NCBI GenBank assembly: GCA_028583405.1
Contig: CM053261.1
Location: 9,925,459 to 9,989,458, forward strand
Source: Pogonophryne albipinna
Taxonomy: Eukaryota; Chordata; Actinopteri; Perciformes; Artedidraconidae
Direction: 5' to 3'
DNA: 64,000 bases
In this document: positions 1 through 64,000 of the stretch, piece after piece
How the letters are laid out: each line of letters opens with the position of its first letter
Numbering within the stretch: the first letter of the stretch is position 1
Translations under genes and position numbers: made by a program
The notes under the pieces: model-generated
The model's input: only the letters and a program-made list of their open reading frames with translations
What the model was told of the DNA's origin: nothing
Databases searched by the model: none

Positions 1-23
1 TTTTACATTAACTTCACTACTGA

Positions 24-4413
<4,390 letters not shown>

Positions 4414-5105
4414 ACACCCAATACAAATGATATTTCACTGTAACACTGACTTGACAAAAGGCAAAGGCCTGCCACTGAGGAGGTCAGTGTTGACTAAAGA
4501 GCTCATGTAGCTCAGTTGTGATTTTATGACTTACTGTCTTCTGTGCGTCTGGTCCCTCCTCAACCCCTTTGCTGTACAGGCTGCCGCTGCTTTCCATCAT
4601 GCATCCGTCCATCTGTTATACCAAAGAGCAGTCCGTCTTTGCTCTTTCATCCTCCTGTGAAGTATATTTACAAGGTTTTTGTATATGTAATACAAGTGCT
4701 TCATTTGAAAACAAAAAAAAGGTGAATAATTATTTGTTTTACATACATTTTTTATAGATTCAAATCATAGCTTATCCTCACTTTGGCCAATTTTATAAAC
4801 AACTTTGCCATTTTGTGCAATATTTGGAGGATTTTATTCCTGTACTTCCCCTTATTTCAGCTCAGGGGTGAACAGGGCATGTCGAGTTTGTGTGTAAAAT
4901 GAGCCACTGTGTGTTTGTGTTGATACTGTATGTAATATATGTTTGATTGAGAGAAAGCTTAAAACTCAAAAATAACCTTGCATCACATGAATTGACCTAA
5001 TGGGGGCACTAAAATCAAAGACAAAACTATTGATTTAAGTGTTCCATATAATAATTACTGAAACAGTAATTTTTCATTTGCCAAAATAAAGAAACTACTT
5101 CTTGT
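4414..5105 (+). other. kif2a: kif2a 3' UTR with poly(A) signal
   Basis: AT-rich non-coding sequence follows the stop codon. A canonical AATAAA lies at 5085-5090, followed by a T-rich stretch at about 5116-5125, a plausible cleavage and polyadenylation context. The exact transcript end is inferred. Confidence 0.55.
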
Positions 5106-5483
5106 TGCGGTACTTGTTTTTATTCATTCTGTTGACATCTTACTATAAAATGTTAAGAATATGAAAGAAGGTGAGAGTTTAAGAAACTTCAACATTTCTT
5201 TATTCATTTATGGAAACTGATTTAGTGCTTGATGATTACTCACAAAGCACTAAATCAGGATGGATAACTCTGGATGGATTCCCTAAAATGAAGCTGTTTT
5301 TGTAAGTGATCAATACACTTTTTTTAAAGGAATACTTTTGTATTTCAGTTACTCACCCTAACCTTGAATTATTGATGAAAATGTGTTTGTTTTTGTTCCT
5401 TATTTGAGTAAATTGTCTTAAAACTTCCTCTACCGGTCAACCATAGACAGTAAATGCTGTCAGCCTGTAGTATCTAGCTTTTT
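5106..5483. other. short intergenic spacer, nothing recognised
   Basis: About 380 bp of AT-rich sequence between the kif2a 3' end and the first transposon boundary. No ORF, repeat or RNA signal was recognised. Confidence 0.4.
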
Positions 5484-5894
5484 TAGTGATGGGAATTCCG
5501 GCTCTTTTTAGTGAGCCGGATCATTTGGCTCGGCTCCCAAACGGCTCTTCATTTGACCACATATACCTTTTATAATTCAATCAAATTTAGCCCTGTTTCG
5601 ACTAATTATTTACATGTGTACACATATATAACTTAAATTATTCAATACATCTTTTGTACTGAAGTATTAAAGTAAAAATTACATTTTTAATATAAATGAT
5701 TTGCTGTGGTCAATTGTTTTCATTGCATTTACAGACCCTTAACTCTGATATCACCCAATGAATGCACTGACTTGCTTGTAGAACCATGCTACACAAAGCA
5801 GATAGCAACACATGTAAAAACTTAAGCATAGACATTTAAAAAAAGGACAGCTACTGTATCAACATTTTAAAGATATATATATATATATACATAT

Positions 5895-8850
5895 ATCACA
5901 CTCTCGACCTTGTTCAGACTTATGGTATTGAAATTGAGCAACTATTAGTCGAACCGCATAATCCTGCTTTATCCGACCATTTCTTAGTAACTTTTGAAGT
6001 ACCGTTACTAGACTACAAAGCATTAGTCAAAAGCTCCTGCAGCAGAAACCTATCTGTTAGTGCTATAGCCAAATTTAAGGAAGAGATTCCACCAATACTT
6101 AACTCGATAGCATGTCTGCATGTAGGGGAGGAAACTTATACAAAATGTACACCACCCCAAATTGATCATGTTGTTGATAGTGCTACAGATGCGCTGCGAA
6201 TAAAATTAGACTCTGTCGCTCCTTTGAAAAAGAAAATAAAACAACATAGATTAGCTCCATGGCATAATGCCGAAACCCGCAAAATAAAGCAAAAGTCGAG
6301 ACAACTTGAAAGGATATGGCGTTCCACTAAACTTGAAGAATCTCGTTTAATTTGGCATATTACTCTCAATGAATATAAGAAAGCACTGCGTAAAGCGAGA
6401 GCAGCTTACTACTCTTCATTAATAAATGAGAATAAGAATAATGCAAGATTTCTTTTCAGCACTGTAGCCAGGCTGACAGAGAGCCACAGCTCGATTGAGC
6501 CTTCTATTCCCATAGCACTCAGTAGTAATGATTTTATGGGCTTTTTTAACGATAAAATTGTTACTCTTAGAAACAAAATGAATGACCTCTTGCCTTTGAC
6601 CAGTATAGTGTTATCAACAGCTCCCGGAAATGTAAGCTCTAATATTACACTAGTAAACTAGAATGCTTTTCAGCCATAAACCTTGAACAATTAAATTCAA
6701 TGATTCTCTCTTCTAAACCATCAACGTGTATCTTAGACCCAATTCCAACTAAGCTGTTAAAGGAAGTTTTTCCATTAATTAGCACTTCTTTATTAAATAT
6801 TATGAATATGTCTTTATTATCAGGCTATGTTCCACAATCATTCAAAGGAGCAGTGATAAAACCGCTTCTTAAAAAGCACAACCTCAATCCAGAGGTTTTA
6901 GCCAACTATAGACCTATTTCTAATCTTCCGTTCCTCTCAAAAATTCTTGAGAAAGCGGTCGCAAAACAGTTGTGTGATTACTTAAAAAACAATGATTTAT
7001 TTGAAGATTTTCAGTCGGGCTTTAGAACACATCATAGCACAGAGACAGCTCTGGTTAAAGTCACAAATGACATTCTAATAGCCTCAGACAAGGGACTTGT
7101 CTCTATTCTTGTTTTGCTCGATCTCAGTGCTGCATTTGATACTATCGATCATGATATCTTATTACAAAGACTAGAGCACTTAGTTGGCATACAGGGAACT
7201 GTTTTAGGCTGGTTTAGGTCCTATCTATCTGAACGCTCTCAGTTTGTACGTGTCAACGATGAATCTTCCACGCAAACCAAAGTTAGCCATGGAGTGCCAC
7301 AGGGCTCAGTGCTCGGACCTATTTTGTTCACATTATATATGCTTCCGTTAAGCAATATTATAAGGAATCATTCTGTAAATGTTCATTGTTATGCGGATGA
7401 TACACAACTATATTTATCAATCAAGCCTGATGAAATTAATCATCTAAATAAAATTCAAGACTGCCTCAAGGACTTAAAAACGTGGATGACCTTAAACTTT
7501 TTGATGTTAAACACAACCAAAACTGAAGTTATTGTACTCGGCCCGAAGAATCTACGAAACAAATTATCTAAAGATATACTAACTATGGATGGCATTAATT
7601 TGGCCTCCAGTGAGACTGTAAGGAATCTTGGTGTTATATTTGATCAGGATTTATCCTTTAACGCCCACATAAAATCAATTTCAAGGACCGCCTACTTACA
7701 TCTACGTAACATTGCAAAAATCAGGCATATCTTGCCTCAAAACAATGCAGAGAAACTAGTCCATGCATTTGTTACTTCAAGGCTGGATTATTGTAACTCC
7801 TTATTATCAGGGTGTACCAAGAAGTCAGTTAAGTCGCTTCAGCTGATTCAAAATGCTGCAGCTCGTGTACTAACCAGTTAGAAAAATGGACCACATTACT
7901 CCTGTTCTGGCTGCCTTACACTGGCTCCCTATAGAACACAGGATAGAATTTAAAATTCTTCTTCTCGCCTACAAAGCCCTTAATGGGCAGGCGCCATCTT
8001 ACCTTAAAGAACTCATTATACCCTACTGTCCTACTAGGGCATTGCGTTCCAAGAATGCAGGGTTGTTGGTTGTTCCTAGAGTCTCTAAAAGTACAATGGG
8101 AGCCAGAGCCTTTTCTTATCAAGCTCCACATTTGTGGAATCAGCTTCCAGTTTGTGTTCAGGCGGCAGACACCCTATCCGTTTTTAAGAGTGCGCTTAAG
8201 ACCTTCCTTTTTGATAAAGCTTATAGTTAGGGCTGATTAGATTCAGCCCCTAGTTTTGCTGATATAGGCTTAGTTTGTCGGGGGACATCTTACTTCTTCC
8301 TTCTCTCTGTCTATACCTGTGTACTCTCATGTTCCGATTAACCCAGCTTCCCCAAATGTCTTTCTTTTTTGGGTCTATATACGCCGGGATTCGGAGTCAT
8401 GGATGATCCTGTTGCTGCGGTCCTGTGTCCTAGATCGCGAGCCCTGGATCTTGAGTCGTGGCTGTGGTCCTGGATCATAAGTCCTGGATGGATATCCTCG
8501 TGGATTCATCTTCCTATTATACACACATGCATTTCCAAACATTTGGACTACCTATGTTGCAAATGTATTATCTTTTCAATTTACACACGGCATCTATTGC
8601 ACGTCTGTCCGTCCTGGGAGAGGGATCCTTCCTCTGTTGCTCTCCCTGAGGTTTCTCCCATTTTTCCCTTTAAACTGTGGGGTTTTCTCCGGAAGTTTTT
8701 CCTTGTACGATGTGAGGGTCTAAGGACAGAGGGTGTCGTATTGTCATACTGATATTCTGTACAAACTGTGAAGTCCACTGAGACAAATGTAACATTTGTG
8801 ATATTGGGCTATATAAATAAACATTGATTGATTGATTGATATATACATAT
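5895..8850 (+). mobile_element. L2-clade LINE, copy 1, 5'-truncated
   Basis: Non-LTR retrotransposon in sense orientation, starting inside the region between endonuclease and reverse transcriptase and ending in a tail of GCTATATAAATAAA followed by (ATTG)n at about 8823-8840. The last bases (ATATATACATAT, 8839-8850) also occur at the left junction (about 5883-5894) and may be a target duplication, but the site lies in an AT repeat, so this is weak. A nearly identical copy lies on the other strand at 57195-60345. The clade is inferred from the RT wording and the short 3' microsatellite. Confidence 0.88.
6224..8230 (+). pseudogene. broken reverse transcriptase ORF of L2 LINE copy 1
   Basis: Three ORF blocks (6224-6661, 6700-7881, 7886-8230) together cover linker, reverse transcriptase and C-terminal region. 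RT landmarks are [30 protein letters not shown] (catalytic Asp block), [14 protein letters not shown] and [12 protein letters not shown] with the catalytic YADD. Against the copy at 57-60 kb, a 4-bp deletion near 6655 and another small deletion near 7880 break the frame. The endonuclease domain is missing because of 5' truncation, so this copy cannot move on its own. Confidence 0.88.
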
Positions 8851-9227
8851 TTAAAGAAAAAACCCTAACAAAACAACAGGGTTCTATTTCAGTATTAAAT
8901 AAAGAAAAAAAGACAGAAACAGCTGACATCAAATCTTCGCTGAGCCTAAAGATAATCATAAATAACATAGTGAAAATCAATGTATTGCAATGCTCAAAAC
9001 AGCAACATCCAACCGTCTCTAATCATAAACAAAACCAATACAAATAAATGTATTGCAATGTGCAAAACAGCAGCATCCAACAGTCTCTAATCCTTGGAAA
9101 TTACATGTCACTGCATGCATGCACGTAGCACCCGTAGCACAGAGGTCATCATATCATTATGTCTTGTATTACTTAAAGGTCCCATTTCTACTGATCATAA
9201 TTCCATTGTTGAGGTCTAGAATAGATT

Positions 9228-9537
9228 CAGTGTTTCCCCTAGGTTTTCCCCTAGGTGTACTACTCCTCTCTCTGAGCAGAGAGGAGCTGTGGATTATTGT
9301 TATTGATTAATGCATCAGTGTTTCTTAGGGTCAAAAACACTAAACTCACAACTTAAAATGAAAGCGTTTAGTTAATAAAAGAGCACATGTTCAATGTGAA
9401 AAGTGACAGTAGATATAGATTAGTTGCAATTTGGTGAAATATAATTGCTATTAGCCTATACAAAATCTTTTTTTAAACACCTTTAACACCTTGGCGGGGA
9501 GCAGCGCCCCTCCAAGACAATGGTAGGGGAAACACTG
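9228..9537. mobile_element. small non-autonomous hAT (310 bp)
   Basis: Ends are CAGTGTTTCCCCTAGG and, inverted, CAGTGTTTCCCCTACC. Flanks AATAGATT and ATTACATT agree at 6 of 8 positions, which suggests an old 8-bp target duplication. It has no coding capacity. Just upstream, two partial copies of a 45-bp sequence (8982-9026 and 9048-9093) form a small tandem duplication. Confidence 0.6.
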
Positions 9538-10665
9538 ATTACATTGTTCAATGTTCCAAACTCACATTGGTTTCTCATACAGCATCTCTGTATAATATGT
9601 GTATTCACTCTCTGTCCTAAACGGCTTGTTGGAGCCCCTGCCCCCCCCAGTGGCGGAGCCAGGACATTTTCAGTGGGGTGGCCAGGATGGAACCAGTGAT
9701 CATTTTGGGGTGGCATTGAAATCACTATTATATGAACATAAAAATACATCTCACTATAAAATAAGGGGTTATTTAAGGCACCTACAACACACCTCTACAT
9801 TATTTGGGATCAAGTGGTGGAATAGATCAAATAATATTCAGTATATCTAACAATTTCTTTCGTATTCCCGCAGGCAAAGTATCAACGAAGCTTACATTAT
9901 ACAAATGTAATGCAATATACAGACTGTTTAGCTTATGGTGATCAGCAGCACTATGGGCTCATTCTCTCAGTGTATCATCAGGAATACAGAGACACACACA
10001 CATCATTTAAATAAGAGTTTTTAAATTAAATGATAGGTTAAGAATAAACATCTTAAAGTAAATAACAATAAACAATAGCCCTTAACCCTGTAAGGCCCCC
10101 GGTTGTAATTTTACAACATTACTTTAAGCTATCCTAAAAAAAGTCAGTAAATGTTCAGGGGTAGACATTAAGGGTAAAATGTCACTGGCCCTCCGGGCCG
10201 GTGGAATTGTATTGTCACAGGCCCCACCATTGTAACCTCTGGCCCGGAGCATTCGTCCAAAAAAAAATCGACTAATAATGAAGAAAATTAACACATTTGT
10301 TGCAATAGTAATTTATGCACTAACTACATTACTACTTGTACTACAACATTTGAATCATCAGTTCTTCCTCATTTTCCTCAATTGTTCATATTTGGTTTAT
10401 TAAAATAATGATATTGTGGTCATTGATAAAAAATGTCTGTATTATTATTTGTATAATGCGCTTTCTGCCTTCCTGTCATTAGGAGTTAGAAATGTAATGG
10501 CTATGTAGCAGATTAGATTAGAACCTTCATTATCCTAAACTGCTGGGACATTTCCCTAAAGCCAATACCTTTATATTTTCTACTCTTCACTTACTTGTCA
10601 GCATAGGTCGGCATTGATGTATAGAGCCGACAGAAGACCTTGTTTATATTGGCATCATATTGAGA

Positions 10666-10913
10666 GGTGCAGCCAGTGACACGTCCTAAAACCAGGAAGT
10701 AAGCTGCGGGTTCCCTCGACAAAAAGCAACCGGATTTCTCCACAGGGTTTTGGAAAATAGCTGGAAATAAGGTCTGTGGGAAACAAACCTGTTTGATAAA
10801 TGCACGTTTTGTTCAGCCGGATAATCTCCACATGTCTACCCTACTTTTATAATTTTCGAATCATAAATCTAATCGATAGATTATAAAAGGGTTTTAGGAC
10901 GCGTCACTGCACC
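10666..10913. mobile_element. 248-bp MITE with GGTGCAGTGAC-type ends
   Basis: The left end is GGTGCAGCCAGTGACACGTC (a 4-bp insertion relative to other copies) and the right end inverted is GGTGCAGTGACGCGTCC. The interior matches the left parts of 27325-28916 and 62400 onwards, including the block GATAAATGCACGTTTTGTTC. It is the shortest member of a family found at three places in the window. Confidence 0.75.
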
Positions 10914-11096
10914 AGAAGCCAACTCCATCGATCAAGCTGGCTGAAACTTCCTCTCCCTCTTCTTCTCATGCTCTCTGTCACTCTCCTTTAACTCCTCCGG
11001 TGACTTTCTTTTATTTGAAGATTGTTTTTTGCACGGCGCTTGGACGGTTACCGCTGGTATTAAAAACATTTTGGCGAATGGTTAGGTGGCGCGACA

Positions 11097-11666
11097 GTGT
11101 AAATGCATTTTTAATAATAACATTTTTGAATGGAACATTCTCAACATGAATGCATAAATCTAAATAAATCTAACTTACATATGTGGGAAAATACTGTGTT
11201 TGAAATGTGTAATTGAAATTAGATGCTAGCTTTTTGTTTTGATATATATATATATATATTTTGTATTCCAGTCTCCCTTATGATAGATATGTTAAGTGGC
11301 ATGGCATTCAACACAATGCTGCTCACCTCCTTCAGTTGGGAGAAAAACTGGTTCAGGTTCAGCCTTATGGGGGTACAGGGCTGCTGAGCCTAGAGATGGA
11401 TCTGTTGGTCCTGGCACCAGGGGGAGGGACAACTGATTTAGTATGAATAGCTGCTAAAAATCTACCTGCATTTGTTAAATGTCAGCTAAAAGACCAGTGC
11501 AATTAAAAACCTGTATAGATATTAACAGTACTTAATGTCAGCTTAGTAAAACCACACCCACCTTTTCTTTTGAAAGACTGGGTGTCGCCCTTTAGTCCGC
11601 TCTTGTTTTTCTCTCCTTTCTTTTCTCTTTTGAAAGCCTGACTTTGTAAGTCGTCGACACATGGTA
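11097..11666. repeat. direct repeat, copy 1 (partner 12854-13487)
   Basis: About 570 bp, starting TGTAAATGCATTTTTAATAA and ending near GTCGACACATGG, repeated 1.76 kb downstream in the same orientation with few changes. Both copies have a TTGTATTCCAGTCTCCCTT acceptor-like stretch. The downstream copy has about 75 extra bases near 13300-13372. Both lie inside hAT A, so the duplication is internal to the element or came with a nested insertion. Confidence 0.75.
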
Positions 11667-12853
11667 TACAGGGTTTCCCACACATAGACTATACTTGGGC
11701 GGGCCACCCAGGTATATTTCGCGACCCATTTAGATTTTTTCTTTTTTTTTAATAATATATATATTTGTTTTCGTCCGTGACCACGACACCATCTGCGATC
11801 GATTAACTTGTGGACAATGATCCCTCGACTCTACGCCTCCTGTACCCAGTCCCGGACTGGCCATCGGGAGGACCGGGGGGTTTCCCGATGGCCTGGCCTG
11901 TTAAGTGGCCTGCCTCACACAGGGTGACTGGCTGTCTACATGATGTGGCCTCCCGACATGGCCACTGTCATACAGATCATAAATCAAAGCCCTTGATTGG
12001 TCTCTGTGTGTCATTCAAGCTCGGGATAACCTCAGCTCAGGTGAGGTAAAGGACTCTCTGAGTGTTTAGATAGTTAACTTAGTCTAAGTTCTCTGTGGGT
12101 CTCAAATGGTTTGGTCACCATTTATGTAAACACATATTTCCATTTGAGAGGGTAGTGATTAGTAAAATATGCATGAATAAAAAATAAAAAGTTAACTAGG
12201 TGAAAAAAGGTAAGATACACTTTTAAAACTTGTTGAGAGCTAAAACTAGTCTTTGCTGCTGCCTCAAAGAGGAGCAGGGGAGACAGGAGGGAGACAGGAG
12301 AGGCTGGTTCAGGAGCACAGACACACTTACAACTATAAATGAACCAAAAATAAATAAACAAGTTTCAGTGTTTTTTTCATGTTGGAAATGGTATGTTATT
12401 GGTTATGGCCATGATTTTATGATTATTGAAATGTATACAGTTCTGTTTCATATAGGTGTTTCCATAGATCTAGTCTCTTTATTTTCCCCTCAAAATGCAC
12501 CAGATTGATGCATTTAACTCCAACATTTAAAAACAAATCTTACCGGGGGAGAATGCCCTCGGACCCCCCTGGACGATTTGAGGTCCACCCCCACTTTAAA
12601 TCACATTGATAGGTTCCTAAATACATTTACCATTTTTTTCAAATAGTAACCCATGTCCATATGTTTATTTGTGGGTAGTAGATTTAAACTATAGGGCTAT
12701 CACTATGGGCCCTGCCTGTACCTGTTCGCTCTGCCATGGCGTGAAGGGTCTGCTAACAAGCGACTAACAGAAAGGTTAATGTTGTTGCACGTCATGTCAC
12801 CTCACTATAAGACTAACATTCCTGACAATAGATCTCAATAGTCATCTCTTATG

Positions 12854-13487
12854 GTGTAAATGCATTTTTAATGATAACATTTTTGAATCGAACATTCTCA
12901 ACATGAATGCATAAATCCAAATAAATATAACTTAAATATGTGGGAAAATACTGTGTTTGAAATGTGTAATTGAAATTAGATGCTAGCTTTTTGTTTTGAT
13001 ATATATTTTGTATTCCAGTCTCCCTTCAGATATGTTAAGTGGCATGGCATTCAACACAATGCTGCTCACCTCCTTCAGTTGGGAGAAAAGCTGGTTCAGG
13101 TTCAGCCATATGGGGGTACGGGGGTACAGGGCTGCTGAGTCTAGAGATGGATCTGTTGGTCCTGGCACCAGGGGGAGGGACAACTGATTTAGTATGAATA
13201 GCTGCTAATAATCTGCCTGTATTTGTTAAATGTCAGCTAAAAGACCAGTGTAATTAAAAACCTGTATAGATATTAACAGTACTTAATGTCAGCTTAGTTA
13301 AAAAAAACACAACAATTATTATTTACAATGGACTAAGCTTAGCTAACAGACATAATTCCACCACTCATGGACCACACCCACCTTTTCTTTTGAAAGACTG
13401 GGTGTCGCCCTTTAGTCCCTCTCTCTTGTTTTTCTCTCCTTTCTTTTCTCTTTTGAAAGCCTGACTTTGTGAGTCGTTGAGACATGG
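12854..13487. repeat. direct repeat, copy 2 (partner 11097-11666)
   Basis: Second copy of the hAT A internal repeat. It differs by scattered substitutions, a shorter AT run and an insertion near 13300-13372. The short ORFs seen in both copies lie in non-homologous contexts and are not taken as genes. Confidence 0.75.
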
Positions 13488-14469
13488 TACTAGCATCCCT
13501 GCTCCTCACATGCTCACACTAGTGTCTGCTAGAAAGTGCCGGCGGTGCTGCACCGTGTTTGGAGGCAGGACCAAACCATTACATGTAAATAGAACGGGGT
13601 GTACAGAGGCTTTGGATAATTAACTTTTGGAAGAAAATAAGTTAAATGAATTGTAAGTTTAGTGAGTACTTTACATTATCGATATAACGTCCTATGTTAA
13701 TGTTAATTCTTGATGAATGATGAAAGGTTACTTAAACATTTTTTTCTTAATGTTCTAAAATAGTTTGGGCCCCCGTGGTGAGAGTGTTTGGGGTGGCCAA
13801 TAGGGTGGCCAGGATTCAGCTGGGGGTGCCACGGCCACCCCCCAGCTCCGCCACTGCCCCCCCCCTCCCTCCAGTAGCGTGGCGTGGGGAGAAAATTAGG
13901 GGAAGCCAATAATACGTCATTTCTTTTGGGTAGGGGTTGTGGTGGTCAATGTGATAACGTAACCAGATGAGTGATTACAGCACCCGGTATCATTTTACAC
14001 ACATTTGTATCATACAGATGCAGGACTTACACACGCCTGTTATCTAACCGACAGGTCCGCACACACTCTCCAGCCCAAACTCTAATAAGCATTCATTCAC
14101 AAACTAAATCCTTTAACGTTTTACGTCCGATTCGCTCATTTTTTCCTCGCTGTACACAGCTCTGACTAATCACAGGTTGGCAGGGGCATGACGTTAGCCT
14201 TGTCTGATAGAGATGGGCGAGTCATGATTCATCCGGATCATTAACCCGGATCCTAGTAATGAGCCGGTCGTGACGAGTCTCCCTCTCGATTAACCCGAGT
14301 CCTTTGAGTCCTACACCTGATGTGACGTAAAAATTAAAACTATAAATTGCGTCACTCTTTACTCTCTTTATAACGTGTAAAATCACATTACAACGTTGTT
14401 GTATCCAGAGATCCAGCAGACTCGTCGCCATGCACGAATCAACAGCAGATTCAGCCCCTCCTCCGGCTC

Positions 14470-14705
14470 CCGCGAGAGTCCCGTGAGCCGTGAGTGAGCC
14501 GTGAGTCCGCAAATCTCTGAGTCTGCTGCGACTCGTCGAGGGAGCCGTGGGACTCGCGGGAGCCGTGAGTGAGCCGTGAGCCGTGAGTGAGCCGTGAGTC
14601 CGCAAATCTCTGAGTCTGCTGCGACTCGTCGCGGGAGCCGTGGGACTCGCGGGAGCCGTGGGACTCGCGGGAGCCGTGGGACTCGCGGGAGCCGTGGGAC
14701 TCGGA
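14470..14705. repeat. GC-rich minisatellite inside hAT D
   Basis: Two interleaved repeat types: a unit with GTGAGTCCGCAAATCTCTGA, and an 18-bp unit GGGAGCCGTGGGACTCGC repeated about four times at 14633-14704. The array makes long open frames on both strands (for example a minus-strand SPTAPA repeat) which are artefacts of the period being a multiple of three. Confidence 0.85.
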
Positions 14706-15047
14706 GGAGGGGCTGAGTCTGCTGTAGATTCGTGCATGGGGACGAGTCTGCTGGATCTCTGGATCTGCTGCCTGCTATATGTTACGGCTCTGAGTCCTCG
14801 TAGGCTACTGGTCTCTCTCGATCATTGACCTGGATTCACGGATCCCGCGATTTTTCCGGCTCTAAATTAAGTTTCAGTGTAGACTTCTAACACAATGTTC
14901 ATGTTGTGCAACAGTCTCCTGTAATAATATCTGCATTTCCAATAAGGATCTTACTTGGAAACTCGTTTATTTTGAACATGGCACACAAAAAGAAACAAAT
15001 GATAGAAAATTGCAAAACAGTTAGAATATATAAAATGTAATTATACA

Positions 15048-15048
<1 letters not shown>

Positions 15049-15090
<42 letters not shown>
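15049..15090. repeat. (ATT)n microsatellite
   Basis: About 14 perfect ATT units within hAT D. Confidence 0.95.
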
Positions 15091-15091
<1 letters not shown>

Positions 15092-15468
15092 ATGAAAACA
15101 CAATTGTGCAAAATTAGCTTAAGTACAGGAACATATTAAAATAACTATATACATATAATGCAAAACACTTATTTTTTAAAATGCACACACACACACATGT
15201 TTTATTAAAGCAAAAGACACTGTGTAGCGGAGGTTAATGTAACGTTAGTTTAATATGCTGGTTAAATGCAACAACTTTTCGGTTTCACCGGTAGGATTTC
15301 TACGGTCTTGGTCATGCTGACTCATATGACTCAAATGACTCAAATGACTCGTATGATCCGGATCTCTTCAATGATTGACTCAGAAGACTCCGAGTCCATA
15401 AAATGATCCGGATTTGCCATCTCTATTGTCTGATTGGTCAATCCCTCCATTTTTTTCACCAAGGGAAG

Positions 15469-16730
15469 TAGGGTGACCAGATGTCCCGCTTTGCGCGGGA
15501 CTGCACAGCATTTTCACGACTTTTGGTGCGTCTCGCAAATTGAGACGATGTCCCGCATATTTCATTTTGATTGGCTAAAACGCTTTTCTTTAAAATCAGA
15601 TTCATCCAATGGCTGTTGAGAAAGCAGGGAAGGCTATCATCACGGGGCTGTGTTTGCTGTCAATCAAACTGTAACACACGGCGGGTGCTGGTTAAGTGTT
15701 AACCAATGAGAGTAACTCACTCACACACACCCCCCCCGCGGCCCCCGCCAAACAACAACAACGATCGCAGGCGACGCAGCAGGTTATGGAAAATGGAGGA
15801 AACTGAAACTACAGCTAAGAAGAAAAGAAGATGCACATACAACAAAGACTGGGAAGACACTTACCCGTTGGTGAAGCCAGTGCAGGGCGACTCTCAGAGG
15901 GAGTTTTTGGCAATCTTTGCAAGAGTAATTTTTAAATTTCACATGGCGGTGAATAAGACGTCAAAAGACACAGAGAATGCGATTCTCACAAAACGTGTCG
16001 CTCAAAAAGAGACATCCCACTCTATGGAGACATTCCTACTCAAACCAAAAAATGATGGCCACTCAGACAAGGTAACAGCAGCAGAAATAACCAGTGTTTA
16101 CCATACAGTGCAACACTCCCAATCATACCGGTCAAATGACTGGTAACAAGCTAGCGCCGACCATTTTTCCAGACTCTGATATAGTAAAGAAAATGTCATG
16201 TGGTCGTACAAAAGCAGCGTCCATAATAACAGATGTGCTTGCCCCTGCCTCCGTGGAGAGTTGTTTGACAGAGTCAAAGACACCAGTGGTTCTAGGTGAC
16301 AAAATAGCCCACACACTGTGGGGGGGCCCACCTGCTGTTGCTGTGATGGACAAAACTGAAAGGTATTTTATTTTATGTATTATTATGTTTCTGTTCCCTC
16401 CTGGCCAGTTTTGATTTGTATTTATGGTTTTATTTTATCTATTAATTTATGTTGTGCCTACTTGTACAGGTAATACACTAGTTGAATTAAGAAGATGCAT
16501 TTCTAAACACTTGAAGTGAATAATGCCTGCTGCCTTGGTTAGCCTTAGTTTACTTTTCTTTATTAAGATACTAAATTGTTACTGCATTTTTACTTCACTT
16601 TCTGCTCCGTTATATATTTGTTAAGTTTTTTTTCCGGGGGTGGTGGGTGCTGTTGAGAGGGTGTCCCACATTGTCCCACACAACCATACTCCTTGTCCCA
16701 CATTTGGTTTGTTGGGATCTGGTCACCCTA
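15469..16730 (+). mobile_element. hAT C, copy 1: internally deleted derivative, target duplication AAGGGAAG
   Basis: Ends are TAGGGTGACCAGATGTCCCG and, inverted, TAGGGTGACCAGATCCCAAC. The left flank is AAGGGAAG (15461-15468). The right flank is the same 8 bp once the later insertion at 16734-17123 is removed (AAG at 16731-16733 plus GGAAG at 17132-17136). It contains the first part of the transposase ORF and the 3' end of the family, joined by a deletion of the middle: compared with copy 2 (18541-27198), the sequence corresponding to about 25160-26740 is missing. Confidence 0.88.
15775..16146 (+). pseudogene. hAT C copy 1 transposase fragment (damaged BED-type zinc finger)
   Basis: The N-terminal part (KMEETETTAKKKRRCTYNK) matches the transposase start of copy 2 at 24658. 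The zinc finger of copy 2 (CNLC with HRECDSH) is destroyed here: the cysteine pair reads AIFARV after indels and the histidines are lost. It then runs out of frame. A relic in a non-autonomous element, not a gene. Confidence 0.8.
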
Positions 16731-16733
16731 AAG

Positions 16734-17123
16734 CAAGGGTGTCAAACTCAATTTCATCGCGGGCCACATTAGCATTATGGTTGCACTCAAAGGGCCGGTT
16801 GTAACTTTAAGACGATATAAATATATAAAATAATGTATTATATTACATTACTGCCTCTGCATTGGATTATTATCAGGGTAATAACTTCATAATTAACTAC
16901 GTCTGAATGCAGAAGTCTAGGGCAAATAATTGCAAGTCTCTTCAGTGTGCATGTCACAAAATGAGATGCATTGTGGGAAAGGTTGTTTATTGGCAATGTG
17001 GTTCTGTAAAACGGCATGTAACCGTATAATAAACATATTATATTCTTTGCAAGCTCTTGTGGGCCACATAAAATGAAGTCGCGGGCCGGATTTGGCCCCC
17101 GGGCCTTGAGTTTGACACCCCTG
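16734..17123. mobile_element. 390-bp non-autonomous hAT with exact target duplication CCCTAAAG
   Basis: Ends are CAAGGGTGTCAAACTCAA and, inverted, CAGGGGTGTCAAACTCAAGG, followed by GCGGGCCACAT and GGGCCGG blocks familiar from widespread vertebrate hAT MITEs. CCCTAAAG occurs at 16726-16733 and 17124-17131. It inserted across the right junction of hAT C copy 1, so it is younger than that copy. Confidence 0.9.
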
Positions 17124-18082
17124 CCCTAAAGGGAAGCCAATTTCGGCTGGCCTCCTCTCGCAACAGAGAGTGCAATCTACTGTTTCACCATAACATATAG
17201 AGGGGCGCTGTTTCACTCTTTGTAAAATACTCAATGAGAATGGGGGAAAGACGGGCCGGCAGCAACACACAGCAAAGAATTTCCGAAACTAAACGAAGTG
17301 CTTTTATAAAATTATAACTACAATCCAAAAAAACAGGGGAAGCCTGGCTTCCCTTGGCCTCCAGAAGAAAACGCCACTGCCTCCCTCCCTCCCTATGAGC
17401 CCACTGTGCTCTGATTGGTCAGCTCGCCCACTCTGTTCTGATGAGTCCATCACCGTTACAGCGGAACATCAGTGATTATGTGTTACAATGGCGTTAGCAA
17501 CCAGAAAATGACACCAGTAATGACAAACAGATGGGAATGCTGCGTGGGGTGCCGTGTTGGCGGGACGTTGCGGGGCTTGCTGCAGCGGACAGTGTGAGCT
17601 GGATAACTGGGGTCGTTTCCTGGTTGCTGCGTAGGGTCTGCGAGACCGCGGTGTATCGCTGTCTCAGGCTGAGAAATCCGCGGAGCCGCAGCTGAGAAAA
17701 TATAAGGCTGAATGAGTGTGTGTGTGCGTGTGCGTGTGCGTGTGTGTGTGTGTGTGAGGAGCTCCACGGATTGGTCCATTTGGACCTGGGCATGGTTATG
17801 TCACCATACTCAGGAAGAAAAAAATAGAAAAAGAAAAATCTCCAACGAGGCGTTCTGGGGCAGCATAGACAGGTATTTAATGTGTTAGTTTTACTTGCTA
17901 GGGTGTACTTTGAGGGTTTCTGACTTTGCAGACCGTTTACATGCAGAAAAAGCTACATAACACACAAGGGGACGGGTAATGACCGGAAAAGCATGACATG
18001 GGACCTTTAACCAAAAAAAAAACGAGCCGGATCCCGTCGTTCACTTAAAAGAGCCGGCTCGTTCGCGACCGACACATCACTA

Positions 18083-18540
18083 GCTCTTATCCAGTGATTC
18101 AGAGTCAAACAACATTAATGGCGGAAATGCGCGTTCTCACCTGCGTTCACAGTAACACCTGCTACCTGGCCAGGAAATTAGGAGTCACAACTTGGGAAAG
18201 ACTTTGAAAATACTTTTAGACCTATTGTGAGTGTTTAAACTAGGATTAATTATCCTGTAAAGTTTACTTGCCTAGTGTTTTGGCACGCAGTTACTTACCA
18301 GGTAGACGCTACGTCGGTTAGCTAGCAAACAACCACTAGCAGCAAGCAGAAATGTCCCAGTTCAGAGGCTTATTCTTCCACCTTTTCGTCTGCTCTGTCC
18401 GTATCAAACTGCCCGACTCCCAGGCCGTCCACTCACAGGCCCGGTCAGGGTGCAGCACACCGGCCACACTAACGTGGTGATGCCGGTCTTTCTCGGTGTT
18501 TCCTAGACTCACGAGCTGGTTGATGAGTGTCAGAGGGATC
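18083..18540. other. unassigned segment between two transposons
   Basis: About 460 bp with no repeat ends recognised. It is more GC-balanced than its surroundings and has a 94-codon minus-strand ORF (18336-18620) that runs into the hAT C sequence. A donor-like CAG/GTGAGA lies on the minus strand near 18139. It could be ancestral intergenic DNA, a captured exon or an unrecognised element end. No function is proposed. Confidence 0.3.
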
Positions 18541-19548
18541 ACTCTTTGCGCGGGACTGTACAGCATTTTCACGACTTTTGGTGCGTCCCGCAAATTGAGA
18601 CGATGTCCCACATATTTCATTTCGATTGGCTAAAACGCTTTTCTTTAAAATCAGATTTATCCAATGGCTGTTGAGAAAGCAGGGAAGGCTATCATCACGG
18701 GGGTGTGTTTGCTGTCAATCAAACTGTAACACACGGCGGGTGCTGCCGGTCAAGTGTTAACCAATGAGAGTAACTCTCTCACACACCCCCCTGTGTTTGC
18801 TGTCAATCAAACTGTAACACACGGCGGGTGCTGCAGAGCCCTAGAGAGATAAGGGCTCTGGGGTGCTGGTCAAGTGTTAACCAATGAGAGTAACTCACTC
18901 ACACACTGACACACCCCCCCGCGGCCCCGCCAAACAACTAGTGATGGGAATTCCGATTCCCTTCGGGGACACAAATCTTTTGATTCAGTTCACTTGAAAG
19001 ATTTGTTCACTGATTCGTTCACCGGTTCGCGAACGACTTCTGGTGATTTGCACGTTCGCGAACGATTCGTCTTTGTACTTAATTCGTTCAGTGAGTCTTC
19101 ACTACTGCCGAAGTCCGTACAAGAAGTTTGCTGGCGTAAAATGTATGATATTAAAACACATTTTACACCTCACCTTGTTGCCCCATGAATTATGCTCTGG
19201 GAATAGGCTACATATTATTTAAGAAATATAATTGGCCATTGTTAAATCTCTCATAAATGTGTGCCTGACTATACGATGTATTACAGCAGGCTAGCACGTT
19301 ATACTTTCAAACCCATGCACGTACTATGTGGCCTAACTTAAATCCCAAAGCATTAAACTCCATTTGGCCGAGTTCAAAGTGAATAAAAAAATATATCCTC
19401 TACATCGGTGACGATTTATTCATATTCTATAGTATGTACCCATCTATGTTTACCTTTAGCTAGCGGCTAAGCTAGTGGGACGCTACGGAGCCCAGCTATC
19501 CGCCCTCTGAAGCTTTTAGGGCCGACAGGGAGAGGAGAATGTCCCGCT

Positions 19549-22500
19549 AGGGCGGGCCATACTATTTTTTTTTTCTAAATCGACCGAGAGGGGTGTTCAA
19601 ATAACGTAGTTTGGCGTGTAGAACACAAATCTGAAGACATTTTTCAATTTCAATAAACCTAAGCTACATCAATTTGCAGTTGAATATTGTCTATTTTTTG
19701 ATTATTTAGCTATTCTTCAGGAAAAAAGAGACTTAAGTTGGGGGGCTTTTATTTTGAAGTCAGGGCTTTTATTTTGAAGTCAGGGCTTTCATGTTCCTGT
19801 CTGACGTGAAAATTACAGGAAATGAAACGTTTTCAGTGTGAACTAGTTGAAATGGCTCAAGTCAAAACAAGGGCAAAATCGAATTCTCATTTGAGTAATC
19901 TTGTTGGCACTGGGCGAGAGCTGTTGGTGTCTGAACTGCCAACTTTGAGGGATATCCTGAGGTATGGCATCTACTTGAGGGATCAAAGTACAGATGATAG
20001 GAGGAACTACCCAGTGGACCAGCTGGTGGGTGACATCTTCCCTGGTCTGATTGGTCAGTGGTCCAAAGCGAATGCTCTTTTCAAGCCACCTGTTATAAAT
20101 GAAAAGGTGACCATCATGTCCAAGCTCAAGGAGGTCTGGAATCAGGCAGTGAAGTTTTCCCTTGGGAAGGGAAAACTTGATGCAAAAGAGAGGTTCAGTG
20201 TCAAGTTAGACCAACTATTTGATATTTTGACTTGCAAGTGTCAGATTAGCAGTTGTGAGAGGGGAGGCTGTGATGGCTGTGTGATTCAAGCCCACATGAA
20301 CTGTTGCTGCAGCAGAGAGAACAGGATTCCTTTAAAAGATCTTGCATACATCAAGGGACAGAAAGAGAAGGTTGGAAGTAAAGGACCCCACCAAATGGGG
20401 GCCCCTGATCTGCAGGAGCACAAGAGACAGGTGAGGACATTGGAAAGGCAGGGGATGGAAAACATGGCTGAGGAAAGGAGAAGGAGCAGGGAGGAAAATG
20501 CTGCAGCAGCAGACAAGGCAGCCAGGAAGGATGTTAAGAGATTTTTGGCAGATGGTGATGAGGATCTGGAATTGGAGAGTGGTTCTGAAGATGAGTTTGT
20601 CCCTGAAGTTGAGCTCTTCCCTGAAACTGAACCTGAGCCTGCAGCTTCAACAAAAGTGCAGAAAAACTATGACGATATTCCAAATATTGCGCTTGCTAGT
20701 GTAAGGTATGGCATAGGGCTGAGACCAACTGCAGCGATAGCAACTGCAGCTCTGATTGATGCAGGAATCATCACAGAAGACAACACAAGTAAAGTGATTG
20801 ATAAGAACAAGGTCAAGAGAGCACAGGAGAAGTTGATGAGAGAGCTGGGAGAAGAGTTTGAGGAGAAGTGCAGGGAGATGGGGGGGATCTCCTGCATCCT
20901 CTTTGATGGGCGGATTGACCTGACCAATGTGATGATGGAAGCTGAGGGCAGTGACCAATCTTTTCCTGCAAAGATCAAATAAGAACACTATAGTGTTGCT
21001 AGTGAGCCTGGCAGCAACTATCTGTTCCACTTTACCCCAGAGAAAGCAACTAAAGAGGACTCACATGCTGAGCAGATTGCTAAGGTCCTGTTGGCCTGGC
21101 TGAAAGAAAGGGGTTTTGATAAGACCTTATCGGCCATTGGAGGAGACTCAACTAATGTCAACACTGGTGTGAAAGCTGGGGTTATGCGAAAGCTGGAGCT
21201 GCACCTGGGGAGAAAGCTGGTGTGGTTGGTGTGCAACCTGCACACTGGTGAACTTCCCCTGCGCCATCTCATTGTTGGCCTTGATGGCCCTACTCTGTCA
21301 GACAGCAAATTATCTGGGCCAATAGGAAAGCTCCTTGATTCCGCTACAGACTTGGATATCAATCCAAACTTCACCCGGATCTTTGTTGGCCCTCCACTGA
21401 TCAAGCTGCCTGACAAGGTCATTCAAGATCTCTCAACTGATCAACACTATGGCTATAAAATGGTCTGTGCAGTCAGGGATGGAGTGTTTCCTGCAAGGCT
21501 GGCTCTGTTGGAGATTGGACCAGTAAACCACAGCCGCTGGCTCACCACAGCAAACAGACTTCTCAGGCTCTGGGTGTCAAAGCACAGACTTAAAGGAAAG
21601 AAACTGAAGAATCTACAATTGATTGTGGAATTCATCATTGGAGTGTATTATCCATGTTGGTTTAACGTGAAGGTCAAGCACTCCTGGATCGAAGGGCCTA
21701 GGCACATCCTGTTTCAGCTGGACTGCCTCAAGTCCCAGAGGAAGGAGGTTCTGGAACTTGTGATGCCAACTGTGAGAAGATCTGCTTGGTATGCCCACAG
21801 TGAAGCCATCCTCCAAACACTGCTGTGCTCTGAGGATCAGAAGGAGAGAATTGAGGGGGTGGGGAGAATCCTGGCCATTAGGGGAGAGGGGGACCCAGAC
21901 ACTCAGCTGGGGGACTCCTCTGTCAGGACCAGAAGGACTCCTGACATCAATTGTGATGCTTCCAGCATTGGGGACTTGATCAGCTGGTCAGAAGGTGTGT
22001 CAGAGCCACCTCTCACCTGCTTGCTAAGCACCTCGGAGGTGAAAAACTTCATCAAAACCCCCATGGAGGTACTAAACTGGCCTTGCCATACTCAAAGCAT
22101 TGAGAGGGTCGTTAAAATGGTGACCGAGGCTTCTGCTACGTACTTCTCACAGGAAAAGAGGGATGGAGGGATCAGAGCTCAGGAGACCAGCAGGAGACTG
22201 ATGTCCAAGAATGAGTCAAAGCAGGACTTGTGCCACCTGACAAAGTTCAGATCAAAGTCAGAAGATGTTTCTTTGTAATCTTATCCAGTTATACATATGC
22301 AGTTCACCTGTTAATAAATATGTAAAAATGATTTGGCTTTGTCAATATAAATGATTTCCCTTATATATTTTACTATCTTATATAGACGTTCGAAAGGGTA
22401 AAATTGCCAATTTAGAAATACAAAACGATGTAGCTTAGAGTTATCCTATCTAAAAAATAAGCTCATATTTGAATTCCCCATAGAAAAACACATAATTTTG

Positions 22501-22560
22501 ACACCCCTCATGTTAGGATTTCCTTCAGATTCATTTTGGCACCTGAGTATGACCCGCCCT
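19549..22560 (+). mobile_element. unclassified 3.0-kb DNA transposon with 11-bp target duplication
   Basis: Ends are AGGGCGGGCCATACT (19549-19563) and, inverted, AGGGCGGGTCATACT (22546-22560), 14 of 15 bases alike. A second inverted block, GAGGGGTGT followed by CAAAAT-like sequence, lies about 40-50 bp inside each end (19586 and 22509). The flanks are the same 11 bases, AATGTCCCGCT (19538-19548 and 22561-22571). Other copies of the host array (for example at 23535 and 23938) carry this 11-mer once and continue AACGCTG, so they show the empty site directly. It contains one long ORF. Eleven bases is longer than the 8 bp usual for hAT, P and KDZ elements and within the range reported for Mutator-like elements. 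Confidence 0.85.
19822..22278 (+). pseudogene. candidate transposase of an unassigned family (818 codons, one internal stop)
   Basis: One reading frame runs from ATG at 19822 to TAA at 22276, broken only by TAA at codon 387 (20980-20982); the next ATG in frame is 21091. A TTACAG acceptor-like site just before the ATG leaves room for a 5' exon. The N-terminal part has SELPTLRDILRYGIYLRDQ and a Cys/His cluster (CKCQ...CERGGCDGC...CCC, residues about 138-163). An acidic linker follows (about 240-275). The second half has features of RNase H-fold transposases of the hAT-like group: LFDGRID (D362), GGDSTN (D442), a C-x2-H motif CNLH (471-474), an RW motif (R572-W573) and a late SIERVVK (E761). The D-D-E assignment is inference. 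I recall similar uncharacterised proteins in invertebrate genomes, but cannot verify this here. Codon use and context give no hint of a host gene. Confidence 0.7.
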
Positions 22561-22571
22561 AATGTCCCGCT

Positions 22572-22932
22572 AATGCTGTGTGTGTGTGTTTCACATTAGC
22601 GGGACGCTATGGAGCTCAGGTATCCGCCATTTGAAGCTTTTAGGGCCGACAGGGGGAGGAGAATACAACGCTGTGTGTATTTATCGCTAAGCTAGCGGCT
22701 AAGCTAGCTGGACGCTACGGAGCCCAGCTATCCGCCCTCTGAAGCTTTTAGGGCCGACAGGGAGAGGAGAATGTCCCGCTAACGCTGTGTGTGTGTATTT
22801 CACATTAGCGGGACGCTATGGAGCTCAGGTATCCACCATCTGAAGCTTTTAGGGCCGACAGGGGGAGGAGAATACAACGACGTGTGTATTTATCGCTAAG
22901 CTAGCTGGACGCTACGGAGCCCAGCTATCCGC
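22572..22932. repeat. 105-bp monomer array, first block
   Basis: Monomers of about 105 bp alternate between two forms: one with GGACGCTACGGAGCCCAGCT, the other with GGACGCTATGGAGCTCAGG. Both contain GAAGCTTTTAGGGCCGACAG and GAGGAGAAT. The first half-monomer of this block lies left of the inserted transposon (about 19470-19548). Short GTGTGTG stretches join the units. Confidence 0.9.
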
Positions 22933-23543
22933 TAGTGATGGGAATTCCGATTCCCTTCGGGGACACAAATCTTTTGATTCAGTTCACTTGAAAGATTCGT
23001 TCACTGATTCGTTCACCGGTTCGCAAACGACTTCTGGTGATTTGCACGTTCGCGAACGATTCGTCTTTGTACTTAATTCGTTCAGTGAGTCTTCACTACT
23101 GCCGAAGTCCGTACAAGAAGTTTGCTGGCGTAACATGTATGATATTAAAACACATTTTACACCTCACCTTGTTGCCCCATGAATTATGCTCTGGGAATAG
23201 GCTACATATTATTTAAGAAATATAATTGGCCATTGTTAAATCTCTCATAAATGTGTGCCTGACTATACGATGTATTACAGCAGGCTAGCACGTTATACTT
23301 TCAAACCCATGCACGTACTATGTGGCCTAACTTAAATCCCAAAGCATTAAACTCCATTTGGCCGAGTTCAAAGTGAATAAAAAAATATATCCTCTACATC
23401 GGTGACGATTTATTCATATTCTATAGTATGTACCCATCTATGTTTACCTTTAGCTAGCGGCTAAGCTAGTGGGACGCTACGGAGCCCAGCTATCCGCCCT
23501 CTGAAGCTTTTAGGGCCGACAGGGAGAGGAGAATGTCCCGCTA
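22933..23543. repeat. second copy of the hAT E left end
   Basis: Matches 18939-19548 almost base for base, including the TAGTGATGGGAATTCC tip. Its left flank (CTATCCGC) is array sequence and does not match the right flank CAAACAAC, so it is an internal duplication and not an independent insertion. Confidence 0.9.
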
Positions 23544-24110
23544 ACGCTGTGTGTGTGTGTTTCACATTAGCGGGACGCTATGGAGCTCAGGTATCCGCCA
23601 TCTGAAGCTTTTAGGGCCGACAGGGGGAGGAGAATACAACGCTGTGTGTATTTATCGCTAAGCTAGCGGCTAAGCTAGCTGGACGCTACGGAGCCCAGCT
23701 ATCTGCCCTCTGAAGCTTTTAGGGCCGACAGGGAGAGGAGAATGTCCCGCTAACGCTGTGTGTGTGTATTTCACATTAGCGGGACGCTATGGAGCTCAGG
23801 TATCCACCATCTGAAGCTTTTAGGGCCGACAGGGGGAGGAGAATACAACGCTGTGTGTATTTATCGCTAAGCTAGCTGGACGCTACGGAGCCCAGCTATC
23901 CGCCCTCTGAAGCTTTTAGTGCCGACAGGGAGAGGAGAATGTCCCGCTAACGCTGTGTGTGTGTGTTTCACATTAGCGGGACGCTATGGAGCTCAGGTAT
24001 CCGCCATCTGAAGCTTTTAGGGCCGACAGGGGGAGGAGAATACAACGATGTGTGTATTTATCGCTAAGCTAGCTGGACGCTACGGTTCCGGTATCCGTCC
24101 TCTTTATTGC
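23450..24110. repeat. 105-bp monomer array, second block
   Basis: Six further monomers of the same two alternating forms (GAAGCTTTTAG at about 23503, 23606, 23714, 23815, 23908 and 24010). The dimer period is about 205-215 bp. It ends at TACGGTTCCGG near 24085, where the sequence changes towards the TG run. Confidence 0.88.
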
Positions 24111-24136
24111 GGACAGGTTGAGGAGGATGTCCCGCT

Positions 24137-24372
<236 letters not shown>

Positions 24373-24645
24373 GGAGCTCAGGTGAGAGGGCTCTGATTAC
24401 AGTACACTGTAGGAAACAGTTCTGAACTGTTTCCGCCAGTTCTTTAAGTTCGTCGTTCGCGAACAGCTTCTCTTTAGCTTTTGGCGGAAGGCGGCGACTC
24501 AAACAAACGAATCGTTTTGTGGGAGGAATCAGTTCATCTCGTTCACTTCAAAGATTCGTTCAAAAAGAACGATTCGTTCAAAAAGAACGAATCGAACGAC
24601 CCATCACTACAAACAACGAACAACGAAAGTCAAAGTCAATAACAC

Positions 24646-26579
24646 ATGCGACGCAGCAGGTTATGGAAAATGGAGGAAACTGAAACTACAGCTAAGAAGA
24701 AAAGAAGATGCACATACAACAAAGACTGCGAAGACACTTACCCGTGGGTGAAGCCAGTGCAGGGCGACTCTCAGAGAGTTTTTTGCAATCTTTGCAAGAG
24801 TACTTTTTCAATTTCACATGGCGGTGAATACGACGTCAAAAGACACAGAGAATGTGATTCTCACAAGAAACGTGTCGCTCTAAAAGAGACATCCCACTCT
24901 ATGGAGACATTCCTACTCAAACCAAAAAATGATGGCCACTCAGACGAGGTAACAGCAGCAGAAATAACCAGTGTTTACCATACAGTGCAACACTCCCAAT
25001 CATACCGGTCAAATGACTGGTAACAAGCTAGCTCCGACCATTTTTCCAGACTCTGAGATAGTAAAGAAAATGTCATGTGGTCGTCCATAATAACAGATGT
25101 GCTTGCCCCTGCCTCTGTGGAGAGTTGTTTGACAGAGTTAAAGACACCAGTGGTCCATAGTGACAAAATAGCCCACACACCATTTTTTTAAGTGGCTTCA
25201 GATGCTTCAAATCATGGCACTATAAAACTCTTCTCACTGTCTCTGAGATATTGGACCCCAGAGTTGGGTTTGAAAAGCAAGATCCTTGATTTCTATGAGG
25301 ATAGTGATGAGTCAGCTGCTACCATACACGGCCAGATTACAAGCAAGCTAGAAGAAAATGGTCTGCAACCTGACATGATTTCAGCATACACTGCCGACAA
25401 TGCAAGTGTAAACTACGGGAGAAACAATTCCGTTTTCCAGAAGCTAAAAGCAGACAACAGTGGCATCATTAAGGCTAACTGTATGGCCCACATAGTGCAC
25501 AACAGTGAAAGGATGCTGGAGACAGGTTGAACATTGACATTGAGCTAGTAGTGAACAAAACATTCAGTCACTTTTCCTCATCTGCAAAACGTACAGAAGA
25601 ATTGAAAGCAGTGTTCACCTTTGTGGAAGAGGAATATCAGGATGTGCGGAGACACGTACCCACAAGATGGTTGAGTCTGTGGCCTGCTGTCAAGAGGCTA
25701 CATGACAGCTGGAGAGCTATCAAGAGCTACTTCTTGTCACTGGGAGAGGATAAGTGCCCAAATTCACTGTGGCAGCTGTTAAAAAATGATGAGGATGGTG
25801 ATGGGAAACCCCTAGAGCTACAGGTGTACCTGTCCTTCCTCAATAATGTGCTGAAAATCTTCCACGATGTTGTGCTGCTATTGGAGAAAGAGGACAGGGC
25901 CGTATGTGAGCTATATGACATGATGCTCACTCTCAAGACAAAGCTCCAACAACGACAGATTGATTCCTTCTTTGGAATGGAGACCAGTGCTATCCTCCAA
26001 CAGTTTCCAAACCAAAAGGCAGCAGCAATCAAACATGATCTTTCCAAGTTCTACCAGGCTGCTCTCAACTACCTTGAGAAGTGGTATGATTTCACAGACA
26101 ACAACTACCAGAAGAATGTTGCAAGCTTGGCACTGAAGAGCAAGTTCACATTCTCCCATCTCTGTGATGCAGTGGAGGTCCTACAGTTAAGGGGGAAACT
26201 AGACATGGATGAACTGTATGATGAATACTGTGTGACTTTGCCACGCCAGCAGGACGTTGTGGAGAGAAGAGCTCCTGTTGTGGAGAAGTGGTCCACCTTG
26301 CTTCAAGGCACAAACACACCAAATCTGACTGCTGTGGCATCCTTTCTCTTAAGCATCCCCATCACTAATGCTTCGTTAGAGACAGTGTTTTCCCTCATGA
26401 CGGCAGCGTGGACTGACCAGTGGAACCGGTGCTCTGTGGAGCTTATCAAGTCTGAAATTCAAGTCAAGACCAACTTTGAATACAGTTGTAAGGAATTCTA
26501 CACCTATGCACTCAAGGAGAAGGCCTTATTAGAAGCTGCGCGCTCAAGCAAAAAGTACAAAGTCAAGAAGAGCATCTAA
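24646..26579 (+). pseudogene. hAT C copy 2 transposase (BED zinc finger, hAT core and dimerisation region), frameshifted
   Basis: Blocks at 24646-25023, 25192-25530 and 25527-26579. The first has a BED-type finger (CNLC...HRECDSH). The second has YTADNASVNYG and a C-x2-H motif (CMAH). The third has VPTRWLSLWPAVKRL (the RW motif) and ends in the hATC-like TNASLETVFSLM. These are the marks of a hAT transposase related to those that gave rise to host ZBED genes. Stops near 25021 and 25191 and a frameshift at about 25528 break it; it is missing in copy 1. Domestication is unlikely, because the copy still lies between element ends and is broken. Confidence 0.85.
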
Positions 26580-27396
26580 GGTAAGATAAACTTTGTTTAG
26601 AATAAAGACTAAGAGTAGGATATTGTGGGCCAATGTGGTGTTAGATTTTAATACGGTGCTGCTATTCTTGTGTTTCTGTTTAACTGCCAGGTGCTTTCCA
26701 TGGTGCTGGAAGTGCATAGCCTGTGTGGGGGGGCCCACCTGCTGTTGCTGTGACAAAACTGAAAGCTATTTTATTTTATGTATTATTATGTTTTTGTTCC
26801 CTCCTGGCCAGTTTTGATTTGTATTTATGGTTTTATTTTATCTATTAATTTATGTTGTGCCTACTTTTACAGTTAATACACTAGTTGAATTAGGAAGATG
26901 CATTTCTAAACACTTGAAGTGAATAATGCCTGCTGCCTTGGTTAGCCTTAGTTTACTTGTTACTTGTTACTGCATTGTTACTGCATTTTGACTGCACTTT
27001 CTGCTCTGTTGCTATATATTTGTTAAGTTTTTATCTGCACTGATTCGTGGATGCTGTTGAATAAACCAAATGAAACGGAATAGAAATTCATTTTATTTTC
27101 CGGGGGGGGGGCGGGTGCTGTTGAGAGGGTGTCCCACATTGTCCCACACAAACATACTCCTTGTCCCACATTTGGTTTGTTGGGACCTGGTCACCCTACC
27201 TGCATGGTTCACTCTTTCTTAAGCTCATTTTGTATTAGTTTGTTTGCAAAACTGTGAATGTTAAATTATAAGGACTTCTTTAAGTTACTGTTATTTAGAA
27301 TATGGTTAGAGTTCCTTATAGAATGGTGCAGTGACGAGTCCTAAAACCCGGAAGTGAGTTAACATTTTACCACTACCGGTTCCCTCGTCTCAGTTA

Positions 27397-28260
27397 CCCC
27401 TTTCACACCAACGCGGTTCCAGGGCCGGTTCGGAGCTTGAAAAGCACCTTTTTTTCCTGTTCACACCGCAGCGGAATCCGGTTCGTTTCAAGCACCAAAA
27501 AGTTGTCGGTCTAGAAAGCAAGCACCACATACATCACGTTTACGGCGGGGGCAGGGGCGAGATCAACCTCTAACAACAACAAAAAGCCTAACCCTGTGTA
27601 ATGTTGTTTTTATAGGCAATCATTTAAGCTTTGTTAGTTCCAGGTTTAATATGTGTAATAAGTTCATTTCAATACGTTTTGTAATAAACATTGAACCAGT
27701 CCGGCCCTCGACTAGTACCGATGTTTTTATTTTGGCCCACTGTGTAACTGTAAGAACTTTTGAATGTTGCATGTAACGACTGTAAATTTGGTAGTAAAGT
27801 CGTCCCATTTCTTCCATTTCGTTTCGAAAGAGCAAAACGAGTAGCGCTTCAATACAATAAGGGAGGCGTGTGGCGCAGTGGGATAGTGCATTGGTGTTCG
27901 GATTGGGGGAGCACAGGTTCAAACCCCACTGCAGTCAGCAAGACACTTCACCCCAAATTGCTCCTGTGGGGATTGTCCACAGTATTGAGTATGTAACTCG
28001 CTTTGGATAAAAGTGTCTGTAACATGTAATACAATCGGCCATTTTTGTTTAATGTCGATGTGAGGGGTTTCCGCCCAGTTTGGCTTTATGAAGCAGGCAC
28101 GCAAACGGTTACGTCATGACGCAAACGATGACGCAATGACGCAGCACCAGTCGGGCTCTGAGCAGTGTGAACAGAGCGGGAGCTGAACCGAAGAACCGGT
28201 TCCGAACCAGAAAAGCTCTAGCACGGAGCTAGTACGGGAAAAGCTTTGGTGTGAAAGGGG
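27397..28260. mobile_element. 864-bp MITE with CCCCTTTCACACCAA ends and TA target
   Basis: Ends are CCCCTTTCACACCAACGC and, inverted, CCCCTTTCACACCAAAGC. It is flanked by TA on both sides (GTTA before, TAAG after), and the uninterrupted sequence around 28840 shows the intact site of the host element. It has no ORF of its own and holds a SINE at 27859-28027. The superfamily is uncertain; a TA or 2-bp target fits several groups. Confidence 0.75.
27859..28035 (+). mobile_element. tRNA-derived SINE (V-SINE-like) with 8-bp target duplication
   Basis: A tRNA-like head has a Pol III A box TGGCGCAGTGG (27871-27881) and B box GGTTCAAACCC (27916-27926). It is followed by a conserved fish core (GACACTTCACCCCAAATTGC) and a LINE-like tail with CTCGCTTTGGATAAAAG (27997-28013). 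AATACAAT occurs at 27851-27858 and 28028-28035. The tail matches the end of the LINE at 55024-56963, the likely type of partner that moved it. It is not a functional tRNA gene: no cloverleaf or anticodon arm could be folded. Confidence 0.88.
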
Positions 28261-29094
28261 TAAGTGGGATTTCTCCATAGGATTTTGGCAAATAGCTTGA
28301 AATAAGGTCTGTGGAAAACGAACCTGTTTGATAAATGCACGTTTTGTTCGGCCGGATAATATCCACATGTCTACCCTACTTTTATAATTTTCTAATCATA
28401 AATCTAATCGCCAGAAGCAAAATGCTAATGTTATGCTATAAACGAACTACAGCCGACTACAGCAGGGTCGCACGACTTCAACGTCACGCCAACTTAAGAT
28501 CTATATTCAAACATACAGATTCAAAATTGTACAAGTTGAAGCGGGGTTTTTTTTTGCAAGAGCGCAGGTACTTGCTTTCAAGCAGAACAGGGCAAACAAA
28601 CTTAGCCGGAGTGTTTACGAGTTTGGCGTAATGACGTACAACGTCCTCGACAACTTCTGTAGTCCTATTCAAACACTTGTTAACAACCATCGTTTTTCAG
28701 ACACGTAAACCCTTCAAAAATCACCAGTGGGGTCACTGCTGATGTATTTAATGTCATAGAACAAAACGTGATCCGTCTCTTAAATTTGTGTCAACAGACC
28801 TTATTTCGAGCTATTTTCCAAAATGCTATGGAGAAATCCCATTGACTCTGAGACAAGGGAACCGGTACTGGTAAAATGCTAACTCACTTCCGGGTTTTAG
28901 GACTCGTCACTGCACCACTCTATAGTCATGCATTCTGTACATAAAGTTGAGTGGTACTGTAATTTAAATCTGGGTTCACAGGCTCCTTCAACAAGTAAGA
29001 TAAAAATATGTAGGCCTATGTAAAATATAAACAAAATAATGAAGTACAACAAAAGTATATATTTTTATAAACTGCATTATACACACAGGTGGGG

Positions 29095-29486
29095 TTAAAG
29101 GTAGGGTAGGTAAGAATGGAGAAACCAGCTCGAGTAAGCTAGAATTTGAAAGTACACAACCGAAAAAAATCTGCCCTTTCCTTCAGACTTCCTTACAAAG
29201 CCCCTCCTCCAACACACACGAACGCGCACATGACCAATGAGGGCACGAGATAAGTTTGTGCACGAGATGGAAGGCTGACAGGCAGGTAGGCCATCCAGTT
29301 ATCTGTCGCGGGCCGAGGCAGATGATTGGACTTGCTTTTTACAGCGCCACGGCTTCCACAGATGAAATATTTGTATATATTTATTGTCAAAGCATTTAAT
29401 TTATTCATTGCTATCGGGATGTTAAGAGCATTCCATGGAATATAACAAAAAGTGTTTCTGAAGTGAATTACCTACCCTACCTTTAA
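29095..29486. mobile_element. TTAA-flanked MITE (piggyBac- or Kolobok-type target)
   Basis: Starts TTAAAGGTAGGGTAGGTAA and ends TTACCTACCCTACCTTTAA, perfect inverted repeats of 19 bp including TTAA on both sides. Duplication of TTAA is used by piggyBac and Kolobok elements; the AGG tip fits Kolobok better. It is 384 bp without the target and non-coding. Confidence 0.85.
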
Positions 29487-31680
29487 ACTGGGAGTAAAAC
29501 AGCTAGAGCATGTTGGCATGCTAACACGATTTCCAATAAGTACAGCTGGTAATGTTATTACTTGTAGGTATTTTGGTCATAAACTTAAGTATTAGATAAA
29601 AGTATTTTGCTAGAAGAAAAGGGATGGGTAGAAAAACATTTCCAGATATTCATCTCAAAGTATTATGTCAAATAAAATCACACAGACATGTTGAGTTACC
29701 GTCCAATTGTAATTTATTCCACAGAACAGACAATGGTAGAGAGAGTCCGGCCCGATCTGCCTGAACATATGAACTATGAGACATCAGCACCTACTGTATC
29801 CTCTGTCTGAAAACAACATACTGGTGTTCTTAACCAAGGACACAGAGCTTTTAACAGTGGTTGTTAATGTCATTTATGAAAGGATAACACTTACCAATCA
29901 TGTAAAAATTGTTTATGGCCATTTGTATACAGTTGCTAACAGAATACAGAGAAATACTGGTAATATTGTCATTTAGAGCCCCCTGTTTAGCATCTATAGG
30001 CAGTACAATAACACTGGACAGAATATAAAACTATAATGTTTGGTAGTGTGATGATCATAAACAAACATTGATAAAAAGTAAATTTAACCTGACATAACAC
30101 AAAAGTTGTAATCATACATGAGTAAATCCTTACACGGTGTCATAAAGCATTTACTCTAGTAAGTATGCAATAACTGTTTACAATCCAATTCTGAACTGTG
30201 TACATACTGCTTATAAATGCTAAATAACAGGGTTAAAATAAAATGAAATACTTTAACATTTGTCAATCTAACATTTTAAACACTGCAAATATCCAAAATA
30301 TATCTGAATGATTGCCACCATATATTTATGTCACAGACCTAGAGTTCTGTTGTGTATCACTATTTAATTCAGTTGATTATTTAAAATGTATAACAACCCC
30401 AGTGTTGGGATTTATAAATAATTGAGAATAATACCGAATATTGGTACAACGTAACAATAAGGCACCCGGCCGTTACATAGGATTTACAAGTTGTGAGTAA
30501 TTGCTTTATTAATGGGTGATTAATAAAGATCATATAGGGTGCTTTATTATAAAGTGGTACCACAAAACGTTTAGTAATGAATAAAACTAGTTCTGGACTG
30601 TGTGTTTCAAAACTAAGCTGAATATGGTTCTTTAAGCGTTTTATCCAAATGTGGCAATAATTGCAATAATCTCAAATATATTCAGGATAATGGTTTGATA
30701 TATATTTCATTAGACAGTGAGGACATTGAGGACAACATAACTGGTTTATTATTGTTAAGCATGAAGGTTAAGTAGTTCCAATCTGACTGGATGACATGCA
30801 ACAGCTTGTTAAATAGAGCTGCTTCGTTTACGGGATTTTTCACTTCTTCATGCACCCACTGCTGACTGAAAAAACAGTCCCCAGTTATATCTCAAAGGTC
30901 TTGTAAAATACTCCAGTTTGAAAAATAGGTACAGTAAGTCCTATAAAACGTTCAGTGGTTGCCTGTTGTAAAGAGAGACAGCAGAGGTCAACAGTAGCTC
31001 AGATACAAATAGTCTTCATGAGACGTGAAACAACTGCAGGTGTGTGTCTATGATTTCAGACTGTGGATTGCCTGTAGCTTGTATTGTGGTATATTGTGCC
31101 CCTGCTGTGATAGCGGTTTTGCCTGGCTGTGATTGGAACAATAATATTGCACTGGTAAAAACAAAAAAAAACTTTGTGTTGGTCCTTAGCCTTAATGACC
31201 GCCAAAGTGACAAATAAAATGCTACATATTTTCAAATATATTTCACCTGAAATTTCCAGAGTAACATTACTGTATGATCTTTAGGTAAATAAATAACTCT
31301 CAACCATATAAGTCCTACATATACATCTTTACAGTATGTACACTGACACATCCATGGCTTCTGAACAGCCTCAGAATAAAACGGGCGGACATTCAACAGC
31401 AGCCAATCGGCTAAATGGGGTAACGATGTGTCTGTAGCCAAAAAACTGCTACCAACAGCACTAAAAATATCTGTGACATCTCGCTAAAATCCTTACTGTC
31501 CACGATTACAGCAGCATGGTCACCTTTTTCTCTCAATTCAAAGCTAAAAATACATCTTCAGCTTTCCATTAAAGCCACTTTTTTCATCCTCAGACATGGA
31601 CGACATTAGATTAAGAAGGTGTAGTCACCAAAAATCATGATAATCCAGTCAAGTAGTACAGTAAGTAATGCTCTCAGTAC
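29487..31680. other. AT-rich non-coding segment, possibly distal 3' UTR of pitpnm2
   Basis: No ORF or repeat ends were recognised over 2.2 kb. On the minus strand an AATAAA lies at 29713-29718, so a long pitpnm2 3' UTR reaching to about 29.7 kb is possible. This is inference; the stop codon is 5.5 kb away and nearer signals cannot be excluded. Confidence 0.3.
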
Positions 31681-31715
31681 ACTTTTCCCCTTCTTACGGA
31701 AAGAAGGGGAAAAGT
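31681..31715. repeat. perfect 15-bp stem-loop
   Basis: ACTTTTCCCCTTCTT and its exact reverse complement are separated by ACGGA. Either strand would form a 15-bp stem with a 5-nt loop. It ends beside the target duplication of the hAT at 31722 but lies outside it. Confidence 0.9.
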
Positions 31716-31721
31716 CTAAAT

Positions 31722-32123
31722 CAGGGGTTTTCAAACTCTGGGGCGCCTCCCCAGGTCAATTATTGAAGGAAGGTGAGGCAAGTGCTCTTAAACCAAATTA
31801 TTGTAGTTTCTGATTTGGCAATTCACCAACACTGTTGCATGCAGCTGATGGAGGACATAAAGGTAATTTAAAACAGTTGGCACCTTATTGCCACAAATTC
31901 TGCCATAATTTGATGTCCTTCGAAATTGTGAACAAACATATGTTGTTGTTGGTTTGTTTTTTATTGGGCCCCATACTTCCTTTTTTACATCTCGCAAATC
32001 ATTATGGGAAACCTAGCTCCAAAACATGATTATTTTCCAAATAGATGTAAGACAAAGGTTAATATTGTTATGAGAGTAGGAGGACGGTGTGTTGGGGGGA
32101 GCCACAGTGTCAGAAAACCCCTG
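31722..32123. mobile_element. 402-bp non-autonomous hAT with exact target duplication GTCTAAAT
   Basis: Ends are CAGGGGTTTTCAAACTCTGG and, inverted, CAGGGGTTTTCTGACACTGT. GTCTAAAT is found at 31714-31721 and 32124-32131. It has no coding capacity. The tip resembles that of 16734-17123, a related family. Confidence 0.9.
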
Positions 32124-32131
32124 GTCTAAAT

Positions 32132-34761
32132 ACTTATCCTCTCAAACTGTTTAATGTTTGGCACATATACTTACATTATTTTCATTTTCTGACAAAATAT
32201 ACAGACGTGTGCGTACCTGCACATACAGTATACCCTGAAATGAACAAAGTGTCATGCACTACAGAGTTGTCCAAATGTAGCAACATGAGATGGTAACTAC
32301 AGTATATTCCCACCGTTAACTAGTGCAAAAAAACAACAATGAGGTTACACAGTTGATTAACTACAGTATTTAGAGAATGATTTTGGCTTTTGTGTCGGGT
32401 TGAAGACATTGCTGATCACACAGAGAGTGGAAACAGACACTCTTGTGTGGAGTGGAAGCTGGGCATAAAACATCAGCATAGTAAAATGACGTGAACAAGA
32501 GGTACAACTGTTCCACGCATCAAAAAGCTTTCATGGGTTTAAAGGAGGGCTTCACAGTTTCTCAAGTCTGTCTGAAAACAAAAGTTGGGTTCCCATATGA
32601 AAATTCTAAATGGCTGATTGAAGGATCCTTTTTCAATGTGCTTCCAGTATGGAGGACAAAATACACAGTCCCTTCTGGGCAAAAATGCACGACAATGTTT
32701 AGTGAGGGTTTAACATAAGCAAAAATGCAAGTTAATATCTTCCAAATGTGTCTAGCTAGTAGGAAAGATTTTTATTTTCGATTTAAACGTAACAAAAAGC
32801 GTATACCAAAATGTAAAGACCCAACGCCCAAGACTTCACCACGAGAGGAACTCTTCGCTAGTCACAACTCTTCTCAATATTTAAAGAATTTAAAGGGATG
32901 TAGAATTTTCAAAACATGGTTTGAATTATTAATCATAAGTGATTTTGATCTATGTGTTACAGTAAATGTGATTGAAACCACTCCAACGCCTGAATGCCCA
33001 CTTTGAGTACCTACCATAGATAATTATATCATTTAAAATCACTCAACAAAACCTGGAATTTGTCCAAAATGTTGTTTTGCTCAAATGTCATACTTAAAAA
33101 GTCAATAAATATTCACTTGATACGGACTTTGTTCATACTTCAATATACTTTTAACACATCCTGGCATAGATCGAAGGCTTTCTCTAATGGGATTTCCCCC
33201 CATCCCTTAAAAAGGAAGAGCAATACAAATCTTTAAATGACCGCTATGAACAGGAGCAATGATTAAAGCCCCCAACTATTGTTTTGAATCAGACTTTGAA
33301 AAAGTGTGAACTTTTCCTTAGAGGAGCGAGGATGGCATCAGCACTGGAAACTATTTTGTGCACAACGTTTGCATTTTGGACTGGAGATGTGAGGACGCTT
33401 CTTCTACGTCCCCTTTGTATGAAAATATACAGTTCAGTAGACGGAAGCAGCAACATGATGCTCTCATGAGGGCAGCGGTGATTTCGATGCAGTCTTTTCA
33501 ACATTCATGCTGAATCACTTCCGGCCCTATTCTTCAGTCAGTTTGGTAAAAATACTGTCAGGTTAACAGGTCTCTGTGAGTGAAAGCTACGTGGAAACAC
33601 TGCCTCCATCCCTCCAAGAGTCACGCCTGAAATGAATCAGGCTCCTCAGCAGAAACACCATGTCCATCCTCCATCCATCCAAAAGAGCAGGAAGCCGGGG
33701 AACAACACACAAGTGTCTCCCAGCAGCAGCACATGTGGGGAACAGAACGCCACCAACAGGCGGGTCAGAGGTATTGCAAGCCGATGAATATATAAAGGGA
33801 TTGTTGCTGTTGACTGTACAGAGTCTCTGTTGTTGCTTTAATGCTGCATGCCCTGTTTGTCTGCTCTCTATTCTATCTGTGGAGCAAGTGTGTTGTTGGA
33901 TATTAAGGCCTTGGATGGCCCAGAGGCCACACTGAAAGGGAAAATACTACCGAGTCTCCCACACACACATAAACACACAGGGGAATGCAACTAGCATTAT
34001 GTATTGTGTGGAGATACAAAGTACTTTCACCTCGGATACTGTATATTTGAAATCCAGCCCTCAGGTGTTTAAAGGATCAGTTCACCTAAACTACCAAAGA
34101 AAACATTATTTCTCACTTCTCTATGATAGTATATATTCACGCAGACAGTCATGGTTTAATAGTTTCTGTCTCTCCACCTCACTGCAATTGTGGTCCTTGC
34201 AGCATTGGAAACTAGCATTTAAATAAGACTATGATTCTGCAGCCATGCTAGGTGCTAAGGAGGCTGCACATGAGCTAAATGCACGGTTCCCAGATGTTCT
34301 TGAACATTAAGTTCAAGGACTTGTTTCGATCCCAATTGCTTAAAATATAAGGACCCAACACGGCACAGTTTGAGTCACAGATAAAGATGAATCATCATCT
34401 AATTTTCTTGAATCAGTGAGGCAACAGCGGGAGACACAAATGCAGACAGAAGCGTGTGAACGATTCAAATTGAACCCAAAAGTACATGCATGGTAGAGAA
34501 AAGTGAGAAACTATTTCCTTTATGTAATTAGGATGAGCTGACTGTATTCTGTACTGATTGCCAGTCATTCCTGGGTAGAGGGATGTGATTGAAACATGTT
34601 GTTGCTCAGCTGACATTGGGACAGAAACAGTAGTGAAAGTCATCAACTCTTTGTCATGGCTGCCAGTCAACTTGGCCTCAAACCCGTGCTCGATTGTTTG
34701 AAGATGAATCTGGCTCTGCAGTTTGTCCTGAGCTCATGAGAGTGTGAATGCTTGGACGTGT

Positions 34762-34814
<53 letters not shown>

Positions 34815-35177
34815 GAGGTGGGGTCCCGTTATACGAGATTAGTTTAAGGCTTACAATATTTCATTTAATCCTTCCTTGTCACCGTTTTCTATAGTTTATA
34901 ATGTATCCTATAAAAGTATTACTGTAAAAGAGTCATGCTACAGAATTGTCTTTTGTTCGCTGGATCCCATTTGGCCTGATTAGTCCTCTCCTCCTGGACA
35001 GATCCTTCTCTATTACTGATGATCAAGTGTTGTCATGCTATAACCACCTATTCCTTTATTTCCTAAAATTCAAACCCTCCTTCCACCTTTTCTTCTTCCA
35101 CTTTTCTCTCTGGGACCAATCCAGAGATCATGTTGACTCAGGCAGCGTCCTCTACCACCACAGCTCCAATCTGAACC
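32132..35177. other. non-coding segment downstream of the pitpnm2 stop codon
   Basis: Three kilobases without recognisable gene or transposon apart from a (GT)n run at 34764-34807. The part adjoining 35177 is certainly 3' UTR of pitpnm2 to some distance; its length is unknown. Confidence 0.4.
34764..34807. repeat. (GT)n microsatellite
   Basis: About 22 uninterrupted GT units, ending in TATATATGG. Confidence 0.95.
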
Positions 35178-38100
35178 TTATTTAGGGCCGAGTAACCCTC
35201 CACTGCCCTCCTTGCCGCTCCCGGTGCGACCCCAGCACCCTGCAGCAATACTCATACTCCTCTGGGTCGCTGGCCCGGTCGCTCGCTCCCGCTCCATCTC
35301 ACACTGGCTGAGGGTTCGCTCCGTCCGCCCCGTCGGGTTGGGAGAGGCCGACCCCGCCCCCGCAGACTTTGTGGAGATGGTGCGGAAGATGTGATTGCGC
35401 TTGCGAAGGAAGTCTCCTCCGGCTGCCCCCAGCCCAAAGCTGCCCTTGCGGAGGACCATGCGGGTGCTGGCCGACTTGGCCGGGCGGGACCTCTGGTTGT
35501 ACTCCAGCTGGGACAGGTGGGAAGCGTAGCCATCTGGAATGAACTGGAAGAGAAGTAAAGTAAATCAGATACATGTATTGACAACCAAAATCCAAACAGT
35601 GCGTGATATTAAACACACACAAGTTAAAAGAAATTGGAGAGCAGAGACTTCTACCAAGGCTAAATGTACTACATCGCATTGATTACAGAAATACAAAGTA
35701 ATTTGTGTATCTGCCCTGTGATGATGAAAGAAACATCCCCTCCATTGTGCAAGGAATACAAATTAAAACTTGAAAACAGTAGAATGATGCCACTTTTTTC
35801 ATTTACTCAAGTAAAATTGAGAGGCACTTGTCATTCATTTGATTTATGCTACTTACAGTACTACATCTACTCAACTCAAATATACTTGACAGCTAAAATA
35901 ACTAAATAGTTAAAGAATTATAAGTGCTTTTAGACAGTTTTACTGGTAATTTATTTAACCAACACATTTTAATTCTTCTTCTTTTAACAGTGTTGTTATT
36001 ATTAGAGTTTTAAAAGTAGGTGAGACCAACAAAGCACACTGTTAAAATGATTATGATGAATGTACTTGTATACTCGTGGCAATCGTTAAACTACTTCTGT
36101 GTTTACACTGTTTGTTAACCGTAGATTTTCTGCCTTTGCTATCAGGATTTACTCCGTACCTGACACTGCTGCAGCATCTTCTTGGTGGGCCTTCCCACAA
36201 TGTAGATATGTGAGGAAGGCAGGCCAAGAGACGAGTACACTGAGATGTCCTTGGTGGAGCCGTAGGCAGCAAAGATCCTCATATTGGCCTAATCAAAGAG
36301 GGAGGTCAGCTTTTGGAAAATTCAAGGATTTTAACAGAACACATTCCCTAAAGTCAAAGGGACCTGCCTTACCTCGCTGATGAGACATTTTAGGAAGTTG
36401 GCCTTGTGCCGGAGCGGGTCGTGCACCAGCCCGTCGCAGAAGGAGACAATGCCGTGAGGGAAGTTATGCTGAGAGAGCCAGGCCACCACGCGCTGCTTCT
36501 GCATGTCCGGACGACCCGTTACATATACTATCAAGTAGCCCAAGTCCTGCCAGTATCTGCAAAAAACAAATACATTTAAAGGAGCACAGCATTAATTCAG
36601 GAAAAGAGTTCGGGATCACCTTTAGTAGTAGTAGTAGTAGAACCTTTATTTATCCAGGAAAATCAATTAAGAACAAATTCTTATTTACAATGATGACCTG
36701 ACAGGAGGCAAAGGCTTCCTGAGGGGATGGGGTTTGGGAGGAAAAAAAATAAAAAGACAGACTCCGGGCACTACAGAACCCAGGAGACAACACAAACACA
36801 TAGAGCAAAGATGACAGGCATAGCAGTTAAACATATAAAACTCTAAAACAATATTGCTGTGGTTCAATCAGTCATTAAAATCAGCATCAGGCAAAACAGC
36901 TACATGTGTGTACCAGGGTGTCAATAATAGTGACATTGAAGGTGCGGGGGGAGACAAAGGTTTTCATTTTCAACGTTTTTTGAATGACATTCCAGCTATC
37001 TGCTGCTGCAAACTGAAAGGCGGAGCGGCCAAAGGATGTATGGGCTTTGGGGATCTTTAGCAGGATGCTTGTAGCTGACCGGGTGTTGTGCGTCGGGGGT
37101 GGGCGGAGTTGCAGTAATTGTGTGAGGTAGAAGGGGGTGAGGCCTAGGAGTGTTTTGTAAACAAACATCAGCCAGATGTTGCGTCTGGTCTCAAGAGAGG
37201 GCCAGTTAGCCAGAGAGTACAGGTCACAGTGGTGTGTCCTGTAGGGGGCATTGGTGGCGAAGCGGATGGCGGAGTGATACAGAACGTCTAAATGATCGAG
37301 AGCTCCTTTAAACGCCGAGCGGTAGATGGTATCGCCGTAGTCGAACAGAGGAAGGACAGTCATCTGGACCAGAGAGAGTTTAGCAGATGAAGTGAATGAG
37401 GAGCGATTCCTATATAGAAAGCTGAGTCTAGCTTTAACCTTGGTCTGAATTTTGGAGAGATGTTCTGAGAATGACAGATTACTGTCAATCCAAAATCCAA
37501 GGTATTTATAAGATTGAACTATTTTAACGGAGGGACATATCTGGCATTAGCAGCCAAATGCTCCATTATGGACTTACTTTATTTAAATTATTAATAATAA
37601 TAATAATACATTTTATTTATTTGAATACAAATTAATTTAAATACATTTAAAAACATTACATTTATTTTATTCTCTTCTACTTTTTTTTTTAAAGATTTTT
37701 TGTAAAACGGCAGTTTCTTTTTATTTCATGTGGCATCTGCCAGATATTTGGCAAGAAACTGATATAAAAACTAAACTATATGTATTGTCAAATATATTGC
37801 CATATAGTGCAATATTTAAGTAATATGTGCCTCTGCATTTACTCCGAAACAAAAACAAACATAACTAAGTAGCTTAGTTTGAGTGGGCTACAGCTTTTTA
37901 CAGTTGATGTATAATAAATCCACCCTGATAACCTTTGTGTATATATTACTATAAAATAAACGGTTATGATGATCCTTACCTCACCACATCCACAGCTCCA
38001 GCTCGGACTTTTGGATCGCTGCCCATTATAGACACGCTGGCAGCGAATGAGCCGTCAATACTGAAAACAACAAACTCTGTTCCTCGTGGTACCACAGAAA

Positions 38101-41100
38101 TATAGCTGTCTGCAACTGTGTGGTCTCCCCTGAGAGAGAAAGATGGAAGATATTTTAAAAGGGAGGAGATGTACAAGGAATTTTGTTTTCAATTGAAATA
38201 CCAATGACTCAGCACACCTTACGACCATCTTGACAGGATAAACCCCGATACCCAGCTTCTTGCCCTCAGGGATCACATAAGAGACGCGTCCGCTGCTGTT
38301 GGTGAGCTCCGTGTTGAAGTACACCCACTCTCCAGAGGGAGGCTGGGTCATGATGTGGATGTCAATCTGCAGGAAACAACACAAATATATTTACAACACT
38401 GTGTGTGACCCTTAATAACACTGAGAGTTTGTTTGTCTTTCATCAGTACCTTCTCTCCAGTGAGGGTGACCATGTCCAGGGGGCCGTACATAAAACGTCC
38501 CATCACCATCTGGGCTCCGTCCTCCACGAACACGGCGTCGTTCACTCGGTGGTTTGCTGTCACGTTCTGACATAGAAGAGCACAAAACAGGAATCAGAAA
38601 TACTGTCCAACTCATTTTATTTGGTGTTTACTGTAACTAAAGATGTCATATTTTTGTGATAAAAGGGTTAATTAAGATCAGCAATTAAGGTTTCTCACCT
38701 TAACTCTTGTTAAATGGGGCTGTACTATGCTAATAATCAAGTAAAGTCCTACTATACGTATGTCAATATTGCAATTCAGCATTCACATGAATGTCCTGTT
38801 TGCATTGTATTAAGCTGATGCAGCAGCTTGTCTCTTAATAAATCAAATAATTGATAAAAATGTAACGGTGTTTAAGGTGGAGTCTGACTAAACCAGAATA
38901 AGTTATAAAATACAATATTACTATCACATGTCAAATGTTTTTCTAGGAAATGCACTTAAAGAGGAAGAGAGATCTTACCCGAATTTTAACATGAGTCCTC
39001 TTGCGGAGCCACTTCTCCCGAGGTTTGGATGGAGTGAATTCAGACACTTCTTTACCATCCAGCTCCAAAATACTGGAGTTCTCATGTCTCATCACCTGGG
39101 GGAGATGATACATTTTTGTTATAAAAAGCCAGCAAAGAACATTTTAAGTATAACCTTGTTTCATAACCTGTAGTAAATATTTTGATTTACAGTCATCCTG
39201 ATCTTCATAAAGAAGAAGCCATAAAGAAGCCATTTTTTTATTTAAGTTTTTGAAATAATTTGGTGCTTAAGCCGGCACTTTTTTCTGCTTGCTTAGCAAC
39301 TTCATCTGAATATTCTGGTTCATCACTGCAATGAATAAATACATAATCTTTAAAATTGATGTAGTATCAAGTACACTTTGCTTCATTTCACTTAAGAAGA
39401 TTTATGGTTTTGTCCTTTTCACTCCACTCTAGATTTTAGCATCAGCTTAATTTTCAGTTTGAAGACAAGGATGGGAGAACTGTGACACTTAAAATCTATT
39501 AAGAAACCATAACGATAAGTAGAAAAAAGGTTCAGGATATCAAAAATGATTACGCTTCACATAGGGGAACAAGAGGACTTTAACCAAATGTCATCGCATT
39601 GAATATTTATCAAGAGATTTCACTATAAAGCAAAAGTGTCAACCTGCTGATGCTTTTACACCAAACACCAGTTTCCTCCTCTGGAAACAATTCATATCTT
39701 TATTCAATTTCATTTCAAACCATGCAAAAGTTGTTGATTGTTGTTGACCTTTGACTTTAACTACATTTACAGATAAAATGACATAAATTCTGATTAACAG
39801 AGAGAGGGAACAAACCTGTCTGAGTAAGAAGGAGACGACGTCTGTGGACTCCCAGTAGGAGGCGTGGAAGAGATGAGGCAGAGCGACCGTGGGGAACGCA
39901 GTCAGAGCGTCAGGGCAGTACAGAGCGTAGTCCATCCTCTTACTGCCCCACCAGCGAGAAGCAACTAGAGCAGGAAAGAATAACAGAGGGAGGTTAGTAA
40001 TCTGTGCCTCCAGTTTCTCATCTCTGTTAGGGTTTTTTCCAACGCAGATCTACAGCCTACATTCATTCAGAGGTAAGTTCTTTAGGGTTATCATAAACTG
40101 GAAAAAGTTAAAACAGTGTTAAAAGGGAAAGTTGATCATTGTATATCAATTACTTTATATGGGAGTGTATTGAATAGCAAGGTTTTAGGAAAAGTGCATG
40201 TGTTTTGTATGTGAGAGTTGACTGGATAAAAAAGGCTTGGATTATACTGCACAAGTTGTGTGGGGGTTTAAAACAAATATTTTGATATAGTTTTGCTGTT
40301 GTTCATTGTGGCCCCCTTTTACTTCAATTCATCAAGACTTTTCTCAGTTTTCAACAAAATGGAGGCATGCAAGAAAAGTGCAGGCATGTTTTCCTTACAA
40401 ATTCAAAGTAAGTAATTGATATACAAATCTCAATTTTGTGGGTGAAGTATTCCTTTAGGGAACCAAAACTAAAATCCAAACAGTTCATAAAAATGCCGAG
40501 TGAAGGGTTGTGAAAAGGTTTGGAAATGCACACTTGCAGGGAAAAAACAGCTCAGACTTTGTGAGAATCTGGTCAGTTAATTTCTGGTGGTCTTGCAAAA
40601 GAAAAACACGGAGGTGATTCTCATAAACCTGAGCGTAAGAGGAGATTGCAGGATTTGTTTTTGGAATCAGGAGTACTGAGAAGGACTATCCCAGAGAGGA
40701 AGATATCAGAGGAGAAGGGAAAGTGCACAGGGAACAAGGATGGAGTCTAGCATCCTTCCTTCTTGTCCTCTCACTACAGCTCCCAGGGTACCTTTCCCAA
40801 TGTTCTTCAGCAACCCGGGAGACGGGGGGGCCGAGCTGATGTCTGCGATGTCAGACGCGACATCGTTGAAGTCAAAGCTAACCTCCGAGCTCTGCTCAGA
40901 CTCCACACCGTTGGGTTTTGGGAGCATCTGACGGCTTTTCCTTTGAGACCGCATGGATGCTCTTCGAGAGGCAAACTTATTGTAGGGGAGCACCAGCTGG
41001 GACAGCAGGCTGGGCTTTTTTTCAGTTTTGTGGGCTGAGCGGGCGTTAGGAAGGAGGAAACGAGAACATGTAAACTGTCAGCTCGTAGGCCAAAACTTGG

Positions 41101-44100
41101 GTCACACACTGGAGGTGAGAGCGCGACTTACTGGTGGCGATGTTGGAGGCGGTGTACGAGTCGGCTAGGCCCGACACCTGGCTGGCGATGCTGGCACTGC
41201 TGGACCTGCGGGTGCAGCGCAGGTGAGGGACGCCCGGGGACGTGGGGAGGGGGCCGTCGACGAAAATATGTGACTGAAGAGAGTCAGCTGCAGTGACAGA
41301 AGAAAGGGTTTAAGTCATATTCTCTACTGCAGAAAGAATTCCAGTGAAATCAAGGTAATTATGATTTTATTTTATTTCTGTAGCTTTGGCATACTTTCTG
41401 TTGGCTATGATAATACTGCGGGATCAGTTTGCAAACAAACATCTCCCCTGTACAAGAACAGAGTCCAAAAAAACACAATTTCCGCATATTAATCATTATC
41501 TTTATCATAAAGCTAAACACGAGTCCATCGCTGACGAGCAGCCAACTTCCTAATGTAATGAAGCAAAACTTTTACGAGAGCAGAGCTGCGTGTCAGCAAA
41601 TAATCGTTGTGATCTGGGAACATGACGCTACAACGATGTTTGACGAAACACCAGCGGTCAAAAAGTTGGACAGTTTGTAAAGAAGTTTATATGGAGATCA
41701 AAATCTAAAGTGAGTAATAATAATCTCGTAAATTCACAAGAACATTGTGTTTGCACAGAAGTACTTTGGGTTATCAAATCGTTGTTACAACTATAAAATT
41801 AAGACTCAGGTTGTTATAATCTAGATTTTCCCTTTTTATCCCTAGAATAAGTAACATGAGGGATAAAAAGATGAAAAGAGCCACATAAATGTTTGCTAAA
41901 TGGAAACATACTGTCTGTGTGGAGCTGCCAGTTTAGGACGGGCACTGGGATGGACGTCTCATTGACGGTGAAGTCCTGGTGGCGGTGAGAAACTGCACCA
42001 ACAGACTCCATCAGAAGCTGAGGGTTACTCTGCATCGTCTCAACTAGGGAGCAAGTAAAACGGAAGAAGATTAAAAGACTATCTACATTTAGTATAGTAA
42101 AAGTATGTATGTTTGACTCACCCAATAGAGCCGAGTGTCCATCGCCCAGAGGGAAGCGCTGGTATCGAGGGACACTGAAGGGAGGCAGCAGGTGGAACCG
42201 TTTGTCCAGGAGAGGCTCGAGGCGCGAGGCAGAGGGGTCGGCGGGGTGAAACAGGTTGTATACCTGTTGACAGGCCGGACGCAGAGCCGACACTGGGGGG
42301 GAGAGAGGTCAAGAGATTTAAAAAACTGCAACATGATACCGGAAACTAAGATTTCAAAAGCCAAATAACCCAGTTTTATTCATTGCTGGTTGAAAGTTTC
42401 ATGTCTGTAACCAAATCTTTGTGCAGTTCTACACCACTGCAGACAGGTGAGAAATAAAACCACTGCTCAGCAGCACCCAAACGTTCAGGCTGCTGTAGAG
42501 GTTGTTTGTTAAATTAAATTTAGTTTGACATTCATACTGGTTAAAATAAAGTCACTTGCTTTTTTCTTGATTGTTAGATATGATGATTGTAAACCACTCT
42601 CTAATGTATGAACGGTTAAATATTATGACTTGTCTGTGACTTTTTATGCCAAACAAACTATTTATTGTAAGAAAAGCTTGTCATTTCAGCCCACACATTT
42701 TGAGTCTTAAGAAAAACATAATTTGAGTTGTTTTGCTTTCTACAGTATTGTTTTGATGTGATTAATTGATCGTCATGGTGTGGTTTATTATAGACCAAAA
42801 TAAACCTTAATTAATCAAATCTGTTAGACAGTTAAAATAATAAAAAGAGGAAAAAAAACAGGCTATCCCGACACCGGCTCTACAGCTACTGGAGACGAGA
42901 ATCCCACAAGGGAAAATACAGCAGAAGCTATCTAGCAAAAGAAAACAACTTTCAGAAGGGACTTTTAACTATTTAAAATTACAGTAAGCTATGCGCAATA
43001 TCAAAATAAGCAAAACCTTCCTCACCATCTAAAGAGGGCACCACCGTCTTCCTCAGAGCGAGCACCAGCCCCAGAGGAGAGCCGAACATGAAGAAGTCGG
43101 TCACCTCAAAGTCAAACTTCCCCAAACTGCCTCCTTCCAGCATGGTGCTGCTGCTGGAGCGCCGAGACCCGGGCTCCCCGAGGAGCACGCTGGAGTGGAG
43201 ACTGGAAACATTCATACAATCACAGGTAATGTCGTTAATGAAACTTTAATGGCAAATTAAAATTGAAGATGAATTATTTTCATTAATAAAAAGAGGGGGT
43301 GTACAACTAAAAACTAAATACGAAAGGAAATAGATATGAAAGGAAAAAGTGATTGTTTTAATGCTAAGTTTCATACAACGATCTTCATATATCTATCCAA
43401 AAAAGGCAAACTAATGTAACAATATTGAGAGCTGCTGATGTCAATGCGGCTTAACGTTTTCTTTCGGTTGGCTACTTCTTGTGTTCACATTGAAAAGAAT
43501 GACTAAGCAAAGGGCAAATACAGCTGAACCCTCTAAATGCATTGAATAGATACAAATAAATAAAGTTCAACAAAAATGGCTTAAGTTTTTGTTGATTAAT
43601 ACTAACAAATTACTAAACTCTGTAAACATTCGGCGACATTTACTTAAGCCTATTCCTGTGTCTCACCTGGACAGGAAGGCCTGGTGGTGTTTGATGGTGT
43701 CCAGCTCGTAGGTGGACGAGTCGCTGCGTTTGCGTGGAAGTTGTCTCTTGGGGTCGTCGGGCCCTGAGCAGCGGGGGATGTCGATGTTGCTGCGGCTGAG
43801 ATGGCGGCTTCCTTCGAGGGTCGGCGAGGAGGAAGGAGAGCCGCTGTTGATGATGATACCCGGAGAGAGGAGGTCTGTGTCCTGAGAGACAGAGAGGACA
43901 AGGAGAACATCGTCAAGCTGAACGGGATTAAAACATTTCTAAATGTTCAGCCAGACTAGTAGCATGGCATTAGGGGTGCGACGCTGATTAGCCCAAACTG
44001 AAATTTTAGAACTATTGATTGGTTTGCTGGTTTTTAGAACGCTGGTGTTATATTTTAGTACTGAAAGCCTCATTAAGATGCTAAAGTGTGCATGTTAGCC

Positions 44101-47100
44101 CCGTATATGTCAGAGAGTAGTTAAATGCTACCTGTACACTGATGGCGCTGCCCCGCCTGCTGCTGTTCTGGCTTTCTGACACCATCACCGAGCTGCTGCA
44201 CAGAGCGTCAAACCCCAGGATGCCTCCAACACAATCACCAATAACACACACCTGTAATACAAAACAAAGCACAAAAACATGAATGCACATTAATCACTAA
44301 ACCACTGAGGAAAAATATGAACCTTCCAAGTAGGGGTGTCACAATGTATCGGACAATTGAATTATCAACCCTGAAATGAAGAACATCAAAAGTTTATATC
44401 ATGTTAAGAAAATAAAAAATATGATGAAATATTGTGTAGATAATGCATCACCTATTAAATCATTTCCATTTCTTTCAGTTTAGTTTTTGTCTTCCTCCAA
44501 AAATGTGCTGACTCACCTCCCTACACTCACAATTTGAGTATAATTAACTTAAAAACAAAAAACAATGAATTTCACTGATAGCATTACTTTATATATATTC
44601 TTTAAATAATCCAGTGCCTCTTAAATCATTTCTGTTTCTTTCTGTTGTCGCTTTGTCTTTCTCTGCACTCATCATTTGAGGGCAATTCATTTTCAGAATG
44701 TGCACAATACACCCAGAATAAGTCAAAGATGAATTTGACTGATAACATTATTTATTGACTTTGATAATATTGTGCGAATACTCCAGCGCCTCTTAAATAG
44801 TTTCCATTTGTCTATGTTCTTGCTTTTTTTGTTCTCTCCACAAATGTCCTCTTAATTCCATGTAATTAGTCAAAAAGTGAACCAATAAGCACAATTAAGT
44901 TAAATATGGATTTGACTGAAAGCATTATCTATTTTTTTTTTTTTAATGTACTACAAATATCCCAATGATATGGCTGTTGTCAATTATTTGGACCTCAAAG
45001 ACATTTTGGCCACAATAATCATATGGTGAAAGTATGATATTGTGTCAGCCCTGCCTGGTTACACACTCACCTGGCCGTTGAAAGACGATCCCTCCACAGA
45101 CTTGAGGAAGTCGGTGTACACCTGATTGGCTCGTAAGATGACGGTGGCCACGGCTTCTTGGTACTGCGGTGCGGCGGTGGCTAAGAGGGGCAGCGCGGCC
45201 AGAGGGATGTGGTCCTGACTGCTGGACAGGCAGCCTTCGTCGTAGCTGTAGGGGCTGAGGCTGCGGAGAGGAGGATGCGTTGTTATCCGTCTGTGTTTAA
45301 CATTCACTCAGCAGGTTGTATTACAGCAGATTAATTAAACACTCAAGAGGGCTCTCACTTGGAGACGAGTGCGAATGCGTCCACACATACAGCAGGACAG
45401 GGGACCATCCGGATGGCGATGCGTCCCAGCACTGCGGGATAGTGGACCCTCATCACCGTCTCAAAGGCCCCGCCCAGCGTGTTTATATCCGCCTGCTTGC
45501 CGCTCTGCTCACCTGCAGACAAGAAGAACATGTTGCATTGGTCAAAAAGCTGCAAGAACATTTCCCTTTTACACTTTGTTTCAGAAGTTTGAATTATTTT
45601 TGCAGCAGAATTGTCTTCTTTATATCCTGTCTTTTGTTTGGACATCCTCAGATTAAATCTTGAGAGAACTTGTAAACTACTGCACCAGTTTAAGGCTGTA
45701 ATGAGGTGATTTCCTCCTGAATGGATCAATAAGTATTACCTCTGCCAATGAGGTTATGGTTTCAGTTTGTTTATCGGTATTTAGCTAGATTGCAAAACAA
45801 CTTCTAGCCTGATTTGAATGAAAATGGAAAGGAAAATGGTGTTAGCAAGGGCCAAGAATGATCCCGTCCCAAACAAACTGTTATCCCTTTGTTAAACACT
45901 GCCAAATAGAGCATTTGGCCTTGTGGGAGGTCTGTGTTCTCCGTGGGCTCTTCTTGTTGATACTGATAACATTTGTGATTAAAACAATGAGCAACATTGG
46001 AATTATTTGGAGTTGTTGTTGTTGTTGTGTTCACCTGAAGATTAAATGTTCCTCTGATTTTGGCTCTTCTTTTTTTATCTTTACTCACTCCTTAGTGCTA
46101 TATTTTTCTCTTGACCTATTGTGTACTTTTCTGCATTTTGCAGTTGGTGTCATGTTTTAGAGTTTTTTTCCTCTGAAAATTGCTGCCAGAAATGACACCA
46201 TAGCACAGTGAGAGTGATCTAAGCAGTGAATTTGAGGCCCCAAAACCAAAGCAATAAGCTGAGAGATGCTAAAACGAGACCTAGAGATTGTTGCCATCAT
46301 TTTTCGAGGGTTTTCAAACTTACAAAAAATATTGATTGAAGCCACTATATAAAAAATGTAGGGTTAGAAGTTCAAATTGATTTAAGCTAGTGCGAGTTTC
46401 ATTAAAATGTTGCAGGGTTTGATTGCAGGTGTACCAGAGCCAGTGTCCAGAATGTTTCCTCCATGCAGGACCAGAACGAGGACGTGAGTTTTGGACGTCT
46501 GGAGACACTGCTGAGATGAACAGTCCTGCAGGTAAGAGGAGAGGAAAGGAGGCAGGAAACAGGATTAATAGGGAGAAAGGAGCAGGCAGATAACAGCAAA
46601 AACGGGAAAAAGATAGAAGAGCAACATGCAGGGACAATACTAATGCTAAACGAGTTAGTTGATTAATAAATACATCTATTGAAAACTACATTTAATCAAT
46701 GAAAATGATTGTAAACTGAATTTGTTTGTGTTTTGGACTGTTTCTCAGACCAAATCAATCAATCTGAAGCCTGAAGCGTGCTTTGTATACACACGGTATT
46801 ATCCACTAGATACTAAGCATCAGTTGAGCTGCTGAAGATTGTTTGATAAGATTGAAATCTCAATAGCAATTAATGGACCTTGTGGTGAGATGATTGCCTT
46901 GAATGTTACAAAAAAACTAAGTTTAAAAGCAACAATTAGACAATTGACAGGGGTCATGTGACTTCTTGGTCACTACCAGTAACTTAATGTAGCCAAGAAA
47001 TAGTGAGTACTATATTCTACACTAAATGTAATCAATATGAATGCTGTCAGGCGTCCTTAAAGTGCTTCTACTCCTAAGACATCTAATGTCTATTTCGACT

Positions 47101-49619
47101 TTCTTCAATGCTCTACTGGCTACAGGACTGACACTTACATTTCTTTTTCTGTTGAATTTATGTCTTTTTCTTTTTGAGGCACGGTGCTGAATACAAAGAG
47201 CAAGAACACACAGCATTTATAGCATCGTGAAAGTGTTAGGGCCATGTTTCTACTGAACAGTCTGACGGCTGAGGTGGAGAGGGGGTCCTGGTTTTACTAC
47301 ACTGGCAGGATGACTGGAAGCTATTTCAGGAGGAGGGATGAAAGCTAAACGCTATTTAATTGAAGATGTTAGTGTGTTAGGATGACTTGAATGAAATTAA
47401 AAAAGAGTGAAGGAAGTGTACCTCCATCTGCCTCTCCTCATTACTCATCACAGCATACTCCCCACCCGACTCCTGATACATAGTTTCTGTAAAAACACAA
47501 ATTCATTCAGGAAAAATAAGTGTATATTATACACAAAGATCACAATAAAACTAACTGTAATGGACAATATCTCACTGCAGGATCTCATGTGACCAAAACT
47601 GTTAAAAAATAATATGAGGCTTTGTTTTTATTTAAATCAGTTTAGCACCTTGTGCTTCATCCATCTCGTTTGTTCCTATCTTGTCCATCAGATCGTTGGA
47701 GCTCCACTTGGTGATCTCTTTGGCAAACATCTCCTCGTTGTCAGAAAAGTCCTCTGCAAAATACACAGAGGGCCTCTGATATAAATAATCTATCTCTGCA
47801 CGTCAGAGCAATAATATCTAATAACACAGACCCAAATAAATGTTAATCCCACGATTTAAACGTGTAAAGCCATATTTATTCCTTTATTGTTGGTGTTTTT
47901 AAATTAGCTTAATAGATAGAATTACTTGATTATCTTTCTGTCAGCCATTTTGAAGGGCAAGGCCGTTTGTTGTAGGTTACATTTATTGAATCTAATATAA
48001 CAACGTAATGTTCCTCTTTTAGAGGTCCGGAACATAAAATGCATTCATTTAAGAAAAGAAAATCATCTGAACTTCATGGCAAAATAACAACTTCAACAAA
48101 CAAAAAAGGATTTAGAATGAAACATTGAGATTACCTTGATATATTATATTAATCATCCCAAAGAGAGATATGATAGAAGCGAATTATCTAATCCAATGTG
48201 TTCATGTTGTAAATCCAGTACAAGGCAAAAGGCAGTACAAAATAGTCATGTTGCATAACACATAACACATATAGTGCATGTTTAAAATACAAAATAAAGC
48301 CGGTGTTGTATTATTTATCATGAAGAAAGAGAAGATTTTTTACCGTGAGCATCGAAGAACTCGTCGTCTGTGCTGTCATCTGAGTCTCGGGCGATGCTCT
48401 GCATCCTCCACTCTGAAATGTTCTGGTGAGACGGACTCCCTGTATAAACATATTAAACAAAACAGGAAGTAGTGATGTTAAAGCTGGGAGTAGTAAGGTT
48501 GTATAATGCACTTATCCAAAGTCAGTGTATTAATAACAGTGGTTGGCATGTCCTCAGTTTGGAGAAAAAGTATGGGCATTATAGTGCAGTGGACGGGGGT
48601 GGAGGAAAATGTATTGTAGCCACATAGAAAATAATCAATATCAGTTTAAGTGTACGCTATGTTTGGAATATTTCCACTGCTTTACCTTTTCTGTCAGACA
48701 GTCCGTTTCTGTTATCACAGCTCTCTAAAAAGCACAGATAGACTCCATTGATTGGAGATGTGCTAACTCTTTATCTACTGCAGGTAATACACTGCATTTG
48801 GAGAATACCTCATACAGCTCAACTCCACTTCAAAACATCTGAACAATGCCTTTTATCTTCAGAGAAACAACAAGATATTTGCTAAAATAAATAAAAAATA
48901 AATGATCAATCAATCAAATTTCATTTATATAGCCTTACAGTATATCGCAATTACAAATTTGTCTCAGGGGGCTTTACAGTGCTAACAGCATACAACATCA
49001 TCTGTCATTAGAGCCCCCCAGTGTACAAGAAAAAACCACCAAGGAGACCCCACAATTAAGCGGGAAAATCAGGGAGCGCAACAGAGGAAGGGTCTATCTC
49101 CCAGGACGGACATACACGCAATAAATGTCGTGTTTATAGATAAAAAAAGAGAATGATACTTTTCTGAAATAAAAGTACAACATGGATAATCCAAATGCAT
49201 GTGAACGTATATACAAAAAATGTATCCAGTAGTAATATTCTAGGGGCCACAAAAAAATATTGATATAAATAAATGAGGTAAATAGTAATTCTCACCGCCT
49301 CTCTTGGACGACCTGTTGGAGGACTTGGAGGAGGTGGACCACTGCTTGGTGAGCTCCCCTCGTGTCTCCAGGGAGTCTCCCAGCTTCCCCCCCTCTCCCT
49401 CTGCAGCTGAGCCCCCGGCCTGAGCCCCCTGCTCCTGGTCCTGGCTGACGGACGTCTCTGCCCCCCCCTCCTCAGTCAGGCTGAACTGGGCCATCTTCTT
49501 GGCTAAAGCCAGCTGCGTCTCCAGCTCCAGCAGCCGGATGTCCTCGATGGTGAGGCCGTACCACTCGTCCTGCCAGCACCACGCCTGTCTGTGGGCGCGC
49601 ACCATTACCTTACGCAGGC
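35178..49619 (-). CDS. pitpnm2: membrane-associated phosphatidylinositol transfer protein 2 (Nir3), exons from end of PITP domain to stop
   Basis: Exons, low-high, from 3' to 5': 35178-35543, 36160-36288, 36373-36556, 37980-38129, 38218-38366, 38450-38566, 38979-39095, 39816-39964, 40792-41034, 41132-41287, 41912-42043, 42122-42292, 43026-43201, 43667-43881, 44132-44251, 45071-45260, 45359-45512, 46435-46525, 47422-47486, 47649-47753, 48344-48439, 49296-49619. All phases agree over about 1198 codons. Domains in order: end of the PITP domain ([14 protein letters not shown]); a FFAT motif EFFDAHED, which binds VAP proteins at the ER, split between 48344 and 47753; a lipase-like segment ([22 protein letters not shown]); the DDHD region ([16 protein letters not shown] to [14 protein letters not shown]); and LNS2 ([36 protein letters not shown]). 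The C-terminus ([21 protein letters not shown]) fits PITPNM2 better than PITPNM1. The family moves PI and phosphatidic acid between ER and plasma membrane during phosphoinositide signalling. About 230 N-terminal residues are outside the recognisable sequence. Long introns hold LINE fragments or nothing recognisable. Confidence 0.92.
36622..37545 (-). mobile_element. LINE 3' fragment in a pitpnm2 intron
   Basis: On the minus strand it encodes [19 protein letters not shown] (with gaps), then [33 protein letters not shown] and [17 protein letters not shown], the C-terminal region of a CR1/L2/Rex1-group non-LTR reverse transcriptase; the clade cannot be settled by eye. The 3' end is at 36622-36640 with a (CTA)n tail preceded by CTGGATAAATAAAGG. 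It is 5'-truncated near 37545, beyond the RT catalytic centre, and cannot be active. Confidence 0.85.
48904..49150 (-). mobile_element. old L2 LINE 3' end in a pitpnm2 intron
   Basis: The minus strand ends in (TTGA)n after a TATATAAATGAAAT-type tail and contains the same CCCTGAT/TTCTTGTACACTG and CCGTCCTGGGAGATAGACC words as the 3' ends of the copies at 8600-8840 and 57195-57470, but with many differences. It is a diverged, severely 5'-truncated relative of the same family. Confidence 0.8.
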
Positions 49620-50387
49620 CTGGAGGACAGCAGTGAGGATTTATTGGCATTTTAGAGAGGAAAGAAGCATGTTTCTGGGATATATATTCTGGGTCAATTT
49701 AAGTGGATTAACCTTAAAATAAAGACTTTATTTGGTTCAATCTAGAATTGTATATACGATGTATATTTTGTAAATTGTGTCATTTTTATAATTTGTTTAT
49801 CTTTAATATTTTTTATTCATGCTTCTTAGGTAACATTAAGCTGTCTTTGGCTCTTTTCTGCTGTTACAGTGTAAATGTCCCCTCTGTGGGACTAATAAAG
49901 ATATTCTGATTCTGCCACAGAGTCACTGTTTAAACAAAGGTATAGGTTTGGTTTGAAATATGAGGAAGGGCTATTCAATCATTAACAAATTAAATCATAT
50001 TAAAAAAGGCAATGCAATTTAGCAAATAGCGCATTATAATGCTTAAGGAATTCAAAAGGTGGCCTGACAGTCTCTATTTATTGCAATAAGTCTGGTTTCT
50101 TTGATAGAAAACTGAGATACTGCTTTAATAGATTAGACAACTCAAACCAGAAACTGCAAGGAAAGAAAAAATAGATTAAATAAATACATCATGCAAACAC
50201 TTTAAGACTCAAATACAGTATTCAGTAATAATAAAATCTATTATTTAAGTTTTGTAACTATTTGATTAGAAATTCTGACAGTGCTGTAATATTATACTGT
50301 GTAATATATGATATAAAGTATTTTCCAAAATTAAGTTAAATTATTCATAACTCTAGTGGAGCAATCTGATTTATTTTGTTCCCGTTT
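49620..50387. other. probable pitpnm2 intron, nothing recognised
   Basis: AT-rich, without ORFs or repeat ends. It is placed in an intron because the exon ending at 49619 has a 3' splice acceptor and the PITP exons before it are still missing. Confidence 0.5.
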
Positions 50388-50600
50388 CGAACACTTATGT
50401 ACGGAGTCCTGGAGGGTTCATTGAGAGAAAAATAAATAAAACGTGGCCACGTTTTACTTTCTCGTTCGCACGAGTTAATAAAGCGTGGCCTTGTTTTATT
50501 TAAATTGAGGGATTCCTGTCCGTGACTCACAGTATCTGCTGCCCACAGCTGTTTTATAGAAGGAAAACCTCCTTCACTTTATGAAATCTCTGCGGCACCA

Positions 50601-50893
50601 GTGGCCTGTACTACGAAGCAGGATTTGCTATTTACACTATTCATTCATGAAGTATGACGCTGCGCTGTCAGCACGCGTCTCCATGTTTGTGATTGGTCAA
50701 ATGTTGCTAACCCGTCCCTTTCACGTGAACGCGCTCTCAGCCGGACAGAGAAACCCTGGTTGATTTACTGAGTTGATAACCAGCTTCGTAGGACCGCTTA
50801 TCGACATCGCGTTTGTTAGGGTTAGTTAAACCGGGTAAATCGAACATATCCAAGTCCAGGGTCTGTTGAACTGGCTTCGTCGTACAGGGCACT
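50601..50893. mobile_element. PIF/Harbinger-like MITE (about 290 bp)
   Basis: The left end is TGGCCTGTACTACGAAGC and the right end inverted is TGCCCTGTACGACGAAGCCA. Such TACGAAGC-ended MITEs are common in fish and I associate them with PIF/Harbinger, from memory. Flanks are CCAG and TGGAGG, so no clear 3-bp target duplication remains. Confidence 0.65.
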
Positions 50894-51109
50894 GGAGGCA
50901 GTAACGTGTAACTCAGCAGAATCTGAGACGAGCAGCACCAGCTGCAAAGAGCTGTGCCTTTTACTGTTTACTTCACTGCGTTTCCCTTCATTAGAACAGC
51001 TGAATAGAGATCGAGGCTGTTACGTTTAACCACACACACCTATACACACACCGAACTACCAGAGTATTCTCCCTCGTTTTATGAAGGAGATGTCCTGTCA
51101 CCGGGGCGC

Positions 51110-51112
<3 letters not shown>

Positions 51113-51147
<35 letters not shown>
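51113..51147. repeat. (GT)n microsatellite
   Basis: About 17 GT units followed by GCGCGCGC. Confidence 0.95.
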
Positions 51148-51153
<6 letters not shown>

Positions 51154-51352
51154 CTCAGCTCCACTCTGTGGGCGTGTTCGTGTGTGTCCGACACCACCGG
51201 CATTTGTTTTCAAATTACCACGAACAGTACTTTACACAAATCTGGTTCTCCATAGTTAAGTGTATTCCCAAGTGAAAGAAATTTGTTTAATCTTAATCTC
51301 GATGTGCCATAGTCCTGCCGGATTGCACCGGAACGAACGATACTATCATAAA

Positions 51353-51394
<42 letters not shown>
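51353..51394. repeat. (AC)n microsatellite
   Basis: About 20 CA units, directly before the palindromic array. Confidence 0.95.
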
Positions 51395-51395
<1 letters not shown>

Positions 51396-51560
51396 CGAGG
51401 CCACGCTTTATTAACTCGTGCGCACGCTTTAGTAACTCGTGCGCACGAGTTACTAAAGCGTGCGCACGAATTAATAAAGCGTGCGCACAAATTAATAAAG
51501 CGTGCGCACGAGTTACTAAAGCGTGCCCACGAGAAGGTATCTTGTGCGAACGAGAAAGTA
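51396..51560. repeat. palindromic minisatellite of GTGCGCACGAGTTA units
   Basis: A 21-22-bp unit (GTGCGCACGAGTTACTAAAGC and variants with AATTAATAAAGC) is repeated about six times, the first units in inverse orientation to the later ones. Each unit contains the palindrome GTGCGCAC, so the array can form many small hairpins plus one larger cruciform around about 51445. Confidence 0.85.
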
Positions 51561-51625
51561 AAACGTGGCCACGTTTTATTTATTTTTCTCTCTATGAACC
51601 CTCCAGGGCTCCGTACTTATGGATC

Positions 51626-52854
51626 GGTCAATATGAAAATGTAATCTTGAACAATGTATTTTTCTTGAGGACCTAAACAAGCATAAGCTGGTTATAAATT
51701 CGGACGTGTAATTAGCTAAAGTTTTGTTGTTTATTGATATCAGACAATGATACTACAGATTATTCAATTATTAATTAAATATTTCGTTTTGTTATTGCAT
51801 TCATTTGTACAGTACTGTATCATGTCTGTATCATCTTTTGTTTCATTTGTATTTTCTTTGGTTTTACACGCTCGAAAAAAGAAAAAAAAACGAAACTAAA
51901 CTAAATCCCAACCCCTCTGAGCAAATCATGATTAAAACATCCAACTTGGTAATAAAAGCCAAAATTAGCAAACAGAGAAAGCTATTAAATTAATATCCAG
52001 TGGAAAAAACCACTGACAGATTAATAAAGCTTGAACGGTCCAGCATTATACAACCCCCTTCCGGCATAATTTATAATAAAGACGCTGTGTTAGAGCAGGT
52101 TTAATGCAAATGAGATACAGTGAATATCAGAAGCTGCAGGTGCATTAGCATAACAACAAAGGGAAAGTCCTTTATAAAAGCATGCATGTTAAAGTGGAAG
52201 TGGATGCAGCATGGACAGAAAAAACAAACAGATCTTGTGGTTTAGGGTCTTTTGATTAGGCCTCAAAGTGAGAATGCCATGAAGATAGAGCAGCTGCTGT
52301 GTAATTAGCCTGGGAGTGAGCGCGTGAGGGAGTGAGCTGCGGCTGCCCGAGTGTAAACAGTCTTAAATCACAGCGGCAAAACAGAAACGGCGGCAGGAAA
52401 TTAATCCAGTCTGCTGTGTTATCTCAGGGAGCCAGACTCCGCGCTGCTGCCTCTCAAACACTTTCTATAAGGGATTTATTTGTTTTACCTGCCCGCTCAC
52501 TATCCCTCACACTCACCTTGTTCCTTTCTTCTTCAGTCACTCAACATAATAGACAGTTTAATTAATCAGTGGTTAATCATTAAAGAAAGAAGGTCTTTTT
52601 TTTCTTTTAGTTAGGCTATTATTCTTTAGATATTTTGGATTATTCAAATACTTTCAAGGTAATCATGTTCAGGGTTATCCTGACTTTATCAGCATCATTC
52701 CTGACTCTTTAGGATTCATTCCCAACTGTTGTATACTTTTTTCCTGATTTTTCATGGTTATCTATTTAGGCTACTTTTTAAAGTTTTAAATCTCACATTT
52801 TCAAGGATTTAGTATTTTGTGTTAGACATTTTGGGTGCGAATTAATGGCACAAA
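51626..52854. other. non-coding segment, nothing recognised
   Basis: AT-rich sequence (with a less AT-rich patch at 52310-52480) without clear repeat ends or ORF with family resemblance. It probably belongs to a pitpnm2 intron. Confidence 0.4.
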
Positions 52855-53085
52855 CTAACGTAACGTCCACACGGTTCCGTTGCGTGCTTCAACGGAGACG
52901 CTTCCCATTCACTTTGAATGGGGTGACGTCAAGCTTTGCCGAACTGCGTTGTGGTTCCGTTGCTTTGCCTCCGTTACTCGCTTCGAAAGTTGAGAAAAGT
53001 TCAACTTTTCAAGCGTCAACGGAAGCGCCAGACAACCAAATCATATGCCAGTGCAAGCTCTAGCCCAGAGTGTGGACGTACCGTA
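52855..53085. mobile_element. small MITE-like element with ACGTCCACAC ends
   Basis: Left AACGTAACGTCCACACGG and right inverted ACGGTACGTCCACACTC share the 10-mer ACGTCCACAC. The interior is rich in paired CGTT/AACG words. The superfamily is unknown and the boundaries approximate. Confidence 0.5.
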
Positions 53086-53138
53086 ATATGTACAACTCTA
53101 GGCCTTTTCTGATTTTTAAGCATTATTAATAATTTAAG

Positions 53139-53293
53139 GTTCTATTTCGTCCCTACTGACCGCCAGAGGCGGTGCTTTAGCACTGGATATGTCCATCGCG
53201 CGCATGCGCCGTACGAGTACCAATAACAACAAAGTCACCTGTGACCCACGTGACACCGGCTATATCAGCCAGTGTCATCAGAGCATCTGTTCC
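53139..53293 (+). repeat. DIRS left inverted terminal repeat
   Basis: Starts GTTCTATTTCGTCCCTACTG. From about 53158 (ACCGCCAGAGGCGGTGCTTT) to 53293 it is inverse to 63806-63950 with few mismatches. The first 20 bases differ between the two ends; the right end has about 25 extra terminal bases. Both versions are found in the internal complementary region. Confidence 0.92.
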
Positions 53294-53429
53294 TTTTCAT
53301 CTCCTCGCTGCGCGAGAGTACCGTGGCTACAATATTGTAGCCTACAGCGTTCAGTTGGAACGTTTGATTTAAGGATTTCTCTGCATCCAGCTGGCTGCGT
53401 GGAGCTTCGCGACTGATCCAGTCGGAGCC

Positions 53430-53930
53430 GCGGGGTTACCCGTCCTCCAGGAGCTATGGCCGGCTGCGCAGAAAACTTCAACGGACAGGTTGGTGTCGGC
53501 TTGGTCGGTGACGGCAGTGTTTCCACTCCCTCTCCCAGCTAAGTTGTCCTGATTCTGTCTTGGTTGCTACCTGGCTTGAACTTTCTGGTGACGGCAGCGT
53601 TTCCGCCCCCTCTCCCAGGAGTTGCCCTTGTTGCGCTCTCTGTACTTTTCTGATAGCGCGGCGTTGCGCCAAGCTATCATTTGCATCTTGAGTTCCAGCT
53701 TTTGTCGTGTCCTCTTGTTTAGCTAGTTAGCAGTAGCGCGGCTCAGCCTAACCGTGTCCGCCCAGTCAGCCACTTTGGCTGACGCTTGAGGTAAGCACCA
53801 TGTATGTAGTGGGAGTGCAACTGCCGCTGCGCCTCTGCTTGTTGACAAAAAAGACGCCAGAAGCGAAATTTTGAAGTATTTTAGCTATATCTCTGACAGT
53901 GAGGGCACCAAGCCTATGGACACCACGAGG
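53430..53930 (+). other. DIRS 5' region, possible start of a broken gag-like ORF
   Basis: An ATG at 53456 opens a short frame (MAGCAENFNGQVGVG) that stops after about 30 codons. A GGTGACGGCAGYGTTTCC block occurs twice (53507 and 53582). I cannot identify a gag domain. The sequence turns into other repeat material near 53930. Confidence 0.4.
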
Positions 53931-55023
53931 CCCATGGGCGTCGCAGCCATTATATGAGGGTGGGACAAGTCCCCCCCACTTTTTCAAATGATTAGTTTAG
54001 ACCCCCCCACTTTTACCATGTGGAAAGTCCGTGAATCGGTCTCGCCACTCACCGCACTTTGTAGAGCGCTGTGTCAGTGCTTCACTATCAAATCCATTCC
54101 ACTTGTTTATTGAGAGAATGCCCAAATCAATGAAACTCCGTACCATGTTTTCACTGCTACTTTGTACCAAGGCAGATTCTCCCATAGCGCGCATGTTCAA
54201 GGAGTGTTGTCATAGTTGGACAGCTCAGATCTGTTGTATGAAGCGATGCCGGTAGCGAAGGTAAGGCACACACACCAAGTGTTCAGGACATTGTTAATAC
54301 AGCGAAAATCAAAGCTGACGATCTCTTGCTTTGATATGTTTTCTCCCCCAGACAACATGGACATAACAACATTTTTTTCAAAGAATAGGAAAGTAAGTCT
54401 TCAGCTGGTAGCAGCAACAGTGATGGCGGCGGCGACAAAAGCGTCTCACTTCTGGAGAGGAGTTTCGTCTTTATGTCATGATAGAGAGATACAAATACTG
54501 AATAGTTTAGATGAGAAAAGGCATCGAAATGCCAGGTTACTAGTATTTATCATGTAAACAGGGAACATGAATAACCCGATCTCTCTGTGCTCATGTAAAC
54601 ACCATGATGTCCATGTAGAGACGCAGTCAGTGTGTTTTACTGGAGCCTCAGTTCGATAAGAGATTATTTTCTGAGTTTTTAACTTCGGTACTCTCTCTCT
54701 CTCAAAATGGTAATGTGAATTATGTTTTAATTATACTTCTTATTCAGAAGCTTTTTGTGTGTGTTTATGTTTTACTGAGTGCTTATAGGCCATTTCCATC
54801 CCAGTATTCAGTTAACTGTTTATTTTCTGTGCACATTACATAGACTAGCTAATATTCTACCTACTGCTTGGGACTTTGAGTCTTCAAAATGTCCAATGTC
54901 ACAGATTGGGACTTACTTTAGAGTCAGTTGTATTTACATTCAGTATGACTTCTTATGATTCAATGTGAAAGAGTATACTGCTCAATAAATAATTATCACT
55001 TCACCACCTCTCTTGACATCTAG
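53930..55023. mobile_element. remnant, possibly hAT (ZMYM-like) element left part
   Basis: Begins with GGGCGTCGCAGCC and GGGTGGGACAAGTCCCCCCC, words I associate with fish hAT elements. An ORF at 54216-54557 contains NMDITTFFSKNRK, similar to the start of some hAT-type proteins. A matching right part could be 60346-60690 (GGGGGAGGACCCCCA near its end). Neither tips nor duplication could be shown. Confidence 0.35.
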
Positions 55024-56963
55024 GCGCTTGAGAGAGAATCTTCTCCACCCTCTTGGATGCCCTCAAAGCCCCTTCCCCCTCCTCCCTTCTGTCAAGCGAC
55101 TTTGTTAACCATTTTGAAAAAAAGGTTGATGATATTCGCTCTTCTTTTTCTGACTCACCTTTACTCACCGCTGGGTCACCAGACCCACCTTTCACCCACA
55201 CACTAACCTCCTTTTCCCCTCTCTCTCCAAGTGAGGTTCTTACCCTCATTACCTCTGCCCGTCCTACCACCTGTCCTCTGGACCCTATCCCTTCAAACCT
55301 CCTTCAGACTATCGCTCCTGATATTCTACCGTTTCTTACCCATTTCATCAACACTTCTCTACCTTCTGGTCACTTTCCAAACAGTCTCAAGGAGGCAAGA
55401 GTAAACCCTCTTCTAAAGAAACCCACTCTCAACCAGTCCGATGTTATAAACTACAGGCCTGTCTCTCTCCTCCCGTTCCTGTCTAAAACACTTGAACGCG
55501 CTGTCTTTAAACAACTCTCCTGTTATCGCCATCAGAACAACCTTCTGGATCCGCACCAGTCTGGTTTCAAGGCAGGTCACTCCACAGAAACTGCCCTCCT
55601 TGCTGTCACTGAGGAACTGCACACTGTCAAAGCAGCATCCCTCTCCTCTGTCATCATCCTGTTGGACCTGTCTGCTGCATTCGACACGGTGAATCATCAG
55701 ATCCTCCTTCGCACTCTCCAAGAACTTGGAGTTTCAGGCTCTGCACTTTCCCTCATCATCTCATACCTCAAAGACCGCACCTACAGGGTAACTTGGAGAG
55801 GGTCCGAGTCCGACCCTTGTCAATTAACTACAGGGGTCCCTCAGGGCTCTGTTCTTGGTCCCCTCCTCTTCTCCTTGTACACAAACTCGCTCGGATCAGT
55901 CATTAGCCCGCATGGTTTTTCATACCACTGCTACGCTGACGACACCCAATTAATTCTGTCCTTTCCCCGCTCAGAGACCCAGGTCGTCGCACGCATCTCT
56001 GCTTGTCTAGCTGACATCTCTCAGTGGATGTCTGCTCACCACCTCAAGCTCAACCTTGACAAGACTGAACTGCTTTTCCTTCCGGGAAAAGATTGTCCCA
56101 CTCTTGACCTAACAATCAACATCGGCACCTCTGTTGTTTCCCCGACTCAGACTGCAAGGAATCTGGGTGTGACCCTAGATAACAAACTGTCCTTCACTGC
56201 AAACATCGCTGCTACAACCCGCTGTTGTAGATACACGCTTTACAACATCAGGAGGATACGTCCCCAGCTGACCCAGAAAGCGACGCAGGTTCTAGTCCAG
56301 ACTCTTGTCATCTCACGCCTAGACTACTGCAACTCCCTCCTGGCTGGTCTACCTGCATGTGCCATCCGACCTCTGCAGCTCATCCAGAATGCAGCTGCTC
56401 GTCTGGTCTTCAACCTTCCTAAATTCTCCCACACCACGCCGCTCCCTTCACTGGCTTCCGGTAACTGCTAGAATCCACTTCAAGACAATGGTACTTGCGT
56501 ACCATGCTGCGAATGGATCTGGCCCTTCCTACATCCAGGACATGGTTAAACCGTACACCCCAGCACGTGCACTCCGCTCTGCATCAGCCAAACAGCTCGC
56601 TGCACCCTCACTGCGAGGGGGACCCAAGTTCCCATCAGCAAAAACACGTGGGTTTGCTATCCTGGCTCCAAAATGGTGGAATGAGCTCCCCATTGACATC
56701 AGGACAGCAGAAAGCTTACACACCTTCCGGCGCAGACTGAAAACTCATCTCTTTCGACTCCACTTCGAGCGATAGAATTACTAACAAAGCACTTATATAC
56801 TAATAAAGGACTGGCTTATCTAAAGCCAGTTGAGTAGCACTTGAAATGTTTTTGCTCTATGAAACCTGATGTACATATATGATTCTGTTTTCTTCAAGTT
56901 TGGTCGAACGCACTTATTGTAAGTCGCTTTGGATAAAAGCGTCAGCTAAATGCAATGTAATGT
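55024..56963 (+). mobile_element. L2-clade LINE of a second subfamily, 5'-truncated
   Basis: RT and C-terminal region followed by a tail with TTGTAAGTCGCTTTGGATAA and ending AATGCAATGTAATG. This tail is shared with the SINE at 27859-28027. It lies inside the DIRS element, in the same orientation. No target duplication was seen at the junctions. Confidence 0.88.
55026..56775 (+). pseudogene. LINE reverse transcriptase, one frameshift
   Basis: ERIFSTLLDALK opens a frame that continues through [47 protein letters not shown] and [13 protein letters not shown] (catalytic YADD) to a deletion near 56435. The rest (RSLHWLPVTARIHFK to RRRLKTHLFRLHFER) is in another frame and ends at 56775. Apart from this one lesion and the lost endonuclease the RT is well kept, so the insertion is fairly young. 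Confidence 0.9.
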
Positions 56964-57194
56964 CAGAGGCAGAACACAGGGACAGTGGAGAGAGGTCCGT
57001 TGCTGAGGTGAGTGATGAAAGGGAAATGACAGTTTAGAGTCAATTGTGATGTGGACTCTCATCCCAGAATTTTAAGGAAATCAGTGGGGATATTGAACAG
57101 GAAACATTTCAGTCAAGGGGCATCATATGACCAATATAGACAGAAGAGCAACATTTATTTGAACATTTAAGTCGATACCATTCCTAGGTGAACT
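56964..57194. other. unassigned segment between two LINEs
   Basis: About 230 bp, possibly the continuation of the remnant at 53930-55023. No recognisable motif. Confidence 0.3.
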
Positions 57195-60100
57195 TAATCA
57201 ATCAATCAATCAATCAATGTTTATTTATATAGCCCAATATCACAAATGTTACATTTGTCTCAGTGGACTTCACAGTTTGTACAAAATATCAGTATGACAA
57301 TACGACACCCTCTGTCCTTAGACCCTCACATCGTACAAGGAAAAACCTCCGAAGAAAACCAACAGTTTTAAAGGGAAAAATGGGAGAAACCTCAGGGAGA
57401 GCAACAGAGGAGGGATCCCTCTCCCAGGACGGACAGACGTGCAATAGATGCCGTGTGTAAATTGAAAAGATAATACATTTGCAACATAGGTAGTCCAAAT
57501 GTTTGGAAATGCATGTGTGTATAATAGGAAGATGAATCCACGAGGATATCCATCCAGGACCTATGATCCATGACCACAGCCACGACTCAAGATCCAGGGC
57601 TCGCGATGCAGGACACAGGACCGCAGGATCATCCATGACTCCGGATCCCAGCGTATATAGACACCAAAAAGAAAGAAATTTGGGGAAGCTGGGTTAATCG
57701 GAACATGAGAGTACACAGGTATAGACAGAGAGAAGGAAGAAGTAAGATGTCCCCCGACAAACTAAGCCTATATCAGCAAAACTAGGGGCTGAATCTAATC
57801 AGCCCTAACTATAAGCTTTATCAAAAAGGAAGGTCTTAAGCGCACTCTTAAAAACGGATAGGGTGTCTGCCGCCCGAACACAAACTGGAAGCTGATTCCA
57901 CAAATGTGGAGCTTGATAAGAAAAGGCTCTGGCTCCCATTGTACTTTTAGAGACTCTAGGAACAACCAACAACCCTGCATTCTTGGAACGCAATGCCCTA
58001 GTAGGACAGTAGGGTATAATGAGTTCTTTAAGGTAAGATGGCGCCTGCCCATTAAGGGCTTTGTAGGCGAGAAGAAGAATTTTAAATTCTATCCTGTGTT
58101 CTATAGGGAGCCAGTGTAAGGCAGCCAGAACAGGAGTAATGTGGTCCCTTTTCCTAACTCTGGTTAGTACACGAGCTGCAGCATTTTGAATCAGCTGAAG
58201 CGACTTGACTGACTTCTTGGTACACCCTGATAATAAAGAGTTACAATAATCCAGCCTTGAAGTAACAAATGCATGGACTAGTTTCTCTGCATCGTTTTGA
58301 GGCAAGATATGCCTGATTTTTGCAATGTTACGTAGATGGAAGTAGGCGGTCCTTGAAATTGATTTTATGTGGGCATTAAAGGATAAATCCTGATCAAATA
58401 TAACACCAAGATTCCTTACAGTCTCACTGGAGGCCAAATTAATGCCATCCATAGTTAGTATATCTTTAGATAATTTGTTTCGTAGATTCTTCGGGCCAAG
58501 TACAATAACTTCAGTTTTGGTCGTGTTTAACATCAAAAAGTTTAAGGTCATCCACGTTTTTAAGTCCTTGAGGCAGTCTTGAATTTTATTTAGATGATTA
58601 ATTTCATCAGGCTTGATTGATAGATATAGTTGAGTATCATCTGCATAACAATGAACATTTACGGAATGATTCCTTATAATATTGCCTAACGGAAGCATAT
58701 AATGTGAACAAAATAGGTCCGAGCACTGAGCCCTGTGGCACTCCATGGCTAACTTTGGTTTGCGTGGAAGATTCATCATTGACACGTACAAACTGAGAGC
58801 GTTCAGATAGATAGGACCTAAACCAGCCTAAAGCAGTTCCCTGTATGCCAACTAAGTGCTCTAGTCTTTGCAATAAGATATCATGATCGATAGTATCAAA
58901 TGCAGCACTGAGATCGAGCAAAACAAGAATAGAGACAAGTCCCTTGTCGGAGGCTATTAGAATGTCATTTGTGACTTTGACCAGAGCTGTCTCTGTGCTA
59001 TGATGTGTTCTAAAGCCAGACTGAAAATCTTCCAATAAATCATTGTTTTTTAAGTAATCACACAACTGTTTTGCGACTGCTTTCTCAAGAATTTTTGAGA
59101 GGAACGGAAGATTAGAAATAGGTCTATAATTGGCTAAAACCTCTGGATCGAGGTTGTGCTTTTTAAGAAGCGGTTTTATCACTGCTACTTTGAATGATTG
59201 TGGAACATAGCCTGATAATAAAGACATATTCATAATATTTAATAAAGAAGTGCTAATTAATGGAAAAACTTCCTTCAACAGCTTAGTTGGAATTGGGTCT
59301 AACATACACGTTGATGGTTTAGAAGAGAGAATCATTGAATTTAATTGTTCAAGGTTAATGGCTGAAAAGCATTCTAGTTTACTATCTAGTGTAATATTAG
59401 AACTTACGTTTCCGGGAGCTGTTGATAACACTATACTGGTCAAAGGCAAGAGGTCATTAATTTTGTTTCTAACAGTAACAATTTTATCGTTAAAAAAGCA
59501 CATAAAATCATTACTACTGAGTGCTATGGGAATAGAAGGCTCAATCGAGCTGTGGCTCTCTGTCAGCCTGGCTACAGTGCTGAAAAGAAATCTTGCATTA
59601 TTCTTATTCTCATCTATTAATGAAGAGTAGTAGGCTGCTCTCGCTTTACGCAGTGCTTTCTTATATTCATTGAGAGTAATATGCCAAATTAAACGAGATT
59701 CTTCAAGTTTAGTGGAACGCCATATCCTTTCAAGTTGTCTCGACTTTTGCTTTATTTTGCGGGTTTCGGCCTTATGCCATGGAGCTAATCTATGTTGTTT
59801 TATTTTCTTCTTTTTCAAAGGAGCAACAGAGTCTAATTTTATTCGCAGCGCATCTGTAGCACTATCAACAACATGATCAATTTGGGGTGGTGTACATTTT
59901 GTATAAGTTTCCTCCCCTACATGCAGACATGCTATCGAGTTAAATATTGGTGGAATCTCTTCCTTAAATTTGGCTATAGCACTAACAGATAGGTTTCTGC
60001 TGCAGGAGCTTTTGACTAATGCTTTGTAGTCTAGTAACAGTACTTCAAAAGTTACTAAGAAATGGTCGGATAAAGCAGGATTATGCGGTTCGACTAATAG

Positions 60101-60345
60101 TTGCTCAATTTCAATACCATAAGTCAGAACAAGGTCGAGAGTGTGATTATAGCAGTGGGTTGGTTTATTTACACTGACAGAAACCAACATAATCTAATAT
60201 AGAGTTAAATGCAACAGTAAGGCTATTTTTATCATCGTCAACATGAATATTAAAGTCACCTACGATAATTACTTTATCTGTTTTAAGTACCAAAGTTGAT
60301 AAAAACTCAGAGAATTCTGATAAGAACTTAACATCTGTATGGAGT
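57195..60345 (-). mobile_element. L2-clade LINE, copy 2, with end of endonuclease domain
   Basis: Opposite orientation to copy 1 (5895-8840), nearly identical where they overlap, and longer at the 5' side: the minus strand near 60250 reads VIIVGDFNIHVDD, the GDFN motif of the APE-type endonuclease. The 3' tail is (ATTG)n at 57197-57217. The 5' end is truncated inside the endonuclease. Confidence 0.88.
57805..60190 (-). pseudogene. LINE copy 2 endonuclease linker, RT and C-terminal ORF, one frameshift
   Basis: A 517-codon block (58637-60190) runs from the end of the endonuclease through [30 protein letters not shown] and [15 protein letters not shown] 2-bp deletion near 58700 shifts the frame, and the block 57805-58791 continues with [12 protein letters not shown] and the C-terminal region. 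The lesions differ from those of copy 1, so the two copies were inactivated independently. Confidence 0.9.
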
Positions 60346-60689
60346 CAGATCAGTCTCAATATTAATAAATTCTCACAGAAGGATTCACAAATGTATTTTG
60401 CGATTTATATATAAATGACTCTCCACAACAATATCTCTCAATGCACTCACAAATATTTATTGTTGTATATAAATGTACAAAAAATTGGCATTTAAACTGC
60501 TTTTTATTAATTCAAAGACGGCTCTGAATTAATAATCAAATATGTTTCCTTTCTTTACTACTGGATGAAATTACAAAATGTACCCATAATTTTCCTCATG
60601 CTAGTATAGCCACATAAAAGTATCAAACCACCTGTTAAAATGCACCAGAACACAGGAAATCTATTTTTTTTCGTGGGGGAGGACCCCCA
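60346..60689. other. AT-rich remnant, possible right part of a hAT element
   Basis: Contains GTTAAAATGCACCAGAACAC and GGGGGAGGACCCCCACATCC, which resemble 3' ends of fish hAT elements. It directly precedes the DIRS RNase H sequence, so its insertion or an associated deletion may have removed the reverse transcriptase. Confidence 0.35.
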
Positions 60690-61340
60690 CATCCCATCCC
60701 GCCGGGAGACTGTCACGGTAGATGCATGTCTCTCAGGGTGGGGTGCGGTGCGGTGTGGCAGGGAAGGACTGTTCAGGGTCTGTGGTCCGCCCAGGAAGGT
60801 GCATATCACATCAACGTGCTAGAGCTTCGCACTGTGCTGCTTGCGCTCAGGCACTTTTTACCCCAACTGACGGACAGGCATGTGCTTGTTCGGACAACAT
60901 GTCCGCGGTTTCCCAGATCAACCACCAGGGGGGCACCAGGTCTGCACAGCTGCACCGGGTTTCACAGAACCTCTTGTCTTGGGCGTCTCCCCGCTTGGCC
61001 AGCCTGCGAGCAGTCTTTCTACCAGGAGACCGAAATCAGGTGGCAGATTTCCTCTCTCGGCACAAACCTCCACCAGGGGAGTGGAGGCTTCACCCAAAAG
61101 TGGAGGAGACAATCTGGAGCCTTTTTGGCAGGGCCGAGATGGACCTCTTTGCCTCGGAAGAGTCGAGGCACTGCCCCCTCTGGTTCTCCTGGACAGAGGT
61201 GACCAGCCCAATGGGGCAGGACGCTCTGGCACACGACTGGCCAGACAGTCTCCTGTACGCCTTCCCACCGCTGTTATTACAGACGCTTCAGAGGGTCCTT
61301 ACTCAGGGGCACAGGCTCCTTCTGGTCACCCCCCCGCTGG
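60690..61340 (+). pseudogene. DIRS RNase H region, frameshifted
   Basis: Three frames together read VTVDACLSGWGAV (first Asp), HINVLELRTVLLALRHF (Glu), DNMSAVSQINHQGG (Asp) and FLPGDRNQVADFLSRH, the RNase H signature of DIRS-like elements, followed by EMDLFASEESRHCPLWFSW and ALAHDWPDSLLYAFPP. At least two frameshifts (about 60800 and 60890) break it. The reverse transcriptase that should precede it was not found. Confidence 0.85.
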
Positions 61341-61974
61341 CCGGGGAGAGTTTGGTTCCCGCTGCTGCGGCCCACCATGGCGTCTATCACAGCTCAGGGG
61401 TCAGATCTGGCATCCCGACCCTCACCGCCTTAAGCTCTGGGCTTGGCCTCTGCGGGGCCCAACCCACTGTTGAGCGTTTTTACGGCATCTGTCAGGGAAA
61501 CTATCCTGAATGCCAGAGCACCATCCACTCGTGCACAGTACGAGTGCAAATGGAAGCGCTTCTCCCACTGGTGTTTGGGTAAGGCTGAGAATCCGGGGCA
61601 TTGCTCTGTGGCCACCATTCTGGAGTTCCTGCAGTCCCTTCTGGATAGTGGACGTTCTCACTCCACTTTGAAGGTATATATGGCTGCTATCTCTGCCCAA
61701 CATGTCGGGGTCGACAGCGCCACGGTTGGGCGTCACAGGTCGGTGTCCCTCTTCCTGAGAGGGGCCTTACGGCAGCGTCCCCCTAGTACCCTGAGGGCGC
61801 CGGCTTGGGACCTGCCCCTAGTGCTAGATGCCCTATCATCTCCTCCCTTCGAGCCCCTGGCCCAGGTGGGGCTTAAGTGGTTGTCCTCGAAGGCAGCATT
61901 TCTGCTTGCCATAACCTCGGGGAAGCGATTTGGGGAGTTGCATGCCCTCTCCGTGAGCGATACATGCCTGAGGT

Positions 61975-63101
61975 CAGTGGCGAGCCGTCAGGGCCCTCTA
62001 GGCCCTCTGTGAGGGCCTAAGATATTCTAAAAAATAATATTTGAAAACATTTAAAAAAAACGTTTTTTTAAAATATTTTTATAAATATTTTTTTGTTGTT
62101 ACATTTTTCATTAGTTTTACCAAAATAACTTGATGTAATTGTATTTAAAATAATATTTCCAAAGAAATAAATCCTTCGAATCTGCCTGTTCAGTTTCTGT
62201 TGGAATGTGAAGGGTTAAATGCCGTCTCTGCGAGTTATGTGAAGACGGGAGAGCTTGTTGGTCCCTCAGTACATTCACAGAGGGCCAGCTATAGTAACTC
62301 AATGAGAGAGTAATGTCAAATGACAGTACAATTGACCAATCATATCTTCCCTCTAAATGGGCAGGCTTTATTTTCGCCCGCTGTGAGGTCTATGCAAGTG
62401 GTGCAGTGACGCGTCCTAAAACCCGGAAGTAAGCTTCGCTCGGATTCCCTCGACAAAAGAGCAATAAGATTTCTCCATAGAATTTTGGTAAATAGCTCGA
62501 AATAAGGTCTGTGGAAAACGAACCTGTTAGATAAATGCACGTTTTGTTCAGCCGGATAATATCCACATGTCTACCCTACTTTTATTATTTTCGAATCATA
62601 AATCTAAACGATAGATTTATGATCGATAGATTTATAATTAGCATAAGTTCGTTCATGATGGCTCACTTCAGTGATAGTGATGACATCGTTACGAAATTAT
62701 TAACCGAGTCATTTTCAAGATTGAGTTACAATGATAAACTGGAGTGGCAAAGGATCAGCTGAATGACCCGCCATCAAGTGTTTCATCCAAAAGGACAGGA
62801 GGATGGACTTAAGTGATTTGATCATCAAAGGTAGGCCTAAGTCATTTTCAATGCGGGCCGCCGTGCCGACTTAATTCATTTGTAATTGTTACTTGGCTGT
62901 GGGTGCCCTGTCATGATAGGTGTTTATATAAATGGTGTTGTTTTGTGTGGTAGAGGGTCGCTGTCATTGATGCGTTTTGCACCCCGGGCCGTTGTTTTGA
63001 TATTCCGCTGAAGTATACGCTGTGACGTAATATCTCTTCTTTTTTTTCTCGAGGGAAGGGGGGTCAGAGGGCCTAGGTATAAAAGTCACGGCTCGCCACT
63101 G
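61975..63101. mobile_element. 1.1-kb hAT with exact target duplication CCTGAGGT
   Basis: Ends are CAGTGGCGAGCCGTCAGGGC and, inverted, CAGTGGCGAGCCGTGAC, both followed by GGCCCTC/AGGCCCTC blocks. CCTGAGGT is at 61967-61974 and 63102-63109. It interrupts the recombinase ORF of the DIRS element. Inside lies a piece of the GGTGCAGTGAC family. No full transposase. Confidence 0.93.
62400..62830 (+). mobile_element. left part of a GGTGCAGTGAC-family element with the start of an ORF
   Basis: GGTGCAGTGACGCGTCCTAA starts at 62400, and homology to 10666-10913 and 28261-28410 continues to about 62630. An ORF then starts at 62656 (MMAHFSDSDDIVTKLLTES) and runs to a stop at 62760. A frame shift of one base would continue it as LNDPPSSVSSKRTGG, before a donor-like AAAG/GTAGGC near 62830. 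I take it as the start of the family's transposase gene, perhaps hAT/ZMYM-like; the right end is missing. Confidence 0.55.
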
Positions 63102-63662
63102 CCTGAGGTGGAACTCCGATGGCTCGGGTGTTGCCCTCTGGCCGAATGTGGCGTTCCTGCCCAAGGTGCTTCCACTTGCCCACTCCAATCGGCCCATCCA
63201 GCTGGCACGCTTTAACGTACAGGAGAGCTGCACGCCAGAGTTGCTGTGCCCTGTGCGTGCCCTAAAAGCGTATGTTGATGCTACAGCCTGTATACGGCAG
63301 TCAGAGCAGCTCTTCGTTTGCCATGGCGGCACTAGGAAGGGTTGTGCTCTCTCCAAGCAGCGGCTGTCCCACTGGGTTGTTGATACAATCGCACATGCCT
63401 ATGGGGCCAGTGGCCGCACCCTGCCATCAGGGGTGAGATGCCACTCTACAAGGAGCGTCTCAACGTCTTGGGCCGCCCTGAGAGGAGTGCCCCTGGAGAC
63501 CATCTGCACCGCGGCGTCTTGGGCGTCTTCTGGCACATTCTCCAGGTTCTACCGGGTCAATGTCGCCACCCCCATCCTTTGGGCGTAGTCCTGTTGCCAA
63601 GCTCCGCTGCTTCCAGCTAGGTGAGTATTTGGTTTCTTCATGACATGGTTGGTATAAGTCAT

Positions 63663-63771
63663 CCAGTGCTAAAGCACCGCCTCTGGCGCTCAGTAGGGAC
63701 GAAATAGAACGATAGTTACGTCTGTAACTACAGTTCTATGAGTCCCGGATGACCGCCAGAGTTTCCTGTCA
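63663..63771 (+). repeat. DIRS internal complementary region
   Basis: 63663-63710 is inverse to the left end of the element (GCACCGCCTCTGGCG, then GGGACGAAATAGAAC). 63708-63771 is inverse to the right end (GATAGTTACGTCTGTAACTA, then GAGTCCCGGATGACCGCC). The two parts share a single AAC, just as the two ends of a circle would share one GTT. In the known DIRS model this region templates completion of the ends and circle formation. Confidence 0.93.
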
Positions 63772-63805
63772 CTCAGAATTCTTGTGTGTTCGCGAGAAGA
63801 TTCTG

Positions 63806-63984
63806 GGAACAGATCCTCTGATGACACTGGCTGATATAGCCGGTGTCACGTGGGTCACAGGTGACTTTGTTGTTATTGGTACTCGTATGGCGCATGCGCG
63901 CGATGGACATATCCAGTGCTAAAGCACCACCTCTGGCGGTCATCCGGGACTCGTAGAACCGTAGTTACAGACGTAACTATCGTT
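63806..63984 (+). repeat. DIRS right inverted terminal repeat
   Basis: Inverse of the left repeat, ending CGTAGTTACAGACGTAACTATCGTT. It extends about 25 bases beyond the part shared with the left end. The last GTT matches the GTT at the left end. Confidence 0.9.
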
Positions 63985-64000
63985 TTCATTGACTCTCAGG

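What the first reader, a model, noticed from the sequence alone, without database searches (positions are those of the whole stretch)
19549..22560. A DNA transposon of no evident superfamily: 15-bp ends, 11-bp target duplication, one 818-codon transposase-like ORF
Seen: inverted ends AGGGCGGGYCATACT, subterminal inverted GAGGGGTGT blocks, and an exact 11-bp duplication AATGTCCCGCT whose empty form is visible several times in the surrounding array. The ORF has one stop codon only. Known: hAT, P and KDZ elements make 8-bp duplications; Mutator-like elements make 8-11 bp. Inference: the protein has hAT-like marks (C-x2-H, RW, late Glu in SIERVVK) plus an N-terminal Cys/His cluster, yet the duplication length does not fit hAT, so it may be a separate branch of this transposase group.
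Basis: partly seen in the sequence, partly recalled or inferred. Interest (0 to 1): 0.9.

Follow-up and report, generated by a model that had tools for sequence, protein, structure and literature searches.

The report
Unclassified hAT-like DNA transposon in fish
A fish genome carries a recently inserted jumping gene whose transposase belongs to a large animal protein family that the searched domain and structure libraries do not recognise by sequence; its predicted fold resembles that of hAT transposons, but its sequence falls outside them.

Summary
Joining the flanks, less one duplication copy, restores a neighbouring 971-bp repeat unit, gap-free at 99.25% over 400 bp. The ends also share a degenerate 110-bp subterminal inverted block. 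The 11-bp duplication is an upper bound: the outer T...A pair fits 9-11 bp, and 8 bp is not strictly excluded. No second copy could be fetched.

The transposase belongs to a large animal family (icefish, Aldrovandia, crab, Hydra, insects, metagenome contigs) with no convincing Pfam, NCBIfam or PDB sequence match. The AlphaFold model of an 88%-identical relative (pLDDT 86) is an RNase H-like DDE core with a helical insertion, closest to Hermes (hAT). D, D, C-x2-H, RW and E are kept in 70-72 of 72 rows. A profile comparison with a hAT from this window beats all 60 shuffles but stays weak (17%). The hAT dimerisation domain was not found.

Best reading: a cut-and-paste transposon of a separate, superfamily-rank hAT-like lineage. 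I found no paper describing it; Repbase and Dfam were not available.

The parts
19549..22560 (+). DNA transposon, 3012 bp (19548-22561 if the duplication is 9 bp)
   Evidence: Inverted ends, flanking duplication and gap-free empty site
19538..19548 (.). Left copy of target duplication, maximal reading AATGTCCCGCT (9-bp reading 19539-19547)
22561..22571 (.). Right copy of target duplication (9-bp reading 22562-22570)
19549..19563 (+). Left terminal inverted repeat, 15 bp, 14/15 complementary to the right (16 with the outer T)
22546..22560 (-). Right terminal inverted repeat
19588..19697 (+). Left subterminal inverted block, holds GAGGGGTGT (19588-19596) and CTAAGCTACATC (19659-19670)
   Evidence: 67% over 110 bp, blastn E 0.001; score 38 against shuffle maximum 23 of 500
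22400..22509 (-). Right subterminal inverted block, holds both motifs inverted (22501-22509, 22427-22438)
19822..22278 (+). Transposase frame, 818 codons, one internal stop (TAA at 20980-20982)
   Evidence: relatives of 796-804 aa cover 98% of it
20233..20310 (+). Cys/His cluster, residues 138-163, probable zinc site (inferred)
   Evidence: Of seven Cys columns examined, four are kept in 71-72 of 72 rows; the other three (33, 36 and 35 of 72) sit in a segment gapped in half of the rows
20905..20907 (+). D362, first catalytic Asp (inferred)
   Evidence: 72 of 72 rows; on strand 1 of the model
21145..21147 (+). D442, second catalytic Asp (inferred), in GGDSTNVNTG
   Evidence: 72 of 72 rows; just after strand 4; aligned with the hAT D-N-A-x-V-N-Y-G motif
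21232..21243 (+). C471-x2-H474 motif after strand 5
   Evidence: C 70 of 72, H 72 of 72
21535..21540 (+). R572-W573 (HSRWLT) in the helical insertion
   Evidence: 72 of 72 rows each
22102..22104 (+). E761, catalytic Glu (inferred), in HTQSIER
   Evidence: 70 of 72 rows, one L, one gap; on a late helix of the model
23343..23742 (+). Unfilled paralogue of the insertion site
   Evidence: 99.25% gap-free to the joined flanks

Best explanation
A cut-and-paste DNA transposon of a separate, superfamily-rank lineage whose transposase shares deep ancestry with hAT. Shown: one insertion with inverted ends, subterminal inverted blocks and a 9-11 bp duplication; [quoted passage not shown] full-length relatives in animals. 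Inferred: the N-terminal zinc cluster and helical domain binds the subterminal blocks, the DDE core cuts both ends and joins them across a staggered 9-11 bp cut, and host repair of the gaps makes the duplication. As in Hermes, the RW tryptophan may help in target joining. This copy has a stop codon and would need a relative's protein to move.
Confidence: 0.7

Rival explanations
1. A very divergent branch inside the hAT superfamily, with an 8-bp or slightly longer duplication and hAT mechanics.
For: Hermes is the closest fold. The motifs D-S-T-N/D-N-A-x-V-N, C-x2-H, R-W-L-[ST] and E-R have recognisable hAT counterparts by eye; the window's own hAT has PTRWLSLW. The profile signal exceeds all 60 shuffles; a hAT profile scores one family member (P0134) at 14.7 bits, E 0.0006 for an assumed library of 1000. 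Read as TAGGG..., the ends fit the hAT end consensus (recalled). hAT groups with 5-, 6- and 7-bp duplications are accepted (PMC12730594, passages).
Against: The hAT dimerisation domain is not among the listed matches; PMC3985635 (passages) reports it in the families of that RNase H clade other than P elements. No BED finger was recognised. A 14.7-bit score would not be significant in a large database. An 8-bp reading needs chance matches at three bases.
Confidence: 0.25
2. A member or sister of the Mutator (MULE/Rehavkus) group, which makes 8-11 bp duplications.
Against: No MULE profile among the listed Pfam matches. Hermes aligns over 361 residues against 263 for ISCth4. The inverted ends are short, although the degenerate subterminal block lengthens them.
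Confidence: 0.08
3. A lineage already catalogued in Repbase or Dfam under a name not visible here, so an ordinary new copy of a known element (this can hold together with any of the other readings).
For: The family is large (103 proteins, 417, both from capped candidate sets) and occurs in sequenced insects, Hydra and fish, so curators may have met it. Repbase and Repbase Reports were not within reach of the tools.
Against: Ten paper searches gave no description of it in the listings or in the passages looked at. No relative listed carries a precomputed transposase domain or a transposase name.
Confidence: 0.3

Closest known systems
hAT superfamily (Hermes)
   Same: RNase H-like DDE core with a helical insertion between strand 5 and the catalytic Glu (here predicted); C-x2-H and RW motifs; subterminal repeats besides short inverted ends; Cys/His-bearing N-terminal part.
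   Different: No hAT dimerisation-domain match, no BED finger recognised, sequence likeness only at profile level around the second Asp, apparent duplication 9-11 bp instead of 8.
P element / THAP9
   Same: DDE core with an insertion after strand 5; Foldseek E 8e-4 to 6p5a.
   Different: No P-element or THAP profile among the listed Pfam matches; P elements make 8-bp duplications (recalled).
Mutator-like elements (MULE, Rehavkus)
   Same: 8-11 bp duplications (PMC6446971, passages); ISCth4 (IS256 kin, recalled) is the second-best fold.
   Different: No MULE profile among the listed Pfam matches; shorter aligned core.
KDZ (Kyakuja, Dileera, Zisupton)
   Same: Zisupton is a fish DNA transposon superfamily (title cited in PMC12730594); KDZ proteins carry Cys clusters (recalled).
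   Different: No KDZ profile among the listed Pfam matches; 7-8 bp duplications (PMC12730594, passages).

Membership tests
hAT superfamily | DDE triad in an RNase H-like core with helical insertion before the Glu | tested here: met
   (predicted model of a relative, not a solved structure)
hAT superfamily | C-terminal hAT dimerisation domain (PF05699) | tested here: not met
   Not among the matches listed for P0001 or for 44 and 33 rows (25 of 30 and 25 of 31 families shown); control hAT in the window matches at 4.1e-8
hAT superfamily | N-terminal BED zinc finger | tested here: inconclusive
   No BED finger among listed Pfam matches; a conserved Cys/His cluster exists; N-terminal model has no convincing PDB match; some hAT groups use other fingers (PMC3985635, passages)
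hAT superfamily | 8-bp target duplication (7, 6 and 5 bp in hAT7, hAT6, hAT5) | tested here: inconclusive
   One copy; 9-11 bp most natural, 8 bp only with asymmetric ends
hAT superfamily | Transposase profile converges with hAT transposases | tested here: inconclusive
   hhalign probability 4-19% yet above 60 shuffles; HMM cross-scores at most 14.7 bits; only one hAT subgroup was at hand
Mutator-like (MULE) | MULE transposase profile | tested here: not met
   No listed match
Mutator-like (MULE) | 8-11 bp duplication | tested here: inconclusive
   Compatible in one copy
P element | P/THAP transposase profile | tested here: not met
   No listed match; Foldseek E 8e-4 to the P transposase is fold likeness only
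KDZ / Zisupton | KDZ transposase profile | tested here: not met
   No listed match
New superfamily (Repbase rule) | Transposases do not converge with another superfamily at E below 0.005 in iterated PSI-BLAST | tested here: inconclusive
   Rule seen in passages of PMC4455052. Two rounds of the large search listed only unnamed kin (103; 120 of 417 shown); no full iteration possible

The most novel reading that the evidence does not exclude
An undescribed superfamily of animal cut-and-paste transposons: a hAT-fold transposase with its own N-terminal zinc and helical end-binding domain and no hAT dimerisation domain, making 9-11 bp duplications, spread over fishes, crustaceans, insects and cnidarians, with recent horizontal movement between marine fishes and crustaceans.
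Probability: 0.4. Interest if true: 0.78.

Novelty: new variant of a known kind. Interest (0 to 1): 0.62.

Why it matters
Much annotation rests on profiles, and this family matches none of those tried, so its copies are likely to be labelled 'unknown repeat' or 'hypothetical protein' (the names seen are of that kind). A lineage with a hAT-like core but a different N-terminus and perhaps a longer target stagger would be a natural comparison for what sets duplication length in the hAT/P/Mutator group. Full-length relatives without a stop exist (796-804 aa), and a 674-aa crab protein that is 83% identical over 67% of the query suggests recent spread between marine animals, if it is not contamination.

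Tried and rejected
Other copies: relatives were sought in viral contigs with A1 (21 candidate stretches, 0 relatives) and A3 (29, 0), in genome contigs with A1 (14, 0) and A3 (54, 1), and in phage records with P0002 (none). The one genome contigs locus, L033, is a 3.9-kb scaffold of a bacterial MAG with a short fragment at its end beside other frames; I took it for a contaminating or chimeric end and did not use it. The 15-mer end pattern in viral contigs gave 32 stretches; I did not examine them and take them for chance. blastn of the element over the window found no further copy. The window's own genome was never reached. So replication of ends and duplication failed entirely.

Duplication length: I considered 8 bp (needs three chance base matches), 9, 10 and 11 bp; unresolved.

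Papers: ten searches, of which two showed only part of the papers found (30 of 71, 40 of 45) and one found none. I saw passages only of PMC12730594, PMC10368747, PMC8230255, PMC10294476, PMC3985635, PMC12477816, PMC4455052 and PMC6446971; other papers only as titles and abstract starts in listings. The paper on the catalytic domain of all superfamilies (PubMed 21518873) is not held. The hAT end consensus, P-element duplication length, IS256 kinship of ISCth4 and KDZ Cys clusters are recalled.

Full report
What is there. The 3012-bp segment 19549-22560 is bounded by 15-bp inverted repeats (AGGGCGGGCCATACT / AGGGCGGGTCATACT, 14 of 15 complementary). It lies in a tandem array whose unit is repeated downstream: two 300-nt stretches 3994 bp apart are 99% alike, and 3994 = 3012 + 11 + 971, so the unit is 971 bp. 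Joining 200 bp of each flank with one 11-mer removed matches the unfilled unit at 23343-23742 over 400 bp without a gap at 99.25%. The 11-mer AATGTCCCGCT occurs six times in the window, twice beside the element and four times unfilled. The insertion is therefore real and, since the neighbouring unit lacks it, probably younger than the unit's duplication.

How long is the duplication? The base outside the left end is T and that outside the right end is A, and the repeat finder gives a 16-bp inverted repeat that includes them. The event can be read as AGGG...CCCT with 11 bp, as TAGGG...CCCTA with 9 bp, or as 10 bp. Eight bp needs asymmetric ends and three chance base matches. With one copy 9-11 bp is the honest range.

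The ends. Beyond the terminal repeat, a 110-bp block (19588-19697 against 22509-22400) is inverted at 67% identity (blastn E 0.001). Its local alignment score is 38, against a median of 11 and a maximum of 23 in 500 dinucleotide shuffles. In Hermes, BED domains bind subterminal repeats of the left end (PMC10368747, passages); that these blocks are binding sites here is inference.

The protein. One frame, 19822-22278, encodes 818 residues with a single stop at 20980-20982. A search of about 5.8 billion proteins, scoring 7994 candidates, gave 103 relatives, several 796-804 aa long over 98% of the query. Named hosts: Chaenocephalus aceratus (96% over 62% of the query), Aldrovandia affinis (84% over 75%), the crab Chionoecetes opilio (83% over 67%), Penaeus vannamei (71% over 20%, in a fused gene model) and Hydra vulgaris (three proteins, 45-54% over 15-85%). 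A second profile search from ten distant members gave 417 proteins at E up to 0.1, of which 120 were listed, four of them already in the first list; hosts include Daktulosphaira, Diabrotica and Brassicogethes. None of the listed relatives carries a Pfam transposase domain. The two groups are one family: hhalign 100% over 726 columns, 31% identity.

Known families. For the window protein the only Pfam match up to E 10 is DUF6248 at E 3. For 44 rows (the window protein among them) and for 33 rows of the second group the best E-values among listed families are 0.017 and 0.0039, neither a transposase; the only hAT-related entry is PF14372 in one of 44 rows at 0.028 (25 of 30 and 25 of 31 families shown). 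NCBIfam, a library for prokaryotes, gave nothing for 3 of 3; the PDB by sequence gave only matches I take for chance. As a control, the broken hAT at 25509-26579 in the same window matches the hAT dimerisation domain at 4.1e-8.

Conservation. In 72 rows over 650 aa from both groups (the window protein included; three shorter rows dropped): first Asp 72, second Asp 72, Glu 70, C of C-x2-H 70, H 72, R and W of RW 72 each, and four paired Cys of the N-terminal cluster 71-72; three further Cys columns (33-36 of 72) lie in a segment that is gapped in half of the rows. PMC8230255 (passages) says that Trp319 in the Hermes insertion acts in target joining; that the RW Trp here plays the same part is inference.

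How near to hAT? I built a hAT profile from 16 of the 92 proteins found with the window's own hAT. hhalign gives probability 4%, 19% and 17% with all 72 rows. By the program's own scale this is not significant. But the score of 39 exceeds all 60 block-shuffled profiles (median 17, maximum 29.4), and the aligned piece sets GGDSTNVNTG on the hAT D-N-A-x-V-N-Y-G motif. Plain HMM cross-scores reach 14.7 bits at most (E 0.0006 for an assumed library of 1000), which would be lost in a large database. I read this as common ancestry of the core at great distance. PMC3985635 (passages) puts hAT families and P elements in one RNase H clade, with the hAT dimerisation domain absent only from P elements; this family would be another branch without it. 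By Repbase's rule, superfamilies must not converge in PSI-BLAST at E below 0.005 (PMC4455052, passages). Nothing here converged, but full iteration was not possible.

Age and spread. In a 41-row tree the window protein sits with the icefish protein (100/99) on an end branch of 0.002, inside a nine-row group (100/100) that holds Aldrovandia and the crab Chionoecetes without resolved order. The neighbouring hAT is 98% identical to a protein of Pogonophryne albipinna, so the host is probably a notothenioid fish (inference). A crab protein as close as another fish's suggests horizontal transfer; contamination of the crab assembly was not excluded.

Mechanism. Shown: insertion, ends, duplication range, frame, conserved triad. 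Predicted: the fold. Inferred: binding of the subterminal blocks by the N-terminal zinc/helical domain; DDE cleavage of both ends; joining to target strands 9-11 bp apart; gap repair. Whether flank hairpins form, as in hAT, cannot be told from sequence. This copy is broken by its stop codon.

Print status. Ten searches gave no description of this family in their listings or in the passages I looked at. Repbase, Dfam, Repbase Reports and most subscription papers are out of reach, so 'undescribed' is a statement about what I could search.

Noticed in passing
window 24643-26579 and 15703-16213: Broken hAT element beside the array: a frame (25509-26579) matching Dimer_Tnp_hAT at 4.1e-8 and, by eye, a zinc-finger-like N-terminal piece upstream; 15963-16213 and 24840-25090 are 92% alike, so a second partial copy lies upstream.
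   Followed up: partly
window, about 24104-24425: A long TG/CA dinucleotide run, open in frames of both strands, at the end of the array.
   Followed up: no
window 18938-24237: Tandem array with 971-bp higher units built of alternating repeats of about 100 bp that hold AATGTCCCGCT and its partial inverse; the element sits in one unit.
   Followed up: partly
window 5840-7881, 57805-60193, 55032-56471: LINE-like frames: by eye two pieces of one family on opposite strands, and a third frame matching RVT_1 (1.3e-37; the first frame, 5840-6661, gave no Pfam match).
   Followed up: no
window 60639-63588: Frames that look (by eye) like a DIRS-type retroelement with a tyrosine-recombinase-like part; the two frames tested in Pfam gave no match at E 0.01.
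   Followed up: no
window 465-908 and 49240-49698: Probable host exons: kinesin motor domain (9.5e-20) and the C-terminal end of a phosphatidylinositol transfer protein (2.5e-12).
   Followed up: no
L033:3627-3896: Fragment of the same transposase family (44% identity) at the end of a 3.9-kb scaffold in an Anaerolineae MAG, next to bacterial-looking frames; probably contamination or a chimeric scaffold end.
   Followed up: partly
proteins P0100 and P0101: Pieces of this transposase are fused into predicted genes: a GABA-receptor-like model in Aldrovandia and a multi-domain model with a neurotransmitter-gated channel domain in Penaeus; perhaps annotation artefacts, perhaps captured exons.
   Followed up: no
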